Shown: piece after piece, positions 1 to 64,000 of the stretch
Position numbering within the stretch: position 1 is the first letter of the stretch
How the letters are laid out: each line of letters opens with the position of its first letter
Assembly: GCA_033439765.1 (NCBI GenBank)
Contig: JAULSN010000002.1
Span: 4,154,001 to 4,218,000 of the forward strand
Direction: 5' to 3'
Length of the DNA stretch: 64,000 nucleotides
From: Lasiosphaeria ovina
Lineage: Eukaryota > Ascomycota > Sordariomycetes > Sordariales > Lasiosphaeriaceae
Position numbers and translations under genes: made by a program
The notes under the pieces: generated by a model
The model's input: only the letters and a program-made list of their open reading frames with translations
Told to the model about the DNA's origin: nothing
Database searches by the model: none

Positions 1-827
1 CAAAACTCGCAGTGCCTCCGACTGACAACCTTGCTCTTGAACCCGACCGGAGCGGCCGACGGCACGTTAGGCGGCACATTAGGCTGGCTATCACGTTCCG
101 AATACCTCCCGACACGGATCACTTCGGAGCCCGAGGGCAGAGTGCGCGAGACGGGCGTGAATGTGAGCGATGGCCGCGTTGCGCGCGGGTCGTAGAATGT
201 GCTGAAGCGGATTGAAGGTAGAGCGTCCATGGTGCCGTCATGTCTGGCCATGGCGTCGCCCGTAGTGGCGGACCGTGCCCGGGTCATCGTAGAGTTAGTT
301 GTCGTGGCGGCGGCGTTTGCGGCGTCGGCAGTGCCCCCGGTAATAGTGGGGGTTATAATGGATGGGACAGCCAAGGAATCGCTGGATCGCCTTCCAGAGG
401 CCGTCGACGGCGTTGATGGTAGGCCGAGCGAGGGTGGCCGTAAAAATATATTAGAAGACGAAGAGGAGGGGTTTGCCGCAGCGGGTAGACTCTCGGACGC
501 GCTGGTATGCCGTGTCAAGGGATCGCTTTCGGCTCGTAAGAGGCTGGCCGGCAGTCTGAACAGAGGCGACGAGGGGGAGGCCGATGGGGAAGGCAAAAGC
601 GACGCCTGAGCGGAGGGTTGTGGAGAGGAGTGCTGGTGATGTTGCTGTTGCTGTTGCTGTTGCTGGTGCTGGGCGGTGCCGTGTTCCCGTGATAGGAGAT
701 GGTAACTTCGGAGATAACTGAGGCCTCGCAGCCTGCTTGATCTCGAAGTAGGTGGCACCGGCGTAGCAGAAACCGCAGAGACAGCGGTATTCCCAAGGCC
801 CGGTGCTGTGGGCGCGGCAGGAAACAT
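1..827 (-). CDS. dma1: FHA-domain E3 ubiquitin ligase, Dma1-like (5' part, truncated by window edge)
   Basis: The minus strand is open without a stop from an ATG at 827 to the left edge, about 275 codons. The first in-frame stop upstream of that ATG is at 900-902. The N-terminus carries a basic motif, SSRLRGLSYLRSYL (about residues 30-43), then a polyglutamine/histidine run encoded at 630-671 and a Ser/Pro/Ala-rich linker. From about residue 235 a forkhead-associated domain begins: RVGRYSER is the first FHA strand with its phosphopeptide-binding Arg, and GFKSKVVSRRHCEF is the conserved S-R-x-H core. In fungi this N-terminus plus FHA pattern belongs to Dma1/CHFR-type FHA-RING ligases, which act in mitotic exit and spindle checkpoints. 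The RING finger would lie left of position 1 and is not visible, so the RING assignment is inference. No intron is needed in this part. The gene is divergent from the processing peptidase gene. Confidence 0.72.
   Translation of the reverse strand, partial: MFPAAPTAPGLGNTAVSAVSATPVPPTSRSSRLRGLSYLRSYHLLSREHGTAQHQQQQQQQQHHQHSSPQPSAQASLLPSPSASPSSPLFRLPASLLRAESDPLTRHTSASESLPAAANPSSSSSNIFLRPPSLGLPSTPSTASGRRSSDSLAVPSIITPTITGGTADAANAAATTTNSTMTRARSATTGDAMARHDGTMDALPSIRFSTFYDPRATRPSLTFTPVSRTLPSGSEVIRVGRYSERDSQPNVPPNVPSAAPVGFKSKVVSRRHCEF
630..671 (-). repeat. CAG/CAA polyglutamine-histidine tract inside the FHA gene
   Basis: Fourteen consecutive codons read mostly Gln (CAG/CAA, eight in a row in the middle) flanked by His codons on the minus strand. 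It is an in-frame, probably length-variable tract in a disordered linker of the FHA protein. Confidence 0.85.
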
Positions 828-1290
828 TGACGGGGGGGCTCCAACGTTGACGATTGCCGGCGCTGTGTCAGTCCGATGTAAATGGGGATGGAAAATTGCC
901 TATGGGGGGGGAGAACGGGCGGCGGTCGTTAACAGACATCTATCAGGCGGCCTACGCTCCATTCCCTGCGAGGTCATGCCGCCTCCATTGGCCTAGGGGG
1001 TGGTCAGTGGACTCACGGTGCTTGTTCGTATTTAGTGGGCTGAGATGGGAAATGGACGAATTAGCACAGTGCTGCCTCCGCTGGCAACCTTACTAAGGCC
1101 TTGTTTCCAGGCCAAGTTTATGCAGCATCCCTGGGGGGATGAATGATTTGGCTTATCGATAAGCGCGGTGGCGGCCGATTGCCTGCGGCTTGTATGCGAC
1201 TCGAGAATTTGAACCTGGACCCAAACCCTCGTCTGTACTGTATAGCGCTCACACGACATCCAGAAGCCTCTGCCGGACCACATCGCCGCC
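828..1290. promoter_or_regulatory. Divergent intergenic region between the FHA gene and MPP-alpha gene
   Basis: This 463-bp space lies between two head-to-head start codons and must hold both promoters. I see no TATA box or clear operator. Short open frames here overlap each other on both strands and look like chance. Confidence 0.5.
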
Positions 1291-3220
1291 ATGCTTCGAA
1301 TTTGCCGGCCTGCGCGGGCCCTTGGCCAAATCCGCTCGCCATGGAGCCTGGAAAGAGCAGCAATACACGTTGCGATGGGGGCTGCGGCTGGCAGGAAGAA
1401 CACAACAATCACACCCTCGACTACGACAGCGACGACGAGGCGGACGTTTGCCACTGTGCGGTCTCAAACACCAAACCATACACCCAAGGCAAGTCCGATC
1501 ATGTGTACACCTACGCTTACACCTGCGTCCCTACGGCCATAGGCCATGATGGCTGCATGGCGCTAACAGCTGGACCCAGGATCCAACAGAGCGCGACGCT
1601 ATCACGACGCTGTCCAACGGCATCCGCGTGGCCTCGGAAGACCTGCCTGACGCATTCTCGGGCGTGGGAATCTACATCGATGCCGGATCGCGCTACGAGA
1701 ATGACTCACTTCGTGGCGTGAGCCACATTATGGACCGGCTGGCTTTCAAGTCGACCACCGACCGCACTGCTGACGAGATGCTGGAGATGGTCGAGAACTT
1801 GGGCGGCAATATCCAGTGCGCATCGTCCAGAGAGTCCATGATGTACCAGGCCGCCACCTTCAATGCCGCCATCCCCCAGACCATGGGGCTGCTGGCCGAC
1901 ACTATCCGCAATCCAAATCTCACTGATGAAGAGATTGAGCAGCAGCTAGAAACAGCCAAGTACGAGGTCACCGAGATCTGGTCCAAACCCGAGCTGATCC
2001 TCCCCGAGCTGGTCCACACGGCTGCCTTTAAAGACAACACGCTTGGCAACCCGTTGCTCTGCCCCGAGGACAGATTAGATGTCATCGACAGGAGTTATAT
2101 CCGGGCGTACCGACAGGCTTTCTATAGACCAGAGCGCATCGTTGTTGCATTTGCCGGGGTCGCGCATGCCGAGGCCGTGAGACTTACTGAGAAATTCTTT
2201 GGCGACATGACCGCCTCGGAAACTCCGGCGATATCCAGGACAGGCTCTGAGACGTCGCTCGACCCGCTGCAGTCCGACTCAAGCGACAGCTCGGCCACGG
2301 GATCGCCATCCTCCACAACCAGCCCTTTGGTACAACAACCCTCTAGATTAATATCTAAGATACCCTTCTTAAAGCACCTCTCCACCTCCGCGCCACACAA
2401 TGCCTCCGTCATCACCTCGGAGACCTTCTCCCGCTCCACGCACTCCCTCGTCTCCATCTCATCTGAGGACCTCCAACGGCCTTCTCAATACACTGGTGGA
2501 TTCCTCTCATTGCCGGCGCTGCCATTGCCTCTCAACCCCAACCAGCCCACTTTCACTCACATTCAGCTCGCCTTCGAGGGCCTCCCTATCTCATCGGACG
2601 ACATCTACGCCCTCGCCACACTACAAACGCTCCTCGGCGGTGGCGGGTCATTCTCGGCAGGCGGCCCCGGCAAGGGCATGTACTCGCGGCTGTATACTAA
2701 CGTGCTGAACCAACACGGCTGGGTCGAGTCCTGCATGGCCTTCAACCACTCGTATACGGACTCGGGACTATTTGGCATTGCCGCCTCGTGCTACCCGGGG
2801 CGCACCCTAGCTATGCTGCAAGTAATGTGCCGCGAGCTCCAAGCTCTCACCCACGAAGGGGGCTTCTCGGCGCTCAACGAGATCGAGGTGGCGCGCGCCA
2901 AGAACCAGCTCCGCAGCAGCCTGCTCATGAATCTCGAGAGCCGCATGGTCGAGCTCGAAGACCTCGGCCGCCAGGTCCAGGTGCACGGCCACAAGATCCC
3001 CGTGCGCGAGATGACGGCCCGCATCAACGACCTGACAGTAAAGGATCTGCGGCGCGTGGCCAAGATGGTCGTTAGCGGTATGGTGCAGAACCGCGGCGCA
3101 GGCAGCGGGGCCCCTACCGTCGTGCTGCAAGAGGCTACGGCCCAGGGCGTCAAGCAGACCACACTCCCGTGGGACCAGATCCAGGACGTCATCTCCCAGT
3201 GGAACCTGGGTTGGCGTTGA
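1291..3220 (+). CDS. MAS2: Mitochondrial processing peptidase alpha subunit (M16 family)
   Basis: Two exons (1291-1488 and 1580-3220) give 612 residues. The intron has a non-canonical GC donor (AAG|GCAAGT) and a CTAAC branch site at about 1563. The two phase-0 ends join as TPK|DPTERDAITTLSNG, the usual start of mature alpha-MPP. Exon 1 encodes an Arg/Ala/Thr-rich, acid-poor presequence ending near RRTFATV, a mitochondrial targeting signal. The M16 body follows: FSGVGIYIDAGSRYE, then a degenerate zinc motif (SHIMDRLAFKST, lacking HxxEH), as expected for the non-catalytic alpha subunit. The glycine-rich substrate loop GGGGSFSAGGPGKGMYSRLY is at about residue 418. The partner should be the catalytic beta subunit, and the complex removes presequences in the matrix. 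A Ser/Thr-rich insert of about 80 residues (about 290-370) separates the two M16 halves. Confidence 0.95.
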
Positions 3221-3758
3221 TGCACTGTAACCTGTGCGTCTGTCTGTATGTAACATGTACAATAACGGCTGAAACCTGTATAAAATATATACATGTATTA
3301 AAACGCGCACGATCCGGGCTAGAGCTTGTGGGGACGGCTGCTTATTCGTTATACAGCGTCCCTGCGATCACTGTCGCCGTAATGGGACTTGGCTTATCGC
3401 ATGTCTTGCTCGTCGCACCACGTGATCCGATTGGTGGCTCTTGTAAATACCAATTGGACCTTCTAGAGGCCTTGTACATATATATATCTCTTATAAATTG
3501 CAGTCACCGACCTGGTATCAAAAACTTCGCCTGCGGACCCAAGCTATGTTGTCCTAAAACCATCCTGTCCGTCCTAAAGCCCATATGATCCCATCCCAGC
3601 CTGTTCCATTCCATCCCACCTTATCCATCCCAGCCATGCCAGCTCCACTTCGGCTCGACCCAACGGCCCGAGCCATTGTTATATAGTCCGATGAACCCCA
3701 TTTATAAATGCCATCTAAGATTTATGTATGCCCGCGGGACATGGAAACTCACATCCCA
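3221..3758. other. Convergent intergenic region, 3' ends of MPP-alpha and hydrolase genes
   Basis: This 538-bp space lies between two stop codons. It contains AT-rich stretches (for example around 3280-3300 and 3478-3500) that could serve polyadenylation on either strand, and a CCATCCC-type C-rich patch at about 3590-3640. I see no gene in it. Confidence 0.5.
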
Positions 3759-6700
3759 TCACAGCTTTGACCGGACCGCCTCTAGTCTATACTTGACGTC
3801 TTTGAGTGCCTTGGTGGTGGGTTTCCAGTCGTCAAACTGGCAGAGCAGCTCGGCTGTCTCAGAGGAGAGCTCTGTCTTGACAAAGTCCTCCTCGAGGAGG
3901 CCCCGCATGATCCAGGGCAGGTGATACGGGTTGGGGGTCGATGGGCCGTGGTGCTTGATAACTTCACACGGGACGTCGCCGACGTCGGTCGTCTCGAGGG
4001 CGTGTGTCACTGCCAGACTAAAGCCGGGTTAGATAGAACGATTACAAATAACTAACCGGCACTGCTAGCGGTACTAGGGGGTCGGATACGTACTCGTAGA
4101 CTTGCTCATCGTCATAGAGCCTGGAATGGCCCTCGCCAGAATACAAGCTCCCTGCAAGAGGCTGCGACAGCTCTCGGACGAGCCCATGATCTGTGACGCC
4201 CAGATTGCGCAGTTTCAGCGCGAAGCCAACAAGGTGGGCAATGCTGAGCATGGTTAGTCGGTCCTGCATCTAGATGTATATAGAGAGATGCAGACATACA
4301 AGTCGGGAGTGTGGATTCTGCCATCTATAAAGACAGCTCGGTATATGTACGGATGGTGGGCCGGAGCATAGATGGCGGACTAAGAGAGCCTGTCAGTGTG
4401 GTCCACAAAAGCGTGGCCAAAGCAACCACGGCACATACCTCCAAGGGGACGAGTTGGTCATCGATGCTACCAACGTAGGTGATGCGTGTTCCGTAGCGCA
4501 GCACCGCCTTAACAGAGTATTCGAGCCTCTTGGACACCTCGCTCTCAGGATCTGCAAACTCCCATAGTTCTGCGGCCGTCCCCATGAGAATTCCCATGCT
4601 CGATCGGTAGTCCGGAAAAGGGCCTAGAGAGACTCCGGCTAGTAGCGCACTGTCAGCATTGGCACGTCTAGGCAGGGCCATAACAGCTTACCCATGGCAC
4701 ATATACCGATCTTGGCCGTTGTGATGATGCCAAGCTCAATGAGTTTTGCAAGCAGCATGATGCCAACGGGGACGCCTTGGGAGTGGCAACCAACAATGAT
4801 AAGGTCGGCATTGCGGATGTGGTCAATCCAATTCAACAGCAATCTCCACAAGTTCTCGACACGATCGCTAATCTTGCCCTCCCCTTCAAGGGCAACCTTT
4901 TCAATCTCGCAGTCCCCGCAGCCATTCGCATCGGCCCATCTGCGGATGGACTCGGCGCAGTGGTTCGCGAACTTTATAGATGTACCAGTCGGCTGGCCAA
5001 TCATTGGGCGTAGATAGGTGGCCGGGAAGAGGCCATGGACGCCGATTGCAATGGCATTCTTGATCTTGGGCCGTTCCCTCGCCAAGAAAACGTGGTTTGC
5101 TGGTGGCTGCTGTGTCCGGAGTAACAGCTGTGCAATCTGCTGCACGATGGAAGGATTTTCTTTGAGACGGTATGTATTATTAAAGGAAGGGAGGACGAGA
5201 TTTGGCGGCAAGGCCTTCGCCGGTGTTGGCGTTTTGGAAGGCCCGGCCTTGGCAGCCGGATCCGATTTCGGAGTGCTGGGACGGATAGGGGGAAGGTCAT
5301 CAATATCCATTGACTGCGGACGGACGCGTTTGCTTTTCTTTGACGACGCCTCCTTGGCTGGAGACGCAACGACTTTTGTCTGATCGTCCCGTACCGTCGA
5401 CTTCAGGGGCGCTTCCTTGACTGGAGTGTCCTTGGTCTGGGTGTCCTTGACCTCTATTGAGTTTGTCCTTTTGGGATGCGACTCGGAACTATCCCCAATG
5501 ACAGCAAGCTGACCCGGCTCCTCACGGACGGCAGGCATCTTGCCAGACTTTGAGCTTGTATCGCGGGACCAAAACGCCCACGTCGACCCTGCTTTAGGCG
5601 GCGGTGTTGGCATCGCATCTGCGACTATCGGAGGGGCATCTTCCATCACAACATCTTCGGGTTCCTTGGGTGGCTCGCTCGTCTCCACCGCGTCGGAAGC
5701 TGGTCCTGGTGCATTGGCTAGCGGAGCAGGGTTTGCGACGCCCGTTGCCCAGAACCCGAACCATGAACTAGGTCTCGTCTGGTTGAGAGCCCCGTGAGTT
5801 TCTGAAACCTGCTGCTCTGACTGCGCATCTTGAACAGGGTCGGTTGGCTTGGTTTCCGAGGCGACGGGCTCGACCGGCTCTGATGCAACGGGCCTCGGGG
5901 CACAAACTTCTTGACCAGGAGCCGCCTCTTGGTCAGGAGGACTTGGGGGAGCCGGCTCTGAGATAGAGGGCTCCTGAGTAACCGTTTTGTTTCCAAACCA
6001 TCCCCGCCAGCTAGACGTAGTCGGCGGTTTCGGTACCGGTTCGTCGGTAGCCTGCAAGCCAGTATCTTGCGGCTTCGCAGATGGGGCGGCATCTGGAATT
6101 GTCTCATCGTCCACCCGCTTAATTTGGGCGTCACCAGGCTTCGCTGTCGCATTCTCATCAACCTCAGGCGCGGGATTGGGGACCTGCTCGTTTGTGGCTG
6201 CTTCATCTTCGTGAATTTTTGGTAGTGAGGACGTTAATGGAGCCACACCATCGATACTCATGCTGTCGGCGCTCTTCTTGGTGTCAAAGCGGCTGAAGTC
6301 GGCAGTGGACTTTGGCTGCAGAGTACCGCCCAGGATTGTCTCGCGAGCTACCTGAGTAGAAGCCGAGGATTTGGGGGGTCGCGGCCACGAGCCATACCAG
6401 CTGCTGGTTTTGTGCACCTATGTCCACAGTTAGCGACGGCGGGCGGCCTGGGTGTCTCAGATCGGAGCCGATTGGAGAGACCAACCTGCTTCGGAGCCTT
6501 GCCAGGCGATGGTATTGGGGTGCCATTCTCATTCCCATGCTGTTGCTGGGACTCGTGCTGTATCTCCTGACCAGCAGAGGGCACTGCCGGATCTGTAGCA
6601 CCAGTCGCAGCGCGAGGGTGCTCTGGCGGCTGCGATTGCGATGCCGGAGTGGATGACGACGACGCGGATGATGGCTGCGACGGCATCGCTGTTGTCGATG

Positions 6701-6761
6701 TGGATGTCGATGCTGAGCTTCCCTCGGCGGGATTGCGTCTTGCCCGCTTCCGAGGACCCAT
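3759..6761 (-). CDS. YMC020W-like alpha/beta-hydrolase with disordered N-terminus
   Basis: Six exons on the minus strand: 6761-6486, 6417-4692, 4638-4439, 4379-4300, 4243-4094 and 4017-3759. They give 896 residues, and all introns are 53-76 nt with clear GT-AG ends and branch sites. Residues 1-500 are Ser/Pro/Glu-rich and probably disordered. They contain four spaced copies of a short aromatic motif (SSWYGSW, SSWRGW, SSWFGFW, STWAFW at about 97, 227, 309 and 370). The C-terminal part is an alpha/beta-hydrolase fold: GVHGLFP early, the nucleophile elbow GCHSQG at about residue 635, then GVSLGPFPDY and LVPLESAIY. From memory this matches the fungal YMC020W-like hydrolase family, whose substrate is unknown to me. 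The first exon starts MGPRKRARR, a possible nuclear-localisation-like basic patch. Lipase activity is inference from the elbow only. Confidence 0.8.
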
Positions 6762-7842
6762 GACGCTGAGTAGATACGGGAAATGGCGACGACTGCAGCG
6801 GTGCAGCCAGACGGGAGTGACCAGCGCGGTTGGTTATAACGTGGCCGACATGCTAGGGAGGTAGGTTTGCTTTGGCCGTGGTTGCCTGTCGTTCGTGCTG
6901 GGGTGGCGCCGATGACACGGACGGATTGGCTGTACGGATAGGGACCTAGCTGACCCTGTGTTGGCCTGCTCGGAAGTACGTCATTCGCTGGAGCATTGGT
7001 CCCGTCTGCACTCCCGCTGCACCACTGGACAAACCTAAATCCCGGAGGTAAGTAACGCGCCAAACGCGCCGGAATGGGCTTGATAAGAAGCCTGCCTACT
7101 CTAGGGTGATTTTAGTCTGATATTGAGTTTCTTAAGGTCCTTGAACTTCACGGAGAATACGTCTCGTCGTATCGCTTCTCAACAGCCCGCTTGTGCGGAC
7201 CCGAGGCGTGGGGATCATCTGAACTTGGTGCATCCAGCTCTTCTAATACACTGTATAGCACGTGGCTACATACTGTATGTGCAATCCAATCCCTGAATGT
7301 TTGTTGGCCTGGTACCTGGGAACGAGGAGAAGATTATCGCAAATAAACCGGCAGAAAGGCCTTTAATAGGTACTTTGGAGCCGAGATAGGCCTCTAAAAT
7401 TCAGAATAGGGGTTCTAATAGTTATTACCTCCCTCGGCGAAAAACCTATAGGGCGAGCTATAAGGAATTGAGGCCTTTTGAATCTTGGAAAGTCCCCCGC
7501 TAACAAACATTCAGGGATTAGATTGTACAAATTGGCCCAGGCCCTTTGTCGGTACGGAGTGTCATGCCTGTATCCGTAAGACTTGTGGTACTCCGTGCTG
7601 GTAATTTGAGGCACAGAAGAAACTCTTGAAGGCGCCCCTCTTGGGCAGAATTCTCCTACTTCCTCCATACCGCCTTCGTTATCGTTATCGTTATCGTCAG
7701 CGTCAACGAGACCCACCTAAAAAAAATTGTGGTGGTGCTTTTTGGGGCATCTAAGTCTGAGCGGGTTCAAAGGCAGCATTCAGTGCAAGACCTCATCGCT
7801 GCTCTCCCCTCCAATTGCAGCAATTCACGCTGCTGGACCACA
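6762..7842. promoter_or_regulatory. Divergent region between the hydrolase gene and RRP5
   Basis: This 1,081-bp head-to-head intergenic space holds the promoters of both genes. Its centre carries an imperfect inverted repeat (listed separately). A 117-codon open frame on the minus strand at 7363-7716 overlaps one arm of the repeat, has no recognisable motifs, and I do not call it a gene. Confidence 0.5.
7279..7528. repeat. 27-bp inverted repeat pair enclosing about 200 bp (MITE-like)
   Basis: The arm at 7279-7305 matches the reverse complement of 7502-7528 at 25 of 27 positions. Both differences are transitions. The outer span is 250 bp and the interior has no coding capacity. The size and structure suggest a miniature inverted-repeat element or its relic. 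I see no convincing target-site duplication next to the arms. Confidence 0.6.
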
Positions 7843-10800
7843 ATGAGTTTGTTGAAACGCAAAGAAGGGCCTGATGGCGCCTCAGCTTCGTCAAAGTCGG
7901 CCCGACCGACATCCGAACCTCGCCCTTCCAAACGCGCTAAGCCCAGCGAGTCGGCGAAGGACGATAAAAAAAAGCCAGTGAAGGCTGCGAAGCCCGAGAG
8001 CTCAAAGCCCGAGAGCTTAGCGCCCACCGCCACGTCGGTCGTCTCCCGACCGAAGGAGGAAGAGCCACTGTTTCCCAGAGGCGGCGCCAGCATTTTGACT
8101 CCGCTCGAGCACAAGCAGATTCAAATCCAGGCCAGGAACGACGTCCTTTTCGAACAGGATGCCGGCGAAGCTGGCAAGAAAACGAGCAAGGCTACGACTA
8201 AGCAAAAAAAGAAAAAGTCCAAGGGTGATGAGGCATCGACAAAACCCGCGCGAGACGAAGATGCCGTGAAAATTGAGGGCCTCAACTTCAAGCGGTTGGT
8301 CAAGGGCTCCCTTGTCCTCGGCACCATCTGCGCCATCAACCAGCTGGACGTTGCGGTTGCGCTGCCAAACAACCTCATTGGCCATGTCTCCATAACTGCC
8401 ATTTCCGACTCTCTCACCAGTCAGCTGCACGCAGACGCTGCTGCGGACGACGACGACGCGGACGACGACGCAGAAGATAATGAGGACGACGTCGACCTCA
8501 AATCTCACTTCCGGATTGGCCAGTTTGTCCGGGCCTACGTCGTATCGACAGTTGACGAGTCTTCGACGGCCCCTGGGAAACCTAAACGCCGTATCGAGCT
8601 CTCTCTGCAGCCGGCACTCACCAACTCGGGAACGTCAGAGCAAGATGTTGTCGAGGGCTCCACGCTCATGGCGTCTGTTGTGAGCGTTGAGGACCACGGT
8701 TTCGTCATGGACATCGATGTAGCCGACTCAACTCTGCGCGGGTTTCTGCCACGAAAGCAACTGGATGAGAGTATTCCAGACGAAAACATGCAGCCGGGAT
8801 CGGTCCTGCTTTGTATTGTAACGGGCAAGAGTGCGAATGGCAAGGTCGCGCAACTGTCCACCCTGGCCGGGAAGCTCGGCAACGCCAGCAACCCACCCAC
8901 GGCAGCCACTAATATCGACTCGTTCCTGCCCGGAACTGCAGCCGACATCTTGATTGCCGATATAAGCCAGCACGGGCTTGTTGGAAAACTCATGGGCTCT
9001 CTGGACGTGACCGCGGATCTGGTCCACTCAGGGGCCGGGCCTGACGGCGTCGACCTCGAAGAAAAGTACAAGGTAGGCTCGCGGCTGAAGGCGAGGGTTA
9101 TCTGCACGTTCCCAGCTGCCAAGAGGCCCAAACTTGGCATTTCCGTCTTGCCACACATTCTGTCACTCAAGCCCAAGACGGGCACTAAGGACGGCCAACA
9201 GGCCCTGCCGCTACAGCTTCTCCCACACTCTGCTTTGGTGGAGGCTTGCACGGTGCGGAGGGTTGAACCTGAGATTGGCCTCTATGTTGATGTTGGCGTC
9301 GATGGCGTCCCCGGATTTGTACACATCTCGCACGTCAAGGACGGCAAGGTCGATTCTTTATTCGAAAACAGCGGCCCTTACAAACTGGACTCGGTCCACC
9401 CCAGCAGAGTCATTGGTTACGACTCGTTCGATGGCATGTTCCTTCTTTCGTTCGAGAAACACATCCTGGACCAGCCCTTTCTCCGCATTGAAGACATTCC
9501 CATAGGCGCCGTGGTTCCTGGTATCGTAGAGAAGCTTGTCATCAACGAAGACGGCCTTGGCGGTCTTGTTGTCAATATTGCGGATGGCATCTCCGGGCTG
9601 GTTCCCGAGATGCATCTTGCCGATGTCCATCTGCAGCACCCCGAGAAGAAGTTTAGGGAAGGCATGAAGGTGAAGGTCAGGGTACTGTCTACCAACCCGG
9701 CTAGGCGCCAAGTCCGCTTGACGCTGAAGAAGACGCTGGTCAACTCCGACGCGCCTCCCATCCAGTCCTACGACGAGTTGTCGATCGGCCTGCAAGCTCC
9801 CGGAACAATCGTCAATGTGCTGCAGCATGGCGCCATCGTCCAGTTTTATGGCAGGTTGCGTGGCTTTCTCCCTGTGTCTGAGATGAGCGAGGCCTACATC
9901 CAGGACCCGAAGGAGCACTTCCGCGTTGGCCAGTCTGTCAGCGTGTTCGTCATCAGTTTCGACCCCGACGCAAGCAGGCTTATTGTTTCTTGCAAGGATC
10001 CTTCTGCATTCGGGCTTGAAAAGCAGCTCACCCTGAAGAAACTCGAGATAGGCGACCTCGTCTCGGCCAAGGTCACCCAGAAGACCGAGGACGACGTCTT
10101 TGTTGAGCTGGCGGACGGTTCGCTCAAGGCAATCCTACCAGTTGGTCATCTTACGGATAAGTCCGTAAGCAAGACACAGTCGGCGCTGAAAAAGATTCAC
10201 GTCGGTCAGACATTACCGGAGCTGGTGGTCCTCGAAAAGAACGAAAGCCGGCGGTCCATCACTCTCTCGCAGAAGCCCAGTCTAGTTAAAGCCAGCAAAG
10301 AAGGCAAGTTGTTGTCTACGGTCGAAGGTGCGCGCCTAGGCGACACGGTGCCTGGCTTCATTCGGCACATCACTCCTACGGCTGCCTTTGTGCAATTTGC
10401 AGGAAAGCAGACTGCTCTTCTCCCGCGGTCAATGATGCCCCGGGACATGCAGACTAAGCTCGACTTCGGGCTACACAAGCTGCAATCCCTGCTCGTCAAG
10501 ATTGCGTCCATTGACAAGGAACTTGGCCGATTGGTTGTCTCCATGCCTCCAACTGACGAAGAGGAGGTCAAAACGCCTGCCAAGGCCAGTGAAAAGGCCG
10601 TAAACTCGTTGGACGCCTCGATCGCTTCAGTAGAGGACGTCTCAATTGGCATGCTGACTAAAGCCAGAGTGGTGTCCGTCAAAGACACGCAGCTCAATGT
10701 TGAGCTGGCCGACAACATCCAGGGGAGAATTGACATCTCGCAGGTCTCCGACAACTGGGATGAGATTTTGGATCCCAAGAAGCCCTTGGGCCAGTTCCGG

Positions 10801-13327
10801 CCAAAACAGATTGTACGTGTTCGTGTTCTGGGCGTCCACGACGCTCGCAACCACCGCTTTCTTCCCATCAGCCATCGATCTAGTCACTCGGTCCTCGAAC
10901 TCTCTACACGGCCAAGCGACCTCAAGGACGGCGCGGCTCCCGAGCCCCTGTCCTTGGAAAAGATTCAGGTCGAGTCTACTCATTTGGGCTTTGTCAATAA
11001 TGTTGCTGGCAATCACCTCTGGGTCAACCTAACCCCCAATGTGCGCGGGCGAATCAATGTTATGGAGGCTTCGGATGATCTCTCACAGCTGAAGGATCTC
11101 GCAGAAAGCTTCCCCGTTGGCTCCGCCCTTCGCGTGCGTGTGCTGGCTGTGGACCCCTCGAACAGGCGACTTGATCTTTCAGCCCGGACTCCCGGGGCCG
11201 CGTATGATCTGACGTGGGATAAAATCGAGAAGGATATGGTGCTGCCCGGCAGGGTCACCAAGGTCAACGACCGGCAGCTCATGGTCAAGCTCAGCGAGTC
11301 AGTCGCCGGGCCTGTGCACATGGTCGACATTGCCGACGACTACGACGAGGCCAATCCGCTGGCACACTCCAAAAACGAAATCGTGCGGGTTGCCGTTGTC
11401 GAGGTAGACAAAAGCAACAAGAAGGTCAGACTCTCAATGCGGCCTTCCCGCGTCCTGAACTCGGCGTTGCCCGTGAAGGACCAGGAGATCACGAAAGTCG
11501 AAACGCTGAAGGCAGGCGACATCGTTCGGGCATTTGTGAAAAACGTTTCTGACAAGGGGCTTTTTGTCCTTCTCGGTGGCGACGTGACTGCGCTGGTGCA
11601 GATCAGGAACCTCGCCGACTCGTACCTCAAGGAATGGAAGGAGCATTTCCAGGTCGACCAAGTGGTGAAGGGCCGGGTAGTCTCGGTGGCTGACGGGCGC
11701 ATCGAAATGAGCCTCAAGCCATCTGTGGTGGATAAAGACTATGTTCCTCTGCTCACCATCTCCGACTTAAAGGAAGGCCAGGTCATCACTGGCAAGGTCC
11801 GCAAGGCAGAAGAATTTGGCGCCTTTATTGAAATCGACGGTTCAGCCAACCTTTCAGGGCTGTGCCATCGGAGTGAGATGGCGGAGAAGCCAGTCAAGGA
11901 CGCGAGAACGCTCTATAACGCGGGAGACCGCGTGAAGGCCATTGTGCTGAAGGTGGACGCAAAATTGAAGCGTATCAATTTGAGTTTGAAGCCCTCGTAC
12001 TTTGATGACGACGGCGACGAGGACAGCATGGACCTCGATGGCGAGGATAACGGTGCAGCTCTGGACAGCGGGGACGACAGCGATGTCGATTCACACATGA
12101 GCGATGCCGGAGGCGCTGTTCTCATCACCGGCACCGACAACATGCAGGATGATTCTAACGGCGAGGATGACGACGACGACGCCGACAACGACGTTGCCAT
12201 GGGCGAGACCCCTGCAGACGGTCTGGCAGGTCTGGACGCGGGCGGGTTTGACTGGTCTGCAAGTGCCGTGGACGCGGATGCCGACACGAAAGGTGCCAAT
12301 GCCAGCACCGACGCACCAGCCAAGAAGACAAAGAAACGGCGGGAGCCCGAAATCCAGGTCGACAGGACAGCCGAACTTGACACCCACGGGCCGCAGACCT
12401 CCAGTGATTACGAGCGTCTCCTACTCGGTCAGCCTGATTCTTCGCAATTGTGGATTGCCTACATGGCCTTCCAGATGCAAGTCAGCGAGCTTGCAAGTGC
12501 ACGCCAAGTTGCCGAGCGCGCAATCAAGACGATCAGCATGAAAGAGGAGACGGAAAAGCTAAACGTCTGGATTGCCTACCTTAACCTCGAGGTTGCATAC
12601 GGGACAAGTGAGACAGTTGACGACGTCTTCCAGCGGGCGTGCACATACAATGACGAACAGGAGGTCTACGAGCGACTTGCAAGCATCTACATCCAGTCTG
12701 GCAAGCAAAGGGTAAGCGGGCCCCATATTGAGGCCACGTGAAGTTGGACGTCTACTAACTGCTGAACAGAAAGTTGAAGATCTATTCGAAAAGATGCTCA
12801 AAAAGTTTGGCTCCAAGTCGCCCGATGTCTGGATCAACTATGCTCACTTCCTGCACACGACGGCGAACTCGCCAGACCGCGCGCGGGCCCTCCTTAAACG
12901 CGCCACTCAGTCTCTCGGCACCCAGACCCATATGTATCTCGCTCTCATGCCCAAGTTTGCGGCGCTCGAATTCCGGTCGCCCAACGGCGACCGGGACCAA
13001 GGCCGCTCTCTTTTCGAGAGTCTGCTGGCCAACTACCCCAAGAAGTTTGACCTGTGGAACCAGCTGCTGGACCTCGAGACATCAGTTGGTACCGCCGATC
13101 CCGCCGTCGTCAGGGATCTGTTTGAGCGCGGCAGCAAAGTCAAGAGCCTCAAGCCCAAGCAGGCCAAGGCGTGGTTCCGTCGCTGGGCCGCGTTCGAGGA
13201 GGAGAAGGGTGACGCCAAGAGCCGCGAGCGTGTGTCTGCCAAAGCTCAGGATTGGGCACGCACTGCGGGAGAGAAGAAGCGGACGGCCACAGCACAGGCT
13301 GATAATGCGTCTGACGATGATGAGTAG
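7843..13327 (+). CDS. RRP5: rRNA biogenesis protein Rrp5 (S1 repeats plus HAT repeats)
   Basis: Two exons (7843-12711 and 12770-13327) encode 1,808 residues. The 58-nt intron has donor AGG|GTAAGC and branch site CTAAC. I start at ATG 7843, giving MSLLKRKEGP, because the open frame upstream of it has no ATG and no conserved sequence. The N-terminal 140 residues are Lys-rich. From about residue 150 a series of roughly a dozen S1 RNA-binding repeats follows (for example GFVHISHVKDGKV, GLVPEMHLADV, GFLPVSEMSE, LSGLCHRSEMAEKP). One acidic insert lies within the first S1 region, and a longer acidic stretch precedes the C-terminal half-TPR (HAT) repeats (LWIAYMAFQMQ, NVWIAYLNLE, VWINYAHFL). Yeast Rrp5, of about 1,729 residues, has the same layout. 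It is needed for cleavages at A0-A3 and so for both 18S and 5.8S rRNA. It acts in the nucleolus. Confidence 0.96.
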
Positions 13328-14981
13328 TGGTATATAGCCCTGTATCTCTCCAGACCTATATTCAAAAAAAAATTGTATATTTTGCACGCCTGGCCGTCTC
13401 TATAAGGCGTTGTAAAGAAAAAGTATTCCATCTATAGCTAGCCGGTCATCCCAGCTGCTTGCTTTGTGTTTCTCTCCCTCCTATTCTTGTCCTATTTTTG
13501 AAACGTCACAGCTTCGATTCGAATTAACTTTAGGGTTCCACACGTACATGTTTGCGTGATAACATTCTCCTTGTACAATACAGGACCAAGACACCAGCTC
13601 ACCAACCGAGAGCAAGACAGATCTGGGGTCGCAGAACCGATCTTTGCCAAGAGATCTCTGATTCCCTTCCCGAAATCGAGGGGCTTCCTCTGGCGCCTTG
13701 GATAGTATATATTATCGTAATCGTGTACATACATGGTATATACATTCGCTTCGTACTGTGTAGCACCCGTATATGATGCGCCGACGCCACACACCAGGGC
13801 GCTTTACGCTGGGGCTGTCGTGTTGCGCATGCGTTGTGGCCACCCCGTTGCCGGCGCCACGGGGTCGGGTGATGGGATCGGCTGAAAAAGGGTCTAAAAG
13901 AGGTTAACGAAAACGACAAGCCTACATTCTATGTACTACGTACCGCCTTTATTACCCCTCCGCGTTTATCTCTCGCCTGCTCGGAATTAGTCCATTTGCG
14001 GAAACTTGAATATGAGAATCGGCGCCAGTCTTGAGCGTCGTTGCGTGCGTGCTATTGTGTTCTAAAACCCAATGACATGGATCGATGGCATGGCTGTTAG
14101 CCCACGGCCTAGGAGTGTATTGCCGGGCAGGGCCGTTGTTGTTCTGGGCCGGGTTATCCTGTGCCTGATCGTGGAAAGCCCCCTCGAACAGGCCTGCTTC
14201 CGTCTTTGGCAGCGGCAACATTGTCATAGAAGTAACCTACAAACCAGGCCCGGTCCGGGATGTTCCATTACTGGTAGATATATCACAGCCATCTTCAACA
14301 TCTTTGAGCTGGACGAGAATGACCGGAGATGACATGGTGATCTAGGAAGGTCTGTTCAACCATCACACATAGCAAGCAAACCATTCATTGACTAGGCTAA
14401 AAAGCCCGCTCAGTTGCTGTCATTTCCGTGACGCCGGGGAAAGCATGTTGGTTACCTAGCCTTGCGGGGAGCGCCGCTGGTCGTTTTCGGAGGGGCCGTC
14501 GCGAACCGGGTCAGGCACGGAGTGGCCCGGAAGCCGTTTAAGTGGCGATGCGGGAATTCCGATGCTTCACAACAACGTATATTTTTTCTGCTCTTAGTCA
14601 ACGACTACGTGCGTTAGTGACAATCCGCGAAAGTGGCAAGCTTGAAGTGGCTTGGGCAGTGGAACTTGCGCAGGATTGCTTTTAAGAGTTGATGCAACAC
14701 GGTAGCATCTAGTAGGTAGCTCTCTATCAAGGACAAGAAGCTTTCCTGTCCCAGGCTATCCAACGATTGACTTGGGTTGACAGACAATAGGTACTCGGGC
14801 CAAAGGAAACGAAATGTCGAGTGTTGGGATCATGTACTCCCCCAATACCAACAATATCTGAGAAACCATGCCATGACATCACTTTTTGTCTCAAACGTTA
14901 CCTACCTTACCTTTGAACGTATGTAGTGCGTACAACTCGGTCAAAGTCTTGCGTCGAGACTCTTCGATCCGCTTCTGATTA

Positions 14982-15012
<31 letters not shown>

Positions 15013-16281
15013 TTCTCTCTTGGATGTGTGGAACCCAATCGAGACTTGTAGCGATGATAGTGTAATAATATAATGGCGAACGATGCCTCATTTCCACCCC
15101 AATGCAATGCAAATGCAATGACCCAGAGTCCCTTCTCCCATGCAGGATCCCGCATGCAATACGTGACAGCGTGTAACCGCTTCCGGACATGCCCTGTCCT
15201 GGAACACCGCAAACACCGAATCCGAGAAAAGACAAAAGAGAGAATCTATACACAGTTTGAAATAAGGCTTTATTGCCCCTGAAGGAAATCCCACGCCTCG
15301 GGGTTACCGATGACAGCTGACCGGCCATAAAAGACGCCGGACATGTTCTTTTTTGTGACGTTCCCCACGCCCAACCAAAGTCATAAACAAGCGTATTCGG
15401 TATTGCTTATAAAGAAAATTGGAAGGGGGAAAAAAAGTGCGCCCATAGAGTGGACGACTTCGCCAAGCCACCTACCCAATCACCAGCGCGATCCATGACC
15501 CAATTCCATTCGCTATGCATATGCGGGAATAAAAAAAATTGAAACCCGACGAAAACACCGTAGAAAAGAAGTAAAAAGAAAAAGGGAAAAGCCGTGGCTC
15601 GATGTGATTGCTCACACCGCCAGAGACCCCACGGCCATCCCGCGGGGGGTACCTCGCTGATCCCGTCAAGATCTGCCCCCGCCATCTTTTGCGCGGAACG
15701 TGCGTGCAAGACGAGGTGTCTTGGATGTTCAGGATCACTCCCGATCCTCAACCATTTTCAAGCGACCCGCCAATGCGTTATTGTGGGTAACCTTGGAGAG
15801 AGAAACCCACCCGAGGCGTTCCAGAGTCGGGTACTTTCCAGATTAAGCCAAATCCGGAGTGCATCGGGGCTCTCCGGCAGGGGAAATCTTGGCGATTGGA
15901 TGGGTCGGCGCTGTCCAGATCGTCCCAACAGCACGCATGTGCTGGCGACGACGGAGGAGCGCGGCCTGGCCTCGGCATGAGCGTGATTCTGAGATGCAAC
16001 CGTTGTCCACTATCGAGTAGCGAACCGGCTGAGTATTGCTGCGTCTGCGCGCGACATAGCCGAAGTTGTTCCAAATCTGGCCGTCACGCTCGTGCCAGTG
16101 ACAGACGAGTCCCAGGCGGCGATTTTTGCCAATGAGGCTTGGTCTCTGCTAGTTGGGTTTGTGGGGGAGGCTAAAAGCCGCGAGACGATGCGTCCGGGAA
16201 TCACGGGACCGGATGGAACTCTCGAGCCGTCCAGATCAAACCGGCGGTACAGTGGTTACTCATCACACTCTCCCGCCTAGA
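13328..16281. other. 2.95-kb convergent intergenic region, no gene recognised
   Basis: The region lies between the RRP5 stop and the stop of the next minus-strand gene. It contains the AT microsatellite listed separately and several TACCTA/TAGGTA hexamers (about 14452, 14713, 14900). Open frames are short, overlapping and unlike known proteins. No tRNA-like A and B boxes were found. Confidence 0.5.
14985..15012. repeat. (AT)14 microsatellite
   Basis: Twenty-eight bases of uninterrupted AT dinucleotides lie in the intergenic space downstream of RRP5. Confidence 0.95.
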
Positions 16282-17907
16282 CTAGTTTGTCATGGAAACC
16301 CAGCGGGTTGGCACCCCGTCGGCCCCGACTTCGTAGGGTCGCGCGCTGGTCTTGCGTGGCGGTAGCGCCCAGCGAGCCCGTCCCGGTCGCTGGTCATCGA
16401 GCTTCCCTTGCTTTCGCATCGCCATCTCCATGACTGCGATGCGGATGAAGTCTGAGTTTTCGCGCATCTCACGCTGCCGCGGTCCGGGCATGGGGTACTC
16501 GGCCAACTGACGATGCGGTTGTGACGTTTGCGACGGCGCAGAGTTCCCCGCCGATGAATAAGAGCCACGGCCCGGCCCCGCGGATGTGCTCCGTGCGCGG
16601 TGCACCTTGTACGTCTGCATCTGGATCGATGCTGTAAAAGCCCGCGTTGTTGGGCCGAGGGACGCAGGGCCAGGGACCCTCGGCTTCTCAAGACGCACCG
16701 TCGTGGTTGGGTTGAGATAGCGCCGCAGGGCGGCGGTCGGCTCCTCCTCGAGCGGAGGTGGCCTGCGCTCGTCCGTGTAGGGTACCTGAGGGTCGAGGGT
16801 CAGGATAGAGCGAGTGAGGAAGTCCTCCGGAGGGATAGAAGGGAAGTTAAGGGCCGAGAAAGAGCGGGCGGCCTGACGCAGAGCGCGTAGCGAAGCGGTG
16901 AGGTTGGACTTGAAGGCCGATTTAAGGGGCTTAAAAGGCAAACGCGACGCCCGTTTATCATTCAGCTCGGCCTTGGCCTCGAAGACGCGGAAGTCTATCT
17001 CCTCGGCCGCCACGATTCGAGGCGTTGAAAGCGGATGGTCCTCGACTTCGCCGGGAGGAGACGACACGGGCTCGAGGGAGCGGCGAGTCGGCCGGGCTTT
17101 TCGCCTTCGTCCTGGCGTGTCTGGCGACTCGAGCGACGACAGCGTGTCTGTGGTGAAGGACTCTGAAAGCGACGGCATGGATTCCAGCGATACGGTCCGC
17201 GTCGAGAGGGCAGAGCCAATGTTGCTGTCGTATCCAGACGCATCGTCACACTCAAGCTCTTCTGGAGGGGTCAGAAGGAGGTCCAAGGCGTCCCTGCTGA
17301 GCGACAGGCTCAGCTCCTTTTCCGACTCTTGCGACCTCTCAATGATGGACTCGACCGTCATGCGCTTCTCTCTGAGGCTCTTGGCCTGGCGTCCGCTCCG
17401 CGACGGGATGCTGGTGACGGCCAGGAGCGCTGCCACAGACGCCGGGATGGCGTCAGGCGAGTGCACGTCCCTCGGACGGTGGGCGGCCGGCTGGCCTCTT
17501 CGCTCACCACCATGGCCGCGGTGCTGTTTTTGCGGGTGTGCGCCATCGCGGGACTTTGGCCTCGTAGGGATCTGTACGGGGTTCGACGGCATGGTGGGCC
17601 GTGTGAGCGTTGTCGTCGTCCTCGGCGGGCTCAGCGTGGGCGACTTGGAGCCGCCATCTCGTTTCCTCGCGCTCGAATTCGCACTCGACGGCATGGTGGG
17701 AACGGTAATGGAACTACTGCTCGTTCTGGTTGGTACGTCCTCTGTAGAGCCGTCATTATTACTCCTGGTGAGCGTTGGCTGGACAGAGGGCGAGAGAAGG
17801 AGTGAGGGTGGTGTTAATATTAGGGCGGGAACTGGGTGCTGCTGCTGCTGCGTTTGGGAGTAGACCTGGTTCTGCCGCGAGGTGAGAAAGGAGCGTGGAG
17901 ACATCAT
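16282..17907 (-). CDS. Uncharacterised fungal protein, 541 residues, Ser/Pro-rich
   Basis: This is a single open exon starting at ATG 17907 (MMSPRSFLTS). The frame is open a little further upstream but lacks another ATG. The first 140 residues are Ser/Thr/Pro-rich with a short polyglutamine run. A more ordered stretch follows: PDAIPASVAALLAVTSIP at about 155, then a Lys/Glu helix (AKSLREKRMTVESIIERSQE). The central acidic/Ser region ends with ALDLLLTPPEELE. A second ordered segment contains EIDFRVFEAKAELNDKRASR and LPFKPLKSAFKSNLTASLRA. The C-terminus, with NSDFIRIAVMEMAMRKQGKL and GRARWALPPRK, looks the most conserved. It has no signal peptide, membrane segment or catalytic motif. I recognise it only as the kind of uncharacterised protein seen across filamentous ascomycetes, and its function is unknown. 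Confidence 0.8.
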   Translation of the reverse strand: MMSPRSFLTSRQNQVYSQTQQQQHPVPALILTPPSLLLSPSVQPTLTRSNNDGSTEDVPTRTSSSSITVPTMPSSANSSARKRDGGSKSPTLSPPRTTTTLTRPTMPSNPVQIPTRPKSRDGAHPQKQHRGHGGERRGQPAAHRPRDVHSPDAIPASVAALLAVTSIPSRSGRQAKSLREKRMTVESIIERSQESEKELSLSLSRDALDLLLTPPEELECDDASGYDSNIGSALSTRTVSLESMPSLSESFTTDTLSSLESPDTPGRRRKARPTRRSLEPVSSPPGEVEDHPLSTPRIVAAEEIDFRVFEAKAELNDKRASRLPFKPLKSAFKSNLTASLRALRQAARSFSALNFPSIPPEDFLTRSILTLDPQVPYTDERRPPPLEEEPTAALRRYLNPTTTVRLEKPRVPGPASLGPTTRAFTASIQMQTYKVHRARSTSAGPGRGSYSSAGNSAPSQTSQPHRQLAEYPMPGPRQREMRENSDFIRIAVMEMAMRKQGKLDDQRPGRARWALPPRKTSARPYEVGADGVPTRWVSMTN

Positions 17908-20900
17908 GTTGGCCCAAATTCCCGCTTGGCATTGCCGGTCTTCCAACAACTATCCAGACCCAGGTACCTATTTGTCGTGCACTGCGGTTCGGCCCCTCGG
18001 CGGGGCATTGCCGGTCGAGCGGCCTGGGGCCCCTAGGGCCTGAGTCGGCGACCACCGCACCCGTGGACGCCCGCCTGTGACTGTGCTTGTATGTATGGAT
18101 GGATGTATTCGTATGTACGTAGGTCCCTGTGCCAGGGCTAGCTGTCCAGCTGGGCAATGCAGGCGATCAGGACGCCGGCCGCAGGGCTCTTGGGTTGCAG
18201 GATGGCGTCGCGTGCCGCCGCAGGGGAGCGCAGCGCACGTCGGGTGAATCGTGTACGTAAGAGTACGTAACAGGTTGCCTCTGTCCAGGCCCGAGTTCCA
18301 CTCGGGTTCCTCAGGGCCCAAGCCGGTACTCGATGCTTGTCTAGCAAAGGCTGGGAATCGGCGACGTCAGTGGAGATAATGATACTGGCGTACGTGGAAA
18401 ATGGATCAAAAGATTCTCGTTCTCTCAGATCTGCTGCAGCTCGTTGTTGTTGTCGAGGTTCAGTTGAGGCTCAAGGCAGGCTGGAGACGAAAGGACGACG
18501 GGAGAGGCAGCCTAAGAAGGTACCGTGCGTGTTGGCGGGTGGTGGTGGTGGGTTGCTGGACTTCATGCGAGGGTTGGGTTGGGTGCTAGCACTGTGCAGC
18601 CCGGGTGGTGTGGTGGGTGCTAAGCTGAAGTGTGGGCGTTTGGCCCTAAAATCAAAGAAACTTGAAAAGCCGCCGTCGTCAATCCAAATCACGCGGGCCC
18701 GTCAACGAGGAAACAGCCGCTACTCCCTAGTTCTCGACGCAAAGAATGAACATGTAACGAGGTTCCAACTGCAAAGCGGCGGAAGAGAGGCGCTGGATGA
18801 CTGTATATACTATGTAGGAAGGGCGAAAGATAGATAGCATCCAACCTATGTGGTAAAGGACAGAACGTCCGTCGCGGGCGTGGCTCGGATCCCGGCGGAG
18901 CGCTGATAAGAACCTTAGCTTTATTACCTAGAAACCTTGCCTATCTAGGCATCTATTGTACAGCACTGTATGTCCATACATTACACTAATAGGCTGCTCG
19001 CTCGCTCAAGATACGCACCCGGCTTTTGCACTACCTACCAAGAACAGAGCCCTAGTCCCCCTTCCTACCCACACTCACACCCACGCCAGCGGTCGGCTTG
19101 TGGTGGGCGGTGGGCACCGGGCACCGGGCGCGAATTTCCACGTCGCTTATCGGGCAGGTGGTGCTCGGAATAAAATCCTTCAACCACCTCAGCCAACAGC
19201 CATCCAAGGCCAACAGCCAACTCCAGCCTTGAAAAAGCGCGCGAAGACGTGCGGGAATAAGTTCCAGCTCCAGCGAGGCGGGGGCGGTCGGGCGGGCAAG
19301 GCAAACACCTCACCGGTCCCCATTCATTCCCAGGCCTCGCTATCCGTAGTGTGGGGGCAGATGTGAGTCTTGTAGAAGAGACGACGCGACGAGCCACTTG
19401 TCAGACGGGATGGCGGGAGCAACCTATAGCAGTAAAAGCCGGACGAGTGGTATCCATTTCCGCACTGACAACCACCATGCCTCCCACGGTTCCACGACGC
19501 TGTTTGCTACACATAACCGCCACGCTCCAGAGTCGCTCTTGAACCCCAGATAAGTCGCCAGCAACACGCGCGGGTATTAGTAGGTGGAAACGGGAAACAG
19601 CAAGCGAGGCGGGACACCTACCCTTGGTAATGCCGTTACTGCCGTTACGCTGTAATAGTGCAGTACGTGTGTTCCGCCTTTCAACAGATTGAAAGCATCG
19701 ACAAGAAACGCTCCCCCCATCTCAAGCGTGCGCAGGTCTCAGACTTGTTGCACGACAGCTGACTGGCCCGGCTTCGGGCCCAAGGCTTTAGCGGCTGCTT
19801 CGGTAGGCGGAACTCTGTAGTTGCCCAAGCAAATAGTCCACGTCGGCCAGCTGGCGAACAAACGCAGTGGCCCTCGCTCTCGAATGGCCGAGAAGGCGAT
19901 GTCGCGAGCCCGCAAACTCCGCTATTGTGTCTCCTCCCGATCTTATACGTAGCCAAATCGCAAGTCGTGTTGCAGAGAAGCCGACTGGGTCTCTTTCCAG
20001 GGGTCCAATGCGGCAGGTCCCTAGGCAGGGGTAGCCTGTAGCTTTTCTTTCTAGAAGCCCTCCGCGGAAGCGAGACCCTGGGCTCAACGTCGTCGGAGCG
20101 GATCGGTGAGGAGGGGAAAAGGTGGACGCAGACCAATCTCGTCGCAAACCGAATCTTGGGGGATAACCAGGGCAACGTAACCCTTCCCTACGCTGCCTGC
20201 CTCATAATATTCACGAAATAGGTAGCGCAGTGAAGCGAACTCATACAAAACGTTTGCGAATGACAAAAAAACCGGATAGGGCCTAGAGCCCAACCCAGAG
20301 CCCAACCCATGTCTGTTGACCCGCCCATGCCGTCATCTGTCACGCTTGGCCTGCAAGTGGGAGAATCGAGACAGCCCTTATCATCGGGGCTTCCTGAGCT
20401 TGGTCATAAATGAGACGTTGTGTGCGGACGAGGAGACGGCGGCAGGTTGCCGCCCGGAAACGCTAGACCCCACAGGCGAAGGAAAAAGAGGAATGCGGGG
20501 TGCGTCACCGTCACATTGGGCTGCGATACCGAATTTTCCGAGCCCCGATCGATCCGTCCGACCAGACCAGGCCATGAGTCCCCGAAACCCAAACGCCAAG
20601 AGAAAAAAGCCATTGCGGCGACGGACGTCCTCGGCTACCCGCACTATCGGTAGCAGATAGGGAAGTCTCGCCAATGGCCAACGAAAGACGTCCGAAGATG
20701 CCAGTTTGCGTCCATGAGTAACTAAGAAAGGTAGGTGGTCTCCAACGTCCCTGTCGAGATGGATTCGATCCGACCCCTGAACGGCTTGTTTGTTTGGTTC
20801 TTGTCATGGTGGTTCTACTTAGTATAGGAAGGAGACAAATGTCGCCGTCCCTCAATCTCACAAGCCAATAAACGTCCAGGAGTTTGAGCGTTTGTACATA

Positions 20901-22513
20901 TTGTATGTATGAATCCGCGCATGAGAAATCCACACATGTAAAATGCAGGCACGGCGAACCTCTCAACCTTTTCTTGTGGGGTCCCTTCATTTTCTCTAGC
21001 GCCTCTCCCACTCTCTCATGGGGACCATCTCTACAAGAACGGTTCGGGTTTATGCGGAGACTCTGAAAAAAAAAAAACGGGGATCCCACAGAGGTGGAGG
21101 AGGAAAAATGGAGGCGAGAAAAAAAAAGTCGAAAATTGCTTCAATGCAAAGAAAGGAACATGCCGATCCTTGGGCGATCCCGGGAGCCCTCTGCGCTGCT
21201 GTGGGCTGGCGAACGGTTTCCACGGTTTCAGAACAGCCAGAGTATGTTTGCCTTTACGGATTACATCTAGCCCCCTCTATTTCACATTCAGATGAACCCA
21301 AGTGAATTCGTCCAGTTGAGAACTCCAATTCATGTATGACTGGAAGGCAGTCTATGTACGACACATAAGCAAACAAACCCCCGTGATGCCTGGTTTTCTT
21401 TGGTTTGCTTTGTTTTAGACGTGTCTTCATTCGTCCTTTACTCTCTGCCCCAAAACCACTTACACGTGCCAATCAGAGCGCAGGGCAAGTAAGCGAAGCA
21501 AAGACATCTCCACGTGCAAGACGCACACTTCTCCACCATCCAGCGGAAGGCAAGCCTACCAGAATAAGGGGATCACCGATGGATACCTTCCAGGTTTGGT
21601 TGTCCGTTCGCCGGCAAGATGCCTCGAGAGACCGAATGCCGCGGCTCACTATGTATATACATTACTTAACTCTCTTGCCCCACTGACGCAATGTACGGAG
21701 TGTGCGCACGGCAGGTAGATGGCAGATCGTCTCTTGTCCGCCTCCCATGTTCCGTTCTCGGCGCACCACGACATCGCAGGGGCAGAGGCAAGCAACTGCT
21801 TCCGGAATTGGTCAACTCCCTTCTGGAGGCTTGTTCAAGGCTTGCTTGCACATCCAATCTTTGGAGCGAGTCGGCAAACAGCAGCGCTGGCTAAATTTGG
21901 AGGGGTTGTGTTTCCAAAGATCACCCTCCCAGCCCTGTTTCCTTCGTCGTCCCGTGTTCGTTGCCGGCCGAGGAGGGCGGAACATTGTGAACCCGCGGCT
22001 CCGCTTCTACACACGCCACCACAGACTGGAAATTGGAATGGGTAGGTTAGATGGCTAGAAAATCATGACGTTTTTGTTCGGATACCGTTCTCTCAACCCC
22101 GACTCATCTAATAACAACGCAAAAGAAGCTCGACGTCTATTAAACTAATGTATTCGCTATTATATTCTCTGCGTCAAAGGTGCCGTTGCCTGTCATAATA
22201 CACCGTAGAACGTCATTCGTAAAACAAAACATGCAGACGTGAAAATATGTAAATGGGGGCGTGTTGGTGTTGTTGCCGCTTCGTGGTATTTTTTTCCTTT
22301 CCCCGCCCCATGTCGTGTAAAATAACCGAGAAGCGCCGCTGTCCATGACCGATTGCTCAAATGAAGCCAAAGCCAAAACAAACTCCCGAACCATGAGGTG
22401 TTGCGCCAAACCCAACCAAAACCGCCCCTGAAAAAACAGCCAGTGCAATGATCCAAGCCTTTGGGACGCCAGTTCCGAACCCCACAGATGTTCCCGAGGT
22501 ATCGTTTAAACAA
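17908..22513. other. 4.6-kb intergenic region, no gene recognised
   Basis: It separates two minus-strand genes, so the left end is the promoter of the 541-residue protein and the right end is the 3' side of the rhodopsin-domain gene. It holds only short overlapping frames with repetitive or arginine-rich translations, some C/T-rich tracts and scattered TACCTA/TAGGTA hexamers (about 17965, 18926, 19030, 20730). An unrecognised non-coding RNA is possible but nothing in the bases shows one. Confidence 0.45.
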
Positions 22514-24135
22514 TTAAAACGGCCGCCCGCTCTCCTTCCACGCCCGTGACGTGGGCGTCGTCCCTTTGGGTGTCACGACGCCGAACCGCTTCTCGCCGTA
22601 CTTTGACAAGCGCTCCTCGGTATAGTCTCGGGAGTCGTCGTCAAAGTCGGGGTCCGGATAGACGCTCTCGCTGTAGTAGCGCTCGGGGTACAGCCGCCGG
22701 CCGCTGCTCCCCCCGGTGCCCGGGCGAATGGTCTCCATGGATGGCCGTGGCTTGGGCTTAGGCGTCTTCGGCGTCGGCACGTAGGTGCCACGCCCGGACA
22801 CGGCAATGTCCTTGACAATGCCGTCAATCTCGCGCTGGATATCGCTGACGCGCATTACCCCGTTGCTCGTCATGGTCTCCTCCTCGCTCGTGCGGGGCGA
22901 CTGGCTGCGTAGCTCGGCCATGTCCGTCCGCACGCGGATGATGGGCTTGATTTTCCCGCCGCGCCCAGCCCGAGTGCTCCGTACGCTGCGAGTAGTGCCC
23001 CTCCTCCCACCGCGGCTTCCCCCTCGGCCAAGCTTGCCACCGCCCGCGCTACTCCCGACCGTTGAGTTATCCCACCCGGCAGGCTTCTGGGCCACCTCCA
23101 CGTCTACGTCTGCGACGCGGCTAAGCATCGTACGTGGAAACCAACCGCCACGCTCGCGTGAGCGGAAGATCGGCCGCAGGGCTGGCGCAGACGCCGTGAT
23201 AAGCGCCAGGTTCGTCTCAATGGCAGAAGTGACGAAGCCGATGTTGGAGGTGGGGTCAGACAGCAGCGTCAGACCAAACAATCCTTGAAGAAGCAGCACC
23301 AAGCGGATAACCGAAGTAATAGTGACCCTAAGACGATGTGAGCTTGAGTTCGAGACACACAAAGAATGCATAATACCGGCACGGTAAGAAGGATGCTACT
23401 CACAGGAAGCCGAGGAGAAAGACGAACAAGAGCGCAATCTTGGTGCGCTTGGGTATCTTGAGGTCAATAAAGACCCAAAGGGGCAGGCCAAGAATCATCA
23501 AGTCCATGACGATGTTGAAGGCGGCCGTGCAGGTATACAGGATGCCGCGGTCGACGCAACGGCCGCCTCGGACAGTAGGGTCCCAGTTGAAGGCTATTGG
23601 CAAGCATTGTAGTGTAATGGCAAAGAAGACGGCAACCATCTGCGCGACGTTGGCAACGTTGAGCCAGAGGAGGAAGCGCCGCACGCCGTCCTTCTGCCCG
23701 AACAAGCGGGTCAGGAAGATAAGCACAGACGACTTCACCAGGGAGAGGATTGGGTTGTACAGGATCTGCACGGCGTAGGACCAAATCAGGGCCTCGGTAG
23801 GGTCATGGGGCGGCACTTGATCGATGCGGATGCCAACAAAGTTTGTTTTGATAACTACATGGCGTCAGTAGGGGTGCTCCAGGTAAGTAGTAGAGGCAAG
23901 CTAGGATTGACGTACAGAAGTAGCTTATGATAGTCTCGGCGACGGACATGAGCATGGCTATGCATATGAGCCAGTCATCGAGCGCGAACTGCCTCGTGGC
24001 TAGCCTGCCGGCGGCGCGGGTGGCGACGACGAGCAGGGCCAGGGCAGGGAAGAAGAAGTTGACGAAGAGCGCAAAGATCTGAAGGCCGGACGGTGCCGGG
24101 TAAGAGGGCGGGCTGAGTCTCGAAAAGGCGTCCAT
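22514..24135 (-). CDS. Seven-transmembrane fungal rhodopsin-domain (Pth11-like) membrane protein
   Basis: Three exons (24135-23916, 23854-23404, 23327-22514) give 494 residues. Introns of 61 and 76 nt fall within membrane helices. Seven hydrophobic segments are visible: LQIFALFVNFFFPALALLVV, DDWLICIAMLMSVAETIISY, the IWSYAVQILYNPILSLVKSS segment, LWLNVANVAQMVAVFFAITL, YTCTAAFNIVMDLMILGLPL, KIALLFVFLLGFLVTITSVI, and the FVTSAIETNLALITASAPAL segment. The pattern of RLATRQFALDDW after helix 1, Lys/Ser in helix 3 (SLVKSSVLIFLTRLF), and a final helix ending in ALRPIF is that of the fungal rhodopsin-like family that includes Pth11. A cytosolic tail of about 210 residues is Arg/Gly/Ser-rich and ends in an acidic/basic mix. 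There is no CFEM domain, so it is not a classical Pth11 receptor. A role in surface or nutrient sensing is family-level inference. The gene is isolated by more than 4 kb on each side. Confidence 0.85.
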
Positions 24136-27100
24136 GACGCAAGACGGAAGCGGTGCTATCTCATACCAGACGTTGGTGGCTGTAATATCGAAACAGTCCC
24201 CATCAGAGACAAGAAGCAGCAACAACAATAGCAACAACAGAGTCGGATGAGACAGTCAGCAGAGCATTCAACGACAGAGAGACGGAAGTGAGACGGGCAG
24301 CCAAGGTGTGGGAATATGCATCAAGATATAGGAGACGGCAGGCCTTCGGGATGCTCGCGAGGCGAGCTGGCGGTGGCGACGGGAAAACACATCACGAGCA
24401 GCTTACGGGCAGCAGCGAGCCGTCTCTGCTTCTTGCTTGCCAGCGCTGGCGTCACTAGAGGCGGGAAGAGAGCCTCGATGGCAGATGCATGTAGATCTGT
24501 GAGTCGTCTCGTCTCATCGTTTGGTGCGACTCGCATGCAGAGTCCCGGCCGGATAAATCTGCCTCATGTGTCAAGATGGCTTTGCAGCAGATCGGGCGAG
24601 GCACACGAGAGGGAGCAATGAGGGCCCCTTGGGACCTGCATATCCATTCAGCAGTGGCAACAGTAGTAGCAACAGCACGATCTACAGCAATAGCATCGTT
24701 GATACTCGACAGGTGCACTTCAAGACTGGGGCAGCCCATGGCTCACGACAATTGAGCAGTGACTATAAACAATCACTGTGGTGGAGAGAAGAAAGGGAAT
24801 CGGTTGCGAGCAAAGGCGCCGCCGAAACAGGGCCATCTCAGCGACTTAGCTCAGCGTCGGGTCTGGGCAAGAGGCTATCGGCGGCCAGTAGCGGACCGGC
24901 ACTCGAGCACCTACACCTCAGCTATCTTTGCTCAGTAGACTTCACAGAGAGAGGAAGCATCGGACGGGAGTTTGGGACCTTGGCTGCCACACTTGCGGCC
25001 GCGGCCCGGATAAATGAGTTTCTTGAGAAGGTCGGAAACCTCAGGAGAGACTCTTGCGACTAAGACTTAGGACAACCTAGGACCAAAGGGGAGAGCGGCG
25101 GTTGCCGGACTGGCCTCGAAAGACAACGGCGCATCCATGTTGCCGAAGGTTCCAGATGGCTTCGAAGGCATTCGCGGTACCGCACAATCCAGAAGCTGGG
25201 AGGGAGCCAGAACGAGAGCGAGCAGCGTGGCATGCTTGCGAGCAATGCTAGGTGATCAAACGAACCATAAATGCTCAGTCGGCGCATCGTGGCAGGTGCA
25301 GGGACCAGGGCGTTATGCGATGCAATGGATGACGGCGCCGGCAATCGAAGGCCCAGAGCCCCAGATCCGACCAGAAAGGGCCACATACAGATGATCCGCC
25401 GTGCAGCCGTTGGTTGGCATGCAAGTCTGGGGAAGCGGCATTCGGCGGCAGACTGCCGGTTGCCAACAGAGGAGCACTCGCTTGCTGGAAAATTCCCCAG
25501 ACAGACTGACTGACCGATGAGGCCCGAGCTGCGGACCGACTCCGAGATGAAGAGTAAAAAAAAAGAGACACAGTCTGGCCGTCTGGCGTGTGTGAAACAT
25601 GGTCCAGATGGATGCGGGCAGCCAATCAGCGCTGCGGGTGGGGTTGACAGGTCGGTCCAAAAACGGCACTCTGCAGAGGGTTAGGGGAGGGCGGCCAATG
25701 GCAGTGGTTGGCTGGCTCGATTCGTTCCTGCGTGCCATGTCTATCCCCTGAAATCGGATTTCTGCCGAAAAGGCTGGCGAGATCCTCAAACACCACACAC
25801 AACTCACATGCCTAAACTCTACGTACAGTACCTAGAGGCCATGGCGGGCAGCACGCTATCTATCGCACAGACCCCCCCAGGCATTGCCATCTTCCGTGCA
25901 CCCCGTCGAACTGACTTGCCTCCGTCGCTCGCTCAGGCATCAGACGGCCACCTGTGATGGGACGAAGGAAAGAACGACGAGGGGCACCATGGATCGGATG
26001 CAATCGCACAGCTGCACCTCCCTGGCAGATCGGATCAAAGAACAGACGTCAGTCGCTATCGATGTCAATGGCAGGCTCAGGGACAGGGCACCAAGACGTG
26101 CATTCTCCCCCAAGATGATAAGATGCAGCCCGTAACTCCCCAAGCTTCCCCACACAGAAAGATGCCTTCCCCAGAGTTCAGAGCCGGATCCAGACAGACG
26201 AACACCGCCGGCGTCTGTGCGGCGGCCTATGCCAACGTCGCCTTCCCTCCATCCTCTTGTCTCCTGTGTGTCGCCCATTTAGCCAGATCCACGCCTCCAA
26301 GCTCGCCACAGCCATGGCACGTCGGCCTCCGCCTAGAGGGGACATGCACGCATCGGATGCGACAGCAATGCGTCGAGAATGTTCTTTTTTCCGTCTGAAG
26401 CTTGCAAGATGCGCTGCGATTGTCAAGACTCGTCCGGGGATCGCCGAGCTTGGAAGAGCTCTGCTTGATGGTCAGAAGAACACCAAGAGAGTCAAGTCTT
26501 CCGGAATGCTACGTCTCCGACCATGGACCATCGGGAGATTGGGACAGGGGATGGAGCGTCGGCACTTTGTGAGCCGTGTTTTTTGAGAGCTTGCATCCGG
26601 CCTCCGCAATTGCCATGGTCCAAACTCCGAGGAAAAGGTGTGCGACACAATTCTCCCGAAATATTTCCCCAGAAAGATGCACACGCCAAGGCCAGCGGCA
26701 GTCGACTTCGTGTTGTTGACCTGGGAATGAGGTGGGCTTCTTAGTCTATCTATACGAGCCCAGCCCGGGAAGGTCATCTAATTATCGGTTAGGACTGACG
26801 GGCGACCGCCCAAAATTTGCTTGCTATCCAGGATTTGTCTAAGTAGGTTACTTCTCTCTGGATGAGGTTCTCGCCAACCCCGGATACACTCGAAGAGTTA
26901 CATACGGCCCCGTGATCCACCGCAACATGACTGGCCCCTTGCTCCTTCTCCATTCCTCTTCGCTCTCTTCACTAAACCTAGCGAATACCCAATCCCCACA
27001 CGCACCTCCCAAACTAGGCTACCTGTTGAGCCACGGCGTCGCTTCTTAGCGGAGCGGCGGTTCATCCTGCTGACTAGGAGAATCGTCTCCGGTCCGGGAC

Positions 27101-28449
27101 AATGTCTCGGGAGCCGCTTCTTCGGCGGTCTCGGCCCGAGTCTGGCTGTCGTCTCCATTCGTGGTGCCGTCCATGTCGCTTTGCTCCTGGGCGTCTTGTT
27201 TCGTCTCGTTGCGCGAGTGCTCTTGCTGCGCCATGAAATATTCCAATTTAAGACGTGGTCTCCCGGGCGCTGAACAGTTTATGTGATGCTGAACGTAGAA
27301 CCGTGACGCATTGCTTGTGTTAATAATAGGCTGACGGTGCTCCGAGCCACGGTGCTCCGAGCCAGTCCCTGTTGTCGTTATAGACATGCCGCGAGGGCCC
27401 ACATCTCCTGCAGCTCTGGGATGCCGTTTGCTTTACTTCCAGCCTACTTCCGTAGAGTTGGTTCCACCCCTTTAGGTGGGCTTCTTTGTGTGTTTATTAT
27501 TGTCTCTATGTATGCTGGGGGCATTGCTAGACTCGGAGGCACTTCGTTGAAGCCACAATATTTATGTAATCCGTACGGGACCGTTGCACACCCAATTTTA
27601 TTTACATATAGAAGGTACCTTACCTCGAAGCCATGCTCGTAACTTCTGGAGTCTTTTAAGCTGGCTTTGCCATCAATCTAGGGAACGCTTGGGTGCCCAT
27701 TCAAGCACTGCGTAGTTTAGCATGGACGACTTCAATCCTGGCCGTTTTCTAGGCTCTAAAAGAAATGAGAAGGCATTTGAGAGCTTCTAGCCGGTTCTTG
27801 AAGGCTAAAGTGTCTGTCTATACGGGGCCATTCTAAGTTGACATTAAAGGTTCTTAAACGGAAGTCACGGACAAGCCTCCAGAAACTCCACTTACCTATA
27901 CTGGGATATTTACACCGCACCTTCCCTAATCTTACTTACACGTGTGCCTCAGGCGCTCAATTAATTGTCTTGGCCCAGGTCTTGGCTCTTGACCCTTGGC
28001 TCTTGGCCCTTTGGCTTTGCACTGTTTGGAGCCGATGAGGCGGCCAGGGACCTCTGGTCAGGGTCTCTTTTTCTTGCTATCGCCAGTGCAAACTCGATTG
28101 GTCCGATGCGACATTTCCAAATTATCGAGTTCCAACTCGTTCATACGTACCTGAGGTAGGCCTCGGAACTGTCCGGGTACTGATTCCACGAAGAACGAAT
28201 GAGTCGAGAGCCAAGACCAAGAAGGGTCGCATCCTGGCACCCCTGTAGTGCCGCATCAGATATGCGTGGTGGTGGCTAGGTATCGGTGAATCTGGCAGCT
28301 TATTGGGCAGAAAATGGACCTAGGCGCCAGCGCTGAAAGCTGATAGCCATCAGAGCCTCGTCCGCGAGACGACCTCAACATGATTTCTCCCCCTTGCAGG
28401 CAAGTTCAGAAGAGACATCTGAGGCACTGATTTCTGTCATTGACTTCAC
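24136..28449. other. 4.3-kb divergent intergenic region, no gene recognised
   Basis: It lies between the starts of the rhodopsin-domain gene and the ankyrin/CorA gene. A 118-codon minus-strand frame at 27046-27402 has an acidic, Gln/Glu/Thr-rich C-terminus but no recognisable domain, and part of it covers the 15-bp duplication listed separately. From about 27.4 to 28.3 kb the sequence becomes more AT-rich and frame-poor, which could be decayed mobile DNA. I cannot identify a source. Confidence 0.4.
27335..27364. repeat. Perfect tandem duplication of a 15-bp unit
   Basis: The unit CGGTGCTCCGAGCCA occurs twice in direct succession (27335-27349 and 27350-27364). Confidence 0.95.
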
Positions 28450-31400
28450 ATGCCGATGGCGGCTCCCGATCCATGGACGTCGGGGGATCGGCTTGTCGTG
28501 GGCGACTTGGAGACGCCCGACTCTCACTCGGCGCCAGCAACCCAAGCCGACCCAAGCAAGCCCGTCCAGGTCGCAGATGATGGGTCTGTAGCAATCGTGT
28601 CGGCTACAACGCCGGATCCTGCCAATGCCCAAAGCTCAGCCGAGGACCCAGACCCCGTCCAATTGCCTGACAAAGCTAGAAACGAAGCCGCAATTGAAAA
28701 ACCAGTCCCTAGGGAAGTCATTGACATTCCTCTTGGATCCCCAAAGACCGAAGCGCTAAACCCTCCCGTGGACGCCACTGCTTCAAACGTCGCAACTCCA
28801 AAAGAGGGCGGCGGGGGACGCCGGGCAAATAATGCCCAGCCAGGAAAGGGAACCAAGGGAGGTGGCCAGCCCGAGGTGACCCAAAAGAGCACCAAAAAGC
28901 CAGATAAGGCAGAAAAGGCCAACAAAGCCGAGCCCAAGGTCAGTTGTGTGCTCTGTTACACATTGATTAAACACGTTCAACTTCAATTGAGGCTGATAAA
29001 CTTCAGGACCCCCCGGGCTTGCAAGTCATTGTGCCACAGTTCGCAGCTGAATCTAGCTTCTCGCCGCGCGTGGACATTGTGGCAGTCCACGATATCGAGG
29101 AAACCATTCGATATGCTTGGGTATTCAGAAGAAAATATACGCCATGGGCGGGTGAGTTCCGCGGCATGACCAGTCGTGAGGGAGAAGCTCGTCCAGACGG
29201 CAGTCCAGCTGGCATTCCGCGGAAAAGGAGGCCGTCTGCGCCGGAAAGAAACCCAAGCGGCGAAGCTCGCGTCACCTCACAAGCAAAGCCAAAGGCGACA
29301 GACGACTCGCACATTGAGAATTGGCTCCTCAGTGTTGACGATGACCCCACCGAGCCAACAGAGACCTTTGTCCAACAAGACACAAGAGATCTTGTCGAGT
29401 TTGGCACCGACGAAGCCGGGCCATCAATAGTGAGACCTCCAATACAGGATGAAGTTGGCGAGGGGTCCCCGACTGGCCTTCTTGCCCCGGTTCCAGAGGA
29501 AGACGATGCTGCCTCTGCCCGAGGGGTAGACAACACTCCGAAGCACGGACACGTCCGCCGAAAACCAACAGCCCCAAAGCATAAGAGACGCCCCAATTCT
29601 CAGCTTCTTGATGAGGCAAATGATGGCAAAAATACTGACGCCAACGCCAACGCCATGGGTGAGGGGCGCCGAACCGAGAATGATCATATTGACGACCGAC
29701 AGTCTTCGGACCGCTATCACTTGGCCGAGCGGCGCGTCAATTGGCTTTCGGAACCGAATATGCTTCCCGCCGAAATCAAGGACCTCCGCGTCATGTGCTA
29801 CTACTACTATGGCCCTGGAAGTGTCTCGTCTCCGTGGTCTCCATGGCAGTACCTCACCGAGAGGGCGGAAGATCTGATTGAACGTCTCGCAGAGCGGAGG
29901 AAATCTGACACCATTAACTACGACGAAGTACCCATCATTTTGCTAGGACTTGGATTCGGATGTTTGATTTTACAGAGGGCAGTTGACATACTAGCAGAGT
30001 CGCCTGACAAGATACCGGGTTCAAGTGAAATTTTGAATCTGATAGCCGGGGCCGTTTTGCTAGATGCGCCGTCACCCGAGCCAGAGGATAATACAGCAAA
30101 AAAACGTCCGCCATTAGTGTTCCCTCGAAGTCAGGCCCAGAAGTCGAAGAAAGCCTGGACAGTGGACTGGTTCGAGAAATCGGGCAGCACCGCGGAATCG
30201 AAAATAGAGCGGTCCCCGCTGTGGCAGAGGTTCTCTGCCGCCGCCCAGACGAACACCATATCCGTGGCGTGGCATTATTCATTAGCAGCACAAGTCAGCA
30301 GTGCCAAGGCAAGTCCGGATACCCAAAGAGCATAATATTTCAAATTTCACAAACGCCACGTCGACTAACTTTCATCCGCGGGCAGGAGCTAGCATTCGAT
30401 GTCCCTGGGGTGCTCTTCGTTCCAAGTGTATCGAAAACGGCACACCGTCTCAGCAGGTTTGAGGGCCCTGGCGACGATGATTATCATGCCATAACGTACA
30501 GGATCAAGAGTTCGCTGCTTTTCAAATGCTCTGCCACTCCATCACAGGCGCTGCAAAAGCGGCTCGTTGATTTCATTGATCAAAAGTTTCCCGTCGACTC
30601 GCAAGATGAGCAAGGGCGAACTGCTCTCCATGTTGCCGCCTCTGTTCCCAACCACGAGGCTGTGGCCAGGCTTGTATTCCGGGGCAAGGCGTCTGTCGCA
30701 ATCAAAAACAACGAGGGACAAATTCCACTCCACGTGGCGATAATCTCCGCAACACAAAAGGCCAGACCCCCAAACCATCCACTGCGTGGTCCATACATCA
30801 ATGTGATCAAGCGGCTGAGAGATTTGTCGTACGGCAACGAGCCTGACAACGACGGGAAATCTCCATGGAGCTATGCGATGGGTCCCGTGTACCAATGGAT
30901 ATTGAGGTTGAGAGACAACTCTTTGATAACAGGCAGCTCCTCCTCGGCTACCACAAACAAGCTGGAATCCTTAAACCAGCCGACTGGCTTACGTCTAACC
31001 GCCTGCAATAGCTTTGACGTGACGCTTGCCGAACTGTTTCTGCGCCACAGACATGGGAAGTTGACAGAGAAGCTTCACTTGGACGAGGTACCAAGCGTCT
31101 ACGACGTCATCTACAAGGAAAACTCTGGAGTTCAGCAGCAACTGGCCCTCTCGCGGCCAAAGGAGGTGAAGGACAGGGTCACATGCCGTTGGGTGCACCT
31201 GCCGGCCAACAACGTATGTTCCGTGATCAAGCACAGAAACACCTAACGACTATTAGCTAACCGCCTATACAGGAGCAATGGGTCCATGTGAGCTTGTATA
31301 AGGCGTGCTACATGCTTCCTAGGCGCTTACTGATACTGGATAGGATCTCTTCATTAGCATGGGCATCCAGGATGGCTCAATGGGCGGACAACGGAACGAG

Positions 31401-34400
31401 GGTATGGATATTCAACCTCCTATTCGACTCAACCTGTGCTGGCCAACTTCGGACTGCTCACAATCTCTCCCTCCAGGCTCTCGATTCATTGGCCGCTACA
31501 TGATACCGCAAGCGAGGAGGTATAAACATGTGCGTTGAGTATATTTCCAGATTATAGTGTGTGTTGTTCGATCGTGTGGTGCGTGCTGTTAATTCATCGA
31601 AGACTCACTTTCCCGCCAGGAAGGACTTATTGCACCCACAGACTTCGAGCAGCCCGAGCAACCTTAAAAGCGATGAAAGCTCGATGACTGCCGTCGCAAG
31701 CACAAATGCCCCTCCCGCGGAAGGGCTTTCGTCGACAGATGAGTCCGAAGCAGAGCAGGTCTCGTCTGAGCAGGTGACACTCAAACCTAGGAGTGGGAGG
31801 AATTCAATAGCCCAAGTGATGAAGACCGACAATGATGCTATTGTTATTTTCGTAAGTCACGCCAATTCACTACAAGCCGACGAGAGACTGATTAGGGAAA
31901 ACTGGCAAAAGATGCCTATATTAGGGTTTGAACGGCATCGACATCGAAAATATCTCAGTCGGGCGATTACGATAGCTCAAAATCAGAGCGCCCGGAGGTC
32001 TCATTATAATCGACGGTTTGGGCCGATGGCCGGCCCTCCTCCCCGTCCCATGGGGATGGGGCCGCATCCGATGATGAGGGTCGTGAATCGAGAGGGCGAG
32101 GCAGCACTGTTAGGTGGCTACTTGGATGCCGCCGGACTTGACGTCAAGCCCTTACACTGTCGCCGAACTTTGGATCAGTTCTCTTATTACATGCTATCCT
32201 CGACCGAGACTAGGGACAGAACCCAGGTGGCTTACAGATGGGCAAAGAAGCCTCCATCGGCACTTGGGTTTCCAGATGTTCTTGCAAAAGATCGGCCAAT
32301 TATCATGGGTTAGTGGCAGTTTCAAGCCCCTGAGCCAAGGCAATACCTAACACGATCCCTATTTCTAGTCGATCAACTCTGGCTATGGGCTCTACATGAC
32401 GGTGAGTGACTCTGAGTTCATTACCTAGCGGCCCGGGAGTCGAGGCGTTCTGAAGCTGACAATAGCCATGATTCCAAGGGACTGTCATCACGAGCTTTCC
32501 GAACACCTGGCAGCCGGAAGAAAAGTTCAACTTGCGCAATGTTGTAGTCGACGAGCTTAGGGGAAACAAAGATCGCCCAATTATCAAGACCACGGAGGAC
32601 TTTATTCACTTGATCTTGAAGACAAGTGTTGACTTTTTCAAGCGAAAAGGACCCATGGACTGCCAATTTCACGAGTGCTTCCAATCGTCCATCAACAAGG
32701 TCGTAAGTGACAGAATGAAGACCCGGCGAGCCGAATCATGCAACTACTTTGATGTACTGACCGCTCTCTCTGTAGGCTGAAGGGCAAGGCAATTTGTTCT
32801 TGGAATTCAAACAAGCTGCCAGGAAGCTGAACCTTGGCAACCTCGAAGCAAAGAAACGGACTGCTGAGATTGAGATTCTCTTCGGCTTGGACCAGGAGAC
32901 AGAGCTTCTCGTTGAAATCATGGATATCCAAGACGAATTGACAATAGTCAAGACGATCCTAGCGCAGCAAAAAGACGTCCTTGAAAAGCTTCTTCGCCTC
33001 TATCCCAAAAAAATCAAAGACGACGACGAAGAGGAGACTAGAATTCCGCCGTCGAAAGGGAAAAGCGAGCTAGAGGTTCTGTTGCTGGCACTACTCAGGG
33101 ACAACATGGGCGACAAGGCAGGCAACAGAGAGGACGCGATGAGCCAGGATCCTGATGACGGCTCAGGACAGCTAAAGACCCACCAAAGAAAAGTGGCCGA
33201 GACAAAAGGAAAAGAAAGAGAGGGAGGCCAGCGACCAGTCTCAGGTGCCCCGAAGCCACTTAGCGCCCACAAAGGCAGCATCCTGGAAAACCGCGAACTG
33301 ATGCACGAGACCATCACGGTCGTTGACAACAATATCCGGGTCGTGGCAGACATGCTACTGTATGCGGAAAAGGTCCAGAAATCGGTGCGTATCTACACGT
33401 TTGCGAAACGAACGCGAAAATCATAGGGTTTAACACTTTTGACAGCTAGACAATCTCCTGGACCTCAAGCAGAAACATGCAAACGCCTGGGAGGCGCGTT
33501 TCGCGCGCGAAGGCTCTGAGGAGACCCAACGACACGGAAACGTAAGAAAGTTGCTTTTGAGAAGGATGTGCCGAGGATTGCAGACTCACGTTTCTCTTTC
33601 TAGATTATCCTCGTCTTCACCCTCGTCACAATCATCTTCGTAAGTCTCCGACGTCGGTCCCTACTCCCAGGGTACCAAGCCAACCAGCTGACCAAAATTT
33701 CTGGCAGTTACCGCTGTCGTTCATTTCCAGCTTCTTCGCCCTCGACATCGATGTCTTTCCCAAGAATCCGGAAGGTGACACGACTTGGCCGATTGGTGAA
33801 GTGTCGGGATACTTATGTGAGAAGAACCCGTCGAAGACATGTCGGGATAAAAAGCACTAACGTGGCGACAGTTGGATTATCTGCCTCCATTTTTATTCCC
33901 CTGGTATGTCTAGCGCTCTACGTGAACGATATTATAGCTCGCTGGCGAAAGGCTCGGAAATGGCTTGGGGAGGAGGTTGGACATCTAGAGCGCCCTCCAC
34001 CCCTGGAAGATATGAACCAGACAGAACACGATTCAGATTTCGAAGGTCCCGGGTGGGGCCGCCCTCCACCTGTTCAGATTATCGAAGTGAGCGACACATC
34101 ATCAAACACCAGCTCCGTCCACGCCCCTTTGTTTGGAAGATTCATGTTTCATGCCAAAATTCCGTTGCTCCGAGCACTATGGCGGTACAGGTACTACAGA
34201 CGGTCAAAAAGCATCGGCATCGGCGGATGGAACGACACATACAAGAGAGACTATCTGCTACATTACTTCAGCAAGAAGGTGCGTAAGGCTATACGACATT
34301 TCATTCGTCGCTGGTTGCGAAAGATGGGCAAGCCAGTTCGCAAGATGCGGAAGATGAAGAGGGCCAGGGACAGACGGCGAGCTAGGGCTAGAGGATCTGG

Positions 34401-35115
34401 AAACGACAGCGACTCAGGCACAGGCTGGCATGGCAGCAGCTCTTCGTCCACGGTCTCGACCAGCAGCGCCACGACGAGTAGCGATAACAGCTCTTCGAAT
34501 TCCGGGACTTCTCGGTCTGTTCCGATCTCTCGATCTCCTCCTCGGCGTCGACGCCGACTTACGAGGTGGTTCCGCAGACGCCGGGCCAGCACTTCGTCCG
34601 AAGTGACCCATGCGTCGGTGACTAGTTACGATAACTCAGGCGGTAGCGGCTCCGAGACATCCCGCCGCCGAAGTAAGAAGGAGGCGAATGCACACGAAGG
34701 AGTGCTCGGTGCCGTCATGGGATTGCCGGGGCTCCTCCGCCGCAGGTTAGTGGGCAAGCCGGTGAGCGAGGGAAGTAATGCGTCTGGTATGAGGGGGGCA
34801 GTTACAGCTTCCACGGCTTCGGGCAGCTTGGATAACCGGCCCCGGACCAGGTCAACCAGATCAACCAGATCGGGAGAGAGCCCGCCCTCGCCAAAGCAAC
34901 CCGGCGCTGGGGAAAAAGAAAACAAGGATCTCCAGAACGGAGAAAAGCAAGAGACAGAAGATGTGGCAGCGGGCGCGCCCCCGTCTCCGTCGGTTCCTAC
35001 GCCTCCGTCTCCGCCCGTCTTGCGGAATGCCTTTCAGCGGCTTGTGGTTCGCCGTAAGGGCCGGGCTAAGAGCCCCGATACCGAGACGGGAGCCCGCCGA
35101 TCTAAGCGTTCTTAG
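28450..35115 (+). CDS. NLR-type hydrolase-like / ankyrin / CorA-like membrane fusion protein
   Basis: I join 14 exons: 28450-28938, 29007-30308, 30386-31213, 31273-31287, 31344-31529, about 31603-31851, 31912-32308, 32369-32401, 32479-32702, 32776-33384, 33446-33541, 33604-33639, 33708-33816 and 33872-35115. Together they keep frame for 1,938 residues. The acceptor near 31602 is uncertain, and the intron at 30309 would use a GC donor. Residues 1-165 are low complexity. From GLQVIVP (about 167) comes an alpha/beta-hydrolase-like domain of the type found at the N-terminus of fungal NLRs (VDIVAVHD, then LPAEIKDLRVMCYYYYGP). Its nucleophile elbow reads GLGFGC (477-482), so the usual GHSLGG serine is lost. 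About two ankyrin repeats follow (658-730: DEQGRTALHVAA, NNEGQIPLHVAI). The CorA-like family block comes next: RWVHLPANNEQWVHDLF, FMPILGFERHRHRKYL, RRTLDQFSYYML, VDQLWLWALHDGTVITSFP. Two membrane helices follow (about 1477-1500 and 1522-1545), with PKNPEGDTTWPIGEVSGY between them and no GMN motif. A basic Ser-rich tail of about 390 residues ends the protein. The function is inferred to be signalling or allorecognition at a membrane, not proven ion transport. Confidence 0.78.
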
Positions 35116-36020
35116 ACAAGTTTGTCCTTAAATGAAGTCTAGGTCGCTCGGAGGCAACCGAAACTAGTATTATCAAGGCGCCGAAACCTGCCTCTTCTGA
35201 GCAGACTAAAAAGTGGAGGAGATGTACGGACCCTCTCAATCGACATAATTTTTCTATTACCGTTTCATGAAAACGGTTACTTGGTTAGTAATCTCCGTTA
35301 GTAATAGGCAGCCGGTACAACTTTAGAGACCTATACCCATAGCATATACATTAGATAGGTGCAGTTCCTTATTGCGTATTAGTGACAATAATCGATCCCT
35401 TCGACTCTATGGTAAGTACGTCGCAAATTACCAACACAAGCATAACCATCAACCCGCCGTATTTCGGCCGAAGTAGATGAAATCGAGTATTGAATGAGCG
35501 CTGACGCAAGGAGGAGGCCGCAAAATTGGTTGATTTAGGTTAAGTTGTGTGAGAACTGAGAAGAAGCTAAATACACGTTTGACGCGGCAACAACCCCAGA
35601 ACTCGAGACCCACTAAATTTGAGCGGCAGGTCCACAGACTATTGCCTCAACTCTTTTTTTATAGGGGCCTAGGGCGGCTGTAAATCCCCGGCGATCTAGG
35701 CAGATTTTCCCTTTGTGTAACCTCGAGCAATGATGCCCGATGATGGGGCGGCGTTCCACCCAACATTCATTGGTATATGATAATTCTGCTAGATCCACTG
35801 GCAGGTTTAAACGCAACCTCTTGTGTGAGTAGGGTGATAAGCGGCATGACGGGTTGTGTGCGTGGCAAAATATAAAGCACTGTTTGTCGATCATGGTCGA
35901 CGACATTTGTCAGTTCTGAAGCCGTGCTTGTCTTCCTCAAGTCTGTCACGATGAGAATTTGCTAGTACAAGGCGCCTGGAGCATCGAGGCAACTCTGCGC
36001 GAGGTCTATAAGTACGATAC
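35116..36020. other. Degenerate AT-richer spacer between the fusion gene and the HET relic
   Basis: No open frame here shows a recognisable domain. A HET gene would normally have its HET domain in this position, upstream of the surviving C-terminal part, but I cannot see the domain's usual motifs. It may be lost or decayed beyond recognition. Confidence 0.45.
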
Positions 36021-36845
36021 ATGTCTCTGGAAGATACCATGTCAGAAGCCGGCCGGGAAATCATGTACAAAACTGGCCCAGTTCCTAAAGGCGATCGACG
36101 CTGCAGGGAACTTGAGCGCATGCCCTTCGTGGGCGCCCCGATGGGACAAGCCCGAGATCCACTACGCTCTGCGCAGCTGCCGCAGGAAATTCCGAGCGTG
36201 GATCACGCCCGAGTCTTTCGAGCTCGGCGGGGAGCTCACTAGGTCTTTCTTCACGACCCTGGCCGTCTTGGTGGGCAAGATAGCCTTTGCGACGGACCCC
36301 TTCTCGGACGAGCTCGCCGAGGACCTGCCTCGAGCGATTCAATTCTGGAAGAGCATTATTTCGTATGATTCGTCATCCTGCCGGCTGACCCAAATGGAAA
36401 ATTAAAGATGTCTCAGCGCACTTTGACAGCGGATAAACAAATGGTGGAAATGGTGGACTCGGGAGATAAGGCCGATATTTTAGGGTTATGCTGTGGGGAT
36501 AGCTGGGCCAACTTTGCCGCATTCTGGACCTATCTGTACCGCTAGGGCCAAGAGGTCCCCGAGCTAGAGGGGGCTGCACAGAACGGGTTTCACGGCGACT
36601 TCATGAAAGAGGCTGCCGAGGTGTGCCGGAACCGCCGCGTGTTCTACACGGATAACGGGTATTTCGGGGTTGGCCCCAAGATTCTCCAAGAGGGCGACAT
36701 GGTTTTCGTCTTGCCCCTGTCCGTTCCCTTTGTATTGCGGCCCCAGGGGGGTCACTACATTCTGGCGGGAGAGTGCTATGTTGACGGTGTTATGAAGGGA
36801 GAAATGATGCGGGGGGCCAACATCCAAAGGGCCGAGATCCATTGA
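36021..36845 (+). pseudogene. Relic of a HET (heterokaryon incompatibility) gene, C-terminal portion
   Basis: Three pieces in two frames together match the C-terminal half of fungal HET proteins. Piece 1 (from 36021) reads MSLEDTMSEAGREIMYKTG. Piece 2 (from about 36124 to a TAA at 36403) begins PSWAPRWDKP, the typical PSWVPDW-like element, in a frame shifted by one base at a run of three C (36123-36125). Piece 3 (from about 36409) contains SWANFAAFWTYLYR, an in-frame TAG at 36543-36545, then CRNRRVFYTDNGYFGVGP, QEGDMVFVLPL and LAGECYVDGVM, ending at TGA 36843. The last block is the signature C-terminus of HET proteins (R-R-x-F, G-x-x-G-x-G-P, GD-V-x-LL, ECYVHGIM). The HET domain itself is not visible. 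The gene is broken by at least one frameshift and one stop. Confidence 0.78.
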
Positions 36846-37691
36846 GGTATAGACTGACGCGCTACATTTAAGAAATCGCGATTCGACTAAGTCGAAGGCG
36901 TTGCAACTGTTGCGTGTAGCTAGAAGGATTTAGCGGAATTGAGAGGAAGTAAAGTTGGCTATGCCTAGTTTCGATGGTAATCCAAGTCTAACAATAGAAG
37001 TCGAAATATCTTCAATAGGTGGGAGACGTTCTTCCTGCACATACGAGGATTAATCACAGCGCAAGACTTACCCCTTCAAATTGTTTTGCTGCAGTCCGTG
37101 CGTTGGCATCTTAGGGGGAAGGAATATATAGCTAGGCGGCTGGTGCAATATGTTATATACCGGGCCACCGGAGATTTAAAAATTGATCTTGAGCATCGTC
37201 TTGAAGTAGTATGATTAGTCCTTTGATAATTTGAGTGCGTGATATGTGTTTTGCTGCACAAGTGTTCGTAATAATGAGTAAACGGCATGGATGTGTCTTG
37301 AGAGAAGGAGCGACGTTCACTTCCACATTGGTCAATGCTCAGGACTAACACATTTAACCCTAACCCTGTACCAAGCAGCAAGGCTAAGGGACAAGAGAAG
37401 GCGCTGGAAAGGAAAACGCCACACTAGCCGAGGCTGAGAAATGCAGCCCGCAGCAATTCCTCGCGACCGCGACTTTAAGTTTTGCTGGACTGCATCCTTG
37501 CGACTGACTTCCCCGACGGACCCCTCACCTTCAAACCCACGACGAGACCTACGGCGCGCGCGCCCATGCATAGCAGCCGACGACATTCATTTCTAGTCTC
37601 GTTATCAATAGCCCAAGGCCACCAAGCAGCGAGATCCAGTCAGCTACCCAGCAGCTTCAGCGGCCCGTTTAGCTAGCAGCACGCCGCCATC
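36846..37691. promoter_or_regulatory. Region upstream of RDS3
   Basis: About 850 bp lie between the HET relic and RDS3. The left half is AT-rich with no reading frame of note. The right half is the likely RDS3 promoter and contains a telomere-like TTAACCCTAACCCT box at 37354-37367. Confidence 0.5.
37354..37367 (-). promoter_or_regulatory. Telomere-repeat-like box (telobox) upstream of RDS3
   Basis: TTAACCCTAACCCT is two and a third units of the fungal telomere repeat TTAGGG read on the minus strand, 325 bp before the RDS3 start. Such boxes can bind Myb-type telobox proteins such as Tbf1-like factors. A regulatory role here is inference. Confidence 0.45.
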
Positions 37692-38218
37692 ATGTCTCGC
37701 CATCACCCGTGAGTCTTTCTTGCCGTCCTCACCGAGTTGCAAACGCACAACCCCCCCTCCCCAAGAAGGCAAAGGCAACGGGAAAGAAGAAAAGAACCAT
37801 AGCTAACAGAAGGGGTGAAAAAAAAAACAGCGACCTCGTCATGTGCCGCAAGCAGTCGGGCATCGCCATCGGGCGGCTCTGCGACAAGTGCGACGGCAAG
37901 TGCCCCGTGTGCGACTCGTACGTGCGGCCGACGACGCTGGTGCGCATCTGCGACGAGTGCAGCTTCGGCAACTACCAGAATAAGTGCGTCGTGTGCGGCG
38001 GCGAAGGGATCTCGGACGCCTTTTATTGTTTTGAGTGCACGCGCCTCGAGAAGGACCGTGATGGCTGCCCGAAGATTATCAATTTGGGTAGTTCGAGGAC
38101 GGATGTCAGTATATTCTCTCTCTTTCCTTTTTGTTGTTGTTTTAAATGTATATGTGCTAACATGACCAAAAAAAAACAGCTGTTCTACCAAAAAAAAACA
38201 AATCGCACTTTCACCTAG
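37692..38218 (+). CDS. RDS3: Rds3/PHF5A, SF3b zinc-finger subunit of U2 snRNP
   Basis: Three exons (37692-37708, 37831-38104, 38180-38218) encode 109 residues, against 110 in human PHF5A. The first exon holds only MSRHHP. Introns are 122 and 75 nt. The first has a CTAAC branch site at about 37803 and ends in AAAAACAG, and the second ends AAACAG. The protein reads [32 protein letters not shown] and onward through [20 protein letters not shown] to [19 protein letters not shown]. It carries all the CxxC pairs that bind three zinc ions in the trefoil knot of this family. It acts in the spliceosome at branch-site recognition with Hsh155/SF3B1. The last residues ([12 protein letters not shown]) are less basic than the usual KKYGFKK ending. 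Confidence 0.95.
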
Positions 38219-38925
38219 CACTCGAGCGGCCCGGGCCTGGGCTAGAGTGGCTCTTTTTTTCTCTCTTCTTTTATTGTCTGTCTGTCTGCTTCTCTCGCCA
38301 GCAGCTTTGGAGGCGCCTTTCCGCGATGTCCTCCACGATCATCCGCCGACCTCGTTTCTTCTCTCCGCTTTAGCTACGATAGAGACGACGGAGCGGAATG
38401 CATCACACGGTGCAGACGGGACGGGACCAAATGGGCAGCAGCAAAGTCGGTCGGCTGGGTGGTTTTTATTTTCTCTTTCTTCAAAATAGGCTTGGGGCGT
38501 TGATGGCGTTTCATGTCGAGCAAATGGGGTATGTAAAAGTTGCATCTGAATCTCATGTTATCTTGGATTACACCTGCTATTTCTCAGACCATGTTTAACT
38601 GAGCAAAAAACCGGTTTAGATACCGCACCAAAGGAAACGAGACGGAAGATGAAGAGGGATGTGTAAATATTCCATGGTTGTGGTTTCGTATTATTGATAC
38701 CCAAAACCGACTACATGCCGTGCTGCATTACACATACGTGCCTGCCAATGTGCCTACCTACTCAAAAAGACAACGCCAACTAAGAAGCCAATGTGCGCCT
38801 CCCCTAATGCGAGTAAACAAGTAAACTGTGGCACAAAGATATACAAGAAGGTATTAAAAACCGCCAGTCCCAAAACCGACACCACAAAGGCAACAATAAG
38901 CAGCCCCGCAAATGCACTGCACGTA
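38219..38925. other. Convergent intergenic region between RDS3 and PEX26
   Basis: These 707 bp between two stop codons contain T-rich and pyrimidine tracts (38247-38300) typical of 3' ends. I see no gene in it. Confidence 0.5.
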
Positions 38926-40459
38926 TTATATATAACTAACTTTAACGCCCATGCCGGCCGTCGCCTTGACCTTGCCCCAGCCCGTGCCGAGGATGCGGGC
39001 AATCCGCTCGCGGATGCTGCGGCGGCCAAACATCAAGAGCAGCGCCACGATGAACGCGAGCGTCCGGTACAAGAGCACCGGGTTGGCGTGGAAGGACAGC
39101 GCCGCGCGCTCGACGAGCGTGCGGAGGTTGGCCAACACCATGGCCGCTTTGGTGCCAAAGGACGGCGGCGTGGCGGCGGCGGCTTTGCTCTTCTTGGTCG
39201 AAGACGGCAGGGGCCGTGATATGCTGCCGCTGCCGCTGCTTGGCTGGGGATTCCTGCTGCTGCTGCTGCTGATGGTTCCCTTGCGGTCGCGTGTGCTGCG
39301 GTCGATGCCGTAGTCCACCTCGCCCGAGGAGGATGACGAGGACGAGGACGAGGACGACGACGCGGCAGAGACGGCCTCGCGCCGCGCGCGCCCCTCGTCT
39401 AGACGCTTCCGCTCGCGCTCCTCGTTCTCGGCCCGCAGTCTCCGGCTCTCCTCGATGCCGCGGCGGAGCTCGTCGTCGCGCCGCTGGCGGTCCTCCTGCT
39501 CGCGCCGCTCGGCATCCTTCTGGTCGTCCTGCAGGCTCTGTAGCGCCTGTAGGAAGGCGTCGCGCCGCTCCTCGTCGAGCACGGGGCTCATGCTGATGAA
39601 CTCGCGGGCGTAGTCCCACTCGTTGTTGCGCAGCAGGACGTGCAGCGTGTACAGCTCGAGGATCTTGACCCGCGCGTTCAGGTCCCGCGGCGTGTCGGCG
39701 CCGCCGCTGTGCGACGGCCCCTTGCCGGGGGCAGGCGATTGGAACCGCCGCGGCGACGACGGGGGGAACCGCTCCGAGATGGCGTCCAGGTTCGGCGTGC
39801 GCGCCGCCGCCAAGTAGTTCTCGAGGCGTTTCTGGTTCAGCGTCTGGGTCTTGGCGTGTGCGAGAAGAATCGTTGCCCTGCAACATTATCATAAAACATT
39901 AGCGCCTGATTCGCGAGAAGGGAGGGAAATGGGGGTTGCCGTACAAGTTAATGACCACGTCCGAGTCCACGTCGCCTTCGACGCCGTGGTAGCCGTTGCT
40001 GACCACTTCCTCCCACACGTGGCCGTCGCGGACCTTGGCGCAGAGCGTCCTCCATTCCTGGGTGCCGAACGCATCCTTGCCCTCGTCGGCGTCCAGCTCG
40101 AGGATCGCGTTAAGGATGGTGAGATACAGGCTCCAGACCTTGATCCTCGTCGACCTCGACGCCCGCGCGACGGGGGCGGGCTCAAAGGCCTCGCCGTTGG
40201 GGTCGTCGGGCGGCGGCGGCGCAACGAGCGGCAGGACCGTCGAGAGCGCCTCGGGCAGCCGACGCGTCAGGAACAGGGTCGACGCCTGGCGGTATGTCTT
40301 GGAGATGCTGGAGGCCGAGTAGTTGCGCGCCGATGCTGTGGAGGATGAAAGCGATGAGATGGAGGCCGACAGGAGGTGTGGTCTTGTCGCTGATGACGAG
40401 TACGAGTCCGTAGCCGTCGGGCTCGGGGCCTCGGTGAAAGATGCTCTGCTGGAAGCCAT
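38926..40459 (-). CDS. PEX26: Peroxin 26 (tail-anchored peroxisomal membrane protein)
   Basis: Two exons (40459-39945, 39877-38926) encode 488 residues. The 67-nt intron joins [17 protein letters not shown]. The N-terminus is Ser-rich, followed by [20 protein letters not shown], a helical segment typical of fungal Pex26, and then [19 protein letters not shown]. The C-terminal half has [20 protein letters not shown], a charged coiled-coil-like stretch (about 300-360), a run of twelve serines, and a single hydrophobic segment near the end ([20 protein letters not shown]) followed by basic residues. This is the layout of a tail-anchored protein. In Neurospora and relatives Pex26 docks the Pex1-Pex6 AAA complex on peroxisomes to recycle Pex5 and Pex20. 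The family call is from the overall pattern, without a search. Confidence 0.75.
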
Positions 40460-40488
40460 CGGCTGGACTGTACGATTCTCAAGTGGGC

Positions 40489-40502
40489 GTGTGTGTGTGT
40501 GT
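40489..40502. repeat. Short GT dinucleotide run just upstream of PEX26
   Basis: Seven GT units, continuing as an imperfect GTAT/GTGT tract, lie about 30 bp upstream of the PEX26 start codon on its promoter or leader side. Confidence 0.85.
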
Positions 40503-41315
40503 ATGTGTGTATTTGCACGTAGGTGTTTACGCGCACGTCTCTATCGGATTCGAGAGGGAGGAGGCGTTCGCATCTGCAAGGTCCCGGCAGGAGGGGTAGC
40601 GGGCCTGAGAAATGGATATACGGCAATGGCAGGCTTGTTCGTCTTGACCTCTGGATGTCTCCCGCTGTCGCTGTCCCTCTGCGACGGATCTGCGGCTTGC
40701 TTAATTAATTGCTAGCGCAGAGTCACGGCCATGGCGCGAGGACCTCGGGGGAAATTCCGAATTGCGGTTTCGGTTCAAACGATTCACCAAAATAAGGGTT
40801 CATCGAGAACAGCGCGCAGCAGCGGCCATGGCATGGGCCGGGTTCAGGAGGCGGATGCGGAGGTGGAGGCAGTTGCTACCGCTGGCTCTGTGGGGATTCT
40901 GTTGACGTTGTTTTGTCCGGTGACGTGAAAAGGGCGGCTGGGGTTGGCTCTTCGGTGATTGAGCATTCCAGCTTCCTGGGCCTCGGTTGCCGACGGCTAG
41001 TGGGGCAGCTTGGGGAGTGCAACTGGTTTAGAGCACGACTTTGATTAGGCCTAGACTTCTACGGAGATACAGGTGCTGAGCTAACTAAGTTGACTTTCCT
41101 GGTAGCTTGCACATGCACGTAGAAAACGTCTGGGACTGAAGTAAACAACCATTTGCATGAAGATTAATTAGTGCATACGTAGCAACGTTTATATGCAAGC
41201 AACCTCGTGAACCATTTCCCGTGCCTAGGTACCTACTTTCTAAGTCGACAGCAATATCCGTATCCAGACCTAAAGATACAAGAAACCCCGTGCTTCTCTC
41301 TGTGTCGGCCACAGC

Positions 41316-41327
41316 AGGGTTAGGGTT
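41316..41327 (+). promoter_or_regulatory. Telomere-repeat-like box
   Basis: AGGGTTAGGGTT is two units of the TTAGGG telomere repeat, about 0.86 kb upstream of the PEX26 start and 0.6 kb beyond the UTP10 stop. Whether it regulates either gene is unknown. Confidence 0.35.
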
Positions 41328-41919
41328 CACACTGATAAAACCAAGTTGTACGGTTTCAGTGAGCATTATGAGATTATGATGGAAAAGAGAAAAGGCATGA
41401 ATAAAAAGAAAGGCATGCGGTTTGTACTGATCCAAGACCGCCCCGAGTCAACACAAACTCGGCCCGATTCGGCCGCTGAACCGATGCTGTTGATGTCTGG
41501 CTAGGCTCACTAGCATCTCGACCCCGGCCCGACTACTCTACTTCTCCACGCTCTGCTCGAGGCATCTACGTTACAATAAGCTCGGCCTAGTTTTAATAGA
41601 TAAATGATAATAGTATCTTGTCCGTCGCGCAAAACACGCAACGCTGAATAGACAGACAGTTTTGTTGACACGTCTCCTATCCGACAACTCTCGACGGCCC
41701 AGGGCCTTCATGTACTAACACGACTATCCAACCCACCACTCGACATGCCAAAAGCACATGGGCCTTTTTCCGCAAAAATACACACCTCAGGTGAGCCTCA
41801 AACCCAGAACACCGCTGCTGTATCTTGACTATGTGACATAAGCTTCCTCTTCAACCCCCGTACCTGTCCAAACGTTGCCGGAGTACGTACATACCCAACC
41901 GCCCTAGAGCAGGGTTACA

Positions 41920-44900
41920 CTACTGCAACATCGAGTCCAGGCTCTCTCCTAGTGTTTGCTCGATGGCCACGATCCAGCGGCGATTCTCCCGCTCTACTGT
42001 CTCGTCGTCGTCGTCTTGTAGCTCGCTGATATACGGCAGCATCTCAGGCAGCGACTGCAGCCACTCCTCGCCCAGACGAGCCGTCAGCTCCTGCTCGCAC
42101 TTCACCACCGCCAGGCGCACGGCGGGCTGCTCCGATCGGAGATGTTTAAGCAGCGCTCCGTTCAACTCCTTGTAGTGCTCCTTTGAGTCGGCAGCTGCGG
42201 CGAGCTCCACAACAGCTAGCGCAAGCTCCTCGGTCGACTCGATAGTTCCCGCCAACAGGAACTGCCCTGTAAGTACAGGGGCAACGGCGTTGAAGTGCGC
42301 GGGTGCTTGCCAGAACCCATCCTGGTCATGTTCGAAGCACTTAATCAGAGTGCAGAGGACTTGCTTCCACAGCTCCTTCTCGCCTGCCTCCTTAAAATCC
42401 GTTTTGCCCAGGACAGCGACTGCGCTCTCCACGATATTAGACGCATAGCTGGTCACAATTGACTTGAGGCTGCCGAAGAAGGTATCCAGTAACGAGTACA
42501 GACTCAGTAGGCGCAACGTCCTCCCAGCGACGTCGCTCTTGGGGAGCCCCGACCACGACCACTCGACAAACCGGGCAAACACGGGTCGGAAAGCGGCGTC
42601 GTTTAGCTTGTATATCATCTTGAGAGCATCATCGTTGATAGCGCTCTCGACCTGAGCAAGTTCCGTTGCTCCAAGCTCGCCAGTTTGGTTGGTAGCATTA
42701 AGTCTCCTCAGGTCGAGAGCACTGAGGAAAATGGCCGAGATGGAGGTAATGTTTTTGGCGATAACTGACTTGGGGTGTTTTTCGAGGGCCATGCCAACAA
42801 TTTGGAGGTATTCGGTGAGGGCCTGTTGTCTGTTAGTTACTGCTCCTGTATATACTTTGTCGAGCTCTCTTACCGCGAAACCCGAGGCAGCCGCATGGGC
42901 CCAGTTCTTCTCCAGGGCAACAAATAGTGCCTTCGGATCAACCAGCTTCGCCAGGAGCTGAAGGCAGTGGGATCGATTGCTATTCGATTCTTCGTCGAGA
43001 CCAGCGGCCGCCGACGAGTTCGAGCAAGCCAGCAACCGATCAAGGTAAGCGCCCGACATCATGTACGGAATGTGCTGAGCCAGCGCTGCTATAAAGGCAT
43101 ATGCCGCATTGTGAAGCTCCGGGTTTGGCTTTTCGCCACCAATGCTCTCTTCGATATAAGCCAGTGCCTTGGGAATTGCCGCCGGGAGCACAGGCACGAT
43201 GCCGTCTTGCAAGACGTCGACGAGCGAGGCCAGACACAAAAGGGCCATGATGCGGAGGGTCTGAGATGACTGGCCAAGGCAGTGGTCGCCCACAATTGTC
43301 GCCGCGGCAGCTGCGACCGCCTCAATATCCTTCTTGCCATACTTCTCGGCGATCTTGTCGACACAAGTCACTGCCGTGTGCTTGTAGTCCATGTCATCCG
43401 ACTCTCGAATAACAGCAGTGAGCTGGGGCAAGAAAGCGAGCAAGGCCGTCCTCGACTTCGGGTCCGTGCTGCCTTCGCTGTCCACACGCAGCTCGAGGGC
43501 TCGCAAAACCTTCTGCCGCAGTCCAACCTTGGGCCGATCGAGCAGAGCTTCCACGCTCTTGATGAACTCGGCGATTGATAACAGGTTCAGAAGATTCGAC
43601 AGCGCGTCGCCGCAGCGGTTGTACAGGGGCTTTTTGGTCTTGACAGTGCTTGCGAGCGTGAGCAGGCTCTCTAGCAGTGTGGCGTAAAGATCACGAATCC
43701 TGGCCGAGTCCATGTCGTCCCTCTCAGCCAACTGGGTAATTTCCCGTCTCAGCCGCCGGTTCGCAAGTAGGTGTGGCAAAAGCGCGAGCTGCTTTGTCGC
43801 GGTTTTTGCAGGGTCCTTCTCACCATGATCGTTCTTTCCAAGGAGCGTGGCCGACAAAGTGGGCTTCGGCTTGAAAATGTCGCTGACCAGGTCCAGGAAC
43901 TTGATCAAAGTCTGCAGTTGGATTTCAACAGAGAAGTGGCTCAAGAGCTGGGTGGTGAATGAGACCATGCTATCTGTGGCACCATACTTGTCCACAAACA
44001 TGGCGAGCACCGCGAAGAGGAAATCTTCTGGCCCAAGGTTTTCGATCAGAGACACGAACAGACCGTACTTTCGGTGAGAGGGTACGTGTTCGTAGGCAGT
44101 TACGAAACTCGTGAGAAGTTCCGATGTGCTTGCCACAAGGTTTCTCCGAGTCCTGCGGAATGTGTCGATTAGAGGAGGAATTACCTCCTTGACGGTCTGG
44201 TTAATGACATGAGCCGAGTAGTCGTCGGCCTGCTTGAGCACTGAGCCGCCCATGAAAGTGAAAATGGGCATCACACTCTGCAGCACAACCTCGGGAGCGG
44301 TTTTCGCCAGACTGGCCACAAGAAGCAACGCGGCATTGATAACGGTGGGGCTGGATGATTTCTGAATGCAGGCCGCCAATACGTCTCCATGACCTACGGA
44401 TGCATCAATCGTCAAGTTTTTGTCGTTCTTGAAGGCTGGCATCATTGCCAGGAGGCTGCTTAGCACAAGGTTTTGAAGATACCCCAGTTCCGAACCAATA
44501 AGAGTCCGGAGATGTTGAAGGTCTGCCAGGGCGTTGAAGAGGCTCGTGAGCAGTTCCGGGTGGTCTTGTGGGTTGGATTCCTGGACAAGTTCCAAAATAA
44601 ACGTGGTATTGTTCAGAACGGCGTTGAGCTCTGGGCTACCTTGCAGGCTAACGCTTCGGTTTTGCTCTGACGCACTGACCCGCCTCCGTTTGGCCGCTGG
44701 CGGCTCAATGACCATATTGACGCCTTCCTGCAGAGTCTGGAGAAAGTCAAGGAGTATGTCAGTTGTGAGTTCCACCTTCCGCAGGAGGTCAGCAGCCTCG
44801 GCAGGAATGGAACTCGGTCCAGACGAGGGTCGGGAAACGGTTTGCGAAAGAGCGAGCATTATCTTCGCCATGGAAAACCGCGTATCGGACTTCATTGACG

Positions 44901-47401
44901 GCCAGATCTTGCCTAGGCGGGTAAATATAGCCTGGACAAGGTTTGGCCTCGATGCAGTTCGTGGTTCTTTGATGAAGTCAAGAAGCGTTTCGAGTCCAAC
45001 AGCACTGTTTGCAACGACAATGTCCACAAACGCGGCATCCAGCGCCACCTCGTCGAGTTGCTCCCGGATTGCAAGCTGGCTTGCTTCAGTTTCTGGTAGA
45101 GAAGCCCACCATTTGAGCAGCGGCAGCAGAAGATCTGTTCTGGAGGTGCCCGAAATGCTCCGTATTTTGTTAAGCGGCTTCAGTAAGCACAGCTTGACTG
45201 TGAGAATGGGTGTCGCCACAACATGGCTGCACAAAAACTTCAAAATAGAGAGTCTCGTCGCGTGAGAGAGATGCTTCTTCTCAGTGTCCTTCTTTTCCAA
45301 GCAACCGCTAAGAGCCGCGAGCACATGGTCCTCGTGGATCACGGATTCTTCCAGAGAGGGGAGGAGGACGGACTGAACCAGTGACTTTGATGCGTCAGGG
45401 GCCAGGTTTGAAAGGACATCACTCTTCGCATAGAGATCTTCTGACCCCCAGACAGGTCGAGCGCTCTTAGCAGGTTCGGCAAAAAGAGGACCCAAGACAG
45501 CCATGAGATCTGCCGCAGCACGACGGACCTTCTTGGCAGAGTCGCTCAGTGCGACTATGCAGTAAGGAATCAGGGCCTGAAAGTCGTGGCTGGTGCAGTC
45601 TTCTTCCTTCAATCGAGCTTTGACTTCCTCCAGGGCCGCCACCCTGGCTAGTGTGGGAAACTGGCCACACCAGATCCGCACATAGAAACTGAAGTAAAAC
45701 GATTCCCTTGGTGCTTGGAGCCGGCTCAAAACGGGGGCATTGTCGAAGTTCGGAAGACTGCCCTCGCTGGCGGCCGCGGACAAAAATACCGAAAAGAGCT
45801 CGTCAAGCAAATTGGTTGGCTCCTCAGATAAGCATGAAGACGTCTGAGGTTCCAGGTTTGAAAGCCGTTGGAGGGCCACTTCCAGCTTTTCTTGTTTCCC
45901 GAGAAGCCCAGACTCCTTGTCGACTGTCAGATCCTCCAACGGTTGCTCGATGATGAGCTTGGAACGAATGGATGTGCCTAGTTTCAGCTCGAGCTCCTCG
46001 ATGTCGAACTCAACATCATCAATCGCCGCTCTAATGGCATCTCCAGCGTCTCCGGCAGCTTGAGACAAGCTGACTAGAACCGAGCCAAGCTCCTTGCGGA
46101 TGCGGCCATCCTGGTCAACATCGTCGTTGATTTTGTGGGCTGCTAGAAGCATTGCCTTGTAGACAACCTTGGCCTGCTTCTCCTGGAGAACATTGCCTAG
46201 CAGAAGTGACTTCACGGCCGGGAGGCTACGAATATCGCCCTTTTTGGAGAGCCTGTCAACCAAAGCCAGAGCAAGCCCATTCGCCAGCCTGTCAACCCTA
46301 TGGTCCTGGTTAATATCTTGCAGAGTTTGAGTAAGCTGTTGCAGCTTGAGAAGAGCCTTGGCTACTCTCGAGGAAAGCTGCTTCGCAGATCGGTATTGCG
46401 ATAGAATGCAGAGGCAGACAAGGCCCGAGCGGAAAGTCTCAGCTGTCCAGCCGAGGACGAGCTGGTCCATGAAGGCAGACAGTGCGCCATCGTCCAGACT
46501 GCCCTTGGAGGCAAGAACCGCAACAATCATATAGCTTGCAATTTGAAGGCCCGGCACCTCCTTCATGACCATGGCCTCGCTCAGAACCGGTGCAATCTGC
46601 TGGAGGAGGGTGTGGTTGTTCTCCATCTGGATGCTCTTCCTCCCGGACCGCATCTTGTCGAGCATTCCATTGACAGCCTCCACCATGATACCACCCCAGA
46701 ACGAAATTAGCCCGGGGTACTCATGTTCAGATCGGCACGATTCAAGGGTGTACTCGGAGATGGTCGAGAGGATCTCCGGGCGGTTTGTCGCCTGCTGGAC
46801 GATGGCAGCCCGAGGAGGCGCCGTCAGAGAGCGGATATAGGGGTCAAGAAACCTATACTTGTCGGGAATCTGGCGGGGCAAAATGGACAGCAAGGTGACG
46901 AAGGCCGGGATGGTGTGAAACGGTAGGAAAGTGGTAATTAGAGTCGCCGTGTTAAACTCGTGGATTCTGCCCCCATATTAGCACCCATGCATGCGGCAGC
47001 AGACCCAATGGATTTTCATCATACCGGAATCTCCGAATCAACCATTCAATGGCCTTTATCGCAGGAAGAAGTCGAAGACGGCCGCCGACAAGGTGGAGGA
47101 ACGACTCTACACGCCTGTCCAGTGCTGCGTTCTCCTCAGCCGTCATTTGATTTCGTTCCGCATCCTGGCTCTCGTTGCTGAAAAGGTTGGTGGCATAGTG
47201 ACTGAAACGCGGATCCAGGTGGCACAATTCTTCGAAGCCATCGTGACACAGCGAATAAATCTCTGGAAAGGACTGGGTTGCTGCTACTCGAGCCTCGAAG
47301 AGCAATGACTTGGCATGCGCCGCCTTCACAGTCTTTATGTTTAAACTGCTTCGAGATTGGGACGCGATTTTGTTGAGCTGCGCAGCCAGAGATGTCGCCA
47401 T
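41920..47401 (-). CDS. UTP10: U3 snoRNA-associated protein Utp10 (HEAT-repeat, SSU processome)
   Basis: Three exons (47401-47025, 46966-42874, 42822-41920) give 1,790 residues, the usual size for fungal Utp10. The start MATSLAAQLNKIASQSRSSL and the early block SFLHLVGGRLRLLPAIKAIE are family hallmarks. The rest is alpha-helical HEAT-like repeat with the BP28 C-terminal region (for example RVFARFVEWSWSG-like FARFVEWSWSGLPKSD near residue 1560). The 51-nt intron at 42823-42873 is a multiple of three and has no stop, so an unaware gene model would read through it as 17 extra residues. It has a good GTAAGA donor, CTAAC branch site and CAG acceptor, and removal gives SGFA|ALTEYLQIV. Utp10 (HEATR1) belongs to the t-UTP/UtpA complex that links rDNA transcription and early 18S processing. 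Confidence 0.96.
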
Positions 47402-47917
47402 GATGGGCTGTTCCCTGCTGGGTCAGCTGCCTCTTGCGATCCTGGTCGAGTAAGACGGTCAGGAAGTCGTCGACATTAACGGCGTGCGCTTTTCGTCCAG
47501 TCGTTTCTCGAGAGGGGCTCTCGGTGCAAGTCGGGAGAGGTAGCACGCAACTCGGGGGCAGCGCCTTCGCAATATCGCAGGTTCCAGTTGGAGAGGCGAT
47601 ATGGTGCTATGCTGGTATCAAGGCTGCGGTAGCTTCAAGAAGAAAGCAATTGTTTCTTTTGGCGCAACAGAGGTCTTGTCTGCTAAACAAGCTTGCAGCC
47701 CACTACGCCCGAGGTTTTTTTTTTTTTTTTTTTACTTTGCGGGGAGCCGATAAGAAGCTTTGGCCAATCACTGCGATCGGATAACCCCAAAAATAGGTGG
47801 ATTGGCGCAATCGGTTGGAGATGCACCAGGGATCAAGAAAAAAAAAGAAGCACAACGGACCACAACAGACCGACAACTTCCCCACCAGAATTCAGAAAAG
47901 ACATTCAGCATATCGCG
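47402..47917. promoter_or_regulatory. Bidirectional promoter of UTP10 and NOC3
   Basis: This 516-bp space lies between head-to-head start codons of two nucleolar ribosome-assembly genes. It contains a 19-T tract (47715-47733), a CCAAT box on the plus strand (47764-47768) and one on the minus strand (ATTGG, 47801-47805). The tract could exclude nucleosomes, as in many co-regulated ribosome-biogenesis promoters. That role is inferred. Confidence 0.6.
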
Positions 47918-49963
47918 ATGGCTTCTCACCCGTCGAAAAAGCGAAGGCTGTCACCGCCTCAGTCGGAGGACGGGCCCGGGGCCGGCGCCAATGGTGTCAA
48001 GGTGCAGAAAGCCTTCTTCAAGAGCGCTTCAAACTGGAATCTCGAACAGGACTACGAGAACCGGCCGCGGAAAAACAACAAGAAGAAGACTGACCCGAAA
48101 AATAACACCAATGGCATCACCGGCACGCTGCCCGTGCGGACTGCTAGCGGCGAGTGGCTGGTACAGGACGATGCCGCCTCAATAGCAAGCGACGCCGAGT
48201 GGCTCGAGAGCGACGGAGACGAAGAGGCTCTCCCCGAGGAACCGGCCGCCCCTGTTCCGGTGGCGCCCAAGATCTCCGAGCGCGAGCAGATCAGGAGTGC
48301 CCAAGAAGAGCTAGCAAAGATTGCTACACAACTGAACGAGGACCCAGAAGAATACCCAGGCGCCTTCAAGGCCATGGCGAAGCTAGGCGAGTCCAAAATT
48401 CTCGCTATCAAGAAGCTCTGCCTTGTAGCCCAGATGGCCGTCTACAAGGACGTCATCCCCGGCTATCGGATACGACCGGCAACAGAGGACCCGGCTATTG
48501 AGAAGCTGTCCAAGGATGTCAAGAGAGTCCGGACATACGAGCAGGCCCTAGTCACAGGCTATCAGGCGTACCTCAAAACACTTGCGCATCACGCAAGCAC
48601 GCCGACATTTCACTCCGACAGGTCCGGGAACGATATCTCCAGTATTGCGCTCACCTGCGCCTGCACACTTTTAAGCTCGGTCCCTCACTTCAATTTCCGG
48701 AGCGATGTGCTGAGGATCCTCGTGAGGAAACTTAGCGCCCGCAAGGCAGACGCCGACTTTATCAAGTGCCGCCGCGCTCTCGAGACGCTGTTTCGAGAAG
48801 ACGAGGACGGAAAGGCATCCATGGAGGCAGTGTCCCTGTTGACCAAGATGATGAAGGTTCGAGAGTACCACGTTGACGAAAGCGTTCTCAATCTGTTTCT
48901 TCATCTGCGTCTGTTGTCAGAGTTCTCCGGTAAAGCGTCCAGAGACCACGTCGAGCGAGACCCGGATGCACAGCTGGTCAAGAAGCCCAAGGCGAAGAAG
49001 GAGTTCCGCACCAAGAAGGAACGGAAGCTTCTTAAGGAGCAGAAGGCGGTCGACAAAGTGATGGCCGTAGCCGATGCGGCGGTCAGTCACGAGGAGACGG
49101 AGCAGATGCAGTCTGAAACCTTGAAGATGGTATTCGCCTCATATTTCCGGATACTCAAGGCGCGGTCGCCGCAGTTAATGGGAGCTGTACTGGAGGGTTT
49201 GGCCAAATACGCCCATCTAATCAACCAGGATTTTTTCGGCGACCTTCTCGAAGCCCTGAAGGAGCTCATTCGCTATAGCGAAGACGTTAAGGAAGACGAG
49301 GGCGACGAGCCGGCTGACGAGGAAGATGACAAGCTCTCGGCCATCCGAGACACGAGCCGAGAGGCGCTCCTTTGCACCGTCACCGCCTTCGCGCTGCTGG
49401 CTGGCCAGGATGCGCACAACGCCCGGTCTGGTCTGCACTTGGACCTGTCTTTCTTCATCACCCATCTCTACAGGAGTCTACTGAGCCTCTCGATCAACCC
49501 AGACCTCGAGCTTGGGGCACAATCGCTCCACCTCCGTGGCCCTGACGGCCTGCACGGGCGGGACGACTTCAAGGTCAACCTGCAAACCACCACCGTCCTG
49601 CTGATGAGGTGTCTCAGCGGCGTTCTGCTCCCGCCCTGGAACATACGCTCCGTGCCGCCACTCCGTCTGGCAGCCTTCACCAAGCAGCTCATGTCTCTGT
49701 CGCTCCAGGTCCCCGAGAAGTCGTGCCAGGCGGTACTGGGGCTCGTGCAAGACGTCCTGCACACGCACGGCAAGAAGGTCAACGCGCTGTGGAACACGGA
49801 AGAGAGGAAGGGCGACGGGACGTTCAAGCCGTTGAGCGAGACGGTCGAGGGCACCAACCCGTTCACCGCGACGGTGTGGGAGGGTGAGATTCTGCGGAAG
49901 CACTACTGCCCTAAGATCAGGGAGGAGCTGAAGCTCATGGAGAAGAATATTAGGAAGATCTGA
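47918..49963 (+). CDS. NOC3: Nucleolar complex protein Noc3 (60S pre-ribosome export / replication licensing)
   Basis: This is a single exon of 681 residues from ATG 47918 (MASHPSKKRRLSPPQ, with a basic nuclear signal). The frame is open upstream through the poly-T tract but holds no conserved sequence. An acidic linker (about 85-115) precedes the Noc3 N-terminal domain: EKLSKDVKRVRTYEQALVTG, then YLKTLAH and CACTLLSSVPHFNFRSDVL, which is strongly diagnostic. RKLSARKADADF follows. The middle contains a Lys-rich segment (KKPKAKKEFRTKKERKLLKE). The C-terminal CBF/Mak21-like region reads MGAVLEGLAKYAHLINQDFF and later FTATVWEGEILRKHYCPKIR. Noc3 pairs with Noc2 on pre-60S particles, and in yeast it also supports MCM loading. 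Confidence 0.96.
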   Translation: MASHPSKKRRLSPPQSEDGPGAGANGVKVQKAFFKSASNWNLEQDYENRPRKNNKKKTDPKNNTNGITGTLPVRTASGEWLVQDDAASIASDAEWLESDGDEEALPEEPAAPVPVAPKISEREQIRSAQEELAKIATQLNEDPEEYPGAFKAMAKLGESKILAIKKLCLVAQMAVYKDVIPGYRIRPATEDPAIEKLSKDVKRVRTYEQALVTGYQAYLKTLAHHASTPTFHSDRSGNDISSIALTCACTLLSSVPHFNFRSDVLRILVRKLSARKADADFIKCRRALETLFREDEDGKASMEAVSLLTKMMKVREYHVDESVLNLFLHLRLLSEFSGKASRDHVERDPDAQLVKKPKAKKEFRTKKERKLLKEQKAVDKVMAVADAAVSHEETEQMQSETLKMVFASYFRILKARSPQLMGAVLEGLAKYAHLINQDFFGDLLEALKELIRYSEDVKEDEGDEPADEEDDKLSAIRDTSREALLCTVTAFALLAGQDAHNARSGLHLDLSFFITHLYRSLLSLSINPDLELGAQSLHLRGPDGLHGRDDFKVNLQTTTVLLMRCLSGVLLPPWNIRSVPPLRLAAFTKQLMSLSLQVPEKSCQAVLGLVQDVLHTHGKKVNALWNTEERKGDGTFKPLSETVEGTNPFTATVWEGEILRKHYCPKIREELKLMEKNIRKI

Positions 49964-50008
49964 AAATAATGAAACCAGCTCTTGTTTTTAGACAATGCCC
50001 CTTTCTGC

Positions 50009-50031
50009 TTTTTTTTTTTTTTTTTTTTTTT
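50009..50031. repeat. Poly-T tract of 23 bases
   Basis: A pure T run about 45 bp after the NOC3 stop, likely in its 3' untranslated or termination region. Confidence 0.9.
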
Positions 50032-51840
50032 ATGAAAACTGTGTAAAGTTGATATCTATGAATATTACTATGATGGTTGGACTACGTATGATATCCTAGA
50101 CAAATCTCTCTATTTCTCTCCGAGGTTGCTATCCTGTGGCCATGCCTTCCATGAACACGATTTATCTTCACTAAACCCTACTCGGTTCGTTGGCTTGTTT
50201 CGATTCATTTGGAAGTGTATTACGACACTGCCGCGGATACGCGGTGACCATGCTCTTCGAGAGTCTATCGGCAGGTATATGGCGGCAAGAAAGTCTTTAT
50301 ACTCTCCTGGAGGTCTGGCAGTTTTAATCCGTGCACCATTTCCCGGTCCACAGCCAAAGCAAGGCATAGTAGATAGGACTTATTAAACGTGTGGTCTCGT
50401 GGTATCATGTTTGGCTAACCTCGTACGATTAGAGCAGTTGGTCGTGTCTACATTCACATCCTCGCATCAACTAGCCGACTATTTACAATCATGCGGGATG
50501 TCCGGTTTCTCCTCTTCGCCCCTTTTCCAAGCTCTACAGTCTACACAATATCCCAGACAGCAGTTTCGTTTCCCATGTTCTTCTTCTTCGCAAATCTTCC
50601 AGAACCAGAACTAGACCACGGAGAATATGAGAGCAGTACGATATCAAGCGGTCCGTCTCTAATGGAACCCTGAACCCTCGCCCCCCTAAGGTAAGGCTCC
50701 AGGGGCTACGGGGAGGGCACTTGGTCGGATGCGGCCATATAAGCCGTTGTCGTCCGGATAATCTCCGAACTACCACAACACTCGCCCCATTTCTCAAATA
50801 TCTCTTAGTGAGTAGTCTCTTGCCCACGTTCCGTACATGGCAAGGTCGGTTGGCAAAAACTCCACCCAGTAGCTACCTATAATTAGCTAGCTGTACTAGC
50901 TTGTCGCCGCTTCCTTCCGACGCCAGAGACCGCGATTTGGGCCTCGTAGGAAGGGAGCTAGGGAATCAACTGTGGAGTAAAGGAGCTGGCATGGCTGAAT
51001 AAACCGGGGCCAGAGAGGGAGCGTGTGTGTGGATGTTTGTGTTCCGGAGCCGCGCGCTGGACAAATCCATCGTCTACCCCAACGCCTGACGGGGACCGCA
51101 TGTCTGTAGCTGGTTACCTAGCGATCCGTGAACATAGGCAGGCAGCAGCGAACTCGGTCCAGCCCGGCACTCTTTGGTATCTTAGGGTCCATGTGTATGC
51201 CGTGTGGATATACATGCCAAGTCCCTATCACGCCTACACTACACTAGCAGTGGGAGAAATGACGAGTGGACCGCTGCGTACCTACCGTGCCCAGTGCGGT
51301 GTAACGGGACATGAGGTTCTGGGCCAAGGCCCCAAGGGTAGGGAATTGTCAAATTTGGCATGGGCTGACCCTTGAATTCATGCCCGCACGGGAGGTGGTG
51401 GAGGTCACTAGAGGTCGAGAAGGACGAGTCCGCCCGGAAGGTGGCGGCGGTGTGAGAGAGAGGTGATGTGGGATTGGGTGGTACGGCAGGGTTGTCGTCT
51501 GTTGATGGCGACGAACCCAGGGAGAATCTGTTTTTGCTCGCTCTCTGCCCATGCGGCATTCCACGACGGGTTACACATGTTTGCTTGCCACGCACTGTCA
51601 GTCTACTCGAGCGTTGTAATGATCATGCCTTGGCGAGGAGGGGGGGGAAGCATTTGCGCAAGGATCATGGTAATCGTCGACAACGGACAGCGGGTCAGCG
51701 AGCATGTCTCGGGGATCTTTGCGGTTTCAGATGTTGTCCATCCCCTTTTCCCTTTCCATTTTCCCTTTTCGACCCAGCGGCTAGTCCATCGGGGTGTGGG
51801 CGCGAGCCGGAAGCGGCATTGGCTAGGTGTTGGATAAACA

Positions 51841-51873
51841 GACGGGAGACGGGAGACGGGAGGCGGGAGACGG
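51841..51873. repeat. GGGAGAC tandem repeat (about 4 units)
   Basis: A heptamer of the form GGGAGAC repeats about four times with one variant unit (GGGAGGC). Confidence 0.85.
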
Positions 51874-54800
51874 CCAGCTGCTTGCTTCTCTGACGGCTGT
51901 CCCCCTCGAGTAGCGCTTACATATTCATTCTGTTCCTACCTAAACCACTAGCACCACGGGACCCAAGGCTGCTGCGAAGGTCGTCGGGAAGAAGCTCAAG
52001 GGCCACAGAGCGGCGGGGAGTGGTGGTCTGGTCAGGTAGGTCAGGTCTCTTGGACGGGCCGGCACAGGCAGGCGAAACACGAGCCTCCCAATCCCGCCAT
52101 CCCACTTCCCCGCAAGAACAAGATCTGCCTGCCGCCAGGAACGGCTTACCGTTGTACACGTATAATCTCTCGACGAATCCGACAAACCGCGAAAACGGGT
52201 ACGGGAGGGGATACTTCGATTCGTAGCGCGGAATCTGGATCTGGTTTGGTTGGGCGCCACCACCTCCCCATGCTGCCCATGCTGCCCACCCGGCGTCTGA
52301 ATCGTAGCGGGCTTTGCATGTCCAGTCTTGTTTGCCGGACACGAATAATGGCATGCTCTCTCGACAACCTCCACTGTTTTGTCAGTGCTTGCGTGCGCGC
52401 GGCCCCTTCTTCCTAAAGTTTTTAGTGATGGGACATCCATGTCTTGAGCGCTCAGGTAGGTAGGTACCTGCGTTGCTGCAGCTTGGACCTGCGTCAGTGG
52501 AGACTTTGGCACGGTGCCTGTGCCCACTGCCCACAGTTGAGTGTGCTTGGGCTTACGCCCAGACTGAGTCCCGACCATTTGGCTCACATAATTACTCCAC
52601 CGCAGAAAAGGGCCTACCTAAGCTAGGAAAGGTGGCTAAAACTTGGTCAACGGCATGGGTTGCGGAGGACGCACTGACGCCGATTCAACCCAAGCCGGAG
52701 AAGGCGGCAGAAAGAGGCAAAGGCCAGAGATTGTCGGCGTCGCTGCGGAAGAATCCAGCCAAACAGGCCATGGCCCCGAGGCTGTTCTGGCCCGTTTGGT
52801 GCCGATGAACTGCAATTAATCATAACATACCCGTACAGTCCATGTGCAGAGTGCCGTACAGACAGTGCCTACTTCGCCCCCAGCCCCTGAGTCAATACAT
52901 GCCCGGTCGTTCGCTCATGTCAGGCCGGTACATACGATATTACAATGAGCATCGATTATCGAGCACTGACAAACGGGAACGAGGACACATTATCCGCCCA
53001 ACCTCTCTGTCTCTCTCTCTTGGGTTTGCTCGTTAATACGCACCTCTCAATAGTATAATTGAGCCTCTGACGCACGGATGTGTTCGTGCCTCCCCTGGCC
53101 CCGACTTTAGCAGCCGAGCCGCGGTCCATGCTGGCCGCGATGCTTTGCCGGGCTCAAGCTGCTCAGCCGAGTTCGGCTCACCGTGAAGACGACGGGAGAG
53201 GCTCAAAGCTGTGGATTGCCCATTCTGTATTCCGTACAGGCCAATCACTGGACGCACCTGGGCCCTGAAAGTGCATGCTTAGACTTGGACAATCAACCTC
53301 AAACCCCACAGTTCTCTCACTTCGAGTTGTACCGGGCTGGCGCGCCTCCTCCACCCGCTCCTTATCCTCTTCCTCTGTGTTCCCCTGGGCAACTGAGAGC
53401 ATTCATGCATGGCATCGTCAAGGTCAAACTCGGGCTTTTTTCCCGCGTGCAGACAGAACAACGGCTGTTCTCCCCCCCCCAAGGTCGAACTCGCGGGACG
53501 AGACAGGCGATTGGGACCCCACTATTAGCTAACAGTTGTTACTATTCGCCCCATGCTTCTGGAAGAAGATGTGACGGGCCTTCTCGAGTTTCATGCTGGC
53601 CCTAGCCCATCACCGACCCTGGCGGCGCTTGTTTCGAAAGTCTGCACCTGGACTGAAATTCGGCATTTCTTTCTGTTTTCCTCCCTCATATCCTTTCTGC
53701 AAACCGCCCGCGCCCGGTTCCCGTCGCCCTCTCCCCCCCTTTTCGAATTGGCACCTTGCGGGTCGTGGGGACGAGCGCGCACCGCGTTCCTGCGTACGGT
53801 TGCATTGGAATTGCATTCGCTTCGGCTTTCCTTGGGCAAGCTTGTTGTTGCTCTCGCTCTCCTTCGCCTTTCCCGTTTGGTCAGCCGAAAAAAGAGTCGC
53901 TTTTCCGTGATTACATGATGCAGGTCCCAAGGTCCCACCGCAAACACTCCTTTTACAGCGATGATTGCAGCCTGTGAGTCTGTGTTACCTTCGGATTGCT
54001 AGCGGGGCGGGCTCACGCCCGCTCTTAGGTCCACGGCGCTGGATTCCCAGCGACGCCCGACCCCCCTCTTCCTTCTTCCCGTCCCGTCACCATCACACCT
54101 TCCCTAGTAGACGTTGACAGCTGCGAGGTCGTTGTTTCGAGCAAGAAGAAACCCCCTACCTTCCCCTTAGACTTGGTCGCTTCCCCGTTTCAGGATCTGC
54201 CCCGGCGTGCACAAGCCTTATCCCCATTCACGAACAACCACCACGTTGATTGCACTGCGTGAAATGTTGTCGGCACTTGTAAAGCGAAGACTGGTGAGAA
54301 TTGTGTTGTGGACACCCCAAGGCAGCCGTGCACTAGGAATACGGCGATCATCATCCTGTGCCGGCGGATGTGGGAAGAGCCTCGCGGCGTCACTGCCTTG
54401 GCGACCAATATCATCTTCATACGACATATTGTCGTTGGAATTCGTCGTTTGTGCCTCTTTTTACCTCTGTTTTCGGTGGGGTTTTACCATGGGACTGTCC
54501 TCTATTCACTAATCTCGACAGGTGCTTACTCTTTCGCTAATAAAAGAGATCTGACCACGAGAAACGCCACTATTCTGTGAATGGGCAAGCAAGAGAGGTC
54601 GAATCTCCCACCGCCGTCTCCCGCGCCTAAAGCCCGCAAGCATCGCTGAGGCATGCCAGAGAGCCGGTAGATTTAATTCGCATTTCGTATGTATGTACGC
54701 ACACAAAGACAGAGTTGTAGTTTGGCTCGATGCCTCACAGGCCACCCCCTTCTCGCCACCCGTCTCGTCAGTTTACATACCTTAATCTTAAGTATGACGA

Positions 54801-56152
54801 CCGCATACAGATCTCGCTCAGTCCCCTGCATGAGTAGATCCTTCCCGCTGCCCGGAATCCCGTTCCTGCATCTGAGGAAAGCCCGTTGAGTTTCCCACCT
54901 CCGCCCGCCACGCACCAAGTGCGCCAGCTATTTTCTCTCGCCCTTTTTTACCGCCTGGGGGGGAGTGGCGGGGCCGCTGGTGGCCGATGTACGGCCGATC
55001 GGCCACGGATAGCCAAACGATGGGCCTCAGCGGCCAGCGGGTGAGGACGGTGATGCTTAAAAAGATTCGCTCCTCCCGGGGCTGTGGCCGTGTCTCACGG
55101 CCATGTGCAACATGGGGCTAAGTGCTATTCTTGGGTGGTTTTTTTCTTCGGGCGGTCCTTTGTTCAGCCCTCCCCCCTCTCCATTCATTTACGGTACATG
55201 TATGTACCCGGTCGGGAGCGCAATCCTCGGCGGGAACTGAGCATTCATGAGAGGTTGACAGCCCGGCATGTCAACAAGCCGCCCCGGGGGCCGACACCAA
55301 TCAGTTTTGGGGGATGGGGAAAAACAATCCCACCGCTTACGCAGTACCAGCAGTGAGCGGGGAGACGAATGATTTACTGGCAACCTGCCAATGCGTATCG
55401 CCGTGCTGTTTTTCGTCGCCCTTTTTAGCGCCCCTCCTCACAGCATCTGACAGTGGTGATTGGGCGATGGCCGAGCGGCAAAGTTTAAGGTTTGGACATG
55501 GACATTTTCCGTCTTTTTTTCATTTCTTTTTCCTGCGCGGAAGATCCAAAACCGTAGCACGGGACCAGGTGAAACAAGTCACTGATTCCCTTTTTCACGT
55601 AGGGCATTCCGGCTTTGGGTACCTGTTTCTGTGCCTTCCATGACTTCTACTTCTCGGCCAATCCAGCCCCTTGATTCGGTATGACACGCCTACCTATTTG
55701 GCCTGTGGCGAAGGAAGGTTCTCTTGGACACTGTCCATTCTTACTCGCCTTCCTTTGTGTAACTCGACTTGCGAAACCAACAACCCGCGGGGAGTGACGA
55801 TAACGCATTGATATGGAATGGCTGTGGGTGCCAGTGAACCAGCGGTTTTCCCTACTATAGCATGTAGGCAGCAGTCGACATGGGAGGGATAGCGAAGAGG
55901 GGGGAGCTCTTGCAAAACAAAACACCAAACAAAACGAAACGAAACAGAAAGCGGCCTTGTGGTTGGACAACAGAGACCTGAGAGTTAAAGCAAAGCCTGA
56001 GCAAGGCTGACAAGAGAAAGATTTGACGGGTCCCAAAGTCAACAGATCTCTCAGACAGGTAGGCAGGTAGGGGCGGCAGGGAACCGCGGAACCGCGGAAC
56101 CGGGAACAAAGAAGTTTTGGCTCCATCCCATATCAAAAGAGAGCAGGAAGCA

Positions 56153-56170
56153 GTGTGTGTGTGTGTGTGT
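56153..56170. repeat. (GT)9 microsatellite
   Basis: Nine uninterrupted GT units in the intergenic region upstream of STE12. Confidence 0.95.
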
Positions 56171-56476
56171 GCGTATGTGTCTGTTTCTGTTAGAAGGACG
56201 GGAGTGATAGTGATGAGAAAAAAAATGGAAAACACATAGGAACAGGAGGCGGCGCCGATGACGTCTGAGTTCCCGCGTGTTTCGAGCGCGCACACACAGC
56301 TTTCCTGGCGCGGCCCTACCAGCGGTTGCGGTTCAACAGAGCCGCGTCATTCTGGGTGCATGACATGTCTTGTGTTTCTGACGAGCTGCAGGAAAATTTA
56401 AAGGGTTGTGGTTGATCCTTTGTTTCTCTTTGACCTGGGTTGGAGTTGTTGTTTGTTGCTATGGATATTGTCAATA

Positions 56477-56876
56477 TGTTTCAGAGTCAATGTTGAACAC
56501 GTTGACATGCACTCTGCGCCGAGATACTAGACACCAAGACTCTTAACCCAGATAAGGCTAAATCTCGACTTGCCATGACCTATCCCAGGTAATATACCAG
56601 AACTCTCGTGAATAGCTGGAAGATTGACATCTTGCTGCGAAGAAACTGTCATGGGTCGTGGAGACTTACTCCCGGCCATGTTCTGGCTCACAAGCCGAGA
56701 AAATAACCAGGCAAAAATAATTGAGCCGCCGCCGTCAAAATAGCGTTCAGGTAATAATCGTGGTTAACTATGGAGGACCTTTGTTCTGCGTTTCCAATCG
56801 CAAAAGGCTCTATGTGTTTTGTTTCAAGACCAGGGCACTGGACGCTTTTAAGAAGGGAAAAGGGGTGTTTGAAACA
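56477..56876. promoter_or_regulatory. Cluster of three Ste12-type pheromone response elements
   Basis: The heptamer TGAAACA, bound by yeast Ste12, occurs at 56870-56876 on the plus strand and at 56477-56483 and 56820-56826 on the minus strand (read TGTTTCA). A fourth copy lies at 55570-55576. The closest pair is 44 bp apart in opposite orientation. The elements sit about 6.5 kb before the STE12 start, far for a promoter, so autoregulation is only a hypothesis. Confidence 0.3.
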
Positions 56877-57020
56877 AATCTATCCCGCATCCCCCATCCC
56901 ATCCCACCCCCCACAAGGCTCATCCCATCTCTCTCTGCTCGCGATGCCAGGACCTAAGTCGGGTACGTGACCAGCTTGCAGGACTGACGGACTGGCTGGA
57001 TGTGCCGTGATGAACATCGA

Positions 57021-57053
57021 GACGGACGGACGGACGGACGGACGGACGGACGG
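57021..57053. repeat. (GACG)8 tetranucleotide microsatellite
   Basis: Eight perfect GACG units in succession, plus one base, in the intergenic region. Confidence 0.95.
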
Positions 57054-58271
57054 GGGATTCTGCAGCCGAGTTTGCTTGCTGGGTGTGGGTAGATGGGGAG
57101 AGTGGGTAGCATACATAGGCGCAAAAAAGCTTATGGATGATATCGGTGTGAGAGAGTGTGCTGAATGTGCTGTGCCGCCTGACGTGACTGACTGTGCCTC
57201 CTCGCCAACAAGCTCAGGTGCGTGCCGTCTGTCCGTCGCCTACCTCCTCCACAGACTTGCAGCAGCGGACGTTCAGAAATGCTGTACATGTAGGTGGACA
57301 GTGCTGTCATTTCCATCATATCACAATTCCCGTGATCGTATTCCTGTGTGGAGTATCCGTGCAACAGTGGCGGCTGGCTCTAGCTGTCAGGCCCTTTGTT
57401 TGCCTGACGTGCATGCTTGGAAGTGGGAGTCCTGTAAGCACGAGGCACTCACTTCGTGACTACTGTACCTACTTACCTACGGTGATGCTGCACATTTCCT
57501 AGGTAGTTCTGGAAGTTACTGAATAGGTCCTGTACAAACGTAGTCAGTCTGCCGGGTACGGTCAACAAAGCTCAGGAGGCCGACGAGCGGCCGAGATCCA
57601 AAAAGGCGACAAGGGTCAAAACCTTCCAGATCTCCTTAATCCCAGCACAGATGATAGAGATCACTAGCCAGGCACAATCACATCACTAGCCAAGCATGCT
57701 ACCCCTCCCGTCCCCCGCCACCCGTGGGTGGGCTCGCTTGATCACCATGACAAGCATATTTTGAAACTCGAAACCGCTTGTCTCAAGAAAGGGAGCCCCC
57801 CTACCTACCGTCCCCCGGCATGGCTCCCGCCAGACCAGCATGGGGACCCTTCCCCCACCATTTTCCCTCCTCTTCTTCAGAGTAAGGTTTCCAAGGGTTG
57901 CCTCTCCCATGCACTCGGCATCGGCGGTCCGGACTCTGTCTAACCTGCCTACCCCAATGTTGATTCCGCCTGCCCGCTACGAGACGACCCAGAAGAAGCC
58001 TAGCGAGAGGCCCGACAACCACAGCATGTCATGTTTTATTCCCCGCCGACGGACGGCGAGGGCGCATTGCGGCGCACCGCGATTTAATCGGGAGCCGGAG
58101 GATTCCCGCGCGATGGTTCTACAATCTGGAATGCACGATGACGACTATGGGTCAGCTATTGAAATGTCTTCGGATGGGCCGCATAGGTGGACAGCCGGGC
58201 AACTCTGAACTCTGGCCGGCAGCGGGAAGACGGAAAAAGGGAGGGGCGGCGAGCTGAACGACGCTGTTGAC

Positions 58272-58272
<1 letters not shown>

Positions 58273-58310
<38 letters not shown>
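58273..58310. repeat. (GCT)12 trinucleotide microsatellite
   Basis: Twelve and two-thirds GCT units, followed by two variant TAATGC units. On either strand it would give poly-Ser, poly-Ala or poly-Leu frames, but no gene surrounds it. Confidence 0.95.
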
Positions 58311-58311
<1 letters not shown>

Positions 58312-61300
58312 AATGCTAATGCTGCTCCTGGCAGATACCCAGAGCGTGGCAACAAGCAAGGAGTGATTTAACGTGCAGGACAGCCTCTTGGCTTCTGAGG
58401 CGCTCCATCACCGAACCCTTCCCGCATAACCAACATCCTTATACGGATAATCCGAGGAAGGGTACGAGTGATCGTAATCGGCACGGGGATTCCGTACGCA
58501 CGCACTTCTCGATGGCTATACGGATAATACAGATCTCCAGTCCTCGTCGAGATGTTCGGTAAGCCTCACAGCCATCCTTTTTTTCTTTTTCTTTTTCTTC
58601 TTCTTCAGACCTCACGGCAAATCCTCGAGCAACCCATCTCGACTCCTCTAGTGCCGAGGCAGTGCGACTTGTTTATTCCGCGGGATTTGGCAGAGAGGTC
58701 GACGGGTTGGATGCCCGGATGGCGGGGGCTGACCAGGCCCTTTAGGAGACATACAATTCTCACCTTGCGGATATTTGCGCCTTGGCAGTTAGTATCGTAG
58801 CGGACGGGTGGTGAGGGTTGAGCGACGAAGAGCCAGCCAGCCAGCCAGCAGACAACCTAAGCTAGGTAAGGGGGGCGTGAAAGCATCAATTCCATTCTCC
58901 GTCAATTCCGCCGAATTGGGTGCGAATGTCCACTAGTCGACCACCTGCGAAAAAGCGGCTGCCAACTGGCGGAACACAAATGTCGACATCGGGCAGTCTG
59001 GAGAGGGCCCTTGCGGGCGTCTGGGCCCAAAGGGCAAGGCAAGAAAGAGAAAGGACGGGTTAGCGCCAGAACTGGGACCCTGGCCCCCCGACTCAGAGTT
59101 ATTTCTGAGGCATGTTTCAGAATTGAGTGGGTGGGATGCAAAGGCCGTGGCTGGGCATCGCCGTCCTGCAAGACCGGGGGGTCGCGGCACGATTTGTACG
59201 TGGACAATGGATGGCTGTTGTAAGACCCACTTTCGTACTCCGTACCCTTCGCGTTCGCCCAGCAAAAAAGCCATAGCCCGGGCTAAAAGCAGCGACGACC
59301 TGAGCTCAGCATCTGCCAGCCTGCGCCAGGCAAGGGCAACCGCTGCCAAGTGCGAGAGACCGGCTAGGCAGAATTGGAATCGGCATGGCGAAAGGCACTC
59401 GCCACAATCAGCAACTCGTGAGATCAAGGCCCGTCAGGTGTTGCAACGACTAGCTGCTCCGGTGCGAAAAGGGGGTGCCCTGCCCCTTCAGAGAACATCT
59501 CGTGTGTGTGCTGTGCACCGACTATGACCTCTACACACGTGCTGAGTCCTCCGTAGGGAATACCAAAGAGCTTTTCGTGTAAGCCCTGCCAAAAGAAAAA
59601 AGTGACGTTTTAGCGAATCGCGTGTCTAAGACATCTTAAACATTGGGACCATATTCCCTTGCGTTTCGGGCGATTGCATAGGCTCCCTCTTTATGTTTCG
59701 TTCGTCCGTGTGCCGAAGGCAACAAACGAGTGTGTGAGAGCTCGCTTGTTGGCCAGCATTCCGTGGTAACTCATATCCAATAAGAATAATCGAGTGAGAC
59801 GTGAGCTTTGCTTTGCAGCCCCCAATCTAGCATCTGCTTGCTAGACACTCAACACATATCTAGGGTACCAAGTAAGGTAGGTGCTCCGTTCACTTGGCAT
59901 TAAATATATTTCTTTCAGAACACATTACTCATCAGCCAGTAATCTGAGTATACAGCTATGACTCGTGCGTGGCGAGTGGTGCATCGTCGCAAAAACATTG
60001 AAAGGGCTTTTGGTAAAAGCAGGGTAGTCAGTGCAGTGTGAGTGAGAGTGCGAAGGCCGAAATTCATGTGTACCACTCGCCGCCCTTAAGCGTCACATTT
60101 GGTCCAATTGCAGGTTCAGCGCTACATCGGCAACGCCTGCTCCACCCATCGCGAGCGGACAAATGGTTGGCGCAGGAGCCAGCCCCCGGCTCGCTTCTTT
60201 GTCCGCTGTATGGTAACATCGTGGGTGGTAGAGAAATGTCGGCCTATGTACGCTGTGTGTATTTTTGTGTAGCGCAATTTAAGTCAACAGCAACCTACCT
60301 TACCTGACATGACCTCAGATCGAGGCTGGGCGCGCGATCTCTTCAGCGGATTTTTCTTTTTGGTAGTTTTCGAGGCCAGCGCAGAGCGACCCGGCCTGGG
60401 GGCCCGTCTCTTCGCGCTTCCGCACCGACGCAGCTCTGTTGCTGGCCAGTGCTTCGGTTTTGTGCGATTCCTACTGAAGCTCACTGGCGAAAACAGCCTC
60501 AGCCACGGGGGCATTGATTTGGGAGAATAGCCTCCCTGGGGGAACAATGCCCAATCATGGCGGCAGAAGGGACACCGGCGCTCCACTGCTAGGACCACGA
60601 CGATGTGCCTAGATACATATGTGGACATATATGAATACAGTCTCGATTTCCATGGCCGTCACCTGGGATCTGGTGATGGGGACCATGCCCAAAAATTTAG
60701 AGCTTTGTGGTTTTGACGAGGCGTTGAACTAACTTAATGCCTTTCTATTCCGATTTATACGCCTTTCCTTTCTTTCGTTAAACGGCCTCGGGGAGTTTTA
60801 GTAACGTCTTTTCTATTTTAAGACTGTGCGTCGTGATTTAGTGAAGATTTGAGAAGCTGGAACTTGCCCGGGTATATGGCCTCGGAGCACTGCGCTAAAA
60901 CCAGGGCTGGAGGAGTTTGAGCCGCCCATCAGGCGCATGGACAGCGCGAGGGCAAAAGCACAGTCCAGTTCTATCAAAGAGACCGAGACAGAAAAGCCAG
61001 AGTCTCGGCCGGTAAACGTTTGGCGATGATACCTAATAATTGAGGTAGTTTCCAAGTTGTCTGGATTAACAGTGTGTTGAGGTTTATGGCTGGTGCGACC
61101 AACGACTGCTATGCCACAAATAAGGACCAAGCAGTTGGGTGGAAGACCGGCAGTCGCAATGCCACCCGCGAGCCATCAGGCAGAGGACTGGTGAACGGCC
61201 GCCGACATGATCTCCCAGAGCGTGCCGCTCGACCTCGCCGTCCCGAGCCTCTTCCGCAAGCCGCGATGGAAGCTTGATGCCCGAATCCGCCATGCCGTGT

Positions 61301-61953
61301 CATACAATACACACGTACACTGCGCTCACGCCACACGACATCGCATCTCATGGCCGTCTCGGCACCTCGGGCACATTGCGCTTGCCCTGCATCAACTCGA
61401 CAACCTACTTCACCTATCTACCCACCTACTTACCTTAGTCACCGACAGAGGGGCGGGAGGAGCATGACACGATGGCCGAGAAACTGAAAAAGGGACTGGC
61501 GCCACTCGTTGTAGTTTGCGAGAAGGGAGAGATGGGAAAAGGGAAGGGCAGCCATCGGCGGGCAGGGAAGAATGGCATCGGGGAAAGTCAGGCTGTGGTT
61601 GACGACTGACCTGACCGACCGAGCAGGAGGCGTCTCCCGACTCAGCACAACGCAGGCAGGCATGGCCGCGAGAAACATGCTTACCCTGGCCCAATCCCTG
61701 GCAGCTTGACCGAGAGCCCCGTTTCCAGCAAGGGGCAGCCTATCAGCGCGTGGCTTTGAAGGGCGCCCCTCCCTGGTGCGTCTGCTAGAGGCACGCCCCA
61801 GTCGGCTGGACAGCAACGCTTCGTTGCTTTCGCGGTAGCCGCTCCCGAGCGCTGACTGGCAGTGAGTGGGACGGCGAGAAAAGGTACTCCCGTGCTCGCT
61901 CTTGGGGCGGGCAGTTGGGCAAGTGGGGTGGTGTCTGTGTGCGCCCTCGCTGT

Positions 61954-61978
61954 GTGGTGGTGGTGGTGGTGGTGGTGG
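61954..61978. repeat. (GTG)8 trinucleotide microsatellite
   Basis: Eight perfect GTG units, about 1.4 kb upstream of the STE12 start codon. Confidence 0.9.
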
Positions 61979-63386
61979 GTGTTGTCCTGTCCATGTGCTC
62001 TGCTTGGGCCATGGCCCTCTCCCGTCGCTGGCTCCTCGGCCAGAGGGCAGACGTTCCCCCCCCTCTGCGCAATTTTGTACCTCCCTCCATCCACTCCTGA
62101 CCTCCCATGTAGGTATGTACATACCACCACCTACGGGATCCCGCCCATGCCCCTTCCCTTCCTGGATTGTCCGCTCGTTCATCAGAAATTCCCACCCAGG
62201 GCCCCCGCTAGTTTAACTGCAAGCTGCCCGCCATTGGCACTTGGGCCCGTACCACGGTGCATATTTTAGCACTTTCCTGCTTCTGCACCTATTGGCAGGC
62301 GTCGCACTCTGGGCCCAAGCGAGCGAAATCATTAAACCCCAGGCTCGCCCGCTCCCCCTCGCCCCGGCCCTCCTCTTGAGATTCTTTTTTCAAGACTCTT
62401 CTTCGTCCTCCCTCTTTTTCCCCTTCTCAGTTTGTGTCGCAGGAGGACCGATCTGCCTTCTCCACAACGCCGTGTGCTGTGTGCTTTTCTCCCACACCGC
62501 ACCCCTAGGCATTTGCCATTTGCTCTCCCTCGTCATCCAGCTTGACATCCCGCGGGACCCTAGAGGTAATCATCGCATCGCCCTTCCCGCCGTGGGACTG
62601 CGCTCACATTGACACCTCAGACATCTCACGTCGCAGCTTCTGTCCATCACTGCGCAGCACCCCGTCGACTGCCAGCACGTTGCGCCTGTTTGATAGCCAT
62701 TGCCACTGGGGAATCGTGTTGATTGGTTTCGTTTCGTTCTGACAAAAGCTTTAATCCCATTCACCCATTGTTTCCCTCGCCGTTGCCCTCCGCTTTGGCC
62801 CGGCAGCGCACGGCACCCGCACCCGCATTCCCTTACCAGCCCAGCTAGATAAGGTGCTTGCATCTATCTGTTGGTGTGCATTGTCGACGTCGGTAAAGAC
62901 TGCGTGCTTGTTCGCGCCGTCCCAACTAGCAAACACCCCCTTCTGTCGATTGCTGCACCTGGTCGGTCCTCGCACAAGCGGGTCACAATACCCTCCAATC
63001 ATTCGCTTGTGGCAATTGCCTCGACTGTTGCGCCAAATTTCCTATCTCTAACGGGCTGGCCTCGATTAAAAAGAAAACCAAAACACTTAAAAGCACCACT
63101 TCCCCACAGGCAGCGCCTCTAACCCACACGTCTCCAATCGCCGACGTTGCGACGATCGTTTTCTTTTCGTATCAATCAACCTGGAAGGTTTTATTTCGAG
63201 CCCTGCTGGTCACGCTACGTTACGCCTGTCGCATCAACTGTGTTGAATCCTCCGTCCACCTCAGCACTGTCGCCCTCGATCCTTGCTTGCGCAGGCAATT
63301 GCGACCTTGTTCGATTTGGCTCGACACAGCGCGACCAAAGTTGACGTCCTTCGTCCTCAACCCTCCAGCAGTGGCGGCTGCTCATA

Positions 63387-64000
63387 ATGTACCCGCAGCA
63401 CGCAGCCATGGCCGCACAGCAGAAACCCGAGACCTTCATGCTGAGCAGTGAAGCTCAGCAAGCCCTCCCCCACGATGCTCAGGTAGCTCTGCAGCAAGTG
63501 GACAATCGTAAGCCGCACCTGGTGGCAGTTGCGCGCGGGTGGGCACCCTAGCTAACATAGCCTCTAGTCAAGTACTTTCTCATCTCTGCCCCCGTGGACT
63601 GGCAACCGGACCAGTACATTCGGCGGTTTCTCCTTCCCACGGGCGAATATGTTTCTTGTGTTCTATGGAACACCCTTTTCCACATCTCGGGTACGGATAT
63701 TGTACGGTGTCTTTCCTTCCGCTTCCAGGCATTTGGGCGCCCAGTCAAAAACTCGAAAAAGTTCGAAGAGGGCATATTCTCGGATTTGCGAAATCTTAAA
63801 TCGGGCACCGATGCCTCCCTCGAAGAACCCAAAAGTCCGTTCTTGGATTTCCTCTACAAGAACAACTGCATCCGGACGCAGAAGAAGCAGAAGGTGTTTT
63901 ACTGGTACAGCGTACCGCACGACAGACTTTTCCTCGACGCCCTCGAGCGGGACCTGAAGAGGGAGAAGATGGGCCAGGAGGCCACGACTGTCGCTGTCAG
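63387..64000 (+). CDS. STE12: Transcription factor Ste12 (5' part, truncated by window edge)
   Basis: Exon 1 (63387-63507) and exon 2 (from 63568 to the edge) give the first 184 residues. The 60-nt intron has donor GTAAGC, branch GCTAAC and acceptor CTCTAG. The start MYPQHAAMAAQQKPE is followed by the STE homeodomain-like DNA-binding domain: YFLISAPVDWQPDQYIRRFL, TGEYVSCVLWN, HISGTDIVRCLSFRFQAFGR, SKKFEEGIFSDLRNLKSGTD, EEPKSPFLDFLYKNNCIRTQ, KQKVFYWYSVPHDRLFLDAL. This is close to fungal Ste12/Mst12. In filamentous ascomycetes Ste12 acts below the Fus3/Kss1-type MAP kinase in mating, hyphal fusion and infection, and normally has two C-terminal C2H2 zinc fingers, which would lie beyond position 64000. 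A second in-frame Met at codon 8 is an alternative start. Confidence 0.97.

Follow-up and report, generated by a model that had tools for sequence, protein, structure and literature searches.

Can a fungal protein that begins like an NLR and ends like a CorA transporter act as a receptor without a nucleotide-driven switch? The question is raised by a gene in the window, the 64,000-nucleotide stretch of Lasiosphaeria ovina DNA analyzed here (contig JAULSN010000002.1, C12 in the numbering used below, positions 4,154,001 to 4,218,000), which comes from a genome of 51.7 Mb in 32 contigs. A sequence-only reading had described one gene joining a degenerate hydrolase head, ankyrin repeats, and a CorA-like membrane module. 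That it is a single gene is borne out by one spliced frame of 1,900 codons and by co-linear relatives that were annotated independently; in the remaining two frames the joined exons contain 68 and 82 stop codons (Table 1). The proposed count of 14 exons has to be raised to 15, as the relatives aligned at the junction run straight over the site of the 75-nt intron 31402-31476 (QRHEG joined to SRLIDRY), which was probably left in by the earlier reading. This intron has a length of 0 mod 3 and is stop-free in all frames, so read-through is possible. Splice sites are GT-AG in 13 of the 14 introns. Intron 2 (30309-30385) is GC-AG, with the donor AAG before the junction and GCAAGT after it; a GT alternative, seen by eye, lies in frame after 30293, 15 nt upstream, and the intron may be alternatively spliced. 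In the relatives compared, both sides are conserved at 11 of the 14 junctions, and the donor side only at junction 6, which is less certain because its acceptor opens a variable loop; junctions 1 and 2 are less certain because they lie within poorly conserved linkers.

Table 1. Features of the gene, with positions counted from the first letter of the window.
Feature	Residues	Position	Strand	Basis
Whole gene, 15 exons, 1,900 aa (ATG at 28450; stop ends at 35115)	1-1900	28450..35115	+	spliced frame, junction alignment, co-linear relatives
Exon 1: N-tail, weakly conserved	1-163	28450..28938	+	19% mean identity to P0001-P0006
Exon 2: predicted pseudo alpha/beta-hydrolase head with ~190-aa low-confidence insert	164-597	29007..30308	+	structure model
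His-Asp (His-Gly in NLR-type heads L041 and L051)	191-192	29088..29093	+	alignment
Elbow Gly-Leu-Gly-Phe-Gly; nucleophile position Gly479	477-481	29946..29960	+	alignments, profile
Exon 3: head end and linker (RFEGPGDDDY), ankyrins, start of CorA cytosolic domain	598-873	30386..31213	+	
His617 (by eye, the histidine of THSGMCKF in L051)	617	30443..30445	+	alignment
Ank_2 match	663-718	30581..30748	+	Pfam, 5.5e-6
Exon 4 (EQWVH)		31273..31287	+	splicing, junction alignment
Exon 5		31344..31401	+	splicing, junction alignment
Exon 6		31477..31529	+	splicing, junction alignment
Exon 7: variable loop, start less certain		31642..31851	+	splicing, junction alignment
Exon 8: CorA cytosolic domain, HCRRTLDQF block		31912..32308	+	conservation
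Exon 9 (VDQLWLWALHD)		32369..32401	+	splicing, junction alignment
Exon 10		32479..32702	+	splicing, junction alignment
Exon 11: DIQDEL helices, loop, stalk		32776..33384	+	
Exon 12: stalk helix		33446..33541	+	
Exon 13: TM1 first half		33604..33639	+	
Exon 14: TM1 second half, filter position, loop, TM2 start		33708..33816	+	
ALD at the place of the CorA GMN filter	1461-1463	33738..33746	+	alignment, profile
Exon 15: TM2 and basic Ser-rich C-tail		33872..35115	+	

Downstream of the gene (37673-49960), the neighbors recognized by Pfam among the frames scanned are housekeeping genes of PHF5-like, U3snoRNP10/HEATR1, and Noc3 type. On the minus strand at 22517-24255, two frames match the fungal rhodopsin domain weakly, under the cut-off (PF20684, 1.1e-4 and 0.018). 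Two frames beside the gene, at 35920-36842, may resemble the C-terminal end of a HET-domain protein; the idea of a HET-gene fragment at 36.5 kb was dropped, Pfam having matched nothing there. The genome as a whole carries a very large HET and NLR-type repertoire, with at least 150 HET matches (150 of 315 candidates scored) and at least 149 NPHP3_N matches (150 of 189 candidates scored), counted exon by exon. Equal-scoring pairs of matches split between two contigs (C10:40116-40922 and C23:5550819-5551625; C2:1489684 and C32:2530508; C12:546377 and C19:17771) suggest recent segmental copies or assembly duplicates.

The window protein joins a head with a degenerate elbow, ankyrins, and a GMN-less TM1 in one chain, and so belongs to a conserved Ascomycota family built from a SesB-type pseudo-hydrolase head, a short ankyrin block, and a GMN-less CorA module. 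A first protein search, in which the 7986 candidates sharing most words were scored, gave 54 proteins, with distant relatives in Fusarium, Xylariaceae, Aspergillus, and Onygenales, among others. Six of them (P0001-P0006, from Chaetomidium, Podospora, Cercophora, Echria, Remersonia, and Staphylotrichum) are 42-47% identical to the window protein and co-linear over 94-99% of residues 164-1560. Mean identity to these six is uneven along the chain, at 66-77% in the CorA blocks, 67% in the TM region, and 67-74% in TM1 and stalk, against 47% in the head core, 40% in the ankyrins, 17-29% in the loops of the CorA part, and about 20% in the tails. Such a faster front on a slow membrane part would fit a receptor-like division of labor, without proving it. 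The counts below come from 148 fetched proteins and the window protein; the set was gathered with the pseudo-head, ankyrin, and CorA family as query, and a third search contributed the best 120 of 209 matches, so the counts are no census.

The head encoded by exon 2 is predicted to have an alpha/beta-hydrolase fold of the SesB/DUF676-like kind, as the sequence-only reading had supposed for residues 165-600. This identity rests on the exon-2 structure model and on homology to the hydrolase heads at NLR-type loci of the same genome. Foldseek TM-scores of the model are low (0.18/0.28 for the best match, 0.27/0.41 for 1vkh_A), perhaps in part due to the insert of about 190 residues. Of the profile searches that had been suggested, Pfam recovered the CorA and ankyrin parts, and no Pfam hydrolase model matched the window protein at E up to 1; among 28 relatives, Abhydrolase_6 matched two, at best with 0.0018.

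The catalytic serine of the GxSxG elbow is absent from the window head and its place is taken by Gly479. At a domain E below 1e-3, 64 proteins have a head, and their nucleophile position holds Gly in 57, Ser in four (all from Apiospora), and Arg, Thr, and Asn in one each. The degenerate head that had seemed unusual in this one gene is therefore the rule in the family, and both an ordinary hydrolase and the decay of a single gene copy are ruled out as explanations. Two head alignments were built from relatives chosen among the 54 for carrying a head, A1 with 28 and A2 with 34; A2 leaves out P0031, the protein with Arg, whose elbow reads GRRHG. Over the exon-2 span of A2 (35 rows), the sole invariant columns are G316 and G318 of exon 2, which correspond to G479 and G481, and in A1 (28 rows) glycine is invariant at the two corresponding positions of P0001 (443 and 445), alongside other invariant columns. 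An elbow glycine so strictly kept is unlike a mere relic, and the elbow likely has a binding or structural role. Elsewhere in the head, His-Asp stands in place of His-Gly in at least 38 of the 64 heads (by a simple pattern, with 12 unmatched), GTPHxG is present in the four Ser heads and in none of the other 60, and the His617 column is His in 12 of 44 aligned rows, the window protein included.

Kinship with the N-terminal domains of fungal NLRs, which had also been proposed, is supported by two loci of the same genome. The family head profile matches their heads at 63 and 51 bits. At one of them, L041 (C29:2976000-2985900, minus strand), the head stands beside a NACHT frame and the elbow Ser is replaced by Cys (ASCFGG); at the other, L051, the hydrolase head stands beside a P-loop frame read by pattern. 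Both heads are assigned as SesB-like from motifs and Pfam, and the window head is thus homologous to the N-terminal domain of a known NLR class. The profile was built from the family including the window protein, so its scores are circular for members and independent for L041, L051, L048, and the Apiospora heads. A protein search with residues 426-540 of P0019 matched four family members only and no NLR at 1e-3, which limits the NLR link of the head to this genome. All own-genome loci (L041, L042, L043, L048, L051) were read as separate frames. In two of them, L042 (C23) and L043 (C3), frames for the head, the ankyrins, and the CorA part follow one another in that order. Their elbows read GYGFGG and GAGFGG, and their TM1 segments finish in FFAIGI and LFAINV. 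A locus of another kind, L048 (C1:7677500-7684500, minus strand), has frames with a Ser-type head (GHSIGG, GTPHRGS), a CorA core, and LFGMN; Pfam matched neither of the two frames scanned, not even with an ankyrin model. It is possibly a natural active counterpart of the pseudo-head protein. Its head scores 17.9 bits (E 1.3e-4) against the family profile, an underestimate since the head is split by introns, and the Apiospora Ser heads score 28-32 bits, under the NLR-type heads. These scores hint at a closer tie of the family heads to NLR heads than to those of Apiospora, and an active head-CorA protein is not favored as direct ancestor.

The NACHT or NB-ARC domain expected behind such a head is missing, as had been claimed. 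Pfam over all 1,900 residues at E up to 1 returned CorA and Ank families only, the P-loop pattern [AG]x4GK[ST] is absent from the protein, and no NPHP3_N match falls in the window among those listed for the genome; an NLR with a hidden NACHT is ruled out by the first two results. The ankyrin claim stands in that the Ank_2 match is present and falls short in that it covers few repeats: at 27.3 bits the match lies exactly at the cut-off, the block is short, and Ank_2 matches 28 of 28 relatives at E up to 10. The ankyrins are placed mid-protein and the C-terminus is formed by CorA and the tail, unlike the C-terminal repeats of an NLR.

The remainder of the protein agrees with the proposed CorA-type end with two membrane helices and a basic Ser-rich tail. 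PF01544 matches at 3.8e-10, and the cytosolic domain, stalk helix, and two C-terminal TM helices place it in the CorA/MIT superfamily; the CorA fold spans the cytosolic domain, the stalk, and TM1, and the sequence of the pore helix is conserved. The GMN filter motif, whose loss the sequence-only reading did not mention, is absent from TM1 of the window protein, which has ALD instead in an alignment whose profile (A4) mixes GMN-less and GMN-bearing relatives. Searching the PDB by sequence with P0012 on its own turned up no CorA protein at E values up to 10, and the A2 profile gave 569 PDB matches; by their descriptions, the 60 listed are repeat proteins, either of ankyrin type or designed, and ankyrin-bearing channels or toxins. 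Behind TM2 (33930-35115) follows a block conserved in relatives (FGR..FH...P..R.LW, DYPL) and then the basic Ser-rich tail. The last 360 residues contain 75 K/R, 27 D/E, and 57 S. A strict pattern for this post-TM2 motif, one that the window copy fails to fit exactly, is matched by 20 of 73 GMN-less and none of 42 GMN proteins.

Loss of the serine and loss of the filter go together among the headed proteins. TM1 was matched in 134 of the 149 proteins (73 GMN-less, 42 GMN, 19 unreadable). Leaving out five of the 64 heads for want of a TM1 match and four for an unreadable one, 55 can be tabulated: the tail is GMN-less for all 51 non-Ser heads and bears GMN for all four Ser heads. On a tree made by a quick method from 141 of the 146 matches to the CorA core (SH-aLRT only, with many long branches flagged), the 56 Gly heads that it includes fall in one 76-row branch with no readable GMN (SH-aLRT 94; 99 for an inner 72-row branch). 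The GMN state changes twice and head presence 19 times, many of these being short models. The loss of Ser and GMN thus appears to be one or two events and not many, so that statistical support for their coupling is weak, and repeated independent co-loss is unsupported. Nor is the loss of the filter bound to the presence of a head, since 22 headless proteins, some of them ankyrin-rich, are also GMN-less. Some of these form a branch of their own with ankyrin-rich proteins; others are short models beside headed proteins and look like cut annotations.

The single spliced frame, the losses of nucleophile and GMN, the lack of a recognized nucleotide-binding domain, and the kinship with NLR heads are shown here, as are, by models, both folds; from these we infer a role as sensor, pore, or NLR substitute. 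We give a probability of roughly 40% to the reading that the protein is an NLR-like receptor switched by its membrane module and not by a NACHT ATPase. In such a receptor, five copies would come together as in CorA, keeping their heads, ankyrins, and C-tails on the cytosolic side, and the non-cleaving head would act as a surface for binding or self-association. The ankyrins would relay binding or release of a partner to the long stalk helix, and this helix would open or close a pore that retains the CorA pore helix and has lost the Mg2+ filter. The outcome would likely be a weakly selective ion flux serving as an alarm or cell-death signal. ZntB-type relatives function with other filter motifs, so that the loss of GMN does not prove a loss of selectivity. 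Also weighing against the receptor reading are the weak statistics of the coupled losses, the headless GMN-less proteins, the low TM-scores of the head model, the elbow of P0031, the housekeeping character of the genes recognized downstream, and the P0019 head search that matched no NLR. The broader proposal, that fungi possess widespread immune-type receptors without a nucleotide switch in which a pseudo-lipase head from the NLR repertoire directly drives a filter-less pore derived from CorA, is best regarded as doubtful.

Other readings of the same features have to be weighed. It seems rather unlikely that the protein serves housekeeping homeostasis as a regulated channel or transporter of metal ions, with head and ankyrins as regulatory add-ons sensing metabolites or lipids. 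The extent of the CorA fold and the conserved pore helix speak for this, as does the interpretation of fungal CorA genes as Mg2+ transporters in the accessible text of PMC10694956, which extends it to CorA expansions, and of PMC4945025. However, the accessible text of the latter also states that GMN is essential for Mg2+ transport, and GMN is missing from every non-Ser-head protein with a readable TM1; the genome has, moreover, separate GMN-bearing CorA loci (L009, L014/L048, L015/L045, L049). A non-conducting, membrane-anchored scaffold, whose CorA part is a pentameric platform clustering heads, ankyrins, and basic C-tail for signaling, would account for the lost filter, the long tail, and the post-TM2 motif of GMN-less proteins, and we consider it unlikely given that few parts are better conserved than TM1 and stalk, which lie well above the head core in mean identity to P0001-P0006.

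Two further alternatives have far less in their favor. That the head is still an enzyme of unusual mechanism is very improbable: His617 is kept in the window protein, P0001-P0009, and P0011, and the fold appears intact in the model, but the nucleophile is Gly in nearly all heads and Ser only in the four from Apiospora, His-Asp commonly replaces His-Gly, and the His617 column is His in a minority of rows. Least credible of all is that two adjacent genes or a wrong splice chain mimic a fusion. The gene models annotated for some relatives have no head and cover CorA only, at 596-1076 aa; yet full-length co-linear models exist in several genera, L042 and L043 repeat the order of frames, and headless models adjoin headed ones on the tree (P0064 beside P0024), which suggests cut gene models.

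The protein links two groups of fungal proteins, NLR effector heads and CorA transporters, that are treated apart in the accessible parts of the literature (PMC4986451, PMC12258605, PMC12881547, PMC9815663, PMC10694956, PMC5371717, PMC11537073, PMC9511408, PMC4945025). Neither the head-ankyrin-CorA combination nor the dead elbow was found in the titles and abstract openings of the papers listed, a source in which subscription literature is thinly covered and which is no proof of absence; among the matches listed for fungal NLR papers, the text string 'cora' was the word coral. The family is apparently undescribed so far. If the receptor reading is true, recognition in fungi can lead to membrane damage along an NLR-like path that needs no ATPase switch. 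Under the broader, doubtful proposal, recognition and execution would be combined in one membrane protein, and many of the genes tallied in filamentous fungi as CorA magnesium-transporter expansions would instead encode receptors or death channels. Since 73 of the 115 CorA-type proteins with readable TM1 (of 149) are GMN-less, the Mg-uptake reading of CorA expansions needs checking in any case. Structure-function work could readily start from the Gly conserved at the dead catalytic site.

Several known systems share parts of this design. SesB-like heads are a major class of fungal NLR heads (in the accessible text of PMC4986451 and PMC9815663), and the window head is alike in fold and N-terminal position, but has Gly in place of the Ser nucleophile, lacks GTPHxG like all 60 non-Ser heads, and has no NACHT or NB-ARC behind it. 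With CorA/ZntB transporters of the MIT superfamily it shares the cytosolic domain, the stalk, the two C-terminal TM helices, and the sequence of the pore helix; it differs in having ALD for GMN and in its fusion to ankyrins, a hydrolase head, and a long basic tail. Neuroligin-type hydrolase domains are non-catalytic, carry a Ser-to-Gly change at the elbow, and serve recognition in a membrane protein. They resemble the window head in that change but are animal, extracellular, and on a single TM, and no relation is claimed. Among fungal ankyrin-CorA proteins, AN6960 carries both annotations in a table of PMC5371717, and, so far as that listing goes, shares the combination with the window protein. 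The headless ankyrin-bearing relatives P0042-P0044, P0046, and P0047 have a GMN-less TM1 like that of the window protein but, unlike it, no detected hydrolase head. DUF676-CorA proteins (P0049 and P0051-P0053 of Apiospora, and probably L048) carry a hydrolase head on a CorA tail as the window protein does; the Pfam annotations of the Apiospora proteins list no ankyrin. Unlike the window protein, they keep a Ser elbow (CHSIGG or GHSIGG), GTPHxG, and GMN, whereas the place of His-Gly is Pro-Cys, so that this motif is lost in them too.
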